In this document: piece by piece, positions 1 through 64,000 of the stretch
Position numbering within the stretch: position 1 is the first letter of the stretch
How the letters are laid out: each line of letters opens with the position of its first letter
Origin: Methylicorpusculum oleiharenae
GTDB taxonomy: Bacteria > Pseudomonadota > Gammaproteobacteria > Methylococcales > Methylomonadaceae
DNA: 64,000 nucleotides
Direction of reading: 5' to 3'
NCBI RefSeq assembly: GCF_009828925.2
Contig: NZ_WUTY02000001.1
Span: 1,952,492-2,016,491, forward strand
Translations under genes and position numbers: made by a program
Notes under the pieces: model-generated
The model's input: the letters and a program-made list of their open reading frames with translations, nothing else
Told to the model about the DNA's origin: nothing
Database searches by the model: none

Positions 1-1
1 C

Positions 2-643
2 CATCCGGTGGTGACCACCACCAGTCAGGCCACGACCAGCACCCAAGGCAAGATTGTTTATGTGGCAACAGCCGACGAAACACCGGTGACGTTATATATC
101 ACGCCCGGCGACAACCACGACATTGCCTTATCGCTGACCTTGATCCCCAAGCGGATTCCGGCGCGGGAAATTCACCTGAGCCTGGATAAAGACAGTTATA
201 AACTGCTGACGAAAGTCCAACAGCAAGCTCACGCATCAAGAGAAAGTGTGGGTGATCAAGAACAAGCCTACATTGCCCAGCTGAAAAAATTGTTCCGCGA
301 GCTCGGCTTGCAACACACGCCGCCGGGTTTTTCGCTACGTAATCCATTACAGACTGAGCAACTTCGGTGCCTGCAAGACGCCCTACAGATTAACACCGGC
401 CAGGTGCTAGAAGGCCAGGACATGCTGATTCTGGTCGGTCTAGCTCGTAATGACGGCCTGGCGCCCATCGAACTCGACGAACGCGCCTGTGCCACCACGC
501 AAACCGAGGTATTGGCCGTCGCTGCTTGGCCCAAAGTCGTATTAGGCCAAAACGAAGCCACCGAACTGTATGTCGCGATCCGGCGTTCAGCGGACGCATC
601 GATCGAACTCAGACCTTCGTTGTTGAGTGGAGAGCAGCACTAA
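2..643 (+). CDS. traK: TraK, outer-membrane-associated F-type T4SS protein (5' partial)
   Basis: This is the C-terminal 213 codons of a TraK (VirB9-like) secretin-type protein of the F-type conjugation channel, which sits at the outer membrane and contacts TraV and TraB. The frame is open to the left edge and no signal peptide is visible, so the true start is outside the window; the GTG at 8 is not a real start. Typical TraK features are the early segment GKIVYVATADETPVTLYITP and the 'LTLIPKRIPAREIHL' stretch near residue 55. Its TAA stop overlaps the traB ATG (TAATG), as in a tightly coupled tra operon. The family call rests on these motifs and on traB and traV following. Confidence 0.85.
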   Translation, partial: HPVVTTTSQATTSTQGKIVYVATADETPVTLYITPGDNHDIALSLTLIPKRIPAREIHLSLDKDSYKLLTKVQQQAHASRESVGDQEQAYIAQLKKLFRELGLQHTPPGFSLRNPLQTEQLRCLQDALQINTGQVLEGQDMLILVGLARNDGLAPIELDERACATTQTEVLAVAAWPKVVLGQNEATELYVAIRRSADASIELRPSLLSGEQH

Positions 644-1968
644 TGACCAACGTCAATGCCTGGTGGTCAGGCCTGAGCCCCACCGCCAAACGTAATCTGG
701 CGGTCGGCAGTATCGGCAGCCTGTTACTGGCGACGATTATTGCCTTGGCCTGGGTATCGCCCGAAGTCGCCAAGCCCAGCAGCAAACAGGCGGTGATTCA
801 GCATATCTTGACCGACAGCGACCCACGCTCCTTGGGGATTGACGGCATTTCCGCACAGCTGCGCGATTTGCTGCAAAAAAATGACGAGCAAGCCCGCCGC
901 TTAACGGCCATCGAAGCACAGCAAAAGCGCGAACAGCAATCCGATGAACTGCGTTTCAAACAATGGACCACTGCCGAACGAGAAGCCTATGAAGCCAAAC
1001 TGAAAGCGGTCAGCGGTGAAGTCGAATCGCTGAAAAATAAGCCGACATTACCAGCTCAAGGTAATGAGGGGCTTAAGGCTACCGATGATGGACGCCGATT
1101 CAGAGCGCCACGATCCACACTCGACCAACAGGATCTGACCCGCGTTTTCGAACACGCCACACCACCCCCCAGCTATGGCAGTGGAAACGCCTCGGCCGGA
1201 CGTTCAGCACCCAACAACGCATCGCCTGCTGGATTGCAGATCAGGGTGATCAAAGCTGATAAAGCCGCCGCACCCCCTGACGGCAAGACAACAGCCGCGG
1301 CTAGTGCCAAGCACAGCGAAGTCTTTATTCCTGCTGGCAGTATTTTAACCGGGGTATTACTGAATGGTCTGGACGCACCCACCGGCAAGAAAGCCCGAAA
1401 GGAACCGATGCCGGTGCTGTTTCGCATCAAGAAGGAAGCCATTCTGCCCAACCGTTTCCATGCCGATGTGCGCGAATGTTTTCTGCTGGCCGCGGGCTTT
1501 GGCGATTTGAGTGCCGAACGGGCTTACTTTCGCGGTGAGACCTTTTCCTGTGTGCGTCAAGATGGCGGTGTCATCGAAGTACCGATGAATGCCTATGCCA
1601 CCGGCGAAGACGGTAAAAACGGCGTGCGCGGCCGGGTAGTGTCCAAACAAGGTGCGTTATTAGCGCAAGCCATGATGGCGGGTTTTTTACGTGGCTTTTC
1701 CGACGCCTTCGGCCGTAACCAGATTCCGGTATTGATGACCGGTGGCTTGGGCAGTTTATCCGGCACTACCCCCTTCCAAAATGCCTTTTCCTCGCAGTCG
1801 ATGGAAGGTGGCGCTTTGAAAGGCGCGGGTTATGCCATGGAGCGGCTGTCGCATTTTTACATGGACATGGCCGAAGAGATTTACCCGGTCATCGAAGTCG
1901 ATGCCACCCGCCAGGTCAATTTCATCGTGCAGAAAGGCACGGCTTTGAAACTCAAAATACCCACCTAA
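643..1968 (+). CDS. traB: TraB, VirB10-like T4SS scaffold protein
   Basis: TraB spans the inner and outer membranes and bridges the T4SS core complex, as VirB10 does. The 441-residue protein has a short cytoplasmic N-terminus, one membrane segment (about residues 15-35, GSLLLATIIALAWV) and a coiled coil (about 65-130, LRDLLQKNDEQARRL). A Pro/Ala-rich linker follows, then the C-terminal beta-barrel region typical of the family (VFIPAGSILTGVLL, LPNRFHADVRECFLLAAGFG, and GVRGRVVSKQGALLAQAMMAGFL). The ATG at 643 overlaps the traK stop. A longer reading frame starts upstream at 526, but that part lies inside traK and is not needed. Confidence 0.93.
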   Translation: MTNVNAWWSGLSPTAKRNLAVGSIGSLLLATIIALAWVSPEVAKPSSKQAVIQHILTDSDPRSLGIDGISAQLRDLLQKNDEQARRLTAIEAQQKREQQSDELRFKQWTTAEREAYEAKLKAVSGEVESLKNKPTLPAQGNEGLKATDDGRRFRAPRSTLDQQDLTRVFEHATPPPSYGSGNASAGRSAPNNASPAGLQIRVIKADKAAAPPDGKTTAAASAKHSEVFIPAGSILTGVLLNGLDAPTGKKARKEPMPVLFRIKKEAILPNRFHADVRECFLLAAGFGDLSAERAYFRGETFSCVRQDGGVIEVPMNAYATGEDGKNGVRGRVVSKQGALLAQAMMAGFLRGFSDAFGRNQIPVLMTGGLGSLSGTTPFQNAFSSQSMEGGALKGAGYAMERLSHFYMDMAEEIYPVIEVDATRQVNFIVQKGTALKLKIPT

Positions 1969-2035
1969 ACACCGTTACGGCCTTGATAGTGATGAAGCCT
2001 TACCTATTTTCTTACACCGACCAGGAAGCGATCTG

Positions 2036-2845
2036 ATGCGATACCTAAACCGTTTGTATTTACTGCCATTACTGCTGTTTACTTCAGGCGTCATGGCTGC
2101 AACTCCAGCTAAGCCCAATGCCTCCGACATAGCCGCCAGTTTGTTGTCGATCAAAATCGACGGCATGCAGGATTTGCCGATTAACGGTTTGAAGATGGTC
2201 AAGATCGGTGAGCAAACCGTGTTCATGTCCAGTAACGGCCGTTTTGCCTTTTATGGTGGCAAATTGATGGATGTCTGGACCCAACAAGAGATTAAAGAGC
2301 TGGCCGATATCGACCGCATTGCCAACCGCATCGACTTGTCGCGCATGAAGCTGAATGTCGATGATTTGGGGCCGGTCACCATCGGTCATGGCAAGGAATC
2401 GGTCGTGGTGTTCATCGACCCCCGTTGTCCGTATTGTGGCAAGGTGATCAAAGACCTGGACGCCTTGCAGGACCAATACACCTTCAAGCTGGTGATGATT
2501 CCCATCTTAGGTCCTGAATCGCAAAACATCGTTGTGCAATTAGCCTGTCAGATGAGCTCAAGTGCTGCCAACGCCAAAGATGCTGTGCGTGATCGTTTGT
2601 TAAAGCAGGATTACACCGGCTTAGCCACCGAACAGCTCACCTCCTGCAATAAAGAGCCACTGCAAAAAGCCATCGTCACCGCCAAGTTATTCGATTTGAA
2701 AGGTGTGCCGTTTCTGATTGCCCCCGATGGTCGCACGCACAGTGGCGCACCTGACCTGTTAGCCGATTGGTTGACCAATAAACCCAAAACACAGGCCAGC
2801 GTTTCGTCGGCGCCGGATACTCAAAAAGCGAAGGTCAAACCATGA
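2036..2845 (+). CDS. dsbC: DsbC-like periplasmic thiol:disulfide isomerase
   Basis: A 269-residue thioredoxin-fold protein with an N-terminal signal peptide (LYLLPLLLFTSGVMA) and a CPYC active site in 'FIDPRCPYCGKVIKDL' (near residue 130), preceded by a DsbC-type dimerisation region. Proteins of this class in SXT- and IncA/C-type transfer regions help fold the disulfide-rich periplasmic subunits; here TraU and TraN are both very Cys-rich. It lies between traB and traV, the same place as in SXT/R391. The stop overlaps the traV ATG (ATGA). The low-complexity C-terminal tail (KPKTQASVSSAPDTQKAKVKP) is not part of the fold. Confidence 0.9.
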   Translation: MRYLNRLYLLPLLLFTSGVMAATPAKPNASDIAASLLSIKIDGMQDLPINGLKMVKIGEQTVFMSSNGRFAFYGGKLMDVWTQQEIKELADIDRIANRIDLSRMKLNVDDLGPVTIGHGKESVVVFIDPRCPYCGKVIKDLDALQDQYTFKLVMIPILGPESQNIVVQLACQMSSSAANAKDAVRDRLLKQDYTGLATEQLTSCNKEPLQKAIVTAKLFDLKGVPFLIAPDGRTHSGAPDLLADWLTNKPKTQASVSSAPDTQKAKVKP

Positions 2846-3363
2846 AACAGCTGAAATTGTTACCGCGTGGCGTCTTGCTGATCTTGTTCTTGGCCATTGC
2901 CATTGGCTCGGGTTGTGCGACCCAATACGGTTGCAAAGGCATGCCGGACCAACCGCACTGTTTGTCGACGACTGAAGCCTATGCCGTCACCCATAAGGCT
3001 CTGGTGGAAACGGCACAAGACGAAAACATAAAGGATGATAGCCACGCACTCGAACTACAGCCCCGGCAACAACCCGTCCCTAAAATCGACGACCCCACGC
3101 CGATTCGCACGCCCTCGCACGTCATGCGCATCTGGATTGCGCCCTGGGAAGATGCCGAAGGTGATTTGATGGTCTCGAACTACGTCTACACCGAACTGGA
3201 GCCCCGGCGCTGGCTGATCGGCAAAGCCGCGCCGACCTTGAGTCCGTCTTTACTGCCGTTGCAAATCGAACAACGCCTGCCGGAAAAGCCAAGTGCACGT
3301 GATCCGTTAGATACCGAGGCACGCCCCTTCCCTCTCGGTAAGGACAACGCAGACCAGCATTAA
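2842..3363 (+). CDS. traV: TraV, T4SS outer-membrane lipoprotein
   Basis: A 173-residue lipoprotein of the VirB7/TraV role, which anchors the TraK/TraB core complex in the outer membrane. The N-terminus is basic, then hydrophobic, and ends in a lipobox (IAIGSGC, Cys at residue 25). Two further cysteines follow (YGCKGMPDQPHC), a typical TraV pattern. The second half contains the conserved 'TPIRTPSHVMRIWIAPWEDAEGDLM' region, of which only part is quoted as a family mark: PSHVMRIWIAPWED. It overlaps dsbC by 4 bases and is followed by a 156-base gap that carries the structured traA leader. Confidence 0.88.
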   Translation: MKQLKLLPRGVLLILFLAIAIGSGCATQYGCKGMPDQPHCLSTTEAYAVTHKALVETAQDENIKDDSHALELQPRQQPVPKIDDPTPIRTPSHVMRIWIAPWEDAEGDLMVSNYVYTELEPRRWLIGKAAPTLSPSLLPLQIEQRLPEKPSARDPLDTEARPFPLGKDNADQH

Positions 3364-3427
3364 CCTTAGTTAATTTCACCGTCGTGCCTTGATGGGCTTG
3401 GCGAGCAAGCAGCGGGCAACCGATTCA

Positions 3428-3470
3428 GAAGCTGTTTGACAGCTTCAAGTTGAGCCGGACCTTAGGTCCG
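3428..3470 (+). promoter_or_regulatory. Structured leader of traA (two perfect hairpins)
   Basis: Two perfect hairpins stand close together in the 156-base gap between traV and traA: GAAGCTG/CAGCTTC with a TTTGA loop (3428-3446) and CGGACC/GGTCCG with a TTA loop (3456-3470). The second is followed by a third weaker stem around GACAGGACAGGCCACTGTC. There is no long T-run, so they are not obvious Rho-independent terminators. A segmental processing or mRNA-stability role for the abundant pilin transcript is an inference. Confidence 0.4.
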
Positions 3471-3519
3471 AGACAGGACAGGCCACTGTCTTTTTCAAGC
3501 AACTGTGAGGGCGTTCGCC

Positions 3520-3819
3520 ATGAAAGCATCGTATCGAACCGGAGTCTTGCTGACTTTGGTTTCTCTGTTTTTTGTTCTGTTGGCACCTGACGCCATGGCC
3601 GGTACCGGAGGTACCGAGTTCAACAATGTCTGGACCTTATTGACCGGCTGGGTTGAAGGTTTGCTCGGCCGCATCATTGCCATTGTATTCGTGATTGTCG
3701 GTCTGGTGGCCGGCGTGGTACGTGGCAGCATCATGGGCTTTGTGCTCGGTGTTGCCAGCGGCGTGGGCTTATTTGCCGCACCGACCATTATCACCAATAT
3801 CGTCACGGCCACTCTTTAG
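3520..3819 (+). CDS. traA: TraA-like pilin precursor
   Basis: A 99-residue precursor of the conjugative pilus subunit. It has a long signal sequence that ends in AMA (about residue 27), leaving a mature peptide of about 72 residues, close to the size of F pilin. Two hydrophobic segments with small residues follow (RIIAIVFVIVGLVAGVVRG and GFVLGVASGVGLFAAPTI). I chose the ATG at 3520 over the in-frame GTG at 3505 because a GAGGG site lies in front of it and the signal peptide then has a normal N-terminus. Location between traV and traC matches SXT-type elements. Confidence 0.85.
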   Translation: MKASYRTGVLLTLVSLFFVLLAPDAMAGTGGTEFNNVWTLLTGWVEGLLGRIIAIVFVIVGLVAGVVRGSIMGFVLGVASGVGLFAAPTIITNIVTATL

Positions 3820-3826
3820 GCGCGAT

Positions 3827-4090
3827 ATGTCAAACCGTACCGGCATACCTGACAACACCGAGAAGGCGGCGGGCAACCGCCGCTTACCGGTTCGACGCCT
3901 AAATCATCACACGGTGCAGGTGCAATGTCCCGCTGGCAAACCGCTCAATCCCTGTCATCCGGCCAGGGCGCGCGAGTTGTTGCGTAAAAATCGTGCGGTT
4001 CGGGTGAGCCGTTACCCCTTCACGATTCGTTTATTGACCCAGGATCAGGCCGATCGCAGGCACCGTTTATATGTACAGGAGGCCACATGA
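3827..4090 (+). CDS. Standalone PLMP/RRXRR-domain protein
   Basis: An 87-residue basic protein. Residues about 28-70 read VQVQCPAGKPLNPCHPARAR, then ELLRKNRAVRV and PFTIRLL. This pattern (G-x-P-L-x-P, a run of Arg around ARxLL, x-x-G/N-R-A-x-V, then PFTIxL) is that of the RRXRR/PLMP domain found at the N-terminus of IscB- and IshB-type HNH nucleases. No HNH or RuvC motif follows; the frame stops at 4090. It sits between traA and traC, 7 bases after traA and overlapping the traC ATG by 4 bases, so it is co-transcribed with the transfer genes. Its function in conjugation is unknown to me. The start at 3827 is the first ATG after traA. Confidence 0.72.
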   Translation: MSNRTGIPDNTEKAAGNRRLPVRRLNHHTVQVQCPAGKPLNPCHPARARELLRKNRAVRVSRYPFTIRLLTQDQADRRHRLYVQEAT

Positions 4091-6501
4091 GTTCTTCCCG
4101 TTTGCCTAGCGCCGACAACCTGTTTTCTACCCTGGCCTATGACGCTGAGCATCATCTCTTTTTGCTGGCAGACAACAGTCTCGGCTTTGGCTTTATCTGT
4201 CAGCCCTTGACCGGTGCCGATCCTAGCGTTTCAGCTCGGGTCAATGTGTTATTGAATCAGGATTGGCCGACTGAAACGTTATTACAAGTCTCGTTGTGGA
4301 CGTCACCCGATATCGAAGAAGCGCTGGCCGTGATGCAAACCCGGCGTTTGAAGCAGCAAAAGCCGACCTATAAAACCATGACCCAGGCCAGCATCGATTT
4401 TCTGCGGCAAGGTACCACTCAACCCCCGGAATCGATTTCGGGTGCGCGGCTAAGACGCGGCCACGTCATCGTCACGGTGAAATTGCCGATGGCCAACTCG
4501 CGCCCGAGTGAAGCCGAGATTCGCCGCGCCACCGAATTACAGCTGGCGACTCAACAATCCTTGTCTACCATTGGCTTGTGTCCCGCGGTATTGGCTAGCG
4601 ATCAGTATGTGCGCGTACTCAATACGCTCCTGAATTGGTATCCCAATGCCGGCTGGAAAGACCGGGTCGTCCCCGAATGTGATCCTACTCAACTGATCCG
4701 CGATCAGCTGTTAGATTACGACAATGCCTTGCAGACCGATGAAAAAGGGCTTTGGCTGGGCAACAAACGGGTTAAAACCTTGTCCGCCAAACGCACCCCC
4801 GAGCATTTTTATTTCGGCAGCGCCAAGAGTTATTTGGGTGACATTCTGTCCGGCACCCGCGGCATTCGGCAAAATGCCTTACTCAGTCTGACCCTGCATT
4901 ACCCCGATGCTGAAGCCACCCGCACCCAACAGGAAGGCATGCGGCAGTTCATCACCAACCAGGTCAACACGCCGATTGCCCGTTTTTTGCCGGTGTTGGT
5001 ACAACGCAAACAGCACTTCGATGTGTTGTTCGAAGCCTATGGCGACGGTGACCGACCGATTCGCAGTTATTTTGGCGTGCTGTTGTTTTGTGACGAAGCC
5101 GAAGAAGCAGGCGCCGTATCCAATGCCCGGGTGTATTTCCGGGAGCTTGGTTTTCAGTTGCTGGAGGATAAGTATTTCTGCCTGCCGTTTTTCCTGAACT
5201 GTTTGCCGTTCGGGCCTGAGCGCTCCGCGATTGCCGATTTGAAACGCTACCGCACCCTGGCCACCCGGCATGCGATTCCGTTATTGCCGCTGTTCGGCGA
5301 CTGGGCCGGTACCGGCACGCCGACCCTGAATTTTGTGTCGCGTAATGGCGAACACATGGCCGTGTCCTTATTCGACACTACCGGCAACTATAACCTGTGC
5401 ATCGCCGCCGAATCGGGTAAAGGCAAATCCTTCCTGACTAACGAAATCATTGTCAGCTATTTGACCGAAGGGGCGCAGATCTGGGCCATCGATGTCGGCC
5501 GCTCCTATGAAAACCTCTGCGAGGTCTTGGAAGGCGACTTCGTCAAATTCACCCACGGCTCTAACATCTGCATGAACCCGTTCGAGATCGTGCAGAACTT
5601 CGAGGAAGAAGCCGATATGTTAGCCGGTTTGGTCAGTCAAATGGCGGCACCGACCGAGAAATTAACCGACTTTCAAACCGCAGGGCTCAAACGCATCCTC
5701 AAACAGCTGTGGACTGAAAAAGCCCAAGCGATGTCGGTCGATGACATTGCGAGGCAGCTCTGCGCCGAAACCGATCAGCGTCTAAAGGATGTCGGCGAAC
5801 AGTTGTTTCCGTTTACGACCCAAGGCGAATACGGCCGCTACTTCAATGGTAAAAACAACGCCAAATTCGCCAGTGACTTTACCGTACTGGAATTGGAGGA
5901 ACTCAAGGGTCGCAAGCATCTGCAGCAGGTGGTCTTACTGCAACTGATCTACCAGATCCAGCAGGAAATGTATCTGGGCGAACGCAACCGACCCAAGATC
6001 GTCATTATTGACGAAGCCTGGGATTTACTCACTGAAGGTGATGTGGCTAAGTTTATGGAGCACGGTTATCGGCGCTTTCGGAAATACGGCGGTGCGGCGG
6101 TGACGATTACCCAGTCGGTGAACGATTTATACCGCAACGCCGCAGGGCGCGCCATCGTCGAGAACTCGGCCAACATGTATCTGTTGGGACAGAAGGCCGA
6201 AGTCATCGAAGGCATGAAGCAGGATCGACGTTTGCCCTTGTCCGACGGCGGCTATGAGTTATTAAAGACCGTCCACACCCTACCCGGTGCGTATTCGGAA
6301 ATCTTCTTCATTACCGAAATGGGTTCCGGTATTGGCCGCCTGATCGTGGATCCGTTTAAACGCATTCTTTTTTCCACCAAGCCTGAGGATGTCAATGCAC
6401 TGAAGCAATTACGGCGGCAAGGGCTAAGTCTGGGTGACGCCATTCAACAGCTTATCGAAAGCCGGAAAGCCAAGCCACGGGAGATCAGCCGTGGCTACTA
6501 A
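4087..6501 (+). CDS. traC: TraC, T4SS ATPase (VirB4 family)
   Basis: An 804-residue cytoplasmic/inner-membrane ATPase that powers pilus assembly and transfer. The Walker A motif is AESGKGKS (about residues 440-447, replacing the more usual GxxGxGKS first Gly by Ala) and Walker B is KIVIIDEAW (about 636-645). The N-terminal TraC domain and the C-terminal 'FRKYGGAAVTITQSVNDLY' region with the conserved ITQ are also present. Length matches F/SXT TraC. It starts 4 bases inside the end of the PLMP gene and its end overlaps the GTG start of trbI. Confidence 0.95.
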   Translation: MSSSRLPSADNLFSTLAYDAEHHLFLLADNSLGFGFICQPLTGADPSVSARVNVLLNQDWPTETLLQVSLWTSPDIEEALAVMQTRRLKQQKPTYKTMTQASIDFLRQGTTQPPESISGARLRRGHVIVTVKLPMANSRPSEAEIRRATELQLATQQSLSTIGLCPAVLASDQYVRVLNTLLNWYPNAGWKDRVVPECDPTQLIRDQLLDYDNALQTDEKGLWLGNKRVKTLSAKRTPEHFYFGSAKSYLGDILSGTRGIRQNALLSLTLHYPDAEATRTQQEGMRQFITNQVNTPIARFLPVLVQRKQHFDVLFEAYGDGDRPIRSYFGVLLFCDEAEEAGAVSNARVYFRELGFQLLEDKYFCLPFFLNCLPFGPERSAIADLKRYRTLATRHAIPLLPLFGDWAGTGTPTLNFVSRNGEHMAVSLFDTTGNYNLCIAAESGKGKSFLTNEIIVSYLTEGAQIWAIDVGRSYENLCEVLEGDFVKFTHGSNICMNPFEIVQNFEEEADMLAGLVSQMAAPTEKLTDFQTAGLKRILKQLWTEKAQAMSVDDIARQLCAETDQRLKDVGEQLFPFTTQGEYGRYFNGKNNAKFASDFTVLELEELKGRKHLQQVVLLQLIYQIQQEMYLGERNRPKIVIIDEAWDLLTEGDVAKFMEHGYRRFRKYGGAAVTITQSVNDLYRNAAGRAIVENSANMYLLGQKAEVIEGMKQDRRLPLSDGGYELLKTVHTLPGAYSEIFFITEMGSGIGRLIVDPFKRILFSTKPEDVNALKQLRRQGLSLGDAIQQLIESRKAKPREISRGY

Positions 6502-6808
6502 ATTGCTAGTGCTCAGTAACGTGTTAATAGCCGCCTGTTTGGGGGGCATCGGCGGCTGGCTGGCAGCGCATCAGCAACTTCAACAACCACTGGCTCGATT
6601 AAATTTGGTGACGCCGGTCTTCGTGCTGGATCGGGCCAAGCTGATTCAATCGATACCGCCCATTGCCAGTCAAGAACACATGGCCAGGATCGTCGACGAT
6701 TGGCAAAGTCAGGCCAAAAAGCTGAGCGATGCCGGGTATCTCGTCATCGACGCCACGGCAGTCGTTGCGGCCCCCGAAGATGTGTATGTTCGGCAAGTGG
6801 GTAGGTAA
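6491..6808 (+). CDS. trbI: TrbI-like inner-membrane T4SS protein
   Basis: A 105-residue protein with one N-terminal membrane segment (VLIAACLGGIGGWLAA) followed by a periplasmic domain. The stretch PVFVLDRAKLIQSI, then a helical region and 'YLVIDATAVVAAPEDVYV', resembles F-type TrbI, which influences pilus retraction or length. I take the GTG at 6491, which overlaps the traC stop, because earlier ATGs lie deep inside traC in another frame. The position between traC and the S26 peptidase also fits TrbI. Sequence similarity is modest, so the name is moderately sure. Confidence 0.7.
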   Translation: MATKLLVLSNVLIAACLGGIGGWLAAHQQLQQPLARLNLVTPVFVLDRAKLIQSIPPIASQEHMARIVDDWQSQAKKLSDAGYLVIDATAVVAAPEDVYVRQVGR

Positions 6809-6812
6809 TGGC

Positions 6813-7352
6813 ATGGACCGGCGTATGAACAAACGAGAGCAGTCTACCAAACCCGCTAAACCGCCGTTGGCACCCTTTCTGCTCAAGGCCTTGCCCCTTT
6901 TGATTCTGGTGTTGGGGGTAGAGTATTACATCGGTCAGCGCTTTCTGATCGGCGGTGACGATCAGGTCGATCGCTGTTTGCCGGACAAGTGGGTTTATCT
7001 GATCGATACCTATAACAAGGATATCTGGCGCGGCGATTTGATGGCGTTTCGGGCGGAACGCATGGAGCCGTATTTCAAAGACGGCCACGTGATCGTCAAA
7101 ATCGCCGCCGGGGTCACCGGTGACTCCGTCCACGTCGATCCGCAGCACACCACGGTCAACGGCAAACCGGTCATTGATGGTTTACCGCTGGCGAAGAAAC
7201 TTAACAAGCCGGTGGCGCAATTCAAACGCCATGAAACCATCCCTTTGGCCGCCTATTGGGTGACGGGGCAAACTGACAAAAGCTTCGATTCGCGGTATTG
7301 GGGCTATGTCTACGACCATCAAGTGATTGGGCGGGCCTATGCGTTGTTTTGA
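6813..7352 (+). CDS. S26-family (TraF/TrhF-like) signal peptidase
   Basis: A 179-residue membrane-anchored peptidase with one N-terminal hydrophobic segment (LLKALPLLILVLGVEYYI). Expected S26 marks are present: a Lys in 'VIVKIAAGVTGD' (K96) and the late DSRYWGYV motif. At the position where the catalytic Ser normally stands (S-x-P pattern) the protein has CLP (C55), so the nucleophile is apparently Cys or the enzyme is inactive; this may be a property of the whole ICE-borne family. In SXT-type systems it is thought to process pilin or other transfer subunits. It overlaps the next gene by 14 bases. An alternative start is the ATG at 6825 region, four residues later. Confidence 0.8.
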   Translation: MDRRMNKREQSTKPAKPPLAPFLLKALPLLILVLGVEYYIGQRFLIGGDDQVDRCLPDKWVYLIDTYNKDIWRGDLMAFRAERMEPYFKDGHVIVKIAAGVTGDSVHVDPQHTTVNGKPVIDGLPLAKKLNKPVAQFKRHETIPLAAYWVTGQTDKSFDSRYWGYVYDHQVIGRAYALF

Positions 7353-8547
7353 GCCCCCTCAATTTCCTTGGCGGAATTCGGCGGTCTGTTTGCTTTGCTG
7401 GTTCGTTGTGCAAGCGGTTCAGGCGGAAGAAGCCTGGCTGCAACGTTCTCAGGCCATCTTGCAAGCCTTGGAAGGCCAGCCTCGTCCTGGCTGGTTGAAC
7501 GGTCAATCTGAACAGTTGGATGTGAAACGCCAGGCGCAACAAGTTTTAGAAACCTCGCAGGCGATCCAAACAGAGGCACTATCAATTGGATCGACAAAAT
7601 TGGCCAGCGACCAGCCGATAACCCCTTCGAGCAAACCACTCACACTGCTGTTTGTCTCGTTTTCACTCGGCGATAAGGTGCTTAAAAGTATTTTCGAAGA
7701 GGCCGCAGGCCGGGATGATGTCTTGTTGGTGTTTCGCGGCCCAAAACCAGCACAAAAACTCCCCGCGTTGATGGCGGACCTCAACCGCTTGCTGAAAGAC
7801 ATTGATCCACTGCCGAATATCTTCATCGATCCCACGCGTTTTCAACGCTGGTCCGTGTCGTCGATACCCGCGATTGTCGTCGAAGTTGACGGGAAGCCCC
7901 GTCTACAGGTGCGCGGTGTCAGCAGCCTGGCTTGGTTGGACGAGCAGCTCAAAGCCGACAAACAGGGCGACTTGGGAACCTTGGGCGATGTCACCAAAAT
8001 TGCCGAGATTGACTTCCTCGAAGAACTCAAACGCCGGATGGCCTCCATCGACTGGAAGCAAAAACAGCAACAGGCCATCGCTCGGTTCTGGGCACAGCAA
8101 AAATTTGAAGCGTTACCCACGGCTCAGGCTGATCGTAATAGAACCGTGGATATGACCATCACCGTCCCGCGCGATCTGGCGGCGCCGAACGGTCAATGGA
8201 TTATCCGTGCCGGACAAACCATCAATCCCTTGGACAAGATGCCGTTTGGTTTATGCCTGATGGTGTTCGATGCTACGGTACCGGCTCAAGTTGAGCTGAT
8301 TCAGCATCAGTCCTGCCAGGACAAACAGGCCCGCGTAATGTATTTGGCCACGTCGCTGCCGCGCCAGTCCGGGTGGGACAGTTTAAAGCATCTGGAAACC
8401 ACGCTGAAAGCACCGGTGTATTTACTGACGCCGGATGTGCGCAGTCGTTTTCAGTTACAGCAGGTGCCGGCTGTCGTCGAACAATCAGGCAACCATCTGC
8501 TGGTTCGTGAACGAAAACTGCCCGTCTCAACAGGAGAACGGTCATGA
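7339..8547 (+). CDS. traW: TrbC-TraW fusion, pilus assembly protein
   Basis: A 402-residue periplasmic protein with a signal peptide (AVCLLCWFVVQAVQA). The middle (about residues 95-200) has the thioredoxin-like TrbC signature: SFSLGDKVLKSIFEEA, later NIFIDPTRFQRW, then SIPAIVVEVDG. The C-terminal half has the TraW signature: GWDSLKHLETTLKAPVYLL and FQLQQVPAVVEQ. F encodes TrbC and TraW separately, while SXT-like elements join them, as here. I prefer the ATG at 7339 to the upstream TTG at 7327. The stop overlaps traU (ATGA). Confidence 0.88.
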   Translation: MRCFEPPQFPWRNSAVCLLCWFVVQAVQAEEAWLQRSQAILQALEGQPRPGWLNGQSEQLDVKRQAQQVLETSQAIQTEALSIGSTKLASDQPITPSSKPLTLLFVSFSLGDKVLKSIFEEAAGRDDVLLVFRGPKPAQKLPALMADLNRLLKDIDPLPNIFIDPTRFQRWSVSSIPAIVVEVDGKPRLQVRGVSSLAWLDEQLKADKQGDLGTLGDVTKIAEIDFLEELKRRMASIDWKQKQQQAIARFWAQQKFEALPTAQADRNRTVDMTITVPRDLAAPNGQWIIRAGQTINPLDKMPFGLCLMVFDATVPAQVELIQHQSCQDKQARVMYLATSLPRQSGWDSLKHLETTLKAPVYLLTPDVRSRFQLQQVPAVVEQSGNHLLVRERKLPVSTGERS

Positions 8548-9575
8548 AGCAAAGTGTTTGCCCTTGGGTTTTTGGGTTGCTGATGACGCTGGCAACCCCG
8601 CTTGTTGCCGAAACCACCACCAATAACGTCGATCCGTTGTGCTCGGATGCCGAACTGTGGTCGGGGAAACTGATTACCGATATTTGCTGGAGCTGCCTAT
8701 TTCCGATTCGAGCGGCGGGTGCGTCGTTGGGCGGTGGCAATGTGCCCAGTATCGCGGCAGACGAGAAGATTTGCTTCTGCACCGATCCCAGGGGCATTCC
8801 GGAATTGGGCATGACCCTGGGCTTGTGGAATCCGGCCCGTCTGATTGAAATCGTGCGCAATCCTTGGTGTTCACCGGCCTTGGGTGGCCATAAGTTCAGT
8901 GCCTCGAATGTGCGATTGATTGCCACTACCGGCAAGGCCGACTTCGATGCCAGCGAGATGTCATTTTTCAATTATCACTACTTCGCCTTTCCGTTGACTA
9001 TCCTGCTGGATCTGTTTTGGGATGGGCGTTGTAACAGCGATGGCTACCGGGATTTTGATTTGCTGTATGTCTCGGAACTCGATCCGACCTGGAACAACGA
9101 TTTGTTGGCGTTTTTTACCAGTCCTGAAACGGCGTTGTTTGCCAATCCGGTGGCGATATCGGCCTGTGTCGCCGATGCCGTAGCGGCAGCCACCGGCAAT
9201 CCACTCGATGCCTTGTTCTGGTGTGCCGGCGCATGGGGACATATGTATCCGCTATCCGGCATTTCGCCCACCAGTTACGGGACCGATCCGCGCATCACCA
9301 GTTTGTTGGCCACGCGAGCGACGGCCTCCTTGCATCGGCGCGGACTGGCCTGGAAAACGGCCGGTAACGAGGCTTTATGCGGCGGCTTTATCTATCCCTT
9401 CATCCCCAAGTCACAATACCGGCTATCGATGTTTTACCCGGTTGCCGAAACCGAGTCCAATCACGCCATTGGCGAGACCACGTTTAAATGGGGTGCGGGC
9501 CGCACCTATCCGGGGCCGGGTGAAGATCATCTCTATCTGCTGTGGCGGTGGGTCGACTGTTGCTCCGGGTTTTAG
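8544..9575 (+). CDS. traU: TraU, periplasmic pilus assembly/DNA transfer protein
   Basis: A 343-residue, Cys-rich periplasmic protein with a signal peptide cleaved near LVAET. Family marks include DICWSCLFPIR, the early FCTDP stretch, and the middle 'SELDPTWNNDLLAFFTSPE' region with 'FANPVA'. TraU is needed for DNA transfer and pilus assembly in F-type systems. Its many cysteines fit the DsbC gene upstream. It overlaps TrbC-TraW by 4 bases and is followed 5 bases later by traN. Confidence 0.95.
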   Translation: MKQSVCPWVFGLLMTLATPLVAETTTNNVDPLCSDAELWSGKLITDICWSCLFPIRAAGASLGGGNVPSIAADEKICFCTDPRGIPELGMTLGLWNPARLIEIVRNPWCSPALGGHKFSASNVRLIATTGKADFDASEMSFFNYHYFAFPLTILLDLFWDGRCNSDGYRDFDLLYVSELDPTWNNDLLAFFTSPETALFANPVAISACVADAVAAATGNPLDALFWCAGAWGHMYPLSGISPTSYGTDPRITSLLATRATASLHRRGLAWKTAGNEALCGGFIYPFIPKSQYRLSMFYPVAETESNHAIGETTFKWGAGRTYPGPGEDHLYLLWRWVDCCSGF

Positions 9576-9580
9576 TCTTT

Positions 9581-12352
9581 ATGAAACAATCACTTAACCA
9601 TCAGCCACCAATAAGTAAAAGCCTGTCTGCCGTGTTGTGCATCACGATGGCCTGGACACCGTATGGCGTTTCCTGGGCGGATGCCATTCAGGCGGCGGGG
9701 CGCGATGGCCAACAACTAGGCCAGCAAGTGCTGGGCGGTTTTGCGTTTCCACTCGATACCGGCAACGGCACATTGAGCTTGAATCCAGGAACCGCTCAGG
9801 AAAGTGCCATCTCCATAGGCACGCTGTTTCCGGATACCCATAGCGCCACGACCACGGCCCAAGACTTTGCCGATCTTTATGGCAACAACCCCGGAACGAT
9901 CGCAGCCGGGTTAAATGCACAGACCGCCTTGAACAGCGAAACCAGCTTCACTGGCGAAGCCTATCGGACCCTGATCGACAATGCCCACCAGTCGCACCCG
10001 GACTTACACGTCGATCCGATCTGGCAAAACGGCGACCAGGTATTCAGCAATTTCACGCCCTGGGCGCAGTCGTTTTCGGATTGCACGACCACGACGACCC
10101 AAATCGAAACTCAGCAATCGGTGCGGGTACCGGATTATCAGCTGTGTCTGCGGCAACCGACGGTACCGCAAAGCTGTACGGCGACGCATGAGGTCAGGGT
10201 CGAGCCGTTGTTAACCTTTGTGTCGGGTACCGGCGGCTTGTCGAGTTGCGGCCCCGGTTGTCTGGATGTGTACATCGGCCGAGTTGGCAATAACTATTGG
10301 TCGGCTGGTTGCGGGTTATTCATCTGGCAGGTGACGTACAATGTGCTTCATCCGGAAGCGATTACCAGTGCGCGTCTGGAGCATGTCGTTTACGACGATC
10401 AAACCCGCTTGTTTTTCGACGGTAATCTAATATACACGGGTGCCAGCGGCTGGGGTGCTTGCGAGTTGTCGAAAAGTTGGGTGGAGTATCCGAATCGGGA
10501 TGTTACCTATGCCTTTAACAGCAGCGGACACAAAGTTTTCCAACAAAATACTATCGTCGGTGGCATGGGCGAAGGTTATGCGCGGATTCGGCTGCGCTAT
10601 GACGTGTCGAAACTGATCACCCAGGACCAATGGCGCTGGGACGGTCCGAATTGTCAGAATCTGGCCAACGCGATTAGCGACGGCATTTGCCAAGCCGGTA
10701 GTCAATTGACGTGTAGCAACGATCCCGCCAATGCGTCAGGTTGTTACGTCGATCCGACTTCGCAGGTGATGGTCTGCGGGTCGAATTTAACCCCAGCGCC
10801 CGTGGTCGGTTCGTCGGGAATTCGCAATACCTGTATGCGTCTCCAGGCCACGGGCCACTGTGAATTGAACCACTACGGCCAGTGCTGGACGGATACTGCG
10901 GGTACGCATTGTTTGCAGCCGCCGGCGAATGGGATGCCCAGTAAAACGTGTGAGTCATTGGAAACCCAAGGCTGTTCGTTCATCAAAAGCCAATGTACCA
11001 GTGTACTCGACTCCGGTACCTGCTGGGACAGCGTCGATACTTACGACTGCGGACAAACGGTGGGCATTCCCGGCATACAAAGCAATACCCAGCAGCAATG
11101 CGTTGGGCCGATTCGTTGCATGGGGGAAGACTGCATTGCCGTCAATCGCACCCAAAGTCAGGATTTTAGTAAGGCAGTGGCGTTATTGAATAGCGCCCAG
11201 CAAATGGCGATGGATTTGCAGTGTGACTATGCCAATGCCGATTTACGACAAAAGGACCCCAGCACTTGCCAGGTATTTAAGGGTAAACCCGCCAGTTGCA
11301 AGATGGTCGGCGGTGCGCTCAGTCTGGTCGATTGCTGCGAAACGCCGTCAGGTGCGATGGGGCTAGGCCGCTATATTGATTTGCTGCTGGCCACCAGTCA
11401 GATGGACAATGCGGTGATGGCCATGGACAGCACCTCCGTGGTCAGAGGAGCCTGGGAAACCATGCGGACACCGTTCACCTTGGCCGGCGATGCCTGGAAC
11501 AGTTTTCAGGCGGATTTTGCCTCGATAGTGAATGACTTGGTCGGCACCGACATGCTGAGTACCAGCGACATTGCCTCAAAAGGGCTACTCGATTCACTCA
11601 AAGGCGAATTGATGAAGTCGGTAGCGGAATGGATAGGTCAGACCTTTGGCCAGACTGCAGGTAATGCGCTGTTCAGTGCCGGTGGCCAAGCGGCATTCGA
11701 TGCCGCGGGCAATCTGACACCCGCTGCACAATCGGGTGGTGTGCAATTAGGGGGTGGTGCAGCAATGGCCGGGCAATTACTGAGTACCTTGATGGCCGCT
11801 TATACGGCAGTGATGATCATCATCATGATTATCCAAATGATCTATTCCTGCGAGGAACCGGAATACGAACTGGCCGCCAAGAAACAACTGAAAGTTTGCA
11901 AGGATCTGGGTACCTTTTGCGAGAGTAAAGTATTAGGCGTCTGTATGGTCCGTAAGGAAAGTTACTGCTGTTATAACTCGCCGCTGGCCCGTATCCTCAA
12001 CGAACAAATCAAGCCGCAATTGGGGATGGATTTCGGTACGCCGGAAAAACCCATTTGTAGCGGGGTCAAAGTCGCCGATCTGGACCGAATAGACTGGACG
12101 CAGGTCAATCTGGACGAATGGTTGGCCATATTGGCGCAGACCGGGCATTTACCGACCGCCGACAATGCCGCCGCCATGCTCAACCTGGATCAGCTAACCG
12201 GAAGCGGTAGCCGACTCAATCCGCAAAAATACGGGACAGCGGCAACGACTCGCCAAGATACCTTGACGCGCACCCAAGGCCGCATGACCGATTTGGATGT
12301 ACCCACGGTCAAACGGCAGTCGGAACTGGAAGGCTGGGGCATGGGTCCGTAA
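9581..12352 (+). CDS. traN: TraN, outer-membrane mating-pair stabilisation protein
   Basis: A very Cys-rich 923-residue protein with an N-terminal signal (SLSAVLCITMAWTPYGVSWA). The long central part has repeated Cys-x(n)-Cys patterns (CMRLQATGHCELNHYGQCW and similar) typical of TraN, which stabilises mating pairs by contacting recipient outer-membrane proteins. Near residue 745 there is a hydrophobic segment (YTAVMIIIMIIQMIYSC). I take the ATG at 9581, just after the traU stop. The end is 16 bases from the convergent HU pseudogene, so traN closes this transfer block. Confidence 0.93.
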   Translation: MKQSLNHQPPISKSLSAVLCITMAWTPYGVSWADAIQAAGRDGQQLGQQVLGGFAFPLDTGNGTLSLNPGTAQESAISIGTLFPDTHSATTTAQDFADLYGNNPGTIAAGLNAQTALNSETSFTGEAYRTLIDNAHQSHPDLHVDPIWQNGDQVFSNFTPWAQSFSDCTTTTTQIETQQSVRVPDYQLCLRQPTVPQSCTATHEVRVEPLLTFVSGTGGLSSCGPGCLDVYIGRVGNNYWSAGCGLFIWQVTYNVLHPEAITSARLEHVVYDDQTRLFFDGNLIYTGASGWGACELSKSWVEYPNRDVTYAFNSSGHKVFQQNTIVGGMGEGYARIRLRYDVSKLITQDQWRWDGPNCQNLANAISDGICQAGSQLTCSNDPANASGCYVDPTSQVMVCGSNLTPAPVVGSSGIRNTCMRLQATGHCELNHYGQCWTDTAGTHCLQPPANGMPSKTCESLETQGCSFIKSQCTSVLDSGTCWDSVDTYDCGQTVGIPGIQSNTQQQCVGPIRCMGEDCIAVNRTQSQDFSKAVALLNSAQQMAMDLQCDYANADLRQKDPSTCQVFKGKPASCKMVGGALSLVDCCETPSGAMGLGRYIDLLLATSQMDNAVMAMDSTSVVRGAWETMRTPFTLAGDAWNSFQADFASIVNDLVGTDMLSTSDIASKGLLDSLKGELMKSVAEWIGQTFGQTAGNALFSAGGQAAFDAAGNLTPAAQSGGVQLGGGAAMAGQLLSTLMAAYTAVMIIIMIIQMIYSCEEPEYELAAKKQLKVCKDLGTFCESKVLGVCMVRKESYCCYNSPLARILNEQIKPQLGMDFGTPEKPICSGVKVADLDRIDWTQVNLDEWLAILAQTGHLPTADNAAAMLNLDQLTGSGSRLNPQKYGTAATTRQDTLTRTQGRMTDLDVPTVKRQSELEGWGMGP

Positions 12353-12368
12353 TGATGCGGCCTGAGAC

Positions 12369-12640
12369 TTACTGAACCGCGTCTTTCAAGCCTTTACCGG
12401 CTTTGAATGATTCTAATTTGGCGGCGGCAATGGTAATCGCTTCGCCGGTTTGTGGGTTACGGCCAGCACGTTCGGCACGTTCTTTCACTTCAAAAGTACC
12501 GAAGCCAATCATCGCTACGGTATCGCCACTTTTAAGAGCGGATTGAATCGATTGGGTTATGCCATCCAATGCTCGGCCGGCATCGGCTTTGGTCAGGTTG
12601 GCGTGGCTGGCGATGGCGTCGATGGGTCGGATTTGTTCAT
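12369..12640 (-). pseudogene. HU-family DNA-binding protein gene with a 1-base deletion
   Basis: The frame from 12569 to 12369 encodes the C-terminal 66 residues of an HU/IHF-type nucleoid protein ([40 protein letters not shown]). The expected start is the ATG at 12640 with an AGGA site; it begins MNKSD as HU proteins do. Then the frame slips: after GAC one base is missing, and reading in the next frame gives [20 protein letters not shown], which joins the C-terminal part. From 12640 to 12369 is 272 bases, one fewer than the 273 needed for a 90-residue HU. Either the gene is broken or a sequencing error dropped a base. A shorter product from the ATG at 12569 would lack the N-terminal helices. 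Confidence 0.75.
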
Positions 12641-13224
12641 GTTATTCCTGATGGGTTTGAACTAAACATTAAAGTATTGGTGCATTGCTTTAATGACTTT
12701 AATCCCTGGTTGCGCAGATCGTTAACTCGAAATCTGACCTGACGTAACATTTGTTGATGGCTATACAATCCCCCTTGAATGGTTAACCCTCGAACAAGGG
12801 ATTCCAAGACGGTATCTGCGCGTTCCAAAAGCGGATAGAAATTGCCACCCGCTCCGGTATCCATTAACTCTTCCATGGGTTGAACATATTGGTCGTAAGC
12901 CTCCAACACTTCCCGGTATCGATAGGCTAAAGGCATGCGCTCGTCACTGGATTTAGCACGTTCTGCAACGGCTTGAATCGCATGGCTGTCCTGCTCAAGC
13001 TGCTGCAGAATTTGCCGCAGCTGCTTATCGATACGAATGGCGCCGTTTTGCAATGCAGCCATATCCCGACTTTCCATGGCTTGCTGTAGTTGCTCCAATC
13101 CCGTTTGAATGTCGACTATTCGTGCCTTCAAAATGTCGGACAAGCCCAGTTCATGTTCATGCAATAAACTATTCACAAACTGACTGACAGTTTCGATAAG
13201 TTGCAAACTATCGCTATGGGACAT
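12637..13224 (-). CDS. Coiled-coil protein, probably 3' part of an amber-split and truncated gene
   Basis: A 195-residue mostly helical protein (for example [19 protein letters not shown] and [15 protein letters not shown]) that I do not recognise with certainty. The stretch [20 protein letters not shown] and '[15 protein letters not shown]' suggests a kleisin-like or condensin-accessory protein (MksF/JetA type), at low confidence. It is in the same frame as the 63-residue ORF upstream, separated only by a TAG at 13234-13236, so both may be one gene. Its last residues are encoded by what looks like the HU leader, and the stop overlaps the HU ATG, which suggests that the 3' end was lost at a recombination junction. 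Confidence 0.55.
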
Positions 13225-13233
13225 TGCAATCAA

Positions 13234-13425
13234 CTATTCGTTATTAACCAATTGCTGCAAACGTTCCAGTCGCTGTTCATCGGTATCTTGCGGATACACC
13301 TTGTTTAGCACAGCTAGCAAGTCGTCTCGAGCAAAAGCAATGTGCTCTCGTCCTAAAGTAACGAGGTATTCGATCATTTCCCAATGCTTATCAAGCGCCC
13401 GAACCAGGCTACGCGGATTAATCAT
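13234..13425 (-). CDS. Short winged-helix-like ORF ended by an in-frame TAG
   Basis: A 63-residue ORF (MINPRSLVRALDKHWEMIEY...) that begins with an ATGA overlap on the WYL regulator stop and ends in ...LQQLVNNE-TAG. Reading through the TAG continues without a shift into [12 protein letters not shown] of the next ORF. The segment looks like the N-terminal helical or winged-helix part of a larger protein. I therefore read it as the 5' fragment of the same gene as the 195-residue ORF, interrupted by one nonsense codon, or read by suppression. No family assigned. Confidence 0.5.
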   Translation of the reverse strand: MINPRSLVRALDKHWEMIEYLVTLGREHIAFARDDLLAVLNKVYPQDTDEQRLERLQQLVNNE

Positions 13426-14297
13426 TGGGCAATATCCGGTGATTCGATTTCAGCCTGTTCACGATTCAGCCAAACGATTTGCTGAATCTTAGGCACTAAA
13501 GATGGTTGATCGAGATGGAGCATACGCAGCATATAAAGTCGCAACGCGCGGCGCACAATAATCTGCAGCTTACCGGACGTCATGCCAAAATCATCCGCGA
13601 TCACTGCTTGTTGTTCCGGACTTAGCTCAGGATGTGGCGCGATGACAATTGTTTCAACACGATTCCAATCCGCATCGTTTTCGACAAAATGTATCGCACT
13701 ATCGGCAAACTCCGGCAGGGATATGAATCGGGCCAAAACAAAATCCCGATAATCATTGTGTTCGTGGCTAAAGGCTCTGATATGCCAGCGAAAGCCGTTG
13801 AACACCAAAGTATGCGGTTCAAGAATTAACCCTATTGGTACATTTGATAACGATTGATAGTGAACTTTGATTTGGCGTTTTTCCCTTATTGCTTGATGAA
13901 TCATGCGTAGAACTTGGAAATCCAGTTTGCGTGCCGGTGCACAGAGCAATTCGACACCAACTCCGGTTGGAATGATCGGTAATACCACGGACTGCCCTAA
14001 GCAACTGCCAGCTTCAATCAAACGCAAATATTCCTCGGCAGTACCGCGCATAAAGAACGGTATAAAATGTTCACTTGGGAAATAAGCCTTTTGATTCCGG
14101 TCGTAGAGCAAATTGCCTTCCGCTAGCTGGTGATAAAGCGAAAAGTCCTTAGAGGCCTGGCCACGAGAAATGCCAAACAATTGAATCAGACTGCCTGTTG
14201 TCACCCGCCCTTCCCACATGACAGTAGCCTCCAACAAAGCTAAGCGTTGTCGGGTATCCCACTTTAATTGAATGTCCGGTTGCTTGAATGAAATCAT
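13422..14297 (-). CDS. WYL-domain transcriptional regulator (BrxR/CapW-like)
   Basis: A 291-residue regulator. The N-terminus (about 10-60, RQRLALLEATVMWEGRVTT and FGISRGQASKDF) is a winged helix-turn-helix. The middle carries the WYL region (about 120-200, IREKRQIKVHYQSL, then EPHTLVFNGFRWHIRAFSHE), and a C-terminal helical extension follows. Regulators of this type (BrxR, CapW) commonly stand at the head of phage-defence islands and repress them. Here it is divergent from the large restriction operon, and an 8-base perfect inverted repeat lies 11 bases upstream of its ATG, which fits autorepression. Confidence 0.85.
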   Translation of the reverse strand: MISFKQPDIQLKWDTRQRLALLEATVMWEGRVTTGSLIQLFGISRGQASKDFSLYHQLAEGNLLYDRNQKAYFPSEHFIPFFMRGTAEEYLRLIEAGSCLGQSVVLPIIPTGVGVELLCAPARKLDFQVLRMIHQAIREKRQIKVHYQSLSNVPIGLILEPHTLVFNGFRWHIRAFSHEHNDYRDFVLARFISLPEFADSAIHFVENDADWNRVETIVIAPHPELSPEQQAVIADDFGMTSGKLQIIVRRALRLYMLRMLHLDQPSLVPKIQQIVWLNREQAEIESPDIAQ

Positions 14298-14307
14298 GCT
14301 ATCGAGT

Positions 14308-14330
14308 GTATGTCATTTTTTTTGACATAC
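14308..14330. promoter_or_regulatory. Perfect inverted repeat, candidate WYL-regulator operator
   Basis: GTATGTCA and TGACATAC (8-base arms) are separated by seven T. The site lies 11 bases before the WYL start and within the 176-base divergent region that must hold the promoters of both the regulator and the restriction operon. Dimeric WYL regulators such as BrxR bind inverted repeats in this place. Binding by this protein is inferred. Confidence 0.55.
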
Positions 14331-14473
14331 CATAGCGCACACTTTATAGTTTTGTCATTAGTCTGCGCGTTAAACTTTTAGCGCCTACAATGAAGCTTCG
14401 ACTGAAAATTGATAATCGAATCATTTCAAGGCCAAATACGAGTCTTCCAAACCAGTGATTGGAAAATAACAAC

Positions 14474-17400
14474 ATGGAAAACGAATTTTTCAGCAAGCCC
14501 ATCCTCAATTCGCCTTACGAATATCCGGCAAGGCATTGGGAACTCGATGATAAAGGCCAACCCACGCAGCTGATTGTAGAACAACGCCGACGGGCTGAAT
14601 TTATTACCCCCATCCCAAAACCCAAGAAACGGAAAGGCGCCGGTGAACAGGCTCAACTATTCGATTTTGAGGAATTTGATGCCATTTCTTCAAGCGATCA
14701 GCGTTATGACCCAACCCCAATCATCAACGAATTGCGCAAAAAGGTAGATGACTGGAGGAAACTGCCAGACGCGACGAGTTGGTTAGTTACCCCTGAAACT
14801 GCACGTTTGCTTCAGCACTGGCGCCATCATTCTTTTAATGGTGTGAAGCCGTTTTTCTGTCAGATAGAGGCCGTAGAAACGGCTATCTGGTTGACCGAAG
14901 TCGCCCCCAAGCTAGGAAAAAAAGGTAGCAAGTTCCTACAGCATTTAGAAACAGCCAACCAAAACGCCAATCCCGGACTCATGCGTTTGGCGCTGAAATT
15001 AGCCACCGGTGCTGGCAAGACGACCGTTATGGCTATGATCATTGCCTGGCAAACCGTTAATGCGGTCCGTCGCCCCGCTAGTAAAAACTTCTCGCGAGGT
15101 TTTCTCATCGTCACTCCGGGCTTAACCATTCGTGACCGGTTACGAGTACTGCAACCCAACGATCCAGACAGCTACTATCAAAGCCGAGAAATTGTGCCCA
15201 GCGACATGCTGGCCGATATCGAACGCGCAAAAATCGTCATCACCAATTACCACGCTTTTAAATTACGTGAACGGTTAGTGTTGTCAAAAGGTGGCCGTTT
15301 GTTATTACAAGGTCGCGGCGGCGAAACGCTCAGCACGCTGGAAACTGAAGGCCAAATGTTGCAGCGGGTCATGCCGGAATTGATGGGCATGAAAAATATC
15401 ATGGTGCTCAATGACGAGGCCCATCACTGCTATCGTGAAAAACCCTCTCAAGACGAAGAATCCCTCAAAGGCGACGAAAAAAAGGAAGCTGAAAAAAACC
15501 GAGAAGCTGCCAGGCTTTGGATTACCGGCCTGGAAACGGCCCATCGCAAATTGGGTATACAGCGAGTGATGGATCTGTCCGCAACCCCATTCTTTCTCAG
15601 TGGCTCGGGTTATGTTGAAGGCACGCTGTTCCCCTGGGCAATGAGCGACTTTTCATTGATGGACGCAATTGAATGCGGCATCGTCAAGCTACCACGAGTG
15701 CCCGTTGCCGATAATATTCCTGGCGAAGCGATGCCCAAATTCCGCAATTTGTGGGAGCACATCGGCAAGAAAATGCCCAAAAAAGGCCGCGGACAAGGCA
15801 AAGCTTTAGACCCGTTAAGTATTCCGGTCGAATTGCAAACCGCACTGGAAGCGCTCTATGGCCATTACGAAAAAACCTACGCTCTTTGGCAAGAAAACGG
15901 CATCAAAGTGCCACCTTGTTTTATTGTGGTGTGTAACAACACCAGTACCTCGAAACTGATCTACGACTATATTTCCGGTTTCCGCCCGGAAAACCAGGAT
16001 GGTTCATCCGGTTTTGTAAATGGTCGATTACCTCTTTTTCGGAATTTTGATGATCATGGTTCCCAACTCGCCCGTCCCAACACCCTGTTAATCGATAGCG
16101 AGCAGTTAGAATCCGGCGAAGCCCTGGACGATAACTTCCGAAAAATGGCAGGCGACGAAATCGAACGTTTCCGCCGCGAAATCATTGAGCGCACCGGCGA
16201 CCTTAAACAAGCTGATAATTTGACTGACCAAGAACTGCTTCGCGAAGTCATGAACACCGTCGGCAAAGAAGGCCGCCTCGGCGAATCGATTCGCTGCGTC
16301 GTATCGGTTTCTATGTTGACCGAAGGCTGGGATACCAACACCGTTACCCACGTGCTTGGCGTACGTGCCTTCGGCACTCAATTACTCTGTGAGCAAGTGA
16401 TTGGCCGCGCCCTTCGCCGCCAATCTTACGAACTCAATGAAGACAACCTGTTCAACGTCGAATATGCCGATGTGCTGGGCATACCGTTCGACTTCACTGC
16501 CAAACCGGTCGTCGCTCCGCCTCAGCCACCCAGACAAACAGTGCATGTCAAAGCGGTTCGTCCAGAACGTGATACCTTGGAAATTCAATTCCCCAGAGTA
16601 CAAGGCTATCGGGTCGAACTCCCGGAAGAACGTCTCACCGCAGAATTCAATACCGACTCCGTCCTGGAATTGACACCTGATTTGGTTGGCCCGTCTGTCA
16701 CCCAAAACGCCGGCATCATCGGCGAATCGGTGGACTTGAATTTGGTGCATACTGGCGACATGCGCATGTCCACATTGTTGTTCCATTTGACTCAACGCCT
16801 GCTGTACACCAAGTGGCGCGACCCCGGCGACGAAGCCAAACTACATCTGTTTGGCCAACTCAAACGCATCACCAAACAGTGGCTGGATACCTGCCTGGAA
16901 TGCAAAGGCGGCACTTATCCTGCCCAGTTGATGTATCAAGAATTGGCGGACATGGCCTGCGAACGCATTACCGCCGCCATCACCCGATCATTGGTCGGTA
17001 ATCGTCCTATCAAAGCTGTGCTTGATCCTTACAACCCCACTGGTTCAACGAATCAGGTCAGTTTTAACACGTCCAAAACCGATCGCTGGGAAACTGCTGC
17101 AAACCGTTGTCACATCAATTGGGTGGTACTCGACAGCGATTGGGAAGCGGAATTTTGCCGCGTTGCCGAAAAACATCCCAAGGTCAAAGCCTATGTCAAA
17201 AACCACAGCCTGGGCTTGGAAGTGCCGTATCGCTATGGTTCGGAAACCCGCAAATATCTGCCGGATTTCATCGTTCGCATTGATGATGGCCAGGGTGAAG
17301 ACGACCTGTTGAATCTGATCGTCGAAATCAAAGGCTATCGCCGCGAGGATGCCAAAGACAAAAAAGCCACCATGGAAACCTACTGGGTACCCGGTGTGAA

Positions 17401-17533
17401 CAACTTAAAAACCTATGGTCGCTGGGCTTTCGCCGAGTTTACCGAGGTCTATCAAATCGAAACCGACTTCGAAGCCAAAGTCGAAGCCGAATTTGCCAAG
17501 CTATTGGACGTAGTTAGTCAGGGCCAAAATTGA
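14474..17533 (+). CDS. DEAH helicase-nuclease restriction subunit (BPTD_3080-like, type III Res-like)
   Basis: A 1019-residue restriction protein. The N-terminus (ILNSPYEYPARHWELDDKG) matches the BPTD_3080-type family. Walker A is ATGAGKTT (about residues 177-184), the DEAD-box-like motif is NDEAHH (about 313-318), and a helicase C domain contains SVSMLTEGWDTNTVTHV and EQVIGRALRRQS. The C-terminus has a PD-(D/E)xK-type nuclease core: PDFIVRIDD (about 929) and LIVEIKGYR (about 949). Start: ATG at 14474 rather than the in-frame TTG at 14459; a GGAAAA site precedes it. It should work with the methyltransferase at 18,423, from which it is separated by dinD and brnTA. Confidence 0.9.
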   Translation: MENEFFSKPILNSPYEYPARHWELDDKGQPTQLIVEQRRRAEFITPIPKPKKRKGAGEQAQLFDFEEFDAISSSDQRYDPTPIINELRKKVDDWRKLPDATSWLVTPETARLLQHWRHHSFNGVKPFFCQIEAVETAIWLTEVAPKLGKKGSKFLQHLETANQNANPGLMRLALKLATGAGKTTVMAMIIAWQTVNAVRRPASKNFSRGFLIVTPGLTIRDRLRVLQPNDPDSYYQSREIVPSDMLADIERAKIVITNYHAFKLRERLVLSKGGRLLLQGRGGETLSTLETEGQMLQRVMPELMGMKNIMVLNDEAHHCYREKPSQDEESLKGDEKKEAEKNREAARLWITGLETAHRKLGIQRVMDLSATPFFLSGSGYVEGTLFPWAMSDFSLMDAIECGIVKLPRVPVADNIPGEAMPKFRNLWEHIGKKMPKKGRGQGKALDPLSIPVELQTALEALYGHYEKTYALWQENGIKVPPCFIVVCNNTSTSKLIYDYISGFRPENQDGSSGFVNGRLPLFRNFDDHGSQLARPNTLLIDSEQLESGEALDDNFRKMAGDEIERFRREIIERTGDLKQADNLTDQELLREVMNTVGKEGRLGESIRCVVSVSMLTEGWDTNTVTHVLGVRAFGTQLLCEQVIGRALRRQSYELNEDNLFNVEYADVLGIPFDFTAKPVVAPPQPPRQTVHVKAVRPERDTLEIQFPRVQGYRVELPEERLTAEFNTDSVLELTPDLVGPSVTQNAGIIGESVDLNLVHTGDMRMSTLLFHLTQRLLYTKWRDPGDEAKLHLFGQLKRITKQWLDTCLECKGGTYPAQLMYQELADMACERITAAITRSLVGNRPIKAVLDPYNPTGSTNQVSFNTSKTDRWETAANRCHINWVVLDSDWEAEFCRVAEKHPKVKAYVKNHSLGLEVPYRYGSETRKYLPDFIVRIDDGQGEDDLLNLIVEIKGYRREDAKDKKATMETYWVPGVNNLKTYGRWAFAEFTEVYQIETDFEAKVEAEFAKLLDVVSQGQN

Positions 17534-17644
17534 TATGTATAGATTTTGCCACTTTGCTATACATGTCCCGGTAGATATGCATAAAAAACAACGCTTTTTT
17601 AAGTGTTCAGGATTAGCTCTCAACTTAAATTTCAAGCAAAGATC

Positions 17645-17944
17645 ATGAAAACCGATTTAATTCACAACCTCACCGAGAATTTTGAAGCCCACGCGCAACA
17701 AGCCGACAAAGGTATTGAATTTTGGCTAGCCCGAGATTTGCAATTTCTTCTAGGTTATAGCAACTGGGATAATTTCTTGAACGTTATTTCCAAAGCCAAA
17801 ATAGCCTGTGAGGTATCAGAGCACAACGTCTGCGACCATTTTGCCGACGTCGGGAAAATGGTCGACCTCGGCTCAGGCAGCCAACGGGAAATCAATTTTG
17901 CTTGCCCAATTTTTGCAGAAACTGAAGTGGGTAACTATCAATGA
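17645..17944 (+). pseudogene. Truncated DinD-like (DNA-damage-inducible protein D) fragment
   Basis: A 99-residue ORF matching the N-terminal third of DinD proteins: GIEFWLARDLQFLLGYSNWDN, of which the key part is FWLARDLQFLLGYSNW, then HNVCDHFADVGKM and GSGSQREI. Full-length DinD is around 280 residues and continues with a conserved Tyr/Arg-rich segment; here the sequence changes to an unrelated 14-residue tail and stops. The stop overlaps the brnT ATG. Likely the 5' remnant of a gene cut by a deletion when brnTA was joined. DinD and toxin-antitoxin genes often sit inside restriction operons. Confidence 0.65.
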
Positions 17945-18222
17945 AATTCGAATGGGATGAAAACAAAAACAGAGCTAACATCCAAAAGCACGGTGTCGAT
18001 TTTCGGGATGCCGTTTATGTGTTCGCTGATCACTGGGCTTTGAGCATACCCGATGATTATGCCGAAGACGAAGAGCGTTGGCTTTTGCTAGGCATGAACC
18101 TAAAAGAACAAGTGCTATTGGTTGTACACACTTTTCGTGGCGAGGATGTGACCCGAATTATTTCTGCCAGAAAAGCCACACAGAGAGAAAAATCGACCTA
18201 CTTACAGAGGGCAAAACGATGA
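17941..18222 (+). CDS. brnT: BrnT-like toxin
   Basis: A 93-residue ribonuclease-type toxin of the BrnT (DUF497) family, which folds like RelE. Family marks are MKFEWDENKNRANIQKHGV at the start, 'FRDAVYVFAD' and the C-terminal VTRIISARKATQREKSTY. BrnT cleaves RNA and is held by BrnA. It overlaps the DinD fragment and the antitoxin start by 4 bases each, giving a tightly coupled pair that sits between the restriction and the methylation genes. Confidence 0.88.
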   Translation: MKFEWDENKNRANIQKHGVDFRDAVYVFADHWALSIPDDYAEDEERWLLLGMNLKEQVLLVVHTFRGEDVTRIISARKATQREKSTYLQRAKR

Positions 18223-18419
18223 AAGATGAATACGACTTTACCAATGCCGAACAAGGTAAATTTTACGTGCCAATCGAAGAAATTCAGATGCCGATTTACT
18301 TGGATCAAGATGTATTGCAGTACGTCAATCAGAAATGCGATTTTGACGCCGAGCGTATTCGGAACTTGATCAATGACTGGTTGCGGAAAGATATAGAGAT
18401 AGCGAAGCGGATTAGTTAG
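18219..18419 (+). CDS. brnA: BrnA-like antitoxin
   Basis: A 66-residue protein directly after brnT. The C-terminal half (MPIYLDQDVLQYVNQKCDF, IRNLINDWLRKDIEIAKR) is a ribbon-helix-helix-like DNA-binding region as in BrnA antitoxins, which neutralise BrnT and repress the operon. It overlaps brnT by 4 bases and ends with TAG three bases before the methyltransferase ATG, so toxin control and modification gene are in one transcript. Confidence 0.75.
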   Translation: MKDEYDFTNAEQGKFYVPIEEIQMPIYLDQDVLQYVNQKCDFDAERIRNLINDWLRKDIEIAKRIS

Positions 18420-18422
18420 GAC

Positions 18423-21332
18423 ATGGCCAAAGATACCAGCAAACTTAGCGTCGAAACCCTGACCCACGACGACGCCACCCGCAAAAACATTCCCACCGCC
18501 GAATACCAATCGGTGATGGCCAAGGACGAGCAAAACCCGATTCGTTTGGCCTATGAGCGCCGGAACCGCGACCTCGATCCACAACTGGTTTGGCGCGGTA
18601 AAGACGAACAGGACTGGTCGGATTTGATTGTGCATGCACCGCCGCTGTATATCCAGGAAAAAGTCCATCCCAAGGTGTTGATTGACGATTTGCTTAAACA
18701 CCCCTCGCCCTCCGGGAGAGGGGCCGGGGGAGAGGGCGAACAAATCGATCTGTTCAACGACTTCAATGGCCTGCCGGACACCAACGCCAAAACCGAGTTT
18801 TACCGCCACGACGCCCACTGGACCAATCGCATGATTCTGGGCGACAGCCTGCAAGTCATGGCCAGCTTGGCCGAGCGCGAAGGCTTGCGCGGCAAGGTGC
18901 AGTGTATTTATTTCGATCCACCGTACGGCATCAAATTTAATTCCAACTTCCAGTGGTCCACCACCAGCCGTGATGTCAAAGACGGCAACACCGACCACAT
19001 CACCCGCGAGCCGGAACAAGTCAAAGCCTTTCGCGATACCTGGCGCGACGGCATTCATTCCTATCTGACTTATTTGCGCGACCGCCTGACCGTGGCGCGG
19101 GATTTGTTGACCGATTCCGGGTCGATTTTTGTGCAGATTGGCGATGAAAACGTCCATTTAGCACGTTCATTGTTGGAAGAGATATTTGGTAAGTCGAATT
19201 TTATCAGTCAAATCACCATTGCTAAGACGGCGGGAGCAACGTCAGAACTGCTGCCTGGAATCTCCGATTACATCATCTGGTTCGCAAAGAACTTGGAATT
19301 AGTTAAGTACCGACAAGCATTTCAAGACAAGACTGGTCCCGAGAGCGGAGCAGGAGAGTATAAGTACGTGTTGGAGTTCGATGGCACAATGAGGCCTCTG
19401 ACTCGCGATGAGAAAGGTGGCAAACCATTACCGGCGAACGCTCACCTTTACCGACCAAGCGCAACTACATCGCAGCGCCCCCCTGGAAGTGCCCCCTTTG
19501 TATACCGGGGCGTTGTTTTTAAACCTGGTCCGGCTCAATTTTGGAAGACAAGTATTTCCGGTTTAACAAGACTTGGCCTTGCGGGGCGGCTGATTCCTAG
19601 AAAGGCTTCGATCTCTTATATGAGAATGTTAAATGATTTTCCTGTCATGCCAATCAACAATCTCTGGCTTGATACCCGCTGGGGATTTGATGCGCAGGAC
19701 AAGAGATATGTAGTCGAGACTAATACAAAGATATTGTCGCGATGTATCGGTATGGCTTCTGATCCCGGCGACCTAGTCCTTGATCCGACTTGCGGCTCCG
19801 GCACCACTGCCTATGTCGCTGAACAATGGGGCCGCCGCTGGATCACCATTGACACGTCCCGCGTCGCATTAGCCCTTGCCCGCGCCCGCATCATGGGTGC
19901 ACGCTATCCGTATTATCTACTAGCCGACAGTCCGGAAGGTCAACGGAAGGAAGCCGAAATCACCCGCAGCATGCCATCCAGTCAGCGCACCAGCGGCAAT
20001 ATCCGCCACGGTTTTGTCTACGAGCGTGTGCCGCATATCACGCTGAAAGCCATCGCCAACAACGCCGAAATCGATGTCATTTGGGATAAGTTTCAGGAAA
20101 AACTGGAACCGCTACGCGAACAGCTCAACACAATTCTTGTAGGATGGGCTGAGGCACGAAGCCCATCAATCGCGATCGATGCGTCGAATGTTGGGCTTCG
20201 CTCCCGCTCAGCCCAACCTGCGTCATTCAAACCTTTTGAGGAATGGGAAATTCCTCGCGAAGCCGATGCTAATTGGCCGGACACCGCAAAACAAATACAT
20301 GCAGAGTGGTGGAAATACCGCATCGCCCGCCAGCAGGAAATCGACGCCTCGATCGCCGCCAAAGCCGATTCCGAATACTTGTACGACAAACCCTACGAAG
20401 ACAAGAAAAAAGTCCGCGTCGCCGGTCCGTTCACCGTCGAAAGCTTGTCACCGCATCGGGTTCTGACGGTCGATGAAAACGACGATTTGATCGATGGCGT
20501 GGCCCAATCCAATGCCGAATACCGCGAAGAACGCGACTTCGTGCAAATGATTCTGGAAAATCTGAAAACCGCCGGGGTTCAGCAAGCGCATAAAACCGAC
20601 AAAATCGACTTCACGTCGCTTTCGCCTTGGCCCGGCGAACTGATCTGCGCCGACGGCCGCTACATGACTCCCTCTCCCCTGGAGGGAGAGGGCTGGGGTG
20701 AGGGGGAAATAGAAAAACGCGCCGCCATTTTCATCGGCCCTGAATTCGGCACGGTATCACGCCCCGATTTAGTCGCCGCCGCTCGCGAAGCCGGTGATGC
20801 CGGTTTCGACGTACTGATCGCTTGCGCCTTTAATTACGATGCCCATTCTTCGGAATTCGACAAACTCGGGCGCATCCCGGTGTTAAAAGCCCGGATGAAC
20901 GCCGACCTGCACATGGCCGACGACCTGAAAAACACCGGCAAAGGCAATTTGTTCGTGATCTTCGGCGAACCGGACATCGACATCCTGGACGCCAAAGACG
21001 ACAAGATTCAAGTCAAAGTCAACGGTGTAGATGTGTTCCACCCCAACACCGGCGAAGTCCGCAGCGACGGCGCCGAAGGCATCGCCTGCTGGTTCATCGA
21101 CACCGACTACAACGAAGAAAGCTTCTTCGTCCGCCACGCCTATTTCCTCGGCGCCAACGATCCTTACAAAGCCCTGAAAACTACCCTCAAAGCCGAAATC
21201 AACGAAGAAGCCTGGGCTACGCTGAACAGTGACACGTCAAGACCATTCGACAAACCAAGATCCAGGCGGATTGCGGTGAAAGTGATTAATCATCTTGGGG
21301 ATGAGGTTATGAAAGTGTTTAGGGTATGCTGA
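18423..21332 (+). CDS. Site-specific DNA methyltransferase, type III Mod-like (beta class)
   Basis: A 969-residue adenine-type methyltransferase. The catalytic DPPY is in IYFDPPYGIKFNSNF (about residue 165) and the SAM-binding motif I is DPTCGSGTTAYVAEQWG (about 455), with the target recognition region between them; this order marks the beta class, as in type III Mod. The long C-terminal part (about 700-969) holds GPEFGTVSRPDLVAAAREA and similar. Three short repeats are inserted in frame (residues about 92-106, 573-600 and 749-761). The target region (about 19,170-19,790) is richer in A/T and uses different codons from both flanks, so it looks exchanged. Partner of the Res-like gene at 14,474. 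Confidence 0.92.
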   Translation: MAKDTSKLSVETLTHDDATRKNIPTAEYQSVMAKDEQNPIRLAYERRNRDLDPQLVWRGKDEQDWSDLIVHAPPLYIQEKVHPKVLIDDLLKHPSPSGRGAGGEGEQIDLFNDFNGLPDTNAKTEFYRHDAHWTNRMILGDSLQVMASLAEREGLRGKVQCIYFDPPYGIKFNSNFQWSTTSRDVKDGNTDHITREPEQVKAFRDTWRDGIHSYLTYLRDRLTVARDLLTDSGSIFVQIGDENVHLARSLLEEIFGKSNFISQITIAKTAGATSELLPGISDYIIWFAKNLELVKYRQAFQDKTGPESGAGEYKYVLEFDGTMRPLTRDEKGGKPLPANAHLYRPSATTSQRPPGSAPFVYRGVVFKPGPAQFWKTSISGLTRLGLAGRLIPRKASISYMRMLNDFPVMPINNLWLDTRWGFDAQDKRYVVETNTKILSRCIGMASDPGDLVLDPTCGSGTTAYVAEQWGRRWITIDTSRVALALARARIMGARYPYYLLADSPEGQRKEAEITRSMPSSQRTSGNIRHGFVYERVPHITLKAIANNAEIDVIWDKFQEKLEPLREQLNTILVGWAEARSPSIAIDASNVGLRSRSAQPASFKPFEEWEIPREADANWPDTAKQIHAEWWKYRIARQQEIDASIAAKADSEYLYDKPYEDKKKVRVAGPFTVESLSPHRVLTVDENDDLIDGVAQSNAEYREERDFVQMILENLKTAGVQQAHKTDKIDFTSLSPWPGELICADGRYMTPSPLEGEGWGEGEIEKRAAIFIGPEFGTVSRPDLVAAAREAGDAGFDVLIACAFNYDAHSSEFDKLGRIPVLKARMNADLHMADDLKNTGKGNLFVIFGEPDIDILDAKDDKIQVKVNGVDVFHPNTGEVRSDGAEGIACWFIDTDYNEESFFVRHAYFLGANDPYKALKTTLKAEINEEAWATLNSDTSRPFDKPRSRRIAVKVINHLGDEVMKVFRVC
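18699..18740. repeat. Palindromic CCCTC/GAGGG repeat inserted in frame in the methyltransferase gene
   Basis: A C-rich stretch (CACCCCTCGCCCTCCGGGAG...) followed by a G-rich one (GAGGGGCCGGGGGAGAGGGCG) that adds the peptide HPSPSGRGAGGEGE between conserved blocks. It resembles the dispersed CCCTCTCCC/GGGAGAGGG repeats of many proteobacteria. The reading frame is kept. Related to the repeat at 20,667. Confidence 0.6.
20139..20222. repeat. Imperfect long palindrome (REP-like) inside the methyltransferase gene
   Basis: GTAGGATGGGCTGAG at the left pairs with CTCAGCCCAACCTGC at the right, and GAAGCCCA pairs with TGGGCTTC inside. Such GTAGG...CCTAC palindromes are usually intergenic repeats. Here it is translated as GWAEARSPSIAIDASNVGLR and onward, without breaking the frame. 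Confidence 0.6.
20667..20706. repeat. Second CCCTCTCCC/GGGAGAGGG repeat in the methyltransferase gene
   Basis: Reads ACTCCCTCTCCCCTGGAGGG, then AGAGGGCTGGGGTGAGGGGG. It encodes TPSPLEGEGWGEGE, a peptide that recurs when this dispersed repeat is translated in this frame. It belongs to the same class as 18,699-18,740 and also preserves the frame. Confidence 0.6.
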
Positions 21333-21359
21333 GGAAAATGAATGGGTCGCGGAGAAAAC

Positions 21360-24029
21360 ATGATGTATGAACACTTTAACAAGGCCAGATTCTGGAAATG
21401 TGCCTTGCAAGTTAATCCCGCTGGTTACATCGCGTATCGTGGTGATAGTCACGGCATGACGGAGACACAATACAATCAAGAATTGGCGCGGCTTGCAGTG
21501 GAAAATGACATTAATGTGATCGGGCTGGCAGATCATGGCAATGTCGATGGTGTGGATGCGGTCCGCACCATCATGAATGAACGCGGTATTTTGGTGTTTC
21601 CTGGGTTTGAGATTGCATCTAGTGAAAAGTCACATTTCGTTTGTCTTTTTGCAGAAAATATCACTCGGGATATGCTGATTGGATATATGGCGAAACTTGA
21701 AATCGATGCCAATAACCCTACTCATCCGTCAAGACTTAGTGCGGAACAAATCATTTCAAAAACAGAGGAGTTAAATGGATTTATATATGCCGCACATTGC
21801 TCGGATGATAATGGCGTTCTTAATCGAAAACTTAACCATGTCTGGAAAAATCCCTTGCTTAAAGCCGCTCAAATCCCAGGGGAATTGGCTGAGCTAAAAA
21901 ACAATGAAGGCGAGACATATCGGCAAATTTTGTTAAATAAAACACCTGAATACAAGAGAGAAAATCCGATCGCTATCATTAACGCCAAGGATGTGGAAAA
22001 GCCGGAAACCCTTGCAAATCCGAAAGCCTCCTGTTTGATAAAAATGACCCGCCCCTGCTTTGAGTCCTTCAAGCTGGCATTTCAAGACCCGGAATCACGG
22101 GTACGGCTAAACAGCGACGTTTCCGAAAACTATTATTCCCGTATCGAAAGCCTGAAAGTGACGGGCGGCTATCTGGACGGTGTACAAATCGAATTCTCCG
22201 AGCATTTGAATGCCGTGATCGGAGGACGAGGCACAGGAAAATCCACGTTATTGGAGTGCATTCGTTTTTGTCTGCAATTAAGACCCATCGGCAAACAGGC
22301 ACAAAAGCAACATGATGACATCATCAAAGAGAATCTGGGCAAAGCCAAGGCACGGGTAGAACTGGTAATCCGCTCATCAAGCATGAACGGCAAACGCTTT
22401 ACCATTGCTAGGCGTTATGGCGAGAGCGCTAGCGTGAAGGATGAACACGGCACTATGTCTGCTTTTACGCCCGCCGATTTGCTGCCGGAGATTGAAATCT
22501 ACGGACAGAATGAGATTTACGAAATTGCCCAAGACAAAGCCAGTCAACGTCGATTACTTACACGTTTTTTGGCAAGCGAACAACAGGACGGCGAAATCCG
22601 TATTCAGGAAATTATCACTAAGCTGGCGGAAAACCGGAAAAAACTGCTGGCAGCGCAAGAACAAGTGGCAGAAATTGAAGACGAAGTCGCACGTTTGCCA
22701 AAATTGGAAGAACAATTAGGACAGTTCAAAACGCTGGGACTGGAAGAAAAATTAAAGGTCGTACCCTTGCTGGAGACGGAAAAACGGTTACAGAAAAGAG
22801 CCGTTGGAGAAGAAAGCCAATTGCTCGATAAAGCCTTTCAAGGTGTGCGTGATAGCCTGCCAGATACCGTTTTTTTGAGCGATACCGCTATCGGCTATTT
22901 GCCCCATGCGGAAAGTTTCCGCAAGCTGCGGGCGGTGTTAGATACTCTGCGTACCGATGCTGAAACTCTGCTAGAGCAATGGCAAGTGAAATATGCCGCC
23001 GCCCAAACCACGATTGGCTTGATTGCGGAGGAATTGAATGGTTTGCTGCAACAGGAAGAATCGGCTTTGCAACTTACCTTTAAGGAGCTGCCTGCGTTTG
23101 AAGGCAAAACCGGCACAGAAATTGGCATTGGTTTTCAGAATTTGTTGCGGGAAATTGAGCGAATTAGACCCAAGCAAACGCTTATCCAGAATCGACAAAA
23201 CCTTGTTACCGAACTTATTCGGCAACGGCGAGCCATTCTTGATGATCTATCATCGCTTCGGGCTGAGCGTTCCGCGCAATTTGCAAGGACACTGAAAAGC
23301 TTGAATAAACGGCTTGCAGGAAAGCTGAAATTAACGGTTAAACCCGAAGCCGAGCGGCAGCCAGTGGTTCAATTCCTGGTGAATTGCCGATTGGAAAACG
23401 TAGCGGAAGGGCGTTTAGCCTGGATTCGTGAAGCGGAAAGTTTTTCGCCCGTTAAATTGGCTGAATATATTCGACTTGGCTCGGATGCCATACATACGGC
23501 CTCTATAACTGACGGCTGGAATGTGACACCCACTATTGCCCATGCGTTAGCCCGTCTTAGCCCTGAGCAAATCCTGCAATTGGAAGAGCTGGAGTTACCC
23601 GATTTAATCAGCATCGAATTGAACACCGCCCATGAAGGCCAAGAAAACTTCAGGCCGCTGGATAAACTGTCAACAGGACAACAATGCACGGCGATTTTGC
23701 ATTTGTTGCTGCTCCAGAATCTTGATCCGCTATTGATGGATCAACCGGAAGACAATCTGGATAATGCTTTTATAGCCGACCGCATCGTCACTGAACTAAG
23801 GTCGGCAAAAATAGCCCGACAATTTATTTTCGCTACCCATAATGCGAATATTCCCGTATTTGGCGATGCCGAATGGATCGGCGTTTTCGAGGTTCAAGAT
23901 AATCAAGCGCAAATGCCTTTGGATTCGCAAGGTGCCATAGACGTAACGCAAGTTCGAGATAAAGCTGCAGAGATTCTTGAAGGCGGAAAAATAGCTTTTA
24001 ACCAACGTAAAGCCAAATACGGTTATTGA
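21360..24029 (+). CDS. TrlF-like PHP-domain/ABC-type ATPase
   Basis: An 889-residue defence-associated protein. The N-terminal third is PHP-like (YRGDSHGMTE, VIGLADHGNVDG, FPGFEIASSEKSHFVCLF), a metal-dependent phosphoesterase fold. The rest is an SMC/ABC-type ATPase: Walker A GGRGTGKST (about residue 286), a coiled coil (about 400-620), the signature LSTGQQC (about 768) and Walker B LLMDQPEDNLDN (about 788). I start at the ATG at 21360 (GGAG eight bases before), giving MMYEHFNKARFWKCALQVNP; an ATG at 21342 is also possible. It is 27 bases after the methyltransferase, so likely part of the same defence operon. Confidence 0.85.
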   Translation: MMYEHFNKARFWKCALQVNPAGYIAYRGDSHGMTETQYNQELARLAVENDINVIGLADHGNVDGVDAVRTIMNERGILVFPGFEIASSEKSHFVCLFAENITRDMLIGYMAKLEIDANNPTHPSRLSAEQIISKTEELNGFIYAAHCSDDNGVLNRKLNHVWKNPLLKAAQIPGELAELKNNEGETYRQILLNKTPEYKRENPIAIINAKDVEKPETLANPKASCLIKMTRPCFESFKLAFQDPESRVRLNSDVSENYYSRIESLKVTGGYLDGVQIEFSEHLNAVIGGRGTGKSTLLECIRFCLQLRPIGKQAQKQHDDIIKENLGKAKARVELVIRSSSMNGKRFTIARRYGESASVKDEHGTMSAFTPADLLPEIEIYGQNEIYEIAQDKASQRRLLTRFLASEQQDGEIRIQEIITKLAENRKKLLAAQEQVAEIEDEVARLPKLEEQLGQFKTLGLEEKLKVVPLLETEKRLQKRAVGEESQLLDKAFQGVRDSLPDTVFLSDTAIGYLPHAESFRKLRAVLDTLRTDAETLLEQWQVKYAAAQTTIGLIAEELNGLLQQEESALQLTFKELPAFEGKTGTEIGIGFQNLLREIERIRPKQTLIQNRQNLVTELIRQRRAILDDLSSLRAERSAQFARTLKSLNKRLAGKLKLTVKPEAERQPVVQFLVNCRLENVAEGRLAWIREAESFSPVKLAEYIRLGSDAIHTASITDGWNVTPTIAHALARLSPEQILQLEELELPDLISIELNTAHEGQENFRPLDKLSTGQQCTAILHLLLLQNLDPLLMDQPEDNLDNAFIADRIVTELRSAKIARQFIFATHNANIPVFGDAEWIGVFEVQDNQAQMPLDSQGAIDVTQVRDKAAEILEGGKIAFNQRKAKYGY

Positions 24030-24037
24030 GGTAAGTT

Positions 24038-25282
24038 ATGCTGAAAGCTGAATTGCTTGAGATTATCGCTAACGGAGAAAACTCCGGCGTGGAGTTCAAA
24101 CGGGACGATATCCGCCCTGAACAATTGGCGAAAGAAATAGTTGCCCTGGCAAATTTTCAAGGTGGTCGGGTCATTCTCGGTGTCGAGGATGACGGCAGCC
24201 TATCCGGACTCAGACAACAAAATACACAAGAATGGGTTTTAAATGTGTTTCGTGACAAGGTTTATCCGCAAATAATTCCTTTTTATGAGGAGATAAAAAT
24301 TGACGGTCAAAACCGCGTCGCTGTTATCACGATTGCACCCGGCATTTCCAAACCTTACATGTTAAAGCACAACAACCGAGAGGAAGTTTATATCCGCATG
24401 GGTGATCGTTCGGAATTGGCATCGCGTGAACAACAATTACGGCTTTTTGAAAGCGGCGGACTTCTTCATGTTGAGGTTCTGCCTGTTGCAGGAACGTCCT
24501 TAGGCGTGTTGGACTTAGACAGGCTTAACTACTATCTATCGACCATCATTAGAGACCCCGAAATTCCAGTAACAAATGCGGAATGGGAAGAACGCTTGCA
24601 AGGTCTCGGTCTTATGGCTTCTGACGGTTTGGGAAATACTGTGTGTTCTATAGCCGGCTTGCTCTGCTTCGGCATTAATCCTCGACGGTATCTACGGCAA
24701 GCTGGTCTTCGCATCATGGCATTTTCAGGCGTTGATAAGGAATATCAGGCGCAACTTGATGTCGTGCTGGATGCTCCGCTCGTTGGTCGATGGAAGAATG
24801 ACAGTGCAGGGAGAAAACAATTGGTCGATGAAGGATTAATTGAAAAATTTGCAGCAGCTATTGAGCCTTTCATTACCCAAGAGTCTTCGGTTATTGACGA
24901 GAACATGCGACGGGAAAAAGTCTGGTTTTATCCTTGGGAGGCAGTTCGCGAAGCGGTTATAAACGCAGTCGTCCACAGGGACTGGACAAGAACGGTCGAT
25001 ATTGAAGTAACGAATTATGCTGACCGACTTGAAGTCATTAGCCCAGGAAAGATGCAAAACTCAATGACTATCTACAAAATGATCGCCGGTCAGCGTTCAC
25101 CACGAAACCCTCTGATTATGGAAATTCTTCGTGATTATGCTTATGTCGATTCGCGAGGCATGGGAGTACGCACCAAGATCATTCCATTGATGAAAAAATA
25201 TAACCACGTTGAACCCACTTTCAAAGCAACTGAAGATTATCTAAAGACAATTTTATCGGTGAAAACAGGCGAAATTTTGTGA
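24038..25282 (+). CDS. AlbA_2 / GHKL-ATPase domain protein (RecG-C-like)
   Basis: A 414-residue protein. The N-terminus (about 10-110, SGVEFKRDDIRPEQLAKEIV, then ANFQGGRVILGVEDDGSLSG) is a Schlafen-type AlbA_2 domain. The C-terminal part (about 300-380, AVREAVINAVVHRDWTRTVD, later DRLEVISPGKM and DSRGMGVRT) is the GHKL-ATPase-like domain of COG2865-type proteins. Such proteins are often called transcriptional regulators and occur with restriction systems. It starts 8 bases after the TrlF-like gene and its stop overlaps the GTG of the next gene. Confidence 0.82.
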   Translation: MLKAELLEIIANGENSGVEFKRDDIRPEQLAKEIVALANFQGGRVILGVEDDGSLSGLRQQNTQEWVLNVFRDKVYPQIIPFYEEIKIDGQNRVAVITIAPGISKPYMLKHNNREEVYIRMGDRSELASREQQLRLFESGGLLHVEVLPVAGTSLGVLDLDRLNYYLSTIIRDPEIPVTNAEWEERLQGLGLMASDGLGNTVCSIAGLLCFGINPRRYLRQAGLRIMAFSGVDKEYQAQLDVVLDAPLVGRWKNDSAGRKQLVDEGLIEKFAAAIEPFITQESSVIDENMRREKVWFYPWEAVREAVINAVVHRDWTRTVDIEVTNYADRLEVISPGKMQNSMTIYKMIAGQRSPRNPLIMEILRDYAYVDSRGMGVRTKIIPLMKKYNHVEPTFKATEDYLKTILSVKTGEIL

Positions 25283-25812
25283 ATTTCCGTATTGCAGACA
25301 CTTTCACCGACAGCCTCGCCAAACTCACCGGTGAAGAACAAAAAGCCATTAAAACCACCGCGTTCGATCTGCAACTGAATTCGGAAAATCCCGGATTGAG
25401 TTTTCACAAATTGGATAGGGCCAAGGATAAGAACTTCTGGTCAGTACGCGTTAGTACTGACATTCGTATCATCGTCCACAAAACGCAAAGCAGTTTGTTG
25501 CTGTGTTACGTCGACCATCACGATAATACCTATCACTGGGCAGAACGCCGCAAGCTGGAAACACACCCGCGAACGGGTGCTGCGCAAATCGTGGAAATTC
25601 GGGAACGTGTCGAAGAGATCATCGTATCGAAATACATTGAGTCCACGATAGTCAAACCAGTCAAGCCGCCACCGTTCGCCAAATACACGGATGAGCAACT
25701 GTTGAGTTATGGCGTTCCGGAAGAATGGCTGGCCGATGTCCGTGCTGCTGATGAAGATTCGATTTTGGAATTGGCGGACCACCTACCTGCCGAAGCCGCT
25801 GAAGCGGTTTAG
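25279..25812 (+). CDS. N-terminal part of a UvrD-like helicase, ended by an in-frame TAG
   Basis: A 177-residue ORF with a RelE-like N-terminal domain (RIADTFTDSLAKLTGEEQKAI, of which DTFTDSLAKLTGEEQ; SVRVSTDIRIIVHK; LLCYVDHHDNTYHWAERR), then LLSYGVPEEWLADVRAADED and LADHLPAEAAEAV. Proteins I recall of this kind continue directly into a UvrD/Rep helicase. Here a TAG at 25810-25812 stops it, and the same frame goes on (DLAVGKIPSIVEPTEVVTDP) into the helicase ORF that follows. One substitution (TTG or similar to TAG) would explain the split. The GTG start at 25279 overlaps the stop of the previous gene. Confidence 0.7.
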   Translation: MNFRIADTFTDSLAKLTGEEQKAIKTTAFDLQLNSENPGLSFHKLDRAKDKNFWSVRVSTDIRIIVHKTQSSLLLCYVDHHDNTYHWAERRKLETHPRTGAAQIVEIRERVEEIIVSKYIESTIVKPVKPPPFAKYTDEQLLSYGVPEEWLADVRAADEDSILELADHLPAEAAEAV

Positions 25813-25908
25813 GATCTTGCGGTCGGAAAAATACCATCGATTGTTGAGCCAACCGAAGTCGTTACCGATCCATTTCAGCATCCGGATGCTTTACGACGAT
25901 TCCGGATC

Positions 25909-27354
25909 ATGGCTAATGTCGATGAATTAGCTCAGGCGCTGGATTATCCCTGGGACAAATGGACGGTGTTTCTGCATCCTGCACAACGCCAGTGGGTTGA
26001 ACGCAGTTATAACGGTCCGGCCCGCATTTCCGGTTCAGCTGGCACGGGTAAAACCATTGTCGCGCTGCACCGCGCTGTTTTTTTAGCACGGAATCATCCT
26101 GAATCGCGCGTTTTACTCACTACGTTTTCGCCAACATTGGCCAACGCCTTACGCAATAAATTGAAGCGTCTGATTTGTCATGAGCCTCGCTTAGCCGAAC
26201 GTTTGGAGGTGCATGCTTTGGATGCCATTGGCCAACGTTTGTATGAATCCAATTTTGGTAAATGCCAAATGGCGACTTCAGAGCTGATTCGTGAGTTGTT
26301 GAACACCGCGTCTAAGCAGGTTCAAGGACATAAATTTAGCCAGCAGTTTTTGGTTTCCGAGTGGGAGCAAGTGGTTGATGCCTGGCAATTAGCGTCTTGG
26401 GAAGCTTATCGGGATGTGAAACGGCTGGGTCGAAAAACCCGTTTGCCCGAGGCTCAGCGGCAGCTGCTGTGGTCGATATTTGCACAGGTTAAATCGGATT
26501 TGGTTGAGCGTAGCGTATTAACTTATGCCGCCATTTTTACGCGCTTAGCCGAACATTTTGCGCAGCAGTCTCGCTATCCTTTTGACTTTGCTGTGGTAGA
26601 TGAAGCACAAGATATTGGTATAGCGCAATTGCGCTTCCTGGCTGCGATCGGGGCTGATCGTCCCAATGCTTTGTTTTTTGCCGGCGATCTTGGGCAACGA
26701 ATTTTTCAAACGGCGTTTTCATGGAAATCATTAGGCGTGGATATTCGTGGTCGCTCGCGGTGTTTGCACATCAACTATCGCACCTCCCATCAAATTCGCG
26801 CGCAAGCCGATCAGCTGCTTGGGCCGGATATTTCTGATGTGGATGGTAATGTCGAGGACAGAAACGGCACGATCTCGGTATTTAATGGGCCAGCGCCGTC
26901 CATTTTAATGTTGGATTCTCCCAACCAGGAAATACGCGCCGTCGCCGACTGGTTATCTCAATTGTCGACTGATGGCATCAAGCCTCATGAAATGGGGGTT
27001 TTTGTGCGATCGGAAGCGGAATTGGAGAGAGCGATTTCCGCCGTAACCGTGGCATCTTTGGCCTATTTCGTTTTGGACGAGCAGGTCGAAACGACAACAG
27101 GCTTTGTTTCGCTTTGCACCATGCATATGGCTAAGGGATTGGAATTTAGAGCCGTTGTGGTCATGGCTTGCGATGACGAAATCATTCCCTCCCAATCTCG
27201 AATTGAATCGGTTGCTGATAACGCTGATTTGGAAGAAGTTTACGAAACTGAACGTCATTTACTTTATGTCGCCTGTACACGTGCCAGAGATCATTTGTTA
27301 GTGACCAGTGGGGATGTGCCCTCTGAGTTTATTGATGATTTGAAGCAACGATAG
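25909..27354 (+). CDS. UvrD/Rep-like DNA helicase (3' part of an amber-split gene)
   Basis: A 481-residue superfamily 1 helicase. Walker A is GSAGTGKTIVALHRAVF (about residue 42), Walker B is VVDEAQDIG (about 229), motif IV-like INYRTSHQIR follows, and the C-terminal motifs are TMHMAKGLEFRAVVVM and YVACTRARDHLLV. The nominal ATG at 25909 has no good ribosome binding site, and the frame is open from the TAG at 25,812 onward, so the natural gene was probably 25279-27354 (about 691 residues). It likely acts with the TrlF/AlbA genes in the defence operon. Confidence 0.85.
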   Translation: MANVDELAQALDYPWDKWTVFLHPAQRQWVERSYNGPARISGSAGTGKTIVALHRAVFLARNHPESRVLLTTFSPTLANALRNKLKRLICHEPRLAERLEVHALDAIGQRLYESNFGKCQMATSELIRELLNTASKQVQGHKFSQQFLVSEWEQVVDAWQLASWEAYRDVKRLGRKTRLPEAQRQLLWSIFAQVKSDLVERSVLTYAAIFTRLAEHFAQQSRYPFDFAVVDEAQDIGIAQLRFLAAIGADRPNALFFAGDLGQRIFQTAFSWKSLGVDIRGRSRCLHINYRTSHQIRAQADQLLGPDISDVDGNVEDRNGTISVFNGPAPSILMLDSPNQEIRAVADWLSQLSTDGIKPHEMGVFVRSEAELERAISAVTVASLAYFVLDEQVETTTGFVSLCTMHMAKGLEFRAVVVMACDDEIIPSQSRIESVADNADLEEVYETERHLLYVACTRARDHLLVTSGDVPSEFIDDLKQR

Positions 27355-27579
27355 GAATCAAAAAAAGCCTTACACAAGGAATTCAATATGGCTAACAATT
27401 GGCTTACACAATTCATCTTCTCCCATACGGAACCTTTTAGCAGAAATTGCCTTGGGTTAATTCTGTCGCCATAGAAATTTTATCGTTAGATCATATCTCG
27501 TCGACTTTGGGTTGGATTAATAAAAAAAATGGCTCAGCCCGAAAATTAATTTATTTTATTTGTACTTTGCTCATACCCC

Positions 27580-28797
27580 ATGACTCAGCCAAAAGCCAAT
27601 CGAATTGCAGTATTCGTTGACGCCGAAAATGTCACAAACTGGATCAAGCGCGACGGCGTCAGATTACTGATGGAAGAGCTAAATCAGATTGGTCAGATCA
27701 TTATCCGTCGCGCTTACGGTGTTTGGAGCAAGCCCAATTTGGCGATGCACCAAGCCGCTATCAATCAGTCCGGGTTTGAGCTCATCCACTGCTACCATCC
27801 CGTGTCAGGAAAGAATACGGCGGATATTCAGATGACGGTGGATGTCATTGAATGCGCCTGGCAATTACCGAACATTTCCTGCTTTGTGCTGGTCACCGGC
27901 GACTCAGACTTTACGCCAGTCTTTCGCCGACTCAGAGAGATGGACAAAGATGTCATTGGCGTTGGTCAGCATTCGACATTGAGCGAATGCGTGAAGACCT
28001 CGTGCACTCGGTTTATTTACACGGACGAGGTCATAAACACATTGGTCATTAATGTAGTTCTGCCACAAGCGCCCCTGGCACTGCAGCCATTAACGAATTC
28101 CCAACCAACGCTTACGCTAGCAAAGGCTGATGAATGGGTCATTGCCCACTTGAAGGCATCACCCACACCAGTCAATGCATCGCAAATCAAGACGTTGCTC
28201 AAGCAACATGCGGCCGACTTCGACGAAAAGCATTACGGCTTTAAAACGTTTACCGATTATCTAAAAGCCAACGACGCTATTGAAGTCAGCAAAAGCGGTA
28301 CGGTTAATTTCGCCAATCTGGCAAAGTCAGTTCAACCGACCGAAAAAACTGAAGTCGTTGCCAGCGCGGAGGGCTATAAAGCCCTGCTAAAAAAATACAA
28401 TGCGCTTCCAGACAATGCCGACACGCTGAAGATAATTTTTAAACACGCCGTTACCTTGAAGGACATCTGTACTGATCCGGCACAATTTAGAACGGCATTA
28501 TTCATACTGTGCCATAAGGCTGACCCGAACATTAGCAAAACGACCGTTAACAAAGCGTTTTCCTATTTTATGGTCATGGGATTGGTACATACTGAAAAGG
28601 CTAAAGGTGGCGTCGATGCCGTTCGTGTGAAAAAAATGGTATTGAAGGATTTTTTATTGAAATCTGACAAGTTGGTCATCGCCAAGCTACTGGAACTTGG
28701 CAAAACCCAGGCCTTGGATTTGAAAGCCAAGGAAATCAAGAAACTTTTGCTGTCAACGATCAGTAAAGACAGTATTAAGAAACTGATTGGTGAATGA
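27580..28797 (+). CDS. NYN-domain (LabA/DUF88) protein with an OST-HTH/LOTUS-like region
   Basis: A 405-residue protein. Residues 1-150 are a NYN (PIN-like) nuclease: RIAVFVDAENVTNW, KNTADIQMTVDVIECAW and FVLVTGDSDFTPVFRRLRE carry the acidic residues D14, D78-region and D105/D107-region. Residues about 180-250 (DEWVIAHLKASPTPVNASQI, then FDEKHYGFKTFTDYLKAND) look like an OST-HTH/LOTUS domain. The C-terminal 140 residues are helical and not recognised. It has its own 225-base upstream gap and is the last cargo gene before the backbone resumes. An RNA-cutting role is inferred from the fold. Confidence 0.82.
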   Translation: MTQPKANRIAVFVDAENVTNWIKRDGVRLLMEELNQIGQIIIRRAYGVWSKPNLAMHQAAINQSGFELIHCYHPVSGKNTADIQMTVDVIECAWQLPNISCFVLVTGDSDFTPVFRRLREMDKDVIGVGQHSTLSECVKTSCTRFIYTDEVINTLVINVVLPQAPLALQPLTNSQPTLTLAKADEWVIAHLKASPTPVNASQIKTLLKQHAADFDEKHYGFKTFTDYLKANDAIEVSKSGTVNFANLAKSVQPTEKTEVVASAEGYKALLKKYNALPDNADTLKIIFKHAVTLKDICTDPAQFRTALFILCHKADPNISKTTVNKAFSYFMVMGLVHTEKAKGGVDAVRVKKMVLKDFLLKSDKLVIAKLLELGKTQALDLKAKEIKKLLLSTISKDSIKKLIGE

Positions 28798-28994
28798 AGC
28801 AGGATGAACCAACGGATGATGTGTTCATCTAGCGACTCAACTCATGTCCGCTAATACGGTAATAAGCGCTTCTTAGGAGACTTGGATCCGCCAAATTTAG
28901 CATTTGACTTAAATTATTGTCATGTATAGGTGTCAATAAATATGAATTCAGTTGTTTGAGCGGAGTTTGTAAAAAGTGTGCATGTTAATCAGCG

Positions 28995-29195
28995 TTACCT
29001 CGGTTTTATCCCATGTACTTCCAGGTTCGCTCTGATCATTTCCCCCACGGCCTGCATGCGATAAGCCTCTTCATCATCGACAGCCTGACTGCGAAAATCA
29101 GCAAATCCAGTTCGCTTTAGAAATTGCGCCAAATCCCAAGCCTCCTGTTCGGATAACGAAACACTCAAGCATATTTCACCCGGATTAACGGTCAT
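28995..29195 (-). CDS. Small ICE backbone protein of unknown function
   Basis: A 66-residue acidic protein (MTVNPGEICLSVSLSEQEAW..., ending HGIKPR). No motif that I can name. It overlaps the preceding AcaB/PFL_4669-like gene by 4 bases (ATGA), so it is translated with it. The 197 bases between it and the NYN gene, with which it converges, show no clear feature. Confidence 0.6.
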   Translation of the reverse strand: MTVNPGEICLSVSLSEQEAWDLAQFLKRTGFADFRSQAVDDEEAYRMQAVGEMIRANLEVHGIKPR

Positions 29196-29860
29196 TGCGC
29201 ACCCGCCTTATCCGAGTCGGTCTGATCAATTACTGAATCCTCCTCTTCGGAAAGCCGCTCTGGCTCAGCCAACAGTCCCGACTCTTGCCTGGCCAACCTT
29301 ACCGCCTCCCCATGCCCTTGTTCATACGCTGCCTGATGCGCATGTTTTTCCATCGTCACAATTTTATTGGCCAGTCGCTGCAAGCGCTGCTGCCACTGAA
29401 GGCGTGCTTCAATGCAATGTTTGTTGGAGATAACCTGGCACAACCACAAGGTGTCCATGACGATCATTAATTGGTCCAGCAAACGAATCAACTCGACGAA
29501 TTGCGCAATCTGCGGCGAGGCAATTTTTGCGACAAATTCCCGAGGGTGGGTATAGGTAGGCGTTTCGGTGATGCCGTTGTCGGCCTTGAGTTTTTCCAGC
29601 CGGCTCTTTTCCTGCTGCAGCTGCTCCGCGCATTCGACAATCATCTGACTGACGAGGCTTTCGATTTCATCGACGGTTTCCTCACGGCCAATAATCCGCA
29701 GGATCACGTCGATCGCATACAAGGACACCATCAGCCGATGATAGCTGTTGCGAATGACGCGAATGGCTTGTTCGCTATTCACAGCAAATGTGCGTTGAAA
29801 AATCGGCCGACTGATGGCGCGACGCGGGGCTGATTTTGGCTGTGGAGCTGTTTCGGACAT
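29192..29860 (-). CDS. AcaB / PFL_4669-like integrating conjugative element protein
   Basis: A 222-residue protein, starting at the ATG at 29860 (MSETAPQPKSAPRRAISRPIF). Core: FAVNSEQAIRVIRNSYHRLM, VSLYAIDVILRIIGREETVD, then IASPQIAQFVELIRLLDQLM. This agrees with the DUF1845-type family found in ICEs (PFL_4669) and in IncA/C AcaB, a transcription activator with a ribbon-helix-helix fold in the published case. I therefore regard it as an ICE regulator candidate, at moderate confidence. It is divergent from ssb; a 32-base inverted repeat lies 62 bases upstream of its start. Confidence 0.65.
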   Translation of the reverse strand: MSETAPQPKSAPRRAISRPIFQRTFAVNSEQAIRVIRNSYHRLMVSLYAIDVILRIIGREETVDEIESLVSQMIVECAEQLQQEKSRLEKLKADNGITETPTYTHPREFVAKIASPQIAQFVELIRLLDQLMIVMDTLWLCQVISNKHCIEARLQWQQRLQRLANKIVTMEKHAHQAAYEQGHGEAVRLARQESGLLAEPERLSEEEDSVIDQTDSDKAGAQ

Positions 29861-29921
29861 GACTGTTTCCCACGTTGGATAAATGAGCCCTGATCGTAAG
29901 CCAAATTTTTTTCGACCTTTC

Positions 29922-29953
29922 TGCAATAAAGGACGAATTCGACCTTTATTGCA
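29922..29953. promoter_or_regulatory. Perfect 11-base inverted repeat between the AcaB-like gene and ssb
   Basis: TGCAATAAAGG (29922-29932) and CCTTTATTGCA (29943-29953) flank a 10-base spacer that itself holds GAATTC. The arms are also part of a tandem pattern TTCGACCTTT...TGCAA. It lies in the divergent region between the AcaB-like regulator and the ssb leader, where an operator would be expected. Confidence 0.5.
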
Positions 29954-30057
29954 AAATCAGCCCCAAAATTTTCTGCTTCAATACCTGCCAACTGAATCGG
30001 TTAGCCTCCGGCTTGCCTGCTTGTCTAAATTTCTCGGCTGATCTTTCACGATCACCT

Positions 30058-30137
30058 TGATCCGACTTCGGTCGGCGTTCCGTTTTTAAGCGGCGACGGT
30101 GGTTGTCCATCGGCGTGTCAGGTGCGTCAAGCCTGAT
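30058..30137 (+). ncRNA. UUCG-capped conserved leader element, copy A (upstream of ssb)
   Basis: One of three similar 80-base segments (others at 33607 and 39107). It starts with the stem CCGAC-TTCG-GTCGG, continues with the conserved GCGTTCCG and TTAAGCGGC, and ends with TCAGG-TGCGTCAAG-CCTGA. Comparing the copies shows compensatory changes in both stems, so it acts as RNA. It sits 141 bases before ssb. The radC RNA motif of mobile elements should be compared. Function unknown. Confidence 0.6.
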
Positions 30138-30164
30138 GTGATGTTGGTGTTTTAAATTTTCATC

Positions 30165-30278
30165 CTGTCTGGGAGTGCGTATTCCTAGCCGGGAGTGCGC
30201 CTGCCGGAGGTGACCCATCGCCGCGCAGGTGGGTTTTATTTTCATTTGTCGGGCGCGGCCGATTAGGAGGACATCATC
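30165..30278 (+). promoter_or_regulatory. G/C-run leader of ssb
   Basis: After copy A of the UUCG element the ssb leader has GGGAGTGCG twice (30170 and 30191), then CCTGC...GCAGG enclosing GGTGACCCATCGCC, with ACCCA able to pair with the later TGGGT. The strong site TAGGAGG stands nine bases before the ssb ATG. Same leader class as those before bet, exo operon, moxR, DUF3150 and VWA genes. Confidence 0.45.
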
Positions 30279-30707
30279 ATGGCCAATCGTGGTGTAAATA
30301 AAGTCATCTTGCTGGGCCGTCTCGGCGCCGATCCGGATATTCGCTACATGCCGAATAACGGCGGTAAAGTTGTAGCAATTCGCTTGGCAACCAGTGAAGT
30401 TTGGAAAGATGCAAAAAACGCCAAACAGGAACGTACTGAATGGCATCGGGTCGTGTTTTTTAAAAAACTGGCCGATACCGCCGGCGATCTTTTGAAGAAA
30501 GGCAGCAAAATCTATGTGGAAGGCACTCTTCGCACCCAGCAATGGGATAAGAACGGCGAAAAGCGTTACCGCACAGAAGTGGTTGTGCATGAGTTGCAAC
30601 TGCTCGATCGCCCAAGTCCGTCTGCATCTGCAAACGGTTCCTCATTGAACTCGGGGTCAGAAGACGCCGATTGGGATGACGAGTATGCCGACATGCCGCT
30701 CAACTAA
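30279..30707 (+). CDS. ssb: Single-stranded DNA-binding protein
   Basis: A 142-residue OB-fold protein ([20 protein letters not shown], then [17 protein letters not shown] and [15 protein letters not shown]). It protects single-stranded DNA during transfer and works with Bet and Exo, which follow. The acidic C-terminal tail reads [16 protein letters not shown]: where SSB normally ends in ...IPF, this one ends in MPLN, so the terminal Phe that binds SSB partners is missing. The strong TAGGAGG site decides the start. Confidence 0.95.
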
Positions 30708-30757
30708 ATCCATGCGTTACATGCGCTGCCACAAGCACGGGTAAATTTTAACTTACT

Positions 30758-30786
30758 GCCGAACAGTCTGAACTGTTTCGGCTTTT
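30758..30786 (+). terminator. Rho-independent terminator after ssb
   Basis: GCCGAACAGT-CTGA-ACTGTTTCGGC stem (one bulge) followed by TTTT, 51 bases after the ssb stop and directly before the bet leader. Confidence 0.7.
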
Positions 30787-30793
30787 CAACCCA

Positions 30794-30852
30794 AAGGGGA
30801 CGACCATCCCCGTTGGGGTCATGGCGTTCCCATTTTGATAAGGAGACCCACC
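30794..30852 (+). promoter_or_regulatory. G/C-run hairpin leader of bet
   Basis: An outer stem GGGGACG(A)CCAT / ATGGCGTTCCC (one bulge) encloses CCCC-GTT-GGGG; the G4 run at 30796 can also pair with the C4 run at 30808 instead. The AAGGAG site follows, 6 bases before the ATG. Confidence 0.5.
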
Positions 30853-31908
30853 ATGAGCAATCAAAACCGAAACTATCCCCCTAAGTCGCGCGACTTACCC
30901 ATGCCTATGGCAGCCCAGCAAGGCTATGGCATTTCGGAGCAGTCCTGGAAGGTATTGACGGAAGTCACCTTTCCGACGGCTAAAACCCCGGAAGCCATTC
31001 TAATGGCGCTGGATTATTGCAAGGCCCGCAAGCTCGACATCTTCAAAAAGCCGGTGCATATCGTGCCGATGTGGAGTGCCGCTTTAGGCCGCAATGTCGA
31101 AACCGTCTGGCCGTCCATCATGGAAATCCAGACGACTGCGTCCCGAACCGGTGTTTGGGCCGGCATGGACAGACCCGTTTGGGGTCCGGATATCACCAAA
31201 ACCTTTACCGGGCGCTACAAGGACGATAACGAGCAATGGCAGGAATCCAGTGTCACCGTGACCTTTCCCGAATGGGTGGCGGTTACTGTGTATCGGATCG
31301 TCGGTGGCAAACGTTGCGCCTTTACCGAGGAAGTCTATTGGCTAGAAGCCTACAGCACCGCTGGCGGTAAACACTCGCACGTGCCGACCGCCATGTGGAT
31401 CAAACGCCCCAAGGGGCAATTATCCAAATGCGGTAAAGCCGCGTCGCTCAGAGCCGCCTTTCCGGAGGAATGCGGTTATGCCGCCGAGGAAATGGCTGGC
31501 AAAACCCTTGACGATATTGCCGACGGTAGCGTAATCGATGGCAGTGCCACGCTTGTGAATGCAGCCGAGGTTGGCAGTGACGATTACGTTTTGGGTGGCG
31601 ATGCTGGCGTTGATGCAAATCGTGTCATCGATCTGTCGCAAATCCATCCCAAGGTGCAAAAAGCGGTCGCTGAACTGGTTAGACGTACCAGAGCGGCTGG
31701 CGCCTGGAAAGCCGCCTACGACTATGCCCATCAAAAGTTCAGCGGTATCGATCTGACCTTTGCCCTGGCCGAGTTGGACAAGGTATCGGAAGTTGAACCC
31801 AGAACGACACCTGCATTGGGCCAAACGGAAGCGACCGCCATGCCGCCATTGACACCGAAAGATATGGCCATGACACAGGCGCGTCAGGCTTTGGGTGCCA
31901 ACCGTTAG
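30853..31908 (+). CDS. bet: Phage recombination protein Bet (RecT family)
   Basis: A 351-residue single-strand annealing protein. The core matches Bet/RecT proteins: ISEQSWKVLTEVTFPTAKTP, ALDYCKARKLDIFKKPVHIV and MWIKRPKGQLSKCGKAASLR, with AAFPEECGYAAEEM. It pairs with the Exo nuclease downstream for homologous recombination, as bet/exo do in SXT (s065/s066). The C-terminal region (about 265-351) is less conserved. I start at the ATG at 30853 (AAGGAG site), not the earlier in-frame codon at 30835, which lies inside the leader. Confidence 0.92.
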   Translation: MSNQNRNYPPKSRDLPMPMAAQQGYGISEQSWKVLTEVTFPTAKTPEAILMALDYCKARKLDIFKKPVHIVPMWSAALGRNVETVWPSIMEIQTTASRTGVWAGMDRPVWGPDITKTFTGRYKDDNEQWQESSVTVTFPEWVAVTVYRIVGGKRCAFTEEVYWLEAYSTAGGKHSHVPTAMWIKRPKGQLSKCGKAASLRAAFPEECGYAAEEMAGKTLDDIADGSVIDGSATLVNAAEVGSDDYVLGGDAGVDANRVIDLSQIHPKVQKAVAELVRRTRAAGAWKAAYDYAHQKFSGIDLTFALAELDKVSEVEPRTTPALGQTEATAMPPLTPKDMAMTQARQALGANR

Positions 31909-32010
31909 TCATTTCACTGTATAGGGCTGTCCCGTTGCTTAATCACGCCATCGGCTAAGCCATTTTCATACTGATGTGTGCTGGATTCCAGCTTCCGTCA
32001 CATTCAACTA

Positions 32011-32083
32011 CCACCCCTTCAGGGCGTCATGACTCGCCCGTGTGGGGATTCATGATGCTCTGAGTTTTTTGTAAGGAGAGATC
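32011..32083 (+). promoter_or_regulatory. G/C-run hairpin leader before the 111-residue gene
   Basis: CCCC (32014) pairs with GGGG (32044) as the outer stem; inside, GGGCG (32022) pairs with CGCCC (32035). The run TCATG occurs in the loop and again after the outer stem. AAGGAGA lies 5 bases before the ATG. The rest of the 175-base gap after bet shows nothing else clear. Confidence 0.5.
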
Positions 32084-32419
32084 ATGAATGCAATCGATCA
32101 ATCATTGAACCGGCTGCCCTGTCATACCGATTGGCAGCGTTACGACTCACCCACGGTGCTTCGCCGGCATGGGCGCGGTTTTTTAGAACGCCTGTGGCGA
32201 CCCCAGAGCAACGAATCCAATCCACAACCCTTGAGCCAACCGGAACTGACGTCACTGGCCGAGAGTTTTGGCGGAATCTGTCTGCCGATGCAAGACGAAC
32301 TGCTGTTGCTATTCGGCGATGGCCATTGGGCCCGGCGTTGCCAGACCCATTTGCAGAAGCTCGGTATCGAAACGGTGCGCTTCGGTTGTCAGGTGCAGTT
32401 GACCGGATTTTCGCGATGA
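32084..32419 (+). CDS. Unknown small ICE protein, coupled to exo
   Basis: A 111-residue protein (MNAIDQSLNRLPCHTDWQRY...). The C-terminal half (SFGGICLPMQDELLLLFGDG, then WARRCQTHLQKLGIETVRFG) looks like a compact alpha/beta fold. I do not recognise the family. The stop overlaps the exo ATG (ATGA), so it is translated with the exonuclease; a role in the recombination module is inferred only from this. Confidence 0.7.
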   Translation: MNAIDQSLNRLPCHTDWQRYDSPTVLRRHGRGFLERLWRPQSNESNPQPLSQPELTSLAESFGGICLPMQDELLLLFGDGHWARRCQTHLQKLGIETVRFGCQVQLTGFSR

Positions 32420-33417
32420 AGGTCATTGATGTTTCGCAACGGTCTGCTGCCTGGCGGCACTGGCGTTCACAAGGCGTCAGTGCCAGTGAAGCCGCCATCG
32501 TCATGAACCGCTCGCCCTACAAAACCCCGTGGCGGCTCTGGGCCGAGAAAATCGGCCTGGTGCTGGAAGCCAGCCTGGATAACAACCCGTTGATCCGCGC
32601 CGGCATCCAGCAAGAGCCCGCGGCTTTGCAACGCTTCGAGGACAAACACGATCAAATGTTGTTGCCGCTGTGCGGCGAGTCGGAACAGTATCCGTTGATG
32701 CGGGCTTCGTTCGATGGCTTGTCCGACGCGAATGAACCCGTGGAAATCAAATGTCCGCATGAGACCACGTTTCTGGATGTGCTGTTGAATCGGGAAGCGT
32801 CCGAGGCCTATCAACTGTATTGGTGCCAGGTGCAACAGCAGCTGTTGGTGTCCGAAGCGCAACGCGGTTTTCTATTCTTCTACCACCAAGGTCAGGACAT
32901 CGAGTTCGAAATTCAGCGCGATGAGACTTTTCTCACCAAGCTGGTCGAGTCCGCGATGGACTTCTGGTCGGCGGTCCAATCCAAAAAGGAGCCGAACAAG
33001 GATCCCGAACGTGATTTGTACTTGCCCAAAGGTGATGCGGAGCAGCAATGGCAACAGCTGGCGGCGAGTTATCGCAACCGTGCCGTGAAAATCGCGGATT
33101 TGAAAGCGGAGCTAGCCACCTTGGAGGCGAGTCAGGCGGCCATTGAAAACACGTTGGTGTTGCTGATGGGCGATTACGTGGCCGCAGAGCATTCCGGGTT
33201 GCGGATCAGCCGCTTTCAAAGCCAGGGCGCCATCGATTACAAGGTGGCACTTCACGCCTTGCAACCGGCTGTTCAGGCTGCGGCGCTGGAAGTTTACCGA
33301 AAACCGTCGGCCACACGGGTCCGCGTGACTTGCCGGGACGACGACGGCAAACATGCCGAAGTGCCGTTCGATGCCCAAGCCTTGCAAGACCTGGCGGGTG
33401 TGGACTTTTGGTTTTGA
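32416..33417 (+). CDS. exo: YqaJ/lambda-exonuclease-like recombinase nuclease (Exo)
   Basis: A 333-residue PD-(D/E)xK nuclease of the YqaJ/lambda Exo type. RSAAWRHWRSQGVSASEAAI and 'YKTPWRLWAEK' are the family N-terminus; the catalytic Asp is in MRASFDGLS and the E-x-K in EPVEIKCPHE. It degrades one strand to give Bet its substrate, as s066 does in SXT. The C-terminal region is helical (DLKAELATLEASQAAIENTL) and ends in LAGVDFWF, a tail also seen in two neighbours. The start at 32416 overlaps the previous stop. Confidence 0.88.
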   Translation: MKVIDVSQRSAAWRHWRSQGVSASEAAIVMNRSPYKTPWRLWAEKIGLVLEASLDNNPLIRAGIQQEPAALQRFEDKHDQMLLPLCGESEQYPLMRASFDGLSDANEPVEIKCPHETTFLDVLLNREASEAYQLYWCQVQQQLLVSEAQRGFLFFYHQGQDIEFEIQRDETFLTKLVESAMDFWSAVQSKKEPNKDPERDLYLPKGDAEQQWQQLAASYRNRAVKIADLKAELATLEASQAAIENTLVLLMGDYVAAEHSGLRISRFQSQGAIDYKVALHALQPAVQAAALEVYRKPSATRVRVTCRDDDGKHAEVPFDAQALQDLAGVDFWF

Positions 33418-33432
33418 TAGTTCGTTTCAAGA

Positions 33433-33461
33433 CATCCTGTAACCCTGGTGGTTACGGGATG
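33433..33461 (+). terminator. Strong 12-base-pair hairpin after exo, terminator-like
   Basis: CATCCTGTAACC-CTGGT-GGTTACGGGATG pairs over 12 bases (one G.U) and is followed by TTCATT. The T-run is weak. Rest of the 342-base gap: a UUCG element at 33607 and a leader at 33694. Confidence 0.5.
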
Positions 33462-33606
33462 TTCATTGATTGATGGCCGGCCAAGCTAGTTGACGCCGGA
33501 CACCTGATGGAATCATTCAGTTTAGGTATGTCGGTTTTAGGCTGAGCTTTTAAAAAAAGTCCAACCCAAAACCCGCATCGTTCAGGCATTCCCTTCGTGG
33601 AATCCC

Positions 33607-33684
33607 GAATCCGGTTTCGACCGGCGTTCCGTTGTTAAGCGGCATGAGCGTTTGTCTCGTGTGCCAGGTGCGTCAAGCCTGGTG
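33607..33684 (+). ncRNA. UUCG-capped conserved leader element, copy B
   Basis: Stem CCGGT-TTCG-ACCGG (in copies A and C CCGAC-TTCG-GTCGG), conserved GCGTTCCG and TTAAGCGGC, and a closing stem CCAGG-TGCGTCAAG-CCTGG (TCAGG...CCTGA in copy A). Both stems show paired base changes, which supports an RNA structure. It lies 75 bases before the 70-residue gene at 33760. Confidence 0.6.
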
Positions 33685-33693
33685 TTTTTGTTT

Positions 33694-33759
33694 GTCCCGT
33701 TGGGGTTCATCACCCTCACGGGACTCGGTGACCCCTTTTAACCATTGAAGGAGGTCATT
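33694..33759 (+). promoter_or_regulatory. Leader with two mutually exclusive pairings before the 70-residue gene
   Basis: Form 1: GTCCCGT (33694) pairs with ACGGGAC (33718), enclosing GGGGT/ACCC. Form 2: GGGG (33702) and TCACC (33710) pair with GGTGA (33727) and CCCC (33732). Both cannot exist at once, which suggests a switch. AAGGAGG lies 6 bases before the ATG. Confidence 0.5.
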
Positions 33760-33972
33760 ATGAATCACGACTTTTGGAAAACCTTGCACGGCTGGTTGAA
33801 CGTTGCCCCTAGCGACGACATTCAGGCCAAAAAGCGTTTGCTGCTGGATCTGCACCGTCAACTTTCAGACCCCGGTTTGAGAAGCGATATTCAGCGCATC
33901 GTGCGTTTGATGGATCGGGAGCTATTGGCCCGCGCCGAATGGGCGATGTACTGCGTGATGCAGTTGCGTTAA
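33760..33972 (+). CDS. Unknown 70-residue ICE protein
   Basis: A small protein (MNHDFWKTLHGWLNVAPSDD...) with a helical pattern. No family recognised. A strong AAGGAGG site decides the ATG at 33760; the upstream codon at 33745 lies in the leader. It is bounded by a UUCG element and leader upstream and a clear terminator downstream, so it is probably expressed on its own. Confidence 0.65.
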   Translation: MNHDFWKTLHGWLNVAPSDDIQAKKRLLLDLHRQLSDPGLRSDIQRIVRLMDRELLARAEWAMYCVMQLR

Positions 33973-33983
33973 TTTCTTTATCT

Positions 33984-34004
33984 ACCCTGGTTTGCCAGGG
34001 TTTT
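33984..34004 (+). terminator. Rho-independent terminator
   Basis: ACCCTGG-TTTG-CCAGGGT perfect stem followed by TTTT, 12 bases after the 70-residue gene. Confidence 0.75.
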
Positions 34005-34009
34005 AATCA

Positions 34010-34083
34010 CCCGTTGGGGCTCATTTCCCCCACCGGGGCGGTGCGCCCCTTGTTATCTGAGGCTTAGCCTCGAGGAGTTCACC
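34010..34083 (+). promoter_or_regulatory. G/C-run leader of the MoxR gene
   Basis: CCCGTTGGGG (34010), then CTCAT and CCCCCACCGGGG, aligns base for base with the leader at 33694. It continues with GGGGCG-GTG-CGCCCC (34035-34049) and GAGGC-TTA-GCCTC (34059-34071) ending just before the GAGGAG site. Confidence 0.5.
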
Positions 34084-35025
34084 ATGGTTCAATTTTATTC
34101 AATTGCCGATACCTTCGGCATACCTGCACCGGCCTCCATGAAAGTGGAAGGCTTTAGCCCAGAACAAAATGCCTATGTGCCTGCGCAAAAACCCTATGTG
34201 TTTCGTAAGGACCACTTGCGCGATGTGTTGGCGTTTTTAGGCGCTCACAATGGCGACGGCTTATACCTGACCGGTCCCACCGGCTCCGGCAAAACGTCGT
34301 TATTGGAGCAAGTCGCGGCGCGTTTGCATTGGGGCGTGCATTCGGTCACCGGCCACGGTCGACTGGAACTCAATGATCTGCTCGGCCAGTACATGCTGGT
34401 CGACGGCGGCGCGATGAAGTGGATCGATGGCCCGTTGACCTTGGCAGTACGCCTGGGGCATGTGTTGTTGATCAACGAGATCGATGCCATCGATCCGGCA
34501 GAGCTGATTGGTTTGAATGAAATCGTCGAAGGAAAACCTCTGACGATTCCGCAGACTGGCGCTGTGATTACCCCGCATCCCAAGTTTCGTTTGGTTGCCA
34601 CCGGCAATAGTGCTGGCAGCGGCGATCAATCGGGATTGTATCAAGGGGTGTTGCGGCAAAACTTGGCGTTTTTAGACAGGTTTAGACTGATGGAAGTCGG
34701 TTACCCCGAACCCGAAGATGAAATGAAATTGTTGGCCGATGCAGTGCCGAGTATGCCGGAAACGGTGCGCGAAAGCATGATCAAGGTCGCCAATCAGATT
34801 CGGAAAGTCTTTATCGGCGGCGCGGATGGCGGCGGCATGTTGTCGGTGACCTTGTCCACGCGCGGTTTAGTGCGCTGGGCATCGTTGGTCGCCACCTTCA
34901 AAAGTGCGCCGAATGCCTTGGCTTACTCGCTGGACCGGGCCTTGACCTTTCGCGCTGAACCCGCCGAACGTGAAGCGATTCATCGCATCGCCAAAGATGT
35001 GTTTGGCGATGACTGGCAGGTCTAG
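34084..35025 (+). CDS. MoxR/CbbQ-like AAA+ ATPase (CobS-like)
   Basis: A 313-residue AAA+ protein. Walker A is GPTGSGKTSLLEQ (about residues 61-68), Walker B LLINEIDAIDP, sensor I ATGNSAGSG and sensor II-region further on. Such ATPases act with VWA-domain proteins as chaperone pairs; here the VWA protein is encoded 3 kb downstream with two linking genes. It resembles the CobS-like backbone gene of SXT. Start fixed by the GAGGAG site; it is followed 2 bases later by the next gene. Confidence 0.92.
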   Translation: MVQFYSIADTFGIPAPASMKVEGFSPEQNAYVPAQKPYVFRKDHLRDVLAFLGAHNGDGLYLTGPTGSGKTSLLEQVAARLHWGVHSVTGHGRLELNDLLGQYMLVDGGAMKWIDGPLTLAVRLGHVLLINEIDAIDPAELIGLNEIVEGKPLTIPQTGAVITPHPKFRLVATGNSAGSGDQSGLYQGVLRQNLAFLDRFRLMEVGYPEPEDEMKLLADAVPSMPETVRESMIKVANQIRKVFIGGADGGGMLSVTLSTRGLVRWASLVATFKSAPNALAYSLDRALTFRAEPAEREAIHRIAKDVFGDDWQV

Positions 35026-35027
35026 TC

Positions 35028-35795
35028 ATGGCTACCTGGAATCTCTATCGTCATCGTAAACCTGACGGCAGTTCCAAAGACTGGGCGGTCAAGAGTAATT
35101 CGGATGGTTCGATCACCACCCGTTGGGGCAAAACGGCATCCAAATTACCGGGTGTCAGTAACCGACGCGGGATTAGGCAATTCGTCATCGAAAAGCAAAA
35201 ACTGGCCAAAGGCTATGTGTTTATTGCCGAGGTGGAAATTGATGGTGACGGCAATGTGGTGTTTCCGGGTAAGACTGCGGCAACGCCATCACAATTGCCT
35301 GAACCTGATGCAAATCCCGTGTTTGTGCCAGCACCGCCAGTCGAAGCATTGTATTGGACCGTTGATTGTCGAGCAAAGCGCGCGGTCCGAGTGGACTTGA
35401 GTATCGAGGTCAGGCGACTGATCGGGGTTATTCAATCCGTCTCAGATCAGGAAGCTAAGCCTGAACAAGATTGGGATGGCTGGCAACAGTGGATTGATGC
35501 CACCTTCAATGCTGAAGTCTTTGAACTCAGTGGTCAGATCAAATCAGCCCACGGCGTTTTGCCTTGGTTGTTTTTACTGGCGCTGAAAGCAAAAGGTTTT
35601 AACGGCGTGGAGATTGATATAGTCACCGAAACCGCCCGAGACCTCTCGGTCGATCTGAAAGTTGAACAGGACGTGCTGGCATTTTTCGGCACCGATCTGG
35701 ACAGCATTCGTGACACCGCAGAAGCCTTAGGTTTGCTCAAACCCCGCTTAAATCTGGCAGCGGCCATGTCCGACACGGACGACTGCTGGTTTTAA
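35028..35795 (+). CDS. WGR-like domain protein
   Basis: A 255-residue protein. Its N-terminus has a WGR-type pattern: SDGSITTRWGKTASKLPG and later FVIEKQKLAKGYVFIAEVE, in the KxKGY arrangement of WGR domains. The rest is not recognised. The C-terminus is acidic and ends SDTDDCWF, matching tails of exo and the DUF3150 neighbour. It starts 2 bases after the MoxR gene, so both are one unit. A DNA-binding role is inferred from the WGR-like start. Confidence 0.7.
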   Translation: MATWNLYRHRKPDGSSKDWAVKSNSDGSITTRWGKTASKLPGVSNRRGIRQFVIEKQKLAKGYVFIAEVEIDGDGNVVFPGKTAATPSQLPEPDANPVFVPAPPVEALYWTVDCRAKRAVRVDLSIEVRRLIGVIQSVSDQEAKPEQDWDGWQQWIDATFNAEVFELSGQIKSAHGVLPWLFLLALKAKGFNGVEIDIVTETARDLSVDLKVEQDVLAFFGTDLDSIRDTAEALGLLKPRLNLAAAMSDTDDCWF

Positions 35796-35824
35796 CCGGT
35801 TTGTTATTTTCATTTAACCCGAAA

Positions 35825-35877
35825 GGGGCATACCAGCCCTTACGGGGTTCTGTGTGCCTCTTTCCAAGGAGGTTCAC
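35825..35877 (+). promoter_or_regulatory. G/C-run hairpin leader of the DUF3150 gene
   Basis: GGGGCATAC (35825) pairs with GTGTGCCTC (35852) over nine positions (two G.U) and encloses CCC-TTAC-GGGG. CAAGGAGG lies before the GTG start. Confidence 0.5.
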
Positions 35878-36942
35878 GTGACACAAGCTAATATCATTCT
35901 GGACCATGTGGTCTTGGTAAAAGTGGACGCCACTATCTACGGCGCCCGTAAGAAACTGAAAAAAGAAGACCTGGTGCTGGCCGACGGTAGCAAACTACCA
36001 CCGGAGGACTTAGCCAGCTTAGGGTCTAAACGTTTGCTCGATCCCGATAAGCTGACAGTATTTAACCGCCTGAAGAAGGAAGCCGAACGCATTTGTTTGC
36101 GGGTTGGTACTCGCTTTTTGGGCGGTTTTGCCGTACCGGTCGAATCGGCCGCCAGTATTACCGCGGAACTCGAGCGTATTGCGCTGGATTTTGCCGCGGC
36201 TAAAACCGAGTTTATTGCCGGTTACGATGCGGCGGTAACAGACTGGGTGGTTCGCCATCCGGAGTTTGCCGGCATCATCGAAAAAGCGGTGGATTCGGTG
36301 GAGTTTGTCTTAACGCGGTTGTCGTTCGATTACCTGGTGGTGTCGATCGCTTTGCCGGAGAGTCTGCCCGAGAAAGAGATCGAGCGACTGGAAAGCAAGA
36401 TTGGCTCACTGAGTGGACAGCTGTTCCATGAAATCGCGGTGGACGCCAATTTGTTGGTTGAGCAATCACTCTTAGGCAAGGAGCAAGTGACGCGCAGTGC
36501 GTTACGTCCGATCAAGCGTATCCGCGACAAGTTGGATGGCCTGGGCTTTCTGGATCATCGGGTGGCACCGATCGTCAGCACCATCGACGATTTGCTGGCG
36601 AGAATCCCTAACAAAGGCGCCATTGAAGGCAGTATTTTGCAGGAGATCCTGGCTACGGCCATGCTGTTGTCCGATCCGGATAAAACTCGGCGGCACGGTG
36701 AAGGCTTGTTGGTGGCTCAACCGCCTGTTGATGATGAAGAAGTCATCGAATACGCGGAGCCCGAGCCATCAGCAGTACTCGTCATACCAACAGCACCAAC
36801 GCCGGTCATCACTGAAACCGCTTCAAACACTCCCGATTTTACCGATCTGTTTGAAGGTATCTTTGATGATGAATTTGAAGCGGAGTCGACAGCGGATGAC
36901 TGGGCGCTTGAGGTCTTGCTGGATAAAAGTCAGACCGATTAG
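35878..36942 (+). CDS. DUF3150-domain ICE protein
   Basis: A 354-residue protein (MTQANIILDHVVLVKVDATI...), with YGARKKLKKEDLVLADGSKL near the start, which is typical of DUF3150 proteins in ICEs. The middle is coiled and the C-terminus acidic. The GTG at 35878 has a strong AAGGAGG site; the earlier ATG at 35854 lies inside the leader. It ends at a TAG (36940-36942), but the frame continues 39 more codons to an acidic tail ending DPDYWF. Located between the MoxR and VWA genes, it is probably part of that module. Confidence 0.85.
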   Translation: MTQANIILDHVVLVKVDATIYGARKKLKKEDLVLADGSKLPPEDLASLGSKRLLDPDKLTVFNRLKKEAERICLRVGTRFLGGFAVPVESAASITAELERIALDFAAAKTEFIAGYDAAVTDWVVRHPEFAGIIEKAVDSVEFVLTRLSFDYLVVSIALPESLPEKEIERLESKIGSLSGQLFHEIAVDANLLVEQSLLGKEQVTRSALRPIKRIRDKLDGLGFLDHRVAPIVSTIDDLLARIPNKGAIEGSILQEILATAMLLSDPDKTRRHGEGLLVAQPPVDDEEVIEYAEPEPSAVLVIPTAPTPVITETASNTPDFTDLFEGIFDDEFEAESTADDWALEVLLDKSQTD

Positions 36943-37062
36943 GTAACCGATACCTTTTCAGATGAATCCAACCTTTCTCAGCATTCAGCAGAACCGGCAA
37001 CGGTGACTGCGGGAGACGATGAGGAGACTGACGATTCCGACCCCGATTACTGGTTCTAATCG
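36943..37062 (+). other. In-frame extension of DUF3150 gene behind a TAG codon
   Basis: The sequence after the TAG at 36940-36942 stays open (VTDTFSDESNLSQHSAEPAT, then VTAGDDEETDDSDPDYWF) and ends in TAA at 37060-37062. The composition is the same acidic, Ser/Thr/Glu-rich one as before the TAG, and the final x-W-F matches the ends of two neighbouring ICE proteins. It therefore looks like the natural end of the gene, behind a recent nonsense change or a recoded/suppressed amber codon. Confidence 0.55.
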
Positions 37063-37083
37063 GACACCCTTTAACTAATAACC

Positions 37084-37143
37084 CACTGGGGCAAATTCAT
37101 GTCCCTTCGGGGTCATGGTTTGCCCCAGTGTTTGGAGCACACC
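37084..37143 (+). promoter_or_regulatory. Perfect 12-base-pair hairpin leader of the VWA gene
   Basis: CACTGGGGCAAA (37084-37095) and TTTGCCCCAGTG (37119-37130) are perfectly complementary and enclose CATG-TCCCTTCGGGGT-CATG. The GGAG site stands four bases after the stem. Confidence 0.6.
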
Positions 37144-38955
37144 ATGAAAAATAGAACTTTACACAACGCATTTCCCATTGTCGCGGCCGCCATTGGCAAT
37201 CGCTTTGGCATCAAAGTCAGCGTTGGGGGCGATCAAGCTTTTACCGATGGCCGGTCGATTCAACTACCGGCCTATGAGGGTGACGATCCGGATTATCAGG
37301 AGGTTGCCTGGGGACTTTTAGCCCATGAAGCGGCGCATATTCGCTATTCGGATTTTACGCTTCACTATGGCAATTCAGTCTTACGGAGACGGTTATGTAA
37401 TGCGATTGAAGATGTGCGCATCGAGCACGAACTGGCCAAAGACTTTCCGGGTACGCGGCTGACAATACGCACGGTGATTGAAAAGATGATTGTTAAAGGC
37501 GACTTTGTGGCCAACAGCATTGATGATCATCCGGCCAACATTTTGTACAGCTTTGTCTTGAAAAGCTTGCGTGCCCGGGTACTGGGTCAAACAGCCTTAG
37601 TGCCGTTGGTCGAGCAAACCGAAGTGGCATTGAAGGCGAAGTATCCGAAAGGTGCCGTAACGCGGTTGAAAGGATTGTTGTCGGAAGTGCCGGAAGAATT
37701 GCAATCCGAGTCCGATTGTTTGCAGTTGACCGATCGTATTCTGACCATGATTGAACAGGAATTCGAGCAAGAGCGGCAGCGTAATAAGGCCCAGCCATCG
37801 GCAGATGAGGACACGTCACCTGAATCGGATGAGACCGATCAGGACGAAGAATCAGAAGACTCGAATGGCTCGGATGCCCAGGAAGAAATGGAACGCGATG
37901 AACGGTTACCCAACGACAGTGTCGACGATCTGTCTTCAGAATCGTCGGGTAATGATGATGCGAATCCTGAAAATCCTGACGATGAAACGAAATCAGTTTC
38001 CAATAGTACTTCATCCAACCTGCAAATGGATGATGAAGATGTTACGGAGATTCTCGACCCGATGGGCGTCTTGGAAACCCTGTTGTCCGCCGGAGACAGT
38101 GACATCGAACAGGATTTATTCGAATCGCTGAAATCGGCGTTGTCGTTGGCGGCGGAAAATGTATCGGAATTGCTGATGCCCAGTGACCACGAGCCGCCGA
38201 TGGATGAGCGAGCCGGGACTTTTTTGCTGCGCAAGGTGCAAAGCGAATCGGGGAAAATCCGCGCCGCTTTGCAAGGCTTGGTGCAATCGCAAGCTCTGAA
38301 CCGCTGGCAACACGCCTGTCGTGGACGGCGTATGGATGGCAAGCGTTTACACCGTTTGCCACTCGGCGAAACCAAGTTGTTCCAGCGCAAACAAGCTAAA
38401 TCAGCACCCAATACGGCCATCCATCTGTTACTCGATAAATCCGAAAGCATGGGTTATCAAGTGACCGATAGCCAAGGTCAACCCATAGGATTGCGGATGC
38501 CGATTGCGTTGGAAGCCACCTTGGCGCTGGCTTTGGCTTTTGAAGGGATTCCGGGGGTAAATCCTGGCGTCACTGCGTTTCCGGGGCATCAGGATGATTC
38601 GGTGTTCCGCTTGCTAGCGCATGGCCAACGCGTCAATGCCCGAACCGGTGCCTTTTCGCTGGCCGCTTCTGGTAGCACGCCGATGACTGAGGCGCTTTGG
38701 TTTGGCGCCGCATCGCTGTTGCGTTGCCGGGAACCGCGCAAAGTGTTGATGGTGATGACCGATGGTCAGCCCAACGACACTTTGAGCACGCTGGAACTTT
38801 TACAACGCTGCCGGGATAGTGGTATTGAAACGATAGGTATAGGTTTGGGCTTGGATGTCAGCCATCTGTTCCCGATTGCCATCACCATTAACGATCTATC
38901 AGAGCTGAGAGCACAATTGTTCAATCTGTCGAAAGCGGTGTTGTTGGCAGCGTAA
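37144..38955 (+). CDS. VWA-domain protein with an N-terminal HExxH motif (CobT-like)
   Basis: A 603-residue protein. The N-terminal domain carries HEAAH in LLAHEAAHIRYSDF (about residue 66), a zincin-type metal site; a matching third ligand is unclear. A long acidic, low-complexity linker (about 225-320) follows. The C-terminal VWA domain has the MIDAS motifs DKSESM (about 427), a Ser/Thr in SGSTPMTEAL and the later TDGQPND. CobT-like proteins of this build pair with MoxR/CobS ATPases, as in SXT. Start fixed by the GGAG site; the in-frame codon at 37099 lies in the leader hairpin. Confidence 0.9.
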   Translation: MKNRTLHNAFPIVAAAIGNRFGIKVSVGGDQAFTDGRSIQLPAYEGDDPDYQEVAWGLLAHEAAHIRYSDFTLHYGNSVLRRRLCNAIEDVRIEHELAKDFPGTRLTIRTVIEKMIVKGDFVANSIDDHPANILYSFVLKSLRARVLGQTALVPLVEQTEVALKAKYPKGAVTRLKGLLSEVPEELQSESDCLQLTDRILTMIEQEFEQERQRNKAQPSADEDTSPESDETDQDEESEDSNGSDAQEEMERDERLPNDSVDDLSSESSGNDDANPENPDDETKSVSNSTSSNLQMDDEDVTEILDPMGVLETLLSAGDSDIEQDLFESLKSALSLAAENVSELLMPSDHEPPMDERAGTFLLRKVQSESGKIRAALQGLVQSQALNRWQHACRGRRMDGKRLHRLPLGETKLFQRKQAKSAPNTAIHLLLDKSESMGYQVTDSQGQPIGLRMPIALEATLALALAFEGIPGVNPGVTAFPGHQDDSVFRLLAHGQRVNARTGAFSLAASGSTPMTEALWFGAASLLRCREPRKVLMVMTDGQPNDTLSTLELLQRCRDSGIETIGIGLGLDVSHLFPIAITINDLSELRAQLFNLSKAVLLAA

Positions 38956-39034
38956 TCTTCAGTCGGTTATCCGTAGCCCAATCCTTGGCTCAATGCCTTG
39001 GCTTGTGGCTAGGGGTAACTGATTGCAACCGCAG

Positions 39035-39074
39035 TTTGTCGAATGCACTCACTTCCTAGAGCCCATTCGACAAA
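39035..39074. repeat. Perfect 11-base inverted repeat in the gap after the VWA gene
   Basis: TTTGTCGAATG (39035) and CATTCGACAAA (39064) with an 18-base loop. ATTCGACAAAC also occurs near the end of the methyltransferase gene (21,243). It looks like a dispersed repeat (REP) rather than a terminator, since no T-run follows. The 353-base gap otherwise holds the UUCG element and the leader below. Confidence 0.45.
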
Positions 39075-39106
39075 CAGACATTTCATGCGTTCTTTTTAAG
39101 AATGCT

Positions 39107-39186
39107 GAATCCGACTTCGGTCGGCGTTCCGTCTTTAGGCGGCGAGCATGTTAATCGTGATCGTGTCGGGTGCGTTAAGCCTGATG
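39107..39186 (+). ncRNA. UUCG-capped conserved leader element, copy C
   Basis: Same CCGAC-TTCG-GTCGG stem as copy A; the closing stem is TCGGG-TGCGTTAAG-CCTGA, in which A-U to G-U keeps the pairing. GCGTTCCG and TTAGGCGGC are conserved. It lies 122 bases before the gene at 39309. Confidence 0.6.
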
Positions 39187-39226
39187 AAAAATGCAGTTTG
39201 CCATTAGCAAAGTGTCTGCAATTCAT

Positions 39227-39308
39227 CCCGCTTCGGGCGACCATCACCCGGCTGGGTGCTGTTGTTTATTCGAAGTGGTTTCTGTGTCTTTATCTAAGGA
39301 GAACGTCC
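39227..39308 (+). promoter_or_regulatory. G/C-run leader before the 178-residue gene
   Basis: CCCG-CTT-CGGG, then GACCAT, then CACCC-GGCT-GGGTG, in the same order as the leader at 32011. AAGGAGA is placed eight bases before the ATG. Confidence 0.45.
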
Positions 39309-39845
39309 ATGAACTTTATCTTTGGCATCATACTTTTGGCGGTGTTTATACTTGCCCTGCGAGTCCTTTGGGCAACGGCGTGGCAACTGCTGAGTGCATT
39401 GAAACAAGCGTATCGAGCGTTTTACCACTCTCGTGCCCAGCGATCGGCGCGAAACCGGTTACCGGTCGTCATGCCCCAAATCCGTCATGAGGTGGATTGG
39501 TTGGCGCTGTCCGAGTCGGTCCGCCAGGGAATCCAGACCCGCAACGCAGGTTCCAATCGGCAAGTTGATCGATTGGACCTGGAGTTGCAGGTAAAAACCA
39601 AAACCATGGAACTCATCAAGGCCGATATTCAAATGGCCAAGCTGCAACTGGAATTGGAAAAAGTCAGACCGACGGTGGTTTTAGATGCGTCGAAAGCCGG
39701 TAAACGGACAAAACGCTCGAAAAAAACCGCCTTGGAGATGGAGGGTGATTTATCCAAATCATCCCATCCGGTGCGTCAATTGAGGACTGCTCTCAAGTCT
39801 GGCAATGGCCAGGTGATTCAGGATAATGAGCTCGCCCGCCATTGA
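39309..39845 (+). CDS. Membrane-anchored coiled-coil protein, unknown
   Basis: A 178-residue protein with one N-terminal membrane segment (FIFGIILLAVFILALRVLWA) and a long charged cytoplasmic region with a coiled coil (LDLELQVKTKTMELIKADIQ and onward). The C-terminus is basic. Not recognised as a family. The ATG at 39309 follows AAGGAGA. Its 3' end overlaps the convergent 135-residue gene by 53 bases. Confidence 0.7.
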   Translation: MNFIFGIILLAVFILALRVLWATAWQLLSALKQAYRAFYHSRAQRSARNRLPVVMPQIRHEVDWLALSESVRQGIQTRNAGSNRQVDRLDLELQVKTKTMELIKADIQMAKLQLELEKVRPTVVLDASKAGKRTKRSKKTALEMEGDLSKSSHPVRQLRTALKSGNGQVIQDNELARH

Positions 39846-40200
39846 AAACCGACCACTGAGCACCCGTTTGGGTTTTGACGAGACGGACGGGGCTTCTATT
39901 GGTCGGTTCTTCAAATTGAGTTGGCAACAGGTCTGAGGGTAACAAAGCCGCAAGATCGTGTTGGCTTTCGCGCCTGAGTTGGCGAATACGGCTTAATAGT
40001 GACCAAGCCATTTCTGGATCGTCAATATCCTTCAGGACTTCTGCTTCGGCGGCATCCAAATCAGCCAATAATTTTTTGCATATGAGGATAGCTTGATCGT
40101 TGCAATCCCGCAGGATCGCGATCGGTTTTTTCGTTGGACTCGGCTCCTGGGTCTGCTTAGGACTGAGGAAATCAAAAATGCGCAAAATATCGTCAAACAT
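39793..40200 (-). CDS. Unknown 135-residue protein, convergent
   Basis: A soluble protein (MFDDILRIFDFLSPKQTQEP...), with helices around LICKKLLADLDAAEAEVLKD and a hydrophilic tail. No family recognised. Support for being real: an independent promoter-like sequence at 40236-40262 and plausible amino-acid usage. Against: it overlaps the neighbour by 53 bases and its ribosome binding site is weak (AGAGAAA). Confidence 0.55.
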   Translation of the reverse strand: MFDDILRIFDFLSPKQTQEPSPTKKPIAILRDCNDQAILICKKLLADLDAAEAEVLKDIDDPEMAWSLLSRIRQLRRESQHDLAALLPSDLLPTQFEEPTNRSPVRLVKTQTGAQWSVFNGGRAHYPESPGHCQT

Positions 40201-40235
40201 GGCTATTTCTCTACTTTTTAGTGAGTTTTAGCTAC

Positions 40236-40262
40236 ATTATACCGATTTTTGCGTAAATTCAA
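40236..40262 (-). promoter_or_regulatory. Promoter of the 135-residue gene
   Basis: TTGAAT at -35, 15 bases, then a perfect TATAAT on the minus strand, 35 bases before the ATG. Confidence 0.45.
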
Positions 40263-40308
40263 CCCCGCTGCATAGGCCTATTTATGGCTTTGAACAGCGT
40301 TTTTAACG

Positions 40309-40351
40309 CGCAGGAACCTCATCCTGCCGGAGGGTCGTTCCTGCGTTTTTT
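40309..40351 (+). terminator. Attenuator- or terminator-like hairpin with T-run
   Basis: CGCAGGAAC (40309) pairs perfectly with GTTCCTGCG (40337) and is followed by TTTTTT. It is upstream of a gene and not after one on the plus strand, which suggests leader attenuation. The 323-base gap also contains a 13-codon ORF and a second long stem. Confidence 0.55.
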
Positions 40352-40358
40352 GGAGGAC

Positions 40359-40400
40359 ATGACCCTGTCATCGACATTAGAAAATGGCGATGGCCTGTAA
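40359..40400 (+). CDS. Possible 13-residue leader peptide
   Basis: MTLSSTLENGDGL with TGGAGG seven bases before the ATG. The end of the ORF overlaps AATGGCGAT (40383-40391), which pairs perfectly with ATCGCCATT (40423-40431). Translation would block that 9-base stem. Position after the T-run hairpin suggests a translation-controlled leader; unproven. Confidence 0.3.
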   Translation: MTLSSTLENGDGL

Positions 40401-40460
40401 ATACAATCAATGGGGGTGTTAAATCGCCATTGATGTAGTACTCATTTTTTATCGAACCCA

Positions 40461-40523
40461 ACGGGAATGTCAGTTTCCCGGCGGGGATTCGTGATATTTC
40501 CGTTTTTCATCGAGGAAATCATC
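40461..40523 (+). promoter_or_regulatory. G/C-run hairpin leader before the 168-residue gene
   Basis: ACGGGAATGTCA (40461) pairs with TGATATTTCCGT (40492) over 12 positions (two G.U) and encloses CCC-GGC-GGGG. Same architecture as the leaders of bet and the VWA gene. GAGGAAA precedes the ATG. Confidence 0.5.
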
Positions 40524-41030
40524 ATGAATTCAGAAATCTTTACACAGAATTTTGCTAATGGCCATTGCTTTCGCTATCGACGCTTGCCATCCGGCACTTG
40601 TTACCACGCCAACACACCGGAACGGGTGATCGAAATTTTGGAACAATTCCGGCAAAACCAGCGCAGGGTACGGTTGTTTTACGGCGACACGATAACCGGT
40701 CAAGCCTGGCATGAAGAACACGATGTCATCGGTCGCATTGGCCGTTCGATGGGACCGATTAAAGTGCCATTAATGATCGAACCAGGAGAAATAGGTGGCC
40801 CTGCAGTCTTGGATCACTGCCTCATTCGGATCGATACGCCGCGTAAAGTGCTATATCAGCATGCGGCGTTTCGTGTGGGTGAGGTTAGTTTGTCTGCCGG
40901 CGATCTGAAGGGCTTGCCTTGGGAGGTGTTTATCAATCAGGTGGTACAGGCGCGCTTTCAGTCAAAGAATGAAGCTTGCCGGTATAGGGATTTTATCCTG
41001 GGTTATCGTTTTGCATTGCCTAAACGCTGA
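40524..41030 (+). CDS. Unknown 168-residue ICE protein
   Basis: A soluble protein (MNSEIFTQNFANGHCFRYRR, then VRLFYGDTITGQAWHEEHDV, GRIGRSMGPIKVPLM). It resembles conserved hypothetical proteins of ICE backbones, but I cannot name the family. The ATG at 40524 follows GAGGAAA; the longer reading from 40467 begins inside the leader. A terminator follows 28 bases downstream. Confidence 0.75.
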   Translation: MNSEIFTQNFANGHCFRYRRLPSGTCYHANTPERVIEILEQFRQNQRRVRLFYGDTITGQAWHEEHDVIGRIGRSMGPIKVPLMIEPGEIGGPAVLDHCLIRIDTPRKVLYQHAAFRVGEVSLSAGDLKGLPWEVFINQVVQARFQSKNEACRYRDFILGYRFALPKR

Positions 41031-41058
41031 TCGCCTTCTTTAATGCGAGTGGCAGGAC

Positions 41059-41097
41059 AAAAAGCGTCGACATCCTCAAGGGTGCGGCGCTTTTTTT
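41059..41097 (+). terminator. Rho-independent terminator before the activator operon
   Basis: AAAAAGCG (41059) pairs with CGCTTTTT (41088), then further T. It separates the preceding gene from the FlhDC-like region. Confidence 0.7.
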
Positions 41098-41188
41098 GTG
41101 ATCCTTGTCACAAATATTGCTCCGAGATGCCATTTTGTGCGGATTTTTTACCAACCGCTAGCCAACACCCGACAAACGCTCTCGAGTT

Positions 41189-41210
41189 AAGTGACCTGAA
41201 GCGGTCACTT
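41189..41210. promoter_or_regulatory. Perfect inverted repeat upstream of the FlhD-like gene (candidate operator)
   Basis: AAGTGACC-TGAAGC-GGTCACTT has 8-base perfect arms. A weak -10 (CATAAT, near 41244) lies downstream, so a protein bound here would control the master activators. The binding protein is not in this window. Confidence 0.5.
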
Positions 41211-41283
41211 TCCGTGTGAGACTTTTCCAGCTTGTCTTCCTAGCATAATGGCCAACCTTAGCATTTGCAGCGGAGTTAGCCTC

Positions 41284-41565
41284 ATGTCGACTTTGGAGCA
41301 GGATCTCGCCCAACTGAATTTTGAATATCTGATGCTGGCCCGCGAAGCAGTTCGCAGTAATGCCTTGGAAGCCGCCTGGCGTTTTGGCCTGAATCAGAAA
41401 CAGCTGGCTGTGATGGAGACTCTGACTGTGGAAAAGATTCGGGAATTGGCAGGTAACAGTCGGGCCATCATTCGGTTATTGCCGCTACAGACCCCTCAGC
41501 ATATGTCACCGGCTGTGCATAGCGCATTGTTGCTGCCCACCCATGCTACTTCGGAGGAGGTCTAA
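41284..41565 (+). CDS. FlhD-like (SetD/AcaD-type) ICE activator subunit
   Basis: A 93-residue protein matching FlhD: LEQDLAQLNFEYLMLAREAV, then SNALEAAWRFGLNQKQLAVM and LTVEKIRELAGNSRAIIRL. In SXT/R391 and IncA/C elements, SetDC/AcaDC (FlhDC homologues) activate transfer and excision. I start at the ATG at 41284 (GGAG site) rather than 41248, which overlaps the promoter. TAA is followed directly by the FlhC-like ATG. Confidence 0.85.
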   Translation: MSTLEQDLAQLNFEYLMLAREAVRSNALEAAWRFGLNQKQLAVMETLTVEKIRELAGNSRAIIRLLPLQTPQHMSPAVHSALLLPTHATSEEV

Positions 41566-42192
41566 ATGTATCGGTTACCCACAGAAACAAAGTTGCCTGA
41601 TTATTTACACACCCTGTCTATGGCTAACCAACTCGTTTTATTAGGCGTAAGGCCGCCAATTATTCAGCATCTGTGTGGCATAGGCCGCAAAGTGGCGATC
41701 CGCCTTTACAAGGAAGCCCATCACGGCTCATCTAAATCGGGCCTGTTGCCGTACGATTCTTATTGGATTTCGCGATCCTCCTTGAACGCACTGCATGCCT
41801 CCATTTTCATGGGTATTTTTGCTGACATCACTCCGCTCGAATGTCAGAACCCTGTCCAGGCCACCCGGTTAATGACTGCGTATGCGTTGTATAGCGAGGT
41901 AGTTGGGCGGGTTATAAATCACACTAGATTAGACGTTAGCCATGATCACGGTAGGCTGCTGGATATAAACCGTGCCTGGCATCTGATTCAGCAATTTAAT
42001 AGCCGTGAAAGTCGGCTATTGCAATGCGGACGCTGTCAATCCCGCCATTTAGTGCTGAATACACTGCCTAAATTTTACCAACGCTGCCCAATTTGTGAGG
42101 TTTGGGCTGAAAAAAACAGTCGCCGCCACAAGGCGGCCTATCTGGGCTGGCCACCCGCTCAAGCCATGAATGCACGGATATCGACAACTTAG
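41566..42192 (+). CDS. FlhC-like (SetC/AcaC-type) ICE activator subunit
   Basis: A 208-residue protein matching FlhC: LCGIGRKVAIRLYKEAHHGS, then SGLLPYDSYWISRSSLNALH and ASIFMGIFADI. The zinc site is C154-x2-C157 and C174-x2-C177 (CGRC, CPIC). It should form a complex with the preceding FlhD-like protein to activate the ICE transfer operons. GGAGG lies before the ATG. Confidence 0.87.
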   Translation: MYRLPTETKLPDYLHTLSMANQLVLLGVRPPIIQHLCGIGRKVAIRLYKEAHHGSSKSGLLPYDSYWISRSSLNALHASIFMGIFADITPLECQNPVQATRLMTAYALYSEVVGRVINHTRLDVSHDHGRLLDINRAWHLIQQFNSRESRLLQCGRCQSRHLVLNTLPKFYQRCPICEVWAEKNSRRHKAAYLGWPPAQAMNARISTT

Positions 42193-42212
42193 CCACCGAC
42201 TAGGAGCTTCTT

Positions 42213-42800
42213 ATGTATGTCGTTATTAAGCACCTCACGAAACTGAAAACACCCCAAGCCTGCCATGGCAAGCAATTGGCACAGCGGGCGCGAGAATGTT
42301 TTCTGCAAAACGAATGCCTGACGCTGGATTTTGAAGCGGTCGAATCCATCGCCGCAGGTTTTTTTCAGGAAGCTATTTTCACGCTGCTCACCGAATTCGG
42401 GGCTGACGTCCTGAAAAGCAAATTGCAGGTGGTCAATATGAGTCCTGCTCTTGAGGCGATCATGCAGGAGGCCTTAACCCATGTGGATGAGTATGTTGAT
42501 CGATTGATGACCCGGCAACAGGAAGTGGTTGATCAAGAACTCTATGACCTCAATCTGGCTTGGCTAGTAAAGGTGCGCGCCACCGCCCGAGAAAATGCCC
42601 TACAAGCCTCGTTGATCATGGGGATTGCCGATGAAGAGTTGCGATTGGCAGTGGCAAATTTGTCCATGGACGAGATGCAGATCCTGGCCCGATCAGGCTG
42701 TTTATGTTTTGCGCCACGCTTTACACCCCAATTTATTCAGGGGTTCGGGCGGCGGCGCTATGACCGGGTGGATTTGTTGCTGGCTCTCACTGCCGGATAA
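42213..42800 (+). CDS. STAS-like (DUF4325)-FlhD fusion, second activator subunit
   Basis: A 195-residue protein with two parts. Residues 1-85 (LTLDFEAVESIAAGFFQEAI) are a STAS-like DUF4325 domain. Residues about 108-170 (YDLNLAWLVKVRATARENAL, then MGIADEELRLAVANLSMDEM) align with the FlhD-like protein 900 bases upstream, including the W/E...ARxNALxAS pattern and the length between helices. I read it as a second FlhD-type subunit carrying an added N-terminal domain. It starts 20 bases after the first FlhC-like gene and precedes a second FlhC-like gene. Confidence 0.75.
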   Translation: MYVVIKHLTKLKTPQACHGKQLAQRARECFLQNECLTLDFEAVESIAAGFFQEAIFTLLTEFGADVLKSKLQVVNMSPALEAIMQEALTHVDEYVDRLMTRQQEVVDQELYDLNLAWLVKVRATARENALQASLIMGIADEELRLAVANLSMDEMQILARSGCLCFAPRFTPQFIQGFGRRRYDRVDLLLALTAG

Positions 42801-42810
42801 AGGGGGCGTG

Positions 42811-43281
42811 ATGTTAGATAATTACAAGCAACAAAGCCTGGCAATCGAACTCATTAAGCGAAAAGCCCGCATTACCACGATTCAGAAAGCAACGGGGTTA
42901 TCGGTCAAGTGGCTTCGGCAAGCATTTCGTGAATACCATGGCTATTCAGCCCGTTCAGGTAATGACAAGCAATCCATCGAAGCCTTGACGCGGACTAACA
43001 GACAGTACAAAGAAGTCACCCTTTTTGCTGTTTGCTATCAGGCCAGTGAAATGATTAATCACGACGGCCACATCCAAAATATTATTCAAGCCTTTGATGT
43101 ATATAAGATGCTATGTCCGTCAAGTCGGCTAGATTTTGCAGATGCTGTAATGGTGAGTAAAGATTTGAAAGATCAAAAAATCCAACTGACTAACTGCCCG
43201 AATTGCGGTGCTGTTGTTTTGATTGGAGCAAGAGAAAGTTACCCAGAAAAATGCACGGTATGTAGGAGAGTGATGTCATGA
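42811..43281 (+). CDS. Second FlhC-like activator subunit
   Basis: A 156-residue protein. The N-terminus has the FlhC pattern IKRKARITTIQKATGLSVKW, then LRQAFREYHGYSARSG, and the C-terminus carries a C4 zinc site: C129-x2-C132 and C148-x2-C151. It is shorter than the first FlhC-like protein (208 residues), lacking part of the middle. It starts 10 bases after the STAS-FlhD gene; its stop overlaps the xis ATG. Two tandem FlhDC pairs in one element suggest regulators of two gene sets. Confidence 0.72.
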   Translation: MLDNYKQQSLAIELIKRKARITTIQKATGLSVKWLRQAFREYHGYSARSGNDKQSIEALTRTNRQYKEVTLFAVCYQASEMINHDGHIQNIIQAFDVYKMLCPSSRLDFADAVMVSKDLKDQKIQLTNCPNCGAVVLIGARESYPEKCTVCRRVMS

Positions 43282-43661
43282 CTTCGCCAGAGAACAAAAA
43301 ACTCCTTTGGTCAATTAAAGAAGCTTCAGAACAACTTTCTCTATCGTCTCGAACTTTAGAACGAATGATTTCTAACAAGCAAATTCCGTTTATAAGAATC
43401 GGCCGGTTAGTCAGAATACCTGTCGATGAAACAATACTATGGGTAGCACAAAAACTGCTAAATGTAGATAATACAAATCACGCAAGGCGGTGTGTGCCAA
43501 AAAGCAATGGAGGTAATCGCACATGCCAAAGCGTAGCAAAGATGGTTTGTTCAAGCGGGGAGACTCGCAATTTTGGTGGATCAGCTTCGTCGATGGAAGC
43601 GGCAAGCGAACTCGCAGAAGTGCTCAAACTAAAGACAGAAAAGAAGCGGAAGCACTCTTAG
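43278..43661 (+). CDS. xis: Excisionase-like MerR/HTH protein
   Basis: A 127-residue reading frame. Residues 10-55 (WSIKEASEQLSLSSRTLERM, IPFIRIGRLVRIPVDE) form the excisionase-family winged helix. The remaining 70 residues are low in complexity and Ser/Lys-rich, and overlap the first 139 bases of int in another frame. Xis proteins direct the integrase towards excision. Its ATG overlaps the stop of the second FlhC-like gene, which links excision to the activator operon. Confidence 0.75.
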   Translation: MTSPENKKLLWSIKEASEQLSLSSRTLERMISNKQIPFIRIGRLVRIPVDETILWVAQKLLNVDNTNHARRCVPKSNGGNRTCQSVAKMVCSSGETRNFGGSASSMEAASELAEVLKLKTEKKRKHS

Positions 43662-44614
43662 CCAAATTCAAACTTGAGGCTCATCAAGAGCGAGTTTGGG
43701 GGAGACCAAGTCAAGATGACCAGAAAGAATTTAGTTTCGATGAAATCTTGCTGTTGTATATCAAAGCTAAGGCCGTTGATGCAAGAGTTAAGTCGACCGC
43801 TAAAAATCTTTACCGTTTTTTTTCTGGTAAAGCAATGTCTGAAATTGATGACCTTGAAGTAAAATCGTATATTCGGGCTAGGCTTAAAGAAGGCGTTGCA
43901 GCCGGGACAGTCAATAAAGAAATTGGTTTGTTTTCAGCTGCAATTAATTTTTCTAATTCTGAGTATGGATCGGAGCTAAAAAATCCAGTTACGGGTAAAA
44001 AGCTGCAAGAACCTGAAGGTGTCGTTCGTTGGATTACAACAGAAGAGGCGGGACGGTTAATTGATGCGGCCAGGACCATTACTAAAGCACCTTGGTTAGT
44101 AGATTTTATACGTTTAGCTTTGAATACAGGATGTAGGGCAGGAGAATTGCTTGGACTTGAATGGTCCCGAATTGATTTGGCAAATGGTTTTTTTATTCTT
44201 GAAGCTGAGCATCAGAAAAATCGGAGACGTAGCAGCGTTCCGATAAATGCTGAGGCATCAGCCGCTTTGTTATCTAGAGCTGAATTTATAAAAACTCATT
44301 GTCCCAGTAGTCCATGGGTATTTTGCCGAAAAGATGGAAATCCATTACAGAGTCTAAAAAAATCTTGGGCAACTGCATGTAAACTGGCTGGGATAGAGAA
44401 TTTCAGAATTCATGATCAACGACATACTTTTGCGAGTTGGTTGGTCATGGAGGATGTACCTCTTTACACGGTTAGTAAAGTGCTCAGACATAGCACTGTA
44501 AAAATGACTGAGAAGTATGCGCATCTTAATCCTCAGAATCTTAAGGATGCAGTGAGGGTTTTGGATTCAAAGTCACGTTTTAGTCACGTTTCCCCTCAAA
44601 AGGGATGTGAATAA
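43523..44614 (+). CDS. int: Tyrosine recombinase/integrase of the ICE
   Basis: A 363-residue phage-type integrase. The catalytic residues are R205 (NTGCRAGELL), H297-x-x-R300 (HDQRHTF; the more usual motif is HxLRH), H323 (LRHST) and Y332 (EKYAHL). The N-terminal arm-binding and core-binding regions are present. GGAGGTAATC before the ATG fixes the start. It ends 23 bases before the 3' end of the tRNA-Arg gene, the classic layout for integration at a tRNA 3' end. Confidence 0.95.
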   Translation: MPKRSKDGLFKRGDSQFWWISFVDGSGKRTRRSAQTKDRKEAEALLAKFKLEAHQERVWGRPSQDDQKEFSFDEILLLYIKAKAVDARVKSTAKNLYRFFSGKAMSEIDDLEVKSYIRARLKEGVAAGTVNKEIGLFSAAINFSNSEYGSELKNPVTGKKLQEPEGVVRWITTEEAGRLIDAARTITKAPWLVDFIRLALNTGCRAGELLGLEWSRIDLANGFFILEAEHQKNRRRSSVPINAEASAALLSRAEFIKTHCPSSPWVFCRKDGNPLQSLKKSWATACKLAGIENFRIHDQRHTFASWLVMEDVPLYTVSKVLRHSTVKMTEKYAHLNPQNLKDAVRVLDSKSRFSHVSPQKGCE

Positions 44615-44637
44615 ATTAGGTAAGTAATTGATTTATA

Positions 44638-44660
44638 TGGTGCCCCGGAGACGATTTGAA
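44638..44660. other. Probable ICE attachment site (att) at the 3' end of tRNA-Arg
   Basis: Inferred: the int gene ends just beside the tRNA 3' end, and tRNA-encoded elements cross over there. The gene is complete in this window. The partner repeat would be at the left end outside the window, so the exact core cannot be drawn. Confidence 0.5.
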
Positions 44661-44714
44661 CGTCCGACCTTCCCCTTAGGAGGGGGATGCTCTATCCAGC
44701 TGAGCTACCGGGGC
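44638..44714 (-). tRNA. tRNA-Arg (anticodon CCT)
   Basis: The minus strand gives GCCCCGG (5' acceptor) pairing with CCGGGGC (3' acceptor), a normal D arm, an anticodon stem CCCCT/AGGGG with the loop CTCCTAA, and an encoded CCA at 44638-44640. The anticodon CCT reads AGG (Arg). It is the boundary between the ICE (left) and the chromosome (right). Confidence 0.93.
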
Positions 44715-44731
44715 AATGTGCGGCGATTGTA

Positions 44732-45454
44732 TCACAGGTTTAAATCGGGATTCTTTCGTTTTCTTATGATTTCGCGCTCCAGAGCAGCGATGAAAAAGTC
44801 CAGCTTGTTTTTGCCTTGAGGCGAGAGGTTTACAAAATAGCCACCTATATAAACAGTGTTTCGCTCGGTTTTGACTGAACGAATAACTAAAGTAAAGACC
44901 ATCTCATAGCCAATCGGCAAGTTTAAGTGGCAGTTTCTTAAGGTGTCGCCTGCTTGAACGCTATTCTCTTCTGCGGCCAGGCGGAATGACATGCCGCCTC
45001 TGGAAATATCGATTACCTCGCCATGAACTAAAAATTTGTTTTTCGCCGCGGGCCATGTGATGGTTAATGTATCAGTGACGACTCTGGGTGAAGTTCTGCG
45101 TTGCGGGTAATAGATCCGTTCAGGAAAGGGCGTGGAATAATGAAGCATATCACTGCCGGGCTTTTTGACTGCGGTCAACGTCAGGAGAAAGGCTAAATGA
45201 ACGCCGTTTAAATAAGTTGAAAGCTTTATTTTATGCGCGGATTGAAGAAATGTGCTGAGTTCTGCAGAATTGATTTCATCCAGAACGAGAAGGTGTTGTT
45301 CTTTATTGACTTCAATGATTGAGGTTAAGAGTCCTTTCTTTTGACCCTGCACAGATAAAGTGCATAGGCAATTCTGAATTTGGATGGCGCATAGGATGCT
45401 GGCTATTTTATCCGGTTGAGTTACGAACTTTGGATTTTCATTGAAATTTGACAC
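44732..45454 (-). CDS. ycgR: YcgR-like PilZ flagellar brake protein
   Basis: A 240-residue protein: N-terminal YcgR (PilZN) domain and a C-terminal PilZ domain. The c-di-GMP site is RRTSPR (about residue 117) and DISRGGMSF (about 148). YcgR binds c-di-GMP and slows the flagellar motor. It is transcribed left with flgN and flgM, 17 bases from the tRNA gene. Confidence 0.88.
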   Translation of the reverse strand: MSNFNENPKFVTQPDKIASILCAIQIQNCLCTLSVQGQKKGLLTSIIEVNKEQHLLVLDEINSAELSTFLQSAHKIKLSTYLNGVHLAFLLTLTAVKKPGSDMLHYSTPFPERIYYPQRRTSPRVVTDTLTITWPAAKNKFLVHGEVIDISRGGMSFRLAAEENSVQAGDTLRNCHLNLPIGYEMVFTLVIRSVKTERNTVYIGGYFVNLSPQGKNKLDFFIAALEREIIRKRKNPDLNL

Positions 45455-45507
45455 AGCATTTTACTTTACAGTTGATTTTGCCTTTGTCCGTTTCGGGTTT
45501 GAGGGGC

Positions 45508-46002
45508 TTAAGCTGTATAGAGCGTGTTAGTACCTGCATCGGCTTGGGTGGAGCCGTCGCGGCCATAAGTATGGACTGATTGTGGTTTGCCTTTCAGTAT
45601 ATTGAGTGAAAGGCGGGTGTGACGCAGCAAAAGTTCGATGCCGGCACCATTCTGGTTATTTAAATCGCGCGCTTTTTCTGAGAGTATGATGAGTTCTTGC
45701 CAGTTCTGTTCGGCTTTTTGGGTATCTAGGCTGGCTGCTTTGGCTCTTTCAAAATAAGTCGCCAGGCCGTTTTTATCCGCATTCAACTGTTCGGTTTGAA
45801 GAACCTGACCTATTTGTTGAGTAAATTGCGAAATTTCACCGATTAAATGCTGCTTGTGCTGTGTGATCGCATCCAGTTTTTTATCTTTATCCTGATTGAT
45901 CAATAACTGAGACTCGTCCTGAAGGGCTTGAAAAAGAGTGCGACTTAAGGACAAGCCATTACTGATCAATTTTTCAGCGATAGGAAATGTTTTATTAATC
46001 AT
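45508..46002 (-). CDS. flgN: FlgN, flagellar export chaperone
   Basis: A 164-residue helical protein (LFQALQDESQLLINQDKDKK, LRHTRLSLNILKGKPQSVHT, YGRDGSTQ) of FlgN type, the chaperone for FlgK and FlgL, both encoded further right. It follows flgM with a 2-base gap. Confidence 0.85.
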   Translation of the reverse strand: MINKTFPIAEKLISNGLSLSRTLFQALQDESQLLINQDKDKKLDAITQHKQHLIGEISQFTQQIGQVLQTEQLNADKNGLATYFERAKAASLDTQKAEQNWQELIILSEKARDLNNQNGAGIELLLRHTRLSLNILKGKPQSVHTYGRDGSTQADAGTNTLYTA

Positions 46003-46004
46003 GT

Positions 46005-46316
46005 TTATGTGCTGTCCTGGCCAAATGCAGCCTCAAATTGAATGATTTTTTGAGCCAGTTTCTCGGCATCAACACGGTAACTGCCATCGGCTATCGACTG
46101 TTTGATCATGTTTACTTTATTTTCATCGACCGGTGGGGTTTTGTTGTTGAGCGCTTCACTGGCAGCAAGGCTAGCCGAATTCGCTCTGATGCTTACGCTG
46201 TCACTGCTACCTGTCTCAACTTTTGGTTTGTCTGATTTGTTTTCGACCGATCCCTTGGATGATGCTTTGGTCTGAACGGTGACAAGTTGTCTGCCTGTGA
46301 GTGGGTCAATAGCCAT
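46005..46316 (-). CDS. flgM: FlgM, anti-sigma28 factor
   Basis: A 103-residue protein: MAIDPLTGRQLVTVQTKASS, and the C-terminal sigma28-binding part KVNMIKQSIADGSYRVDAEK, then LAQKIIQFEAAFG. It holds FliA until the hook is complete. I choose the ATG at 46316 with a GGAGG site; the frame opens 51 bases earlier. A sigma28 promoter lies directly upstream. Confidence 0.9.
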   Translation of the reverse strand: MAIDPLTGRQLVTVQTKASSKGSVENKSDKPKVETGSSDSVSIRANSASLAASEALNNKTPPVDENKVNMIKQSIADGSYRVDAEKLAQKIIQFEAAFGQDST

Positions 46317-46350
46317 GGTAGAGTCCTCCAATAATGTTTTGCTATAACCT

Positions 46351-46377
46351 GTATCGGCAGCATTCAAAAAAGATTTA
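46351..46377 (-). promoter_or_regulatory. Sigma28 promoter of flgM
   Basis: TAAA, exactly 15 bases, then GCCGATAC on the minus strand, 35 bases before the flgM ATG. Almost perfect FliA promoter. Confidence 0.75.
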
Positions 46378-46469
46378 GAAAAAATTATAGCGTAATAACT
46401 TTTTGTCAGGAGTACTTATTGAACTATTGATTTTAAGTTATGGAATTGTGTCATTTATTATTCATTAGC

Positions 46470-47174
46470 TCAGCGTTGATGAATGCTGACAAAGCCGGTC
46501 TGCTCAACTTCAGCCGCAATGATGCGTCCTGAGGATGCATTTTTGACACTGATTGATTGCCCTTTTACGCCGTCCATCATGGCGACGCCTTGCATGCGTA
46601 TATCAAAAGCGGGATTTCCTGAACGAATGACAATTTTTTCGCCTCGCTTGATCAGTACCGGTTCCATGATCAGTCCGTTATGCAAGACGGTTCCTGCCGC
46701 TAAATAGCGGTTGGCTTGCTTGTTAAACACTTGTTCCGGACTGATAAAGTAACCCTGTTTCACTTTTGAAATATCCTTTTTCTCTAATCTTACGTGGTTT
46801 GGCGTCAATAATTCTCCTCGTTGAACGGGTTGGCTTAGTACCATGACCTGATCAAATATACGAACGGTGACCGATGTATAAACAGACCAGGATTGAATTC
46901 CGCTGCAACGCACTCCAACAGTATTTCTATCGGGACCCAATCCTTGAGGTTGGGAGGTAAACGCTTCAATGGGTTGGCTGCATTCGGCTAGCCGGAGGCG
47001 CGTATCTAAAGGTGCTATTGTAAGTTCGTAATTTGACGTCGGATCTATGTTGTTTTGAACAAAATCACTGACAACTTGATAAAGACTGCTATGCGCTTGA
47101 TAGCTTGGCTCTGCATAGCTTGCTGATGCGAAGGCCAGTAAAAATGGAAGTAAGCGAAAGGTTTTAAGGAACAT
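46470..47174 (-). CDS. flgA: FlgA, P-ring assembly chaperone
   Basis: A 234-residue periplasmic protein with a signal peptide (FLKTFRLLPFLLAFASASYA) and the SAF-like C-terminus: VLSQPVQRGELLTPNHVRLE, VLHNGLIMEPVLIKRGEKIV, MMDGVKGQSISVKNASSGRI. It helps FlgI assemble in the periplasm. Start at 47174; the longer reading frame begins at 47237. Confidence 0.88.
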   Translation of the reverse strand: MFLKTFRLLPFLLAFASASYAEPSYQAHSSLYQVVSDFVQNNIDPTSNYELTIAPLDTRLRLAECSQPIEAFTSQPQGLGPDRNTVGVRCSGIQSWSVYTSVTVRIFDQVMVLSQPVQRGELLTPNHVRLEKKDISKVKQGYFISPEQVFNKQANRYLAAGTVLHNGLIMEPVLIKRGEKIVIRSGNPAFDIRMQGVAMMDGVKGQSISVKNASSGRIIAAEVEQTGFVSIHQR

Positions 47175-47407
47175 AAGAATGTGCCGGTTAAATGACGTTA
47201 TTTGTCCCACAGCATTTTTGGTGCCAAGCGCCATCACAGCAATTCGTTAGAAACAAACTATAATTGCTTTGCTCACTTAATTTTGAGCCGTATCCGGCTA
47301 TGAAATAACAACAAAAGACCTGATTGATGAACCCAGTTTTTACCAGGTTTGGGTGGGAAGTACAGAGCGAGTGTCGGTAAATGTTGTTTATGAGTGGCTC
47401 CGTAAAC

Positions 47408-47415
47408 GCCGATAA
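47408..47415 (+). promoter_or_regulatory. Possible sigma28 -10 element of cheV
   Basis: GCCGATAA, a perfect FliA -10, 53 bases before cheV. The -35 (TATG at the right distance) is poor, so this is only a candidate. Confidence 0.35.
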
Positions 47416-47468
47416 CACAACATTTTTAGCAAAGTCACAGCAGAATCATAAATCAATAAGGTGGTGTC

Positions 47469-48398
47469 ATGGCCGGAATTTTGGAAGGCGTAGATCAAAG
47501 AACGCAGTTAGCAGGTCATAACCGTTTCGAGTTATTGCTTTTCAGATTGGGCGGCCGGCAGCGTTTTGGAATTAATGTATTCAAAGTGCAGGAAGTGATT
47601 CAATGTCCGTCTTTAACCCAAATTCCCAATTCCAATTCAGTCATTTGTGGTGTTGCTCATTTGCGGGGCAAGACAATACCGGTTTTAGATCTATCAATGG
47701 CTATCGGTTTACGGCCGCTTTCCAGGGACAACGGCTGTTATGTCATCGTGACGGAATATAACAGAACGGTTCAAGGGTTTTTAGTGGGGTCGGTTGACAG
47801 AATCATCAATATCGGCTGGAGTTCTGTTAAAGCACCCCCTACAGGTCTGGGCAGGGAAGGGTATCTGACGGCTGTGACTGAAGTCGACAATGAACTGGTG
47901 GAAGTGATTGACGTTGAAAAAGTCATGAAAGAAGTCATTGGCTTACGCGATCAAGCTTCTGAAGAAGCAATAGACAGCACGGTTTCCGGAGCGGGTGATC
48001 GCGTGTTGATTGTTGATGACTCGACCGTGGCAAGAAACCAGGTGAAAAGAGTCTGCGATCAATTGGGTTTGGAATGTCATGTGCTTAAAGATGGTTTGGA
48101 AGCCTGGGAACATCTTAATCAGTTGGTTGATGATAATGTTGAGCTGGAAAAGCACTATGCCTTGATCATTTCTGACGTGGAGATGCCCAGAATGGACGGC
48201 TATACGCTGGCATCCCAAATCAAAAAAGACACCAGAATGAAAGGGGTTTACATTGTTTTACATACCTCATTAAGCGGGGTTTTCAATACTTCAATGGTTC
48301 AAAAAGTCGGTGCTAATGAGTTTTTAGCCAAGTTTGAACCCGATGAGTTGATAAAGACCATCCAAAACAGGCTGAAGATTTATCATGCTCATCAATAA
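47469..48398 (+). CDS. cheV: CheV, CheW-receiver chemotaxis coupling protein
   Basis: A 309-residue protein: CheW domain first (LLFRLGGRQRFGINVFKVQE, VAHLRGKTIPVLDLSMAIG) and a receiver domain second (VLIVDDSTVARNQVKRV, SDVEMPRMDGYTLASQI). It connects receptors to CheA and is adjustable by phosphorylation. Divergent from flgA. Confidence 0.92.
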   Translation: MAGILEGVDQRTQLAGHNRFELLLFRLGGRQRFGINVFKVQEVIQCPSLTQIPNSNSVICGVAHLRGKTIPVLDLSMAIGLRPLSRDNGCYVIVTEYNRTVQGFLVGSVDRIINIGWSSVKAPPTGLGREGYLTAVTEVDNELVEVIDVEKVMKEVIGLRDQASEEAIDSTVSGAGDRVLIVDDSTVARNQVKRVCDQLGLECHVLKDGLEAWEHLNQLVDDNVELEKHYALIISDVEMPRMDGYTLASQIKKDTRMKGVYIVLHTSLSGVFNTSMVQKVGANEFLAKFEPDELIKTIQNRLKIYHAHQ

Positions 48399-48458
48399 AA
48401 CGGGCATTTCCGGTCTCGACTATTCAGCAATGGCTGAGAGTTCTTTGAGAAAAATATA

Positions 48459-49277
48459 ATGGAAATGAATAGCCAGGAATTTAAATTCTTCCAGCACTTC
48501 CTCTCGCAAAACTGCGGCATCATTCTCAGCGATACTAAGCATTATCTGGTTAAAAACAGATTATCGAGTCTTCTGGCCTCGTTTAACCTCAGTGGGTATC
48601 AAGATCTCATTTTATTACTCAAGCAAAATCCAGGCTCGAAAGTAGCGGTTGCGGTGATTGATGCCATGACGACCAATGAAACCTACTGGTTTAGAGATGA
48701 AAATCAGTTTAAAGATTTATCCGATACCTTATTGCCTTTGCTGGCTCAAAAACGTACGCCGCTCCGAATCTGGTCGGCAGCTTGTTCGACAGGTCAGGAG
48801 CCTTACTCTATCAGCATGTGCATTGATGACTATGTGAATAGAACAGGTAAAAGTCTGAATGCGAGAATCATCGGTACTGATATTTCCGATACGGTGCTTA
48901 CCCAGGCAAAAAATGCGGTTTACAATGAATCGGCACTGTTGCGCGGTATCGATTCAGAGAAAAAACAACGTTACTTCAATGCGGTTGAGGATGGATACAA
49001 GCTTAAGTCCCAGACAGTCTCCAGGGTTGATTTTCAGTGTTTGAATTTGCTGAAGCCTTTCAATTCAATGGGCCGTTTTGACATTATTTTTTGCAGGAAC
49101 GTGCTGATTTACTTTTCCGATGAAGTTAAGCGCGATATTTTGACCCGCATGTCAGCGCTCCTAGAGCCTGATGGAGTGTTGTATTTGAGCAGTACCGAAC
49201 AAATGCCGGTAGGTGTAAACGGATTTATTGCGGTGAGGGACCAGCGTAGCCGGTATTACAAAAAATCCACGTCCTAG
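48459..49277 (+). CDS. cheR: CheR, chemoreceptor methyltransferase
   Basis: A 272-residue SAM-dependent methyltransferase of glutamate residues in receptors. Marks are MTTNETYWFRDENQF, the SAM site IWSAACSTGQEPYSISMC, and DIIFCRNVLIYF. It follows cheV by 60 bases; the 272-base gap after it holds the flgB promoter. Confidence 0.93.
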   Translation: MEMNSQEFKFFQHFLSQNCGIILSDTKHYLVKNRLSSLLASFNLSGYQDLILLLKQNPGSKVAVAVIDAMTTNETYWFRDENQFKDLSDTLLPLLAQKRTPLRIWSAACSTGQEPYSISMCIDDYVNRTGKSLNARIIGTDISDTVLTQAKNAVYNESALLRGIDSEKKQRYFNAVEDGYKLKSQTVSRVDFQCLNLLKPFNSMGRFDIIFCRNVLIYFSDEVKRDILTRMSALLEPDGVLYLSSTEQMPVGVNGFIAVRDQRSRYYKKSTS

Positions 49278-49497
49278 CTGCGGCAATAAATTGACACCTG
49301 GAATCAAACCGGCGGGTTAATTCCAAAAATTGCCACTTGCCGCTTTATTTCAGTACAAACGGCCATCAATTGCCGCCTCAAAGCCGATGTTGCCGGACTC
49401 AATAGTCTCATCCGACCTTTTTCTGATCGAGTCAATTACTTTCATCTCCCGCTGTAACGCTTGTTAACCTAATGAATTAACATTGTTATTTTATTGC

Positions 49498-49513
49498 GGC
49501 ATATCATTTGCTT
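49498..49513 (+). promoter_or_regulatory. Sigma54 promoter of flgBCDEFGHIJ
   Basis: CGGCAT-ATCAT-TTGCT matches -24/-12 (TGGCAC-N5-TTGCA) with the right spacing, 37 bases before flgB. Confidence 0.7.
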
Positions 49514-49549
49514 AATTTTTTCTAAAAGCGAACCTATGAGGCGATAATC

Positions 49550-49948
49550 ATGGCTATTAATTTTGAAAAGGCGTTAGGCGTTCATCCGCAGGCTTTGACC
49601 TTGCGTGAAAAACGCGGCGAAGTGCTGGCATCTAATCTTGCCAATGCAGATACCCCCGGCTTCAAGGCCAGAGATCTCAATTTTCAATCGGTTTTGAAAG
49701 GTGCAATGCCGGATGAGTTGTCAATTGAGCGAACTCGTAGCGGGCATGTGGCTCCGTCAGATCTGTTGTTAGGCGCCAATCTTATGTACCGCAATCCGCA
49801 TCAGGCGTCATTAGACGGCAACACGGTTGAGTCCCATATAGAGCAAGCCAAATTTTCAGAAAACGCGGTGCAATATCAGGCCAGCTTGCGATTTATCAAC
49901 GGCAAGTTTTCTGGTTTGATGACTGCAATAAAAGGAGAGTCCGCATGA
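49550..49948 (+). CDS. flgB: FlgB, rod protein
   Basis: A 132-residue proximal rod protein (ANADTPGFKARDLNFQSVL), the first gene of the hook-basal-body operon. It overlaps flgC by 4 bases. GAGG stands ahead of the ATG. Confidence 0.95.
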   Translation: MAINFEKALGVHPQALTLREKRGEVLASNLANADTPGFKARDLNFQSVLKGAMPDELSIERTRSGHVAPSDLLLGANLMYRNPHQASLDGNTVESHIEQAKFSENAVQYQASLRFINGKFSGLMTAIKGESA

Positions 49949-50361
49949 GTTCTTTCAAAGTATTCGATATTTCCGGCAGCGGTATGAATGCCCAATCACT
50001 CAGGCTTAATTTGGTGGCCAGTAATATTTCCAATGCCAATACGGTAAGTAGCAGTATCGATCAAACCTATAAGTCCAGACAGCCGGTTTTTGCTGCGGAA
50101 TTGAAAAATATCCTGGATAAGCAAAATGCTTCAAGCAAAGTCAATGTCTTGGGTGTGGTGGAAAGCCAAGTGCCGCCATTGAAAGAATATTCACCCAACC
50201 ATCCTTTGGCGGATGAAGAAGGTTACATCTATAAACCTAATGTCAACACGATTGAGGAGATGGCCAACATGATGTCTGCATCCCGCTCCTATCAGAACAA
50301 TGTTGAGGTTTTAAACACGGCCAAGGAACTGGCATTGCAAACCCTAAGAATCGGACAATAA
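49945..50361 (+). CDS. flgC: FlgC, rod protein
   Basis: A 138-residue rod protein (FDISGSGMNAQSLRLNLVAS, NISNANT; VNTIEEMANMMSASRSYQNN). Works with FlgB, FlgF and FlgG. Confidence 0.95.
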   Translation: MSSFKVFDISGSGMNAQSLRLNLVASNISNANTVSSSIDQTYKSRQPVFAAELKNILDKQNASSKVNVLGVVESQVPPLKEYSPNHPLADEEGYIYKPNVNTIEEMANMMSASRSYQNNVEVLNTAKELALQTLRIGQ

Positions 50362-50374
50362 CAGGAGCAAGATC

Positions 50375-51046
50375 ATGGCAATAGGTTTGGATACATTCAA
50401 AGAATTGGGACTGGCAACCGTCGAGAAAGCCACGGCTAAAAAACAGGAATTAGGCCAGGAGGCTTTCTTAAAGATCATGACCACACAGTTACAAAGCCAA
50501 AATCCATTGAAGCCAATGGAAAACGCCGACTTTATGGGACAGATGGCGCAGTTTTCGACCGTGTCAGGAATTCAGGATTTGCAGAAGTCATTTAGTGAAT
50601 TTGCCGGTTCATTATCGTCTGATCAGGCATTGCAAGCAGCGGGTCTCGTCGGCCGGAATGTTGTGGCGCCAGTGAATTTAGGTGTGTTACCGGTAGGCGG
50701 TGAAATCCGTGGAGAAGCCGTACTGCCTAATTCAGCAAGCAATGTTGTGGTCAGAGTGACTGATGCGGCGACCGGAGCCGCCGTGCAAACAGTGGATTTA
50801 GGTCCTCAGGCTTCAGGGACTCTGCCTTTCAACTGGAACGGCATAGCCAGCGACGGTGCATACTCTAATCCGGGCGTTTACAAGATAGATGTGGAAGCAA
50901 CCATGGCAGGTGAAAATGTTTCATTACAACCGTATATAAATTCGCGTGTTGAGAGTGTCGTGATGGCTAACGGTCAGAATGGGCTTCAAGTCAATCTGGC
51001 GGGTATCGGATCAGTTGCCTTCAATAAACTAACCAAAATTATTTAA
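50375..51046 (+). CDS. flgD: FlgD, hook-capping protein
   Basis: A 223-residue scaffold (FLKIMTTQLQSQNPLKPMEN, the FlgD N-terminal signature; LPFNWNGIASDGAYSNPGVY in the FlgD Ig-like domain). It caps the growing hook during assembly. Confidence 0.95.
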   Translation: MAIGLDTFKELGLATVEKATAKKQELGQEAFLKIMTTQLQSQNPLKPMENADFMGQMAQFSTVSGIQDLQKSFSEFAGSLSSDQALQAAGLVGRNVVAPVNLGVLPVGGEIRGEAVLPNSASNVVVRVTDAATGAAVQTVDLGPQASGTLPFNWNGIASDGAYSNPGVYKIDVEATMAGENVSLQPYINSRVESVVMANGQNGLQVNLAGIGSVAFNKLTKII

Positions 51047-51064
51047 CAGTCAAGAGGAGGTCTC

Positions 51065-52351
51065 ATGGCTTTTTCAGCAGCACTCAGCGGCTTAAATGCC
51101 GCACAAAACAATTTATCAGTGACAGGCAATAACATTGCTAATGCCAATACGGTTGGATTCAAAAAATCCCGATCCGAATTTGTTGATGTTTATGCCTCAA
51201 GTTTGGCGGGTGTCAGTAAAACAACTCCCGGCGCCGGCGTCAGGGTGGCTAATGTTGCGCAGCAGTTTTTACAAGGCAATTTGCAGTTTACGGATAATAA
51301 TTTGGATATGGGCATCAGTGGCGAAGGCTTTTTTGTAGTAGCCAAGTCACCCACTGAGATCAACGACAGAGCTTATACCCGTTCGGGCGAGTTTAAATTG
51401 AATGAGGACGGTTACGTCGTCAACAATCAAGGTCAGGCGATGTTGGCATTCAAACCGAATGGCACAACGGTTGCGGACGGTTTCAGTACCGGGGTTATGC
51501 AGCCGATCCAAATCAATACCATTGCCGGTAAACCTCAAGAGACCAATCAAGTTGAATACGGGGTCAATCTGGATGCGAGTGCACCGGTTATTGCAGCGGC
51601 ATTCGATAAGGGTCTCTCCAGTACCTACACCAGTCAGACCTCAGCGACTGTCTATGATTCGTTTGGAAGCTCTCATATCATGACCAGCTATTTCGTTAAC
51701 AAAGGGGTTGTTGCGGGTGATCCTACTTGGCAGGTCTATCATTACATAGACGGAAATTCTGTTTCTCTGGCATCCGGCGATGCATATGGAGAATTAAAAT
51801 TTAACGCTGGGGGCAATTTAAAGTCGCCGGTTGATGTTAATGGTGTTGTGGATGGATTGTTTCCGCTAGCCCCTTATTCAATAGTGCCCGCGACAGGGGC
51901 CAATGATATTGTGCTTGATAAGTTGACTTATGCGGGTTCAACACAATTCAATCAGAAATTCAGTGTTAACGAGTTAAAGCAAAACGGATTACCGGCCGGA
52001 CAGTTAACCGGTATCGATACCGATGATGAGGGCGTTATTTTCGCTCGCTTCAGTAATGGCGGTTCAGAGCCGATTGGACAGGTGGCCTTGGTGCGTTTTG
52101 CCAATCCGCAAGGTTTGTCTAAGCTGGGCGATACCACTTGGGGACAAAGCGCCAGCTCAGGTGAATCGATATCCGGAGCGCCTGGCACCAACAACTTTGG
52201 TTTGATTCAGGCCGGTGCTCTGGAAAATTCGAATGTCGATTTATCCTCGCAGTTAGTCAATCTGATCGTGGCCCAACAGGCTTATCAAGCCAATGCGCAA
52301 ACGATTACGACGGAAAATTCGATCATGCAGACTATTTTAAATATCAGGTAA
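51065..52351 (+). CDS. flgE: FlgE, hook protein
   Basis: A 428-residue hook subunit: N-terminal ALSGLNAAQNNLSVTGNNIA, variable middle, and the C-terminal VDLSSQLVNLIVAQQAYQAN and QTILNI. AGGAGG precedes the ATG. Confidence 0.95.
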   Translation: MAFSAALSGLNAAQNNLSVTGNNIANANTVGFKKSRSEFVDVYASSLAGVSKTTPGAGVRVANVAQQFLQGNLQFTDNNLDMGISGEGFFVVAKSPTEINDRAYTRSGEFKLNEDGYVVNNQGQAMLAFKPNGTTVADGFSTGVMQPIQINTIAGKPQETNQVEYGVNLDASAPVIAAAFDKGLSSTYTSQTSATVYDSFGSSHIMTSYFVNKGVVAGDPTWQVYHYIDGNSVSLASGDAYGELKFNAGGNLKSPVDVNGVVDGLFPLAPYSIVPATGANDIVLDKLTYAGSTQFNQKFSVNELKQNGLPAGQLTGIDTDDEGVIFARFSNGGSEPIGQVALVRFANPQGLSKLGDTTWGQSASSGESISGAPGTNNFGLIQAGALENSNVDLSSQLVNLIVAQQAYQANAQTITTENSIMQTILNIR

Positions 52352-52372
52352 TCACGCTTCGGGAGTAATGTC

Positions 52373-53113
52373 ATGGATCGCAGCCTCTATATCGCGATGA
52401 ACGGTGCCAAGCAGACGCTGCTGGCGCAAACTACCAATGCAAATAATCTGGCCAATAGTCAAACTACCGGTTTTAAAGCCGATCTCGAACAGTCCCGCAG
52501 TATGCCGGTATTCGGACCTGGTTACCCTACCCGTGTTTATGCGATGACCGAGAGTCCCGGGACTGATTTAACGTCAGGCCCTCTGGCAATGACGGGTCGG
52601 GATCTGGATGTCGCTATTAACGGAGAAGGCTGGTTAGCCATTGAAGGAGCAGACGGCAAGGAAGCTTATACCCGTGCCGGCGATTTGAGACTCACAACCG
52701 AAGGGCTGCTGCAAACAGGGACCGGTCTAGCGGTGATGGGAAACAATGGGCCGGTTGCTATTCCTCCGGCCGAAAAACTGACCATTGGCTCTGACGGTAC
52801 TATCAGCATTATTCCTCAAGGCGCCAATGCCACGGCATTGGCGGTATTGGACCGGATCAAATTAGTAAAGCCCGATCTTGATCAGTTGGAAAAACAGAAT
52901 GACGGCCTTCTGTATCTGAAAGACGGCGGGGTTAGTCCTGAAGATGCTTCGGTCCGGTTGATTCAGGGCGCATTGGAAGGCAGCAATGTCAGCACGGTAG
53001 GCGCCATGGTGGAAATGATCGAGTTGGCAAAAAATTTCGAATTACAGACCAAAGTCATGAAACAAGCGGATGAAAATTCCGGTATTAGCGCTAAGTTGAT
53101 GCAAATGGCATAA
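52373..53113 (+). CDS. flgF: FlgF, proximal rod protein
   Basis: A 246-residue rod protein (YIAMNGAKQTLLAQTTNANN, LANSQTTGFKAD). The C-terminal helix VGAMVEMIELAKNFELQTKV is typical. It lies between flgE and flgG. Confidence 0.94.
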   Translation: MDRSLYIAMNGAKQTLLAQTTNANNLANSQTTGFKADLEQSRSMPVFGPGYPTRVYAMTESPGTDLTSGPLAMTGRDLDVAINGEGWLAIEGADGKEAYTRAGDLRLTTEGLLQTGTGLAVMGNNGPVAIPPAEKLTIGSDGTISIIPQGANATALAVLDRIKLVKPDLDQLEKQNDGLLYLKDGGVSPEDASVRLIQGALEGSNVSTVGAMVEMIELAKNFELQTKVMKQADENSGISAKLMQMA

Positions 53114-53166
53114 ACCCTGCTCATAGCTATGTAAATGACAAATTAATGTCACTTTAGGAGATCATC

Positions 53167-53955
53167 ATGACAGAACGAGCATTATGGGTGGCCAAGTCCG
53201 GACTGGATGCGCAGCAAACACGGATGGCAATCATCGCCAACAATCTGGCTAACGTTAATACTACCGGGTTCAAAAAATCACGCCCATTGTTCGAGGATTT
53301 GATTTATCAGAATATCCGTCAAGTCGGAGCGCAGAGTACCCAGGGTACCCGGTTGCCGACAGGTTTACAGTTAGGTACCGGAGTTAGAACGGTTGCAACT
53401 GAGAAACTTCATACGCAAGGGAATATTCAGCAAACAGAAAATTCTCTGGATGTTGCTATAAGCGGTAAAGGCTTTTTTCAAATCCTTAGCCCCAACGGCG
53501 ATATTAATTATACCCGTGACGGCTCTTTTAAACTGGACGACACAGGACAGGTTGTGACATCCGAAGGTATGCTGCTGGAACCCGCTATTACCGTACCTAA
53601 TGATTCGATGAGTTTAACGATTGGCCGGGACGGCACCGTCACTGTGGTTCAGCCGGGAAATCCTGCGGCTGTGCAAATCGGTCAAATACAAACGGCTGAC
53701 TTTATTAATACGGCAGGCTTGGAACCTATTGGCGAAAACTTGTTTCGTGAATCCACAGCCAGTGGGCCACCGGTTCTGGGCATACCCGGCGAAAACGAAT
53801 TGGGCGCCCTTTATCAAGGTTCATTGGAGACATCCAATGTCAATGTGGTTGAAGAACTGGTTAATATGATTGAAACCCAGAGAGCCTATGAGATGAACTC
53901 AAAGGCCATCTCAACGACTGACCAGATGCTCTCGTTTGTCACCCAGCAACTTTAG
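53167..53955 (+). CDS. flgG: FlgG, distal rod protein
   Basis: A 262-residue distal rod protein ([32 protein letters not shown]) with the C-terminal [20 protein letters not shown]. Close relative of FlgF and FlgE. Confidence 0.96.
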
Positions 53956-53964
53956 TGATTTATT

Positions 53965-54639
53965 ATGAAAACCCAAACATTTCGTTTGATTGCAATTTTG
54001 CCCGTCTTGTTGATTGGCTGCACGCCTCTGCCGAACAGAGATCCTGCTTTTGCTCCGGTTCAACCGGCTGATTTAAGACCCCCTGCTCAAACCAGCGGCT
54101 CTATCTATGTGGCTAATTACGATATGCGGTTGTTTGAAGATCATACCGCCAAACGTGTCGGTGATGTGTTGACGATCACACTTGCGGAAAGGATGCAGGC
54201 TAAAAAGCAAGCAGATATGGATGCCAATAAATCGACTTCGGTTAAAGTATCAGCCCCTATGTTGATGGGCGTTTCTCCGGCAACCATTTTGGGACAAGAC
54301 GTGCAAACCGAGCTGCTTTCGGAACACGCATTTTCCGGAGAAGGTGAGGCCAATCAGAGCAACAGTTTAACCGGTAATATTTCTGTCACCGTAGTGGAAG
54401 TTTTGCCGAACGGTAATTTACGTGTACGGGGTGAAAAACGCGTGGCGCTCAATCAGGGCAGTGAATATGTGCGTCTTTCCGGTATCGTCAGGCCGGTGGA
54501 TATTGACGCGGCTAATATGATTCCATCCACCAAAGTCGCTGATGCCACTTTAATGTATACAGGCGATGGTGCGGTTGCCGATGCCGGTAAAATGGGCTGG
54601 CTGGCGCGAATCTTTCTAAGTCCATGGTTCCCGTTTTAA
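53965..54639 (+). CDS. flgH: FlgH, L-ring lipoprotein
   Basis: A 224-residue lipoprotein with the lipobox LLIGC (Cys near residue 18). The L-ring signature is GDVLTITLAERMQAKKQADM and the later VRLSGIVRPVDIDAANMIPS. It ends ARIFLSPWFPF. Confidence 0.94.
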   Translation: MKTQTFRLIAILPVLLIGCTPLPNRDPAFAPVQPADLRPPAQTSGSIYVANYDMRLFEDHTAKRVGDVLTITLAERMQAKKQADMDANKSTSVKVSAPMLMGVSPATILGQDVQTELLSEHAFSGEGEANQSNSLTGNISVTVVEVLPNGNLRVRGEKRVALNQGSEYVRLSGIVRPVDIDAANMIPSTKVADATLMYTGDGAVADAGKMGWLARIFLSPWFPF

Positions 54640-54649
54640 GGAGTAGGGC

Positions 54650-55747
54650 GTGAAAATAATAAAGCCATTTATCGCTGTTTTGCTGGCAATGAGCGTTTTG
54701 GCGCCGGCAAGAGCAGAACGCATCAAGGATATAGCCTCGATAGCCGGGGTTCGCACTAACCAGTTGGTAGGTTATGGTCTGGTGGTTGGATTGGATAAAT
54801 CAGGTGATAAAACCTTGTTCACCGGGCAAGGGCTTCGCAGCATGCTGGCCCGATTAGGCATGACCTTGCCGCCTGGCGTCGATCCCAGGGCAAAGAATGT
54901 TGCCGCAGTGGCAATCCATGCCGAATTGCCGGCCTTTTCCAAATCCGGTCAAACAATAGATGTGACCGTTTCATCAATTGGCGATGCCAAAAGCCTTCGA
55001 GGTGGCTCGCTGTTAATGAGTCCGTTAAAAGGGGCCGATGGACAAGTGTATGCGGTTGCCCAAGGTAATCTGGTAGTTGGCGGTTTAAGTGCCTCCGGAC
55101 TGGATGGCTCAAAAATTACCGTTAATAATCCCAGTGTCGGCCGTATTCCAAATGGTGCCACAGTAGAGCGTGAAGTCGCCTCTCCTTTTGCTGAAGGAAA
55201 TGATCTGGTCTTTAATCTGCATAATGCTGATTTTACGACGGCCAATCGTATGGCAGAGGCTATTAATCGTACCTTGGGACCGAACGCAGCCAAGGCGTTG
55301 GATGGATCTTCAGTGCAAGTCAGCGCACCATCGGATACCTCACAGCGTGTTACCTTCGCTTCAATGATTGAGAATATGATGGTTTCACCTGATGATGCGC
55401 CCGCGCGGGTTATTATTAACTCCCGTAGTGGAACGGTAGTAATCAATAGCAAAGTCACGGTTCAACCTGCGGCAGTTTCTCACGGCAGCCTGACGGTTAC
55501 CATCAGCGAGAATCCGCAAGTCAGTCAGCCGGAACCCTTTTCTGATGGTCAAACGGTTGTTACGCCTCAATCGGATATTAGTATCGAACAGGAAAATAAC
55601 CGGATGTTTGTATTTAATCCCGGTGTGTCATTGGATGAAATCGTCAAGGCCGTTAACGATGTCGGAGCGGCACCCAGCGATTTGGTCGCCATTCTTGAAG
55701 CACTCAAGTCGGCAGGCGCTCTTCGTGCGGAGTTAATCGTCATTTAA
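54650..55747 (+). CDS. flgI: FlgI, P-ring protein
   Basis: A 365-residue periplasmic ring protein with a signal peptide ([13 protein letters not shown]) and [30 protein letters not shown]. The C-terminus [20 protein letters not shown] is standard. GTG start after AAGGAG. Confidence 0.95.
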
Positions 55748-55759
55748 TCGGAGGTTATC

Positions 55760-56761
55760 GTGTTAAATGCAGCCCAAAGTCCGGACTATACCGATTTTAA
55801 CGGTCTGGCCCAATTAAAAAACGAAGCTCGGAAAGAAACGCCCGAAGCAATAAAGGAAACCGCCAAACAGTTTGAATCGCTGTTCGTCAATATGGTGATC
55901 AAGAGTATGCGAGAGGCGAAACTGGCCGATGGCATTTTTGACAGTGATCAAAGCAAGTTTTTCCAGGATATGTATGACCAACAACTGGCCGTTCATTTAT
56001 CAGGGGAAAACGGCGTCGGATTAGCGGATGTCATCACCCGGCAACTGAGTAAACAGCAAGGACAAGGGACGGAGAGTAATGAAAATGAAAAATCAGCATT
56101 GGAAGATTATCTGAATAATCCGGTTCGCAGTATTCCTGTTAATAGAGTCAAACACGCGTTAAGTGCCACAAAAAGCGAACCGCTAACAGATAGTGATCTT
56201 TTTTCCGGTAAGGAAGTGGAAAAAATGTGGGAAAACTCCTCGCTTAACTCCGGCAAAAATAAGCCGATAACTTCGTCAAAACAATTTGTCAGTCAGTTGC
56301 ATGCTTATGCTCAAAAAGCGGCCGAGGAACTGGGTATAGAACCAAAGGTACTGCTGGCGCAAGCCGCTCTGGAGACCGGTTGGGGGAGATCAGTGATTAA
56401 AAGCAAGGACGGTTCCAGCAGTCATAACTTATTCAATATCAAGGCAGGCAGCCAGTGGCAAGGTAAACGGACAACTGTTTCCTCTTTGGAGTTTGAAAAA
56501 GGCATACCTCAAAAGAAAATGTCCGGATTTCGAGCGTATGAGTCCTATCAGGATAGTTTCGATGATTATGTGCAACTGCTTAAAAATAATCCGCGTTATG
56601 CTCAAGCGCTCAAACATGCGGAAAATCCTCAGCGCTATATGCTGGAGCTGCAAAAGGCCGGATATGCGACTGACCCTCATTATGCTGATAAAGTCATGAG
56701 AATCTACCATGGAGACAGTCTGTCCGGGGTCAGCTCCGGACAAAATCTGGCAATGAACTAA
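55760..56761 (+). CDS. flgJ: FlgJ, rod-cap muramidase
   Basis: A 333-residue two-domain protein. The N-terminal half caps the rod (EAIKETAKQFESLFVNMVIK, SMREAKLADGIFDSDQS). The C-terminal half is a GH73 muramidase with the catalytic Glu in LLAQAALETGWGRS. It opens the cell wall for the rod. GTG start after GGAGG. The 298 bases after it hold the sigma54 promoter of flgK. Confidence 0.94.
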   Translation: MLNAAQSPDYTDFNGLAQLKNEARKETPEAIKETAKQFESLFVNMVIKSMREAKLADGIFDSDQSKFFQDMYDQQLAVHLSGENGVGLADVITRQLSKQQGQGTESNENEKSALEDYLNNPVRSIPVNRVKHALSATKSEPLTDSDLFSGKEVEKMWENSSLNSGKNKPITSSKQFVSQLHAYAQKAAEELGIEPKVLLAQAALETGWGRSVIKSKDGSSSHNLFNIKAGSQWQGKRTTVSSLEFEKGIPQKKMSGFRAYESYQDSFDDYVQLLKNNPRYAQALKHAENPQRYMLELQKAGYATDPHYADKVMRIYHGDSLSGVSSGQNLAMN

Positions 56762-57009
56762 AGCAGTACCAAAGAAAAGCTGAGTTCACTTTCTGTCTCC
56801 TATAGCAAGTCACCATTGGCGTTATTGATTTCCGAATAAGTATCTGCTTACCCCTACCATTGTATTGGTTGTAGGTGCTTGATATCAAAGGACGCATAAA
56901 ACCATCCTTGTGACTCTCTGCTCATCCCTGTTGCAGAAGCCTTTTCAATCAAGCACCTAGACCCTCTATTCCAAGCGAGCGAGTAGTTACCCAAATTATT
57001 TTTATTTTT

Positions 57010-57026
57010 TGGCACTTGATTTGCTT
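57010..57026 (+). promoter_or_regulatory. Sigma54 promoter of flgKL
   Basis: TGGCAC-TTGAT-TTGCTT is a consensus -24/-12 element, 34 bases before flgK. The same promoter class serves flgB. Confidence 0.85.
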
Positions 57027-57059
57027 TAGTCGTTAGAGAAAGCTTAACAGGACAAAATT

Positions 57060-58856
57060 ATGGCGGGCGGAATTCTAGGTATTGCAACTTCAGGTCTCTT
57101 GGCTTTCCAGCGCTCTTTGGAAACCACTAGTCACAACATTGCCAATGTCAATACAGAAGGATACAGCCGTCAACGGACAGAGTTGTCGACAAAGCCGGCA
57201 GTATTCGAGGGAAGTGGTTATCTGGGCCAAGGCGTCAAGGTCAGTAATATCACGCGCAGTTATGACCAGTTTATCAGCAGTCAGCTTAGAACGAGTTCTA
57301 CCGCTTCAGGAGAAGCGGAACAGTTTTACCGGCTATCCGTTCAAGTTGACGGCCTGTTAGCCGATAACAGTGTTGGTATCGCTCCCGCGATCAAGAGTTT
57401 TTTTAACACGGTCAATGAAGTGGCGGATGATCCGTCCTCCATTCCGGCGCGCCAGGTCATGCTGTCTGAAGCTGAGTTACTGGGTCAGCGTTTTAATACC
57501 ATGAGTGCACGATTCGAAGAGCTGAACTCACAAGTCAATACCGACATCAACGTTCATCTTAACGAGATTAATACGTTGGGAACCGCTCTGGCCGATTTGA
57601 ATAACCGCATTGCCGCCGATGTAGGGCGCGCTTCTGGGAAGCAACAACCCAATGATTTATTGGATGAGCGAGAGCGGTTACTGACCAAGCTCGCCGAACT
57701 GGTCAGTGTGGCAGTCGTACCGCAAGAAAACGGCATGACCAGCATCTTTATCGGAAAAGGAATGCCGTTGGTGCTGGATGGCGTCTCATCAAAGCTGACC
57801 ACAATCAATGATGATTACGATCCCACTTTTTTGAGAATTGGTTACGAATCTGGTTCGGGAACCTCGGATATCAGTGATCAAATCACCGGAGGAAAACTAG
57901 CCGGAACCTTACGGTTTCGGGATGAAATCCTCGATCCTGCGCAACAAAAACTGGGCCAGATTGCTGCCGGATTGACAATGGAAATGAATGCCCTGCAAGA
58001 AACCGGATTTGATCTTGATGGTAGCCAAGGTGAAGCCTTATTCAGTTTTAAAGGTGATGAAGTGCCTGTGACGGCCAATCTGGCCAATACCGGCAATGCT
58101 TTGGTCACTGCGCGTTTTCAGGATCTCAATGTTACGCCGGATGCGGCTAAGCATCTTGACTTCAGTGATTTTAGGTTGGAGTTTGTCAGCGGTTCCGATT
58201 ATACCTTGACGCGGCTTCGTGATAATCAGGTCATCTCATTAACAGCAGTTGCTTCTGGTACTCCGAATGTTTCAAATCTGACCTTCGTATCGGCGACTGA
58301 TCCTAAAATTACCGCCTTGCCCGGTTTTGAGATCAGTATTGATACTAGCGTAGGGGGGGCTGTTGCCGGTGACCAATTTTTGACGCGGCCTACTTATCAG
58401 GCAGCCAAGAAGATCGGTGTGAACTTCGATGATCCACGCAAAATTGCGGCGGCAACCAATGTTGAGGTGGATCCAGTTACCGGCAAGCCTGTATTGGATA
58501 GTTCAGGCAATGCCATCATTATAAAAGGCTCCATGCCGGGCGATAACCGCAATGCCTTGCTTATGGCGCAATTGGAAAACAAGCTGGGACTTTTGGGAGG
58601 TAACGCCTCTTTTCATAACGCTTACAGCCAGTTGGTGGCGGGTGTGGGTTCGTTGACACGGTCAGGTGAGTTAAGTGCAACTGCTCAGAAAACCCTGCTG
58701 ACCCGGGCGCAAGAAGCAAAAGAAAATGTGGCGGGTGTCAATTTGGACGAAGAAGCGGCTAATTTGGTTATTTTTCAGCAGTCTTATCAGGCAGCTGCAC
58801 AAGTGGTTTCAACGGCGAATAACATGTTTGACACGTTAATCGGCGCTTTAAGATAA
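57060..58856 (+). CDS. flgK: FlgK, hook-filament junction protein 1
   Basis: A 598-residue HAP1. N-terminus GILGIATSGLLAFQRSLETT, HNIANVNTEGYSRQR; C-terminus NLVIFQQSYQAAAQVVSTAN, NMFDTLIGAL. It joins hook to filament and uses the FlgN chaperone. Confidence 0.95.
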   Translation: MAGGILGIATSGLLAFQRSLETTSHNIANVNTEGYSRQRTELSTKPAVFEGSGYLGQGVKVSNITRSYDQFISSQLRTSSTASGEAEQFYRLSVQVDGLLADNSVGIAPAIKSFFNTVNEVADDPSSIPARQVMLSEAELLGQRFNTMSARFEELNSQVNTDINVHLNEINTLGTALADLNNRIAADVGRASGKQQPNDLLDERERLLTKLAELVSVAVVPQENGMTSIFIGKGMPLVLDGVSSKLTTINDDYDPTFLRIGYESGSGTSDISDQITGGKLAGTLRFRDEILDPAQQKLGQIAAGLTMEMNALQETGFDLDGSQGEALFSFKGDEVPVTANLANTGNALVTARFQDLNVTPDAAKHLDFSDFRLEFVSGSDYTLTRLRDNQVISLTAVASGTPNVSNLTFVSATDPKITALPGFEISIDTSVGGAVAGDQFLTRPTYQAAKKIGVNFDDPRKIAAATNVEVDPVTGKPVLDSSGNAIIIKGSMPGDNRNALLMAQLENKLGLLGGNASFHNAYSQLVAGVGSLTRSGELSATAQKTLLTRAQEAKENVAGVNLDEEAANLVIFQQSYQAAAQVVSTANNMFDTLIGALR

Positions 58857-58866
58857 GGAGGGGATT

Positions 58867-60195
58867 ATGAGAATATCAACCGCATGGGCGCAACAGCTTG
58901 GCGTTAACGCGATGCAGGCGCAGCAGACCAAAATGTCAAAAACCCAGATGCAATTGTCCAGCGGGCTTAAACAGTTGTCCCCGGCAGACGATCCTTCGGC
59001 GGCGGCCAGGGTGTTGGATCTTGAAAAATCGATAGAAAAAACCAGTCAATATCAGGCCAATATTTTTGCTACCCGAGGGCGTTTGAATATTGAAGAGTCG
59101 GCACTGGAATCTTCCGAAAATGTGATTATTCGTGTCAAGGAACTTACTGTACAGGCATTGAACGGCACGTTGAATGCCAGTGACCGGCTTGCCGTCAAGC
59201 AGGAAGTCGATCAGTTAATCCAGGAACTGGCGGGGGTGGCCAATACCAAAAATGCCAATGGCGAATTTATTTTTTCCGGTGATTTATCCAATGAAGCGGC
59301 TTATGCGCAGGATCCTGATACCGGAAAATACGTCTATCAGGGTGGCGTTCATCAGCGGGCCTTGCCGATTGGCCCGGAAAGGCAAGTCGCTGACGGCGAT
59401 TTGGGCTCCAATGTTTTTGAAAATATTTCATCAGTCAGCCGCTATAAAAATGAGGACGGCAAACGCAGCATTTTTAATACTTTACAGGTTTTATCCGATA
59501 GCTTGGCAGGTGATTTCAAGCCCCAACAGGCGACGATTACCGGTGACCGGTTTTTACGTTATGGTTTGGCAGCAGGTTCGTCGTTTGATCTGGTCAGTGA
59601 TGCCGGTACAGCCTCAATCAGCCTGACTGCTGAGTTTACTGATTTGGATGCGCTGGTTACTGAAATAAACAGTCAAATCGAAGATGATGGAATGGAAGAT
59701 CATATCCAGGCTCGGACCAACGGGAACAAAGTTGAATTTGTTTCGTTGACAACCGGTATCAATTCAACGATAGAAATCCAAAATGCGAATGCTTTTTTCC
59801 TCGACAATGCCGGTTTTGAACAAGGGCAAAGCAATGCCGCCGATGATGTCTTCCTTAATGAAGATGATTTGCGCCTTAATAATCCGGAAATCAGAAGATT
59901 CAGTACCGAAGAAGTCTATAACGCCAATCTGGGTAGTGTATTGACTGATCTTGATTCGGCGTTGGACAGTTTGTTACAAGCCAGAACCAGCGTAGGCGCA
60001 AGGCTGCGTGCGCTGGATGACCAGGAGTCTCAAAACGATAAATTTATCATCGATACCCGGTCAACGTTATCGGCTACACAAGATTTGGATTACGCAGAGG
60101 CCATCAGCCGCTTTAACTTGCAGCAAATGTCGCTGCAAGCAGCCCAACAAGCGTTTTCGCAAGTGCAGCGATTATCGTTGTTCAATTATCTATAA
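58867..60195 (+). CDS. flgL: FlgL, hook-filament junction protein 3
   Basis: A 442-residue HAP3. It starts MRISTAWAQQLGVNAMQAQQ and has the flagellin-like N-terminus SGLKQLSPADDPSAAARVLD. The C-terminal helix is AISRFNLQQMSLQAAQQAFS. It follows flgK by 10 bases. Confidence 0.94.
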   Translation: MRISTAWAQQLGVNAMQAQQTKMSKTQMQLSSGLKQLSPADDPSAAARVLDLEKSIEKTSQYQANIFATRGRLNIEESALESSENVIIRVKELTVQALNGTLNASDRLAVKQEVDQLIQELAGVANTKNANGEFIFSGDLSNEAAYAQDPDTGKYVYQGGVHQRALPIGPERQVADGDLGSNVFENISSVSRYKNEDGKRSIFNTLQVLSDSLAGDFKPQQATITGDRFLRYGLAAGSSFDLVSDAGTASISLTAEFTDLDALVTEINSQIEDDGMEDHIQARTNGNKVEFVSLTTGINSTIEIQNANAFFLDNAGFEQGQSNAADDVFLNEDDLRLNNPEIRRFSTEEVYNANLGSVLTDLDSALDSLLQARTSVGARLRALDDQESQNDKFIIDTRSTLSATQDLDYAEAISRFNLQQMSLQAAQQAFSQVQRLSLFNYL

Positions 60196-60265
60196 ACTTT
60201 AAAGAGCCGTTGATTATACCTTTCGCACTTCAAATTTCGGCAGTGCCTAAGGAGGCAACGGGTTG

Positions 60266-60406
60266 TTCGGCATAGAGCCTATAAGGATGGTTTTACGGCG
60301 TCCTTTGACGGGCACCCCGGTGCCGAATTTCGATCTATGATGGGTATAACCCAAAACACCGTTCGCTCTTTAGGTCCTCCATCTTTCGATCCTCAGGGCG
60401 AACGGT
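60266..60406. other. Structured intergenic region after flgL
   Basis: The 276-base gap between flgL and the convergent L,D-transpeptidase holds TTCGGCA/TGCCGAA (60266 and 60321) with the inner GGGCACC/GGTGCC, and ACCGTTCGC/GCGAACGGT (60358 and 60398). No T-run is clear. It may be a bidirectional terminator or a small RNA; I cannot tell which. Confidence 0.35.
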
Positions 60407-60471
60407 CTGCAACATAGACCAACCGATGCTTAAGCCGGGTACTTTCATTTTTCGGGGTGATCAATTGCCCA

Positions 60472-61446
60472 TTATTGCGAGGCCGTTTGATCTTGGAGCC
60501 GGGTGTAGATTGCAACCGGCCTGCCGTCCCTTCTTTCCAACGCGCCTTTCAAAGCCGCGCCGTTAATAACCGGCATTTCCTGATTATTGGCTTTAATAAT
60601 CAAATCAAGCGCCTGCTCAAGCTTGGTTTTGTAAGGCGCAGGTTCGTCTGTCAGCGTCTGATGAATTTCAACATAAAGCGTGTTTTTATACCAACCCACC
60701 TTGATTGGCTGATTGACGATATATACATCAGTATCGACTGAAACCCGGGGAAACAGTTTTTCAATATCTTCCGGATACATCCGGATACAGCCATGTGTCA
60801 CGCTCATCCCGACGCCAAACGGTTTATTGGTACTGTGTATCAGATAGCCCGGAACACCCAGCCGCATGGCGTAAAGACCCAAAGGGTTATCGGGGCCTGC
60901 CGGGACGACATCAGGCAGGTTATCACCGCGTTCCGCGTGTTCCCGTTTAATGGATGCGGGGGGCGTCCAGGTCGGATTGCGTGTTTTAGTTGCAATCCTT
61001 GTTTTACCTAACGGTGTTTTCCAATCCAGACGACCGATACTGATAGGATGAGTCGTTACCGTTTGACTGCCGTCACCGGCATAATAATACATCCGGTATT
61101 CCGGCAGGTTAATCACCACGCCCTTGCGGGGTGCGTTAGGTAAAAGCCTGGAATTAGGTATCCTGACCCGGGTGCCCTCCTTGGGTAGCCACCGGTCAAC
61201 AGTCGGATTAGCCAGGACGATCTCGGTTTGACCCAGATTAAACTGACGGGCGATATCCAGTAGGGTGTCCTCTTCTTTAGCGGTCGTATAAAAATGTTCG
61301 TCCGGGTGACTTTGTCCGCTGCTCATCTTGTCGCCAATCAAGCTGTCGCCCGGATTTTCAGGTAAGCGAAAATCTGCCGCGACAATCGCCTGAGGGACAA
61401 TCAACGATAAAACGATTAAAAAGTTGTTAATTCGCTTGCTGGTCAT
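60472..61446 (-). CDS. L,D-transpeptidase with LysM (YkuD family)
   Basis: A 324-residue periplasmic protein with a signal peptide (INNFLIVLSLIVPQAIVAAD). A LysM-like repeat (EEDTLLDIARQFNLGQTEIV) is followed by the YkuD domain: YLIHSTNKPFGVG, VTHGCIRMYPEDIEKLF with the catalytic Cys. It cross-links or anchors peptidoglycan. ATG at 61446 follows GGAGAA; it overlaps the rdgC end by 20 bases. Confidence 0.9.
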   Translation of the reverse strand: MTSKRINNFLIVLSLIVPQAIVAADFRLPENPGDSLIGDKMSSGQSHPDEHFYTTAKEEDTLLDIARQFNLGQTEIVLANPTVDRWLPKEGTRVRIPNSRLLPNAPRKGVVINLPEYRMYYYAGDGSQTVTTHPISIGRLDWKTPLGKTRIATKTRNPTWTPPASIKREHAERGDNLPDVVPAGPDNPLGLYAMRLGVPGYLIHSTNKPFGVGMSVTHGCIRMYPEDIEKLFPRVSVDTDVYIVNQPIKVGWYKNTLYVEIHQTLTDEPAPYKTKLEQALDLIIKANNQEMPVINGAALKGALERRDGRPVAIYTRLQDQTASQ

Positions 61447-62350
61447 TTTTAAGTTCTCCGCCGAATAATTCCATGAGACGGGGGATAAAGCGAGCAAGTT
61501 CCAAAGACATGATTGAAAAACTGGCGTCAAAATGCTCGGCATCAGTCTGCGCATCGGTTTCAGACAGTTGGTCCTGGATCAAATCGAGATACCGTAAACG
61601 CTTGATCGACAGATTTTCATCCACGACAAAAGATAAACGATCTTCCCAGCTCACCGCTAATTTTATGACTTGTTTGCCTGTTTCAAGATGGTTTTTAATC
61701 TCGGGCAACGTCAAGTCATGACGTTTACAGCGAATAGTACCGCCTTCCTCTTTAGGTGAGCGTAATTCGCATTCATCTTCAACCACAATGTCGCCCGGCA
61801 AGTCATTGGAGGTTAACCATTCGGTCATCACCGCGATCGGTTTTTGCTGCGTAAGAGGAGGCACCGCAGGTAATGAACCCAAGCATTTGCGCAGTTGACT
61901 TAATACATCTTCGGCTTTTTTTGTGGATGCACTGTCGACGATCAACCAGCGATTTTTAGGATCGATGTAGGCATAGATTCTGCGAGAAAATGAAAACGCT
62001 TTGGGTAACAACTCAAAACAAATTTCATCTTTGATGGCCGTGCGTTCTTTTTTAGATAACTTGCGGCCTTGTTCGTCTTCAGCTTCCATTATTTTTTCGG
62101 CAACCAGCTCATTGATGACGGCAGCAGGCAGAACTTTTTCTTCAATTTTTGCACAAAACAGCAGAAAGCCATTGGCGGCATGGACCAGTTGTTCTGAGTG
62201 CCGTCCTAATGGGGGCGTCCAGCCGAAACTCATCTCTTGCTGAGCGGAGCAAGGCCGAAACGGCATTTGCTGTAACTTTTCTTCAAATTCATCGGACGAT
62301 AAGCCGAAATCTTCCGTGAGGCGATAGAGTGCAATATTTTTAAACCACAT
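61427..62350 (-). CDS. rdgC: RdgC, recombination-associated protein
   Basis: A 307-residue RdgC (MWFKNIALYRLTEDFGLSSD, FRPCSAQQEMSFGWTPPLG). RdgC binds double-stranded DNA as a ring and limits RecA loading. A promoter with GATAAT stands about 35 bases upstream. It is not related to the ICE. Confidence 0.95.
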   Translation of the reverse strand: MWFKNIALYRLTEDFGLSSDEFEEKLQQMPFRPCSAQQEMSFGWTPPLGRHSEQLVHAANGFLLFCAKIEEKVLPAAVINELVAEKIMEAEDEQGRKLSKKERTAIKDEICFELLPKAFSFSRRIYAYIDPKNRWLIVDSASTKKAEDVLSQLRKCLGSLPAVPPLTQQKPIAVMTEWLTSNDLPGDIVVEDECELRSPKEEGGTIRCKRHDLTLPEIKNHLETGKQVIKLAVSWEDRLSFVVDENLSIKRLRYLDLIQDQLSETDAQTDAEHFDASFSIMSLELARFIPRLMELFGGELKNDQQAN

Positions 62351-62877
62351 ACGCGTTGTTCTCTCCAGATAAAACCGGGCATTATCGCAAATTTACCCAC
62401 ACATAAAAAACTATCTGTTGATACGGACCATTAAACTTAAAAAAGGTATTCGGAATTGCATCTTGAATAATTAAAGTTTGGCAGAATGAAAAAAATTCAT
62501 CCCTTGTTGATGCCAATGAAATGCGAATTTAGATCCTGGCCTTATTGAATGTCGAAATACTGTATACCTGACATTCCACAACCGGCAATTTTTCGAGACG
62601 ATCGCAGGCAGCACCTGCCAATCTTGAAAAAAAAGCAGGGTAACAACCTCACATTGGTTTATTAAAAGGCTCCATTAGCGTCGGCCAGTTGTCGAGGTTG
62701 ATCGTCCTCCCGCCTTAACCTCGAAGTCGCTAACATTTATTTTAATCTTCATATCTAAAATGAACATACGTTGACAGATGCGCTTCATTATTCGTCCGAG
62801 AATTAAGAGTATTCACTACACAGGCTCGATTCCGCATTTTTATCCAATGCAGTTTGTATGATTTTTCCACTTTGTAA
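62351..62877. other. 527-base intergenic region, no gene seen
   Basis: Holds the rdgC promoter (GATAAT near 62385 on the minus strand) and an 8-base inverted repeat TCGAGGTT/AACCTCGA at 62692-62724, perhaps the end of the ATP synthase transcript. Nothing else convincing. Confidence 0.5.
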
Positions 62878-63834
62878 TCATTCCGCGCGCCGAGGCTTCT
62901 TTGACTTTGAAAGCGCTTCGTAGCCTGAGATTACATCGAACAGTTCCTCGTCTATGCCACTCTGGCGCAAACGATTGAAGGCGGCGTGGAAATTCTCAAG
63001 CAGTTCGTCGATGTTTTTGTCCGCACGTTCCATCGCGGCCAAGCGGCTCGCATTTTCGCTCGCCAGGGATTCAGCGCAGGCACGAAACAGCGAGACGAAA
63101 AGATATTCACTAATCAATGCGCGTAAAGTTGTAGTACCGCCGCCGATAACCTCTGGTAAGTTTGCTGTCGGCCAGGGAAGTTCGGCCAGCCTGCGTCGCC
63201 AGTTTTCATCCAGTGGCAGTAATCGCTGACTGACAGGCTCATAAACCGCGCCGGATTTGGGACGGTTGTAAAACAAATGAAGCTCGGCAACTTGAGTCGG
63301 ATTTGCTCCAATTTCATCCGTAGCGCCAGTCTGGAGTGGGGACGATGCACTGTGAATCACATCGCTTTCAATCAGAATTCGCCCAATCAGCGGTGTGATT
63401 GCCTTGACGGAATTCGGCACGGCAAACAGTCCACTTAACGGCAGGCCCGCATCCGCCAAACGCGAATGAACACGCTCACCGACAGCCCAGACTTGCAGGT
63501 TGCCGGGCTTAGCCGCGAGAGTCCTTATCGCAAAATCAGCCACTACTTCATTAAACTGACCGACCAGACCCTGATCGGAACCAAACACGATGGCGCCAAC
63601 TGCAGTTCGTGCGGTTCTTTCTGATCTCTCAGGTCTCACTGCCCCCGACTCGATTTCGCGAAAACAAACGCGTAAGCCAAGTTCCACGGTGCGGTAGTAA
63701 TCGGACAGGGCACGCACCGATTGCTCGTATTGGCCAATACTGGAAGCGGCCAGCGCTTTCATGGTGCGGACCACCGATTGCAGATCGCCGGCACTGTCAA
63801 TTTTTCTGCGCAGGCTCGCTGTCGTGTTGCTCAT
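62878..63834 (-). CDS. F1 ATP synthase gamma subunit (N-ATPase-like)
   Basis: A 318-residue gamma subunit: SLRRKIDSAGDLQSVVRTMK, LAASSIGQYEQSV, and late LLENFHAAFNRLRQSGIDEE. It is longer and different in the middle from the standard gamma. It is the last gene of an alternative F1 operon of the N-ATPase type, following alpha. The start overlaps the alpha stop (ATGA). The main ATP synthase would be elsewhere. Confidence 0.85.
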   Translation of the reverse strand: MSNTTASLRRKIDSAGDLQSVVRTMKALAASSIGQYEQSVRALSDYYRTVELGLRVCFREIESGAVRPERSERTARTAVGAIVFGSDQGLVGQFNEVVADFAIRTLAAKPGNLQVWAVGERVHSRLADAGLPLSGLFAVPNSVKAITPLIGRILIESDVIHSASSPLQTGATDEIGANPTQVAELHLFYNRPKSGAVYEPVSQRLLPLDENWRRRLAELPWPTANLPEVIGGGTTTLRALISEYLFVSLFRACAESLASENASRLAAMERADKNIDELLENFHAAFNRLRQSGIDEELFDVISGYEALSKSKKPRRAE

Positions 63835-64000
63835 GACTTTGCTTTCGTTGCTGCATTGGGCATGGGTTGAAACGTTTCGAGTGCCTGGCTGGCGATTTCG
63901 ATGATCGTTTTACGATCAGCCTCGCTTAATTTTGTGGCCGTATCCAATCGTGCACACACTTGCGCCGGGAGGTTAACAGCTGCCTCGTGTACGGCATGCT
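63831..64000 (-). CDS. F1 ATP synthase alpha subunit, C-terminal end (partial)
   Basis: Fifty-six codons visible: HAVHEAAVNLPAQVCARLDT, then ATKLSEADRKTIIEIASQAL, matching the C-terminal helix of alpha subunits. The 5' part lies outside the window. The TGA overlaps the gamma ATG. Confidence 0.75.
   Translation of the reverse strand, partial: HAVHEAAVNLPAQVCARLDTATKLSEADRKTIIEIASQALETFQPMPNAATKAKS

Follow-up and report, generated by a model that had tools for sequence, protein, structure and literature searches.

A conserved five-hairpin RNA, probably a leader, in three copies on an SXT/R391-like element of a methanotroph

Gene organisation and leader copies

The window, by which we mean the whole 64,000-nucleotide stretch analysed here, carries genes of an SXT/R391-like element of the methanotroph Methylicorpusculum oleiharenae. 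The genes of interest form three groups, A, B and C, read from the + strand:

30279..30707, +, ssb, first gene of operon A (Pfam SSB)
30853..31908, +, recT, Bet-like (Pfam RecT, scanned from 30835; start at 30853 proposed from a Shine-Dalgarno sequence)
32084..32419, +, 111-aa ORF between recT and the exonuclease gene
32416..33417, +, YqaJ-type exonuclease gene (Pfam YqaJ, scanned from 32131 and matching from residue 108; ATG at 32416 proposed)
33760..33972, +, orfB, which opens operon B and encodes 70 aa (no Pfam family; present in relatives)
34084..35025, +, cobS-like AAA ATPase gene (Pfam scan)
35878..36942, +, DUF3150 gene (Pfam scan from 35854; GTG start proposed)
37144..38955, +, cobT-like VWA gene (Pfam scan from 37099; start at 37144 proposed)
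39309..39845, +, orfC, which opens operon C and encodes 178 aa (no Pfam family; present in relatives)

A gene similar in size to the 111-aa ORF occupies this place in the plasmid loci L113 and L114. The exonuclease gene (yqaJ) is more likely to start at 32416, behind this ORF, than at 32131 or 32083. The window also encodes FlhD/FlhC-like (SetCD-type) activators. Promoter-like sites between 28700 and 41000 number five, fewer than in shuffled sequences (8.8).

Three segments of about 80 nt, which have sequence and hairpins in common, begin at 30058, 33607 and 39107, exactly where the preliminary description had placed them. They form the core (hairpins P1-P4) of a leader whose features are as follows:

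30036..30057, +, hairpin P0 of copy A, the weakest of the three (fold; two-sided changes at 7/7 pairs of the consensus P0)
30058..30140, +, core of copy A, preceding ssb (93.5 bits with model R1)
33533..33573, +, long hairpin 5' of copy B, with a U-rich 5' arm and an A-rich 3' arm (read by eye)
33585..33606, +, hairpin P0 of copy B (fold; covariation of the consensus P0)
33607..33686, +, core of copy B, preceding orfB and cobS (94.6 bits with model R1)
39034..39075, +, long hairpin 5' of copy C (fold, -19.1 kcal/mol)
39087..39105, +, hairpin P0 of copy C (fold; covariation of the consensus P0)
39107..39188, +, core of copy C, preceding orfC (100.3 bits with model R1)

The hairpin at 33533..33573 is possibly the first of the copy B transcript. 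From core end to start codon we measured 139, 74 and 121 nt, in agreement, to one base, with the 75-141 nt before genes of the element given previously. The motif GGCGTTCCGNNNTTARGCGGC has exactly three matches in the window with up to 3 mismatches, while shuffled sequences have a mean of 0.14 (n=100) and none has three. A covariance model of the three copies, used to score 150 of 185 first-look candidates in the 5.85 Mb host genome, finds these three places and no other at E<=1.

RNA structure and covariation

The first stem reads CCGAC-TTCG-GTCGG in copies A and C and CCGGT-TTCG-ACCGG in copy B, and the closing stem TCAGG/CCTGA in A, CCAGG/CCTGG in B and TCGGG/CCTGA in C; both sets of paired changes are as originally described. 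Across 73 distinct sequences, 96.9% of the 1795 alignment cells are paired and two-sided changes occur in 18 of the 25 pairs. Cells with such changes number 333; shuffling gave 105.6 and the slid controls 17-37, so that the covariation which the preliminary description had proposed as a check lies well above both kinds of control. With a single row per 80% cluster (19 rows), 97.2% of cells are paired and 21 of 25 pairs include a compensatory change. The 80-nt segment itself is real but incomplete, since a fifth covarying hairpin, P0, directly adjoins its 5' side: all 7 pairs of the consensus P0 have two-sided changes, and in the alignment that includes P0 the count is 24 of 32 pairs. Taken singly, the copies fold only moderately better than shuffled sequences (z -1.23, -2.63 and -1.65). 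This is a weak control on its own; the case for structure rests on the alignment.

On the sense strand, 245 cells (14% of 1795) hold G-U and 9 hold A-C, which indicates that it is this strand which folds, as RNA. The leader is a five-hairpin structure, P0-P4, of about 105-120 nt, conserved on the sense strand 5' of three gene groups with one copy for each. Both copies and covariation support the earlier proposal that one element has a conserved, structured RNA in front of several of its operons. Two stretches of unpaired letters are also conserved, CGUU between P1 and P2 and GCGNNAA in the P4 loop; the latter better describes the conserved part of the loop first written as TGCGTYAAG.

The strand bias bears on the idea that the repeats act as single-stranded DNA, as a Frpo-like promoter of the leading region active during conjugative transfer. 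The leader stands in front of ssb and of recombination genes on an element that moves by conjugation, and the authors of the STAXI study discuss single-stranded DNA for their motif in a passage of that report (PMC2864571). However, hairpins of DNA would hardly give 245 G-U against 9 A-C cells, folding is poorer on the complementary strand, and UUCG loops stabilise RNA and not DNA, as stated in part of the same report (PMC2864571). We consider this reading very improbable.

Distribution in other genomes

Further copies exist in related elements, an outcome in favour of the preliminary description, which had named their absence as grounds for refutation. At the order level, model R2 found copies in 37 of 311 genomes, the host included. 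At the class level, model R1 recovered one genome of 369, the host itself, and model R3, at E<=0.01, recovered four, namely the host and three others with E 0.003-0.004, which are chance matches for 369 genomes searched. At the phylum level, model R2 found only the host among 398 genomes. As these large searches scored 11-45 first-look candidates per genome, the counts are lower bounds and may miss diverged copies. Helix P4 is one column off in model R2, which served for the order- and phylum-level and IMG/VR searches, and is right in R1 and R3. In IMG/VR, 10 stretches fitted a loose pattern; the best reached E 0.12 with model R2 and they were read as chance. In a plasmid collection, a DNA search with 30000-30300 gave no match and the model search found three copies in each of two Methylomonas plasmids; the leader is present in the plasmid loci L113 and L114. 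Among laboratory strains of Methylomonas, LW13 has four DUF3150 loci. Among methanotroph loci without the P0-P4 leader, 5 of the 7 checked have a different repeated leader.

Three copies are present in 25 of 33 loci. All but one of 85 copies lie at most 1.5 kb upstream of ssb/recT (26), orfB/cobS (32) or orfC (26), and in the window there is one copy per gene group, not per gene. All copies compared (84 of 84) have their nearest non-identical relative at the corresponding operon place. The leader therefore moves together with its operon, and homogenisation of the copies within one element, an explanation which we had considered, is wrong for it. The same count speaks against the leader being a precursor of small trans-acting RNAs, released to act on other transcripts; a compact structured segment in three copies would suit such a role, which nevertheless seems improbable. 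The median spacer to the start codon depends on place (135 nt for ssb, n=22; 74 for orfB, n=22; 112 for orfC, n=26) and this points to a trans-acting partner and away from a switch that base-pairs with the start region.

Comparison with catalogued RNA families

The leader matches no catalogued family found in Rfam. With the 4227 families of Rfam 15 at gathering score, the only match in the window is a tRNA at 44641-44714, and among matches at E<=10 in the region 29000-42000 none exceeds its curated score. The radC motif is placed upstream of mobile-element genes and is listed for Proteobacteria, to which the host of the leader also belongs. The kinship with this motif that had been suggested is not supported: at E<=10 the RF01754 model matches neither 29000-42000 nor any other part of the host genome, and at E<=5 it matches nowhere in 15 loci that surround copies. 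STAXI (RF01728) likewise failed to match the region or the host genome at E<=10, or the 15 loci at E<=5. It resembles the leader in its UUCG loops and in adjoining ssb and other DNA-handling genes, according to sections of its report (PMC2864571). These sections describe STAXI as a pseudoknot in 2-3 tandem repeats, listed for Enterobacteriales, whereas the leader core is a row of plain hairpins and its copies in the window are 3.5 and 5.5 kb apart; the stretch 3' of the core can be drawn by eye with a pseudoknot.

Hairpins near gene starts

A second type of hairpin, here called start-proximal, lies close to the starts of many genes of the block. The hairpins are listed with the gene to which each belongs, after one that lies between copy A and ssb:

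30198..30231, +, 3' of copy A and ahead of the ssb start (fold; this leader seems more complex than the other two)
30796..30831, +, recT
32019..32063, +, 111-aa ORF before the exonuclease gene (gene start corrected)
33702..33735, +, orfB, 3' of copy B
34016..34049, +, cobS
35825..35860, +, DUF3150 gene
37084..37130, +, cobT
39228..39278, +, orfC, 3' of copy C (fold)

For recT, cobS, the DUF3150 gene and cobT, the 3' arm is complementary to the gene's own start region. This was assessed in 19 hand-chosen loci, about one per lineage (L114 among the leader loci, L113 left out), without the yqaJ rows and with hairpins weaker than -14 kcal/mol dropped from the permutation test (2 of 96 genes). Over 71 of these genes in the 19 loci, the 3' arm pairs with its own start at -14.53 kcal/mol and with other starts of the locus at -11.06, a difference for which 0 of 2000 permutations were as low. 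For ssb, orfB and orfC, which directly follow the leader, pairing with the own start does not exceed chance (17 genes; 340 of 2000 permutations). In a wider ranking, from which the near-duplicates L042, L051 and L056 were left out, the own start came first for 61 of 198 genes with the leader (30.0 expected) and for 35 of 65 without it (13.0 expected), the latter group including L113 and L114 although they carry it. Within the leader group ssb (3/25), recT (5/29) and orfB (0/19) are at or below chance. The yqaJ rows of the wider ranking, the R997 test and the terminator scores of the window are unreliable, the gene start having been misplaced.

For bet of R997, the gene of the published attenuator, 10 other start regions out of 21 rank as high in the pairing test (the R997 list leaves out four features per stretch: transposases, bla, a transporter and cut genes). 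Genes outside the block also pass the cut, namely endo and thx (L112), traK, dsbC and traC (L115), and 6729 and 43523 (window), so that the test is informative for gene groups only. Start-proximal hairpins are present in elements without the P0-P4 leader, R997 included, which indicates that leader and hairpins are not coupled.

According to a review (PMC4542580), translation of bet in SXT is subject to a strong attenuator that lies upstream of the gene. In the window the recT hairpin occupies this position, and the block of R997 contains hairpins of the kind; this is a second feature, separate from the leader. The known bet attenuator of SXT may thus be one case of a hairpin that precedes many genes of the block. 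The hairpins are mostly not good intrinsic terminators. By a terminator scoring formula, scores above 0 were obtained for 0 of 9 starts in the window, for 6 of 56 genes in ten loci with the leader (shuffles 0/56) and for 6 of 24 genes in five loci with the other leader (shuffles 0/24), so that few intrinsic terminators stand in the way. These low scores, the presence of the hairpins where the leader is absent and the published bet attenuator led us to abandon the view that they are terminators in general.

The scores also tell against an attenuator or riboswitch, in which the hairpin behind each copy would be a terminator and P0-P4 would sense a ligand or protein and choose between it and an alternative pairing. 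A hairpin with a U-rich stretch and possible alternative pairings can be seen by eye behind the copies, and relatives offer strong examples (e.g. L062 and L059). However, again by eye, the hairpins behind the core share no strand of it, distances vary with operon place, and no riboswitch family matches in the Rfam searches of window, region and 15 loci. We regard this explanation as unlikely.

A further explanation is post-transcriptional: P0-P4 would bind an RNA-binding protein or small RNA and so determine how stable the three mRNAs are or how well they are translated, perhaps by way of the hairpin ahead of each first gene. The presence of one copy for each gene group, and of another hairpin between copy and start codon, is in keeping with this, as is the translational control reported for bet of SXT in the review cited above (PMC4542580, in part). 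The hairpins that occur elsewhere without this leader, the place-dependent distance to the start and the chance-level pairing of first genes (340/2000) argue against it, and it appears doubtful, if less so than the attenuator.

A possible role in polarity suppression

From its position, the folded leader RNA probably controls the joint expression of the three operons. Our preferred reading, offered tentatively and at somewhat under even confidence, is that it is a polarity suppressor, comparable to put, nut or ops, by which polymerase would be converted to a form that is not stopped early. Each copy would be part of the 5' untranslated RNA of its operon, and RNA polymerase or a regulator may contact the unpaired CGUU and GCGNNAA. 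The polymerase transcribing the leader would thereby escape early stops, to which distal cistrons could be prone through Rho-dependent polarity if they are poorly translated, their own starts being able to pair with a hairpin 3' arm. With a leader on each of the three operons, the element could express them jointly.

Several observations favour polarity suppression: the RNA covariation, the sense-strand G-U bias, the single copy per gene group and the spacers that differ by place. We also count for it the own-start-pairing hairpins and the published bet attenuator, as signs of weak translation further down, and the other repeated leader in five of seven leaderless loci. It is weakened by the scarcity of intrinsic terminators, the hairpins without a leader, the chance-level pairing of first genes and the few promoter-like sites, by the lack of any partner found among the products of the element and by an anatomy unlike that of put.

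The put RNA of HK022 is likewise a cis-acting structured RNA near operon starts of a mobile element, in two copies per genome. As described in part of PMC9378689, it is about 70 nt long and forms two stem-loops; its contact on RNA polymerase is the beta' zinc-binding domain. For its effect on termination put needs no protein. The consensus leader has five hairpins rather than two stem-loops, and we propose a likeness in action only. In conAn of pLS20-type plasmids (conAn2 RNA with the ConAn1 protein), an RNA also stands at the operon start of a conjugative element. That system is Gram-positive and serves one operon of >30 kb with >20 terminators, as a section of PMC8955417 relates, whereas the gene groups headed by the leader number three, are shorter and contain few good terminators. 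According to the same 2022 paper, no processive antitermination system other than RfaH was then known to affect Gram-negative conjugation operons (PMC8955417).

More broadly, it is possible, though we would place less trust in it than in the role of P0-P4, that in SXT/R391-like elements each operon of the recombination block has an element-borne RNA leader for processive antitermination or polarity suppression, with lineages using different leader types for the same job, as with nut and put in lambdoid phages. If this is right, a family of conjugative elements would coordinate its DNA-recombination operons by RNA as well as by FlhD/FlhC-like (SetCD-type) activators, and the P0-P4 leaders would be a compact, testable part of the system.

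In one locus with the other leader, L068, two copies of it are 99% alike over 243 nt.

A repeated leader in the recombination genes

A preliminary description placed three copies of one RNA-like element in the window, at 30058 (copy A), 33607 (B) and 39107 (C); re-reading of the window sequence confirmed the positions and sequences of all three segments. The motif common to them is present three times in the window, where 0.14 occurrences would be expected by chance. At E<=1, R1 (a covariance model of the three copies) matches only these segments in the host genome. Taken singly, the copies fold just moderately better than shuffled sequences. No family in Rfam 15 matches this leader. Judged by titles and abstract openings, it is not described in the literature on STAXI and radC motifs, SXT regulation and put/antitermination (most subscription journals lying outside this scope), nor in that on Methylomonas and SXT elements and single-strand promoters; PMC2864571, PMC9378689, PMC4344509, PMC4542580 and PMC8955417 were covered in part.

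Among 47 sources (40 loci from named genomes encoding DUF3150 relatives, 6 further loci and the window), R1 gave 85 matches in 33 sources and none in 14. There are three copies in 25 of the 33 loci, two in 2 and one in 6, in counts that include contigs stopping inside the region. With the window proteins as guides, the copies lie within 1.5 kb upstream of ssb/recT (26), orfB/cobS (32) or orfC (26), one being unassigned; for 9 of the 32 orfB/cobS copies, cobS is about 690-1290 nt distant and intervening reading frames are possible. Two Methylomonas plasmids carry three copies apiece. R1 matched 10 of the 101 genomes around the host, and R2, a later model with helix P4 one column off, matched 37 genomes among the 311 that represented the order, the host being counted in both; class- and phylum-level genome draws yielded, host aside, no matches beyond chance. 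One copy, on a contig labelled Methyloversatilis universalis, has an exact duplicate, evidently the copy of a Methylocaldum locus, so that transfer or a misbinned contig is possible.

Evidence for a conserved RNA structure

Over 73 distinct sequences, aligned by fitting to the model and hence biased towards its structure, 96.9% of cells in the four core hairpins are paired and two-sided changes occur at 18 of 25 pairs. Such changes fill 333 cells, compared with 105.6 in shuffles and 17-37 in slid controls. Since these controls leave relatedness in, the count was repeated with one row per 80% cluster: the 19 rows are 97.2% paired, with compensatory change at 21 of 25 pairs. G-U cells far outnumber A-C cells (245 vs 9): selection acts on the sense strand. 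In one locus (L065) stems P2 and P4 are largely recoded, yet both the GCGNNAA loop and the CGUU linker are kept. As an independent check, 33 chosen sequences with 36 extra upstream bases were aligned with MAFFT, no structure being prescribed. This alignment contains five hairpins with 32 pairs, 24 of them with two-sided changes; in P0, the hairpin just upstream of the core, all 7 pairs show such changes, each pair being broken in 1 to 10 of the 33 rows.

Long imperfect hairpins, with a U-rich 5' arm and an A-rich 3' arm, the opposite of a terminator, were also observed upstream of P0 at 33533-33573 and 39034-39075. They may represent the leader's first hairpin.

Gene setting

The copies are flanked by ssb, recT, a YqaJ-type exonuclease gene, a cobS-like ATPase gene, DUF3150 and a cobT-like VWA gene. 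Their order is that of R997, a member of the SXT/R391 family, which has ssb, bet, exonuclease, ATPase, DUF3150, VWA and radC, with small genes interspersed. Judged by the DUF3150 protein, the host's nearest named relatives are Methylomonas and other methanotrophs. Transfer genes traC, traN and traU are present, together with the following features:

41248 and 41566 (stretch 41248-42192), FlhD- and FlhC-like genes, downstream of operon C
43523, integrase gene
44641-44714, tRNA, beside the integrase gene

The FlhD- and FlhC-like genes are likely counterparts of setD and setC and, with the transfer genes and the integrase gene beside a tRNA, fit an integrative conjugative element. Upstream of copy A lies a gene with NYN and OST-HTH/LOTUS domains (27580-28797); the genes at 14459-24029 encode ResIII, DNA methylase and SMC-like ATPase domains and are probably restriction or defence cargo.

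Hairpins at gene starts

A further hairpin lies between each copy and the start codon, and similar ones stand just before the Shine-Dalgarno sequence of many genes of the block (30796-39278 in the window; 6989-16179 in L112, a stretch of R997), also where an element lacks this leader. Hairpins of -18 kcal/mol or better precede 8 of 9 block genes in the window vs 3 of 33 others, and 10 of 13 genes in this part of R997 vs 3 of 48 other listed genes.

For recT, cobS, DUF3150 and cobT, the 3' arm of the hairpin can base-pair with the Shine-Dalgarno sequence and start codon of its own gene. The mean own-start duplex energy (71 genes, 19 loci) is -14.53, compared with -11.06 after the start regions of each locus have been exchanged among its genes; none of 2000 permutations was as low, and the same holds separately for loci with the leader (39 genes, 10 loci) and without it (32 genes, 9 loci). 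For the three genes directly behind the leader (ssb, orfB and orfC) pairing is at chance, both in loci that carry it (340/2000; 17 genes) and over all loci (182/2000; 23 genes). The bet attenuator of SXT was reportedly first described in a J. Bacteriol. paper. This published case, bet, has no outstanding own-start pairing when tested in R997. By analogy with the strong translational attenuator that a review places upstream of SXT bet (PMC4542580), we take the start-proximal hairpins to be attenuators.

A second leader type and a possible mode of action

A repeat search covered seven methanotroph loci among the 14 sources without an R1 match. Five have a repeated leader of their own, with three copies in L066, L070 and L073 and two in L068 and L071; L058 and L061 gave no repeated leader in this search. 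GTGCCAGTTCAGCAC is invariant in 13 of 13 copies, directly followed by AAAT in all, and in L068 and in L070 one copy lies just before cobS. The hairpin adjoining GTGCCAGTTCAGCAC in L073 seemingly changes, by eye, in a compensating way. A part of P0, CTTTCCAGAATGCT, recurs in L070 and L066; this sequence resemblance may reflect distant kinship.

The position of the leader first in line, once per gene group, its differing spacing to the start, its conserved unpaired letters and the use of another leader type elsewhere suggest that it acts via a partner, which would work on the transcript or on the polymerase. Terminator scores exceed zero in 6 of 56 genes vs 0 of 56 shuffled, and lend little help to the idea that the leader suppresses polarity; the main rival is post-transcriptional control by the leader. 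We favour polarity suppression because translation of the genes downstream of the leader is probably weak.

Two of the loci with the second leader type contain other repeats. In L073, at 3163-3673, seven repeat copies with about 37 constant nucleotides each follow one another at a spacing of 71-77 nt and have the appearance of a CRISPR array, and L070 carries at 1-310 many direct repeats of TGCGGGTTAAACCTACCG, which resemble the iterons of a replication origin.
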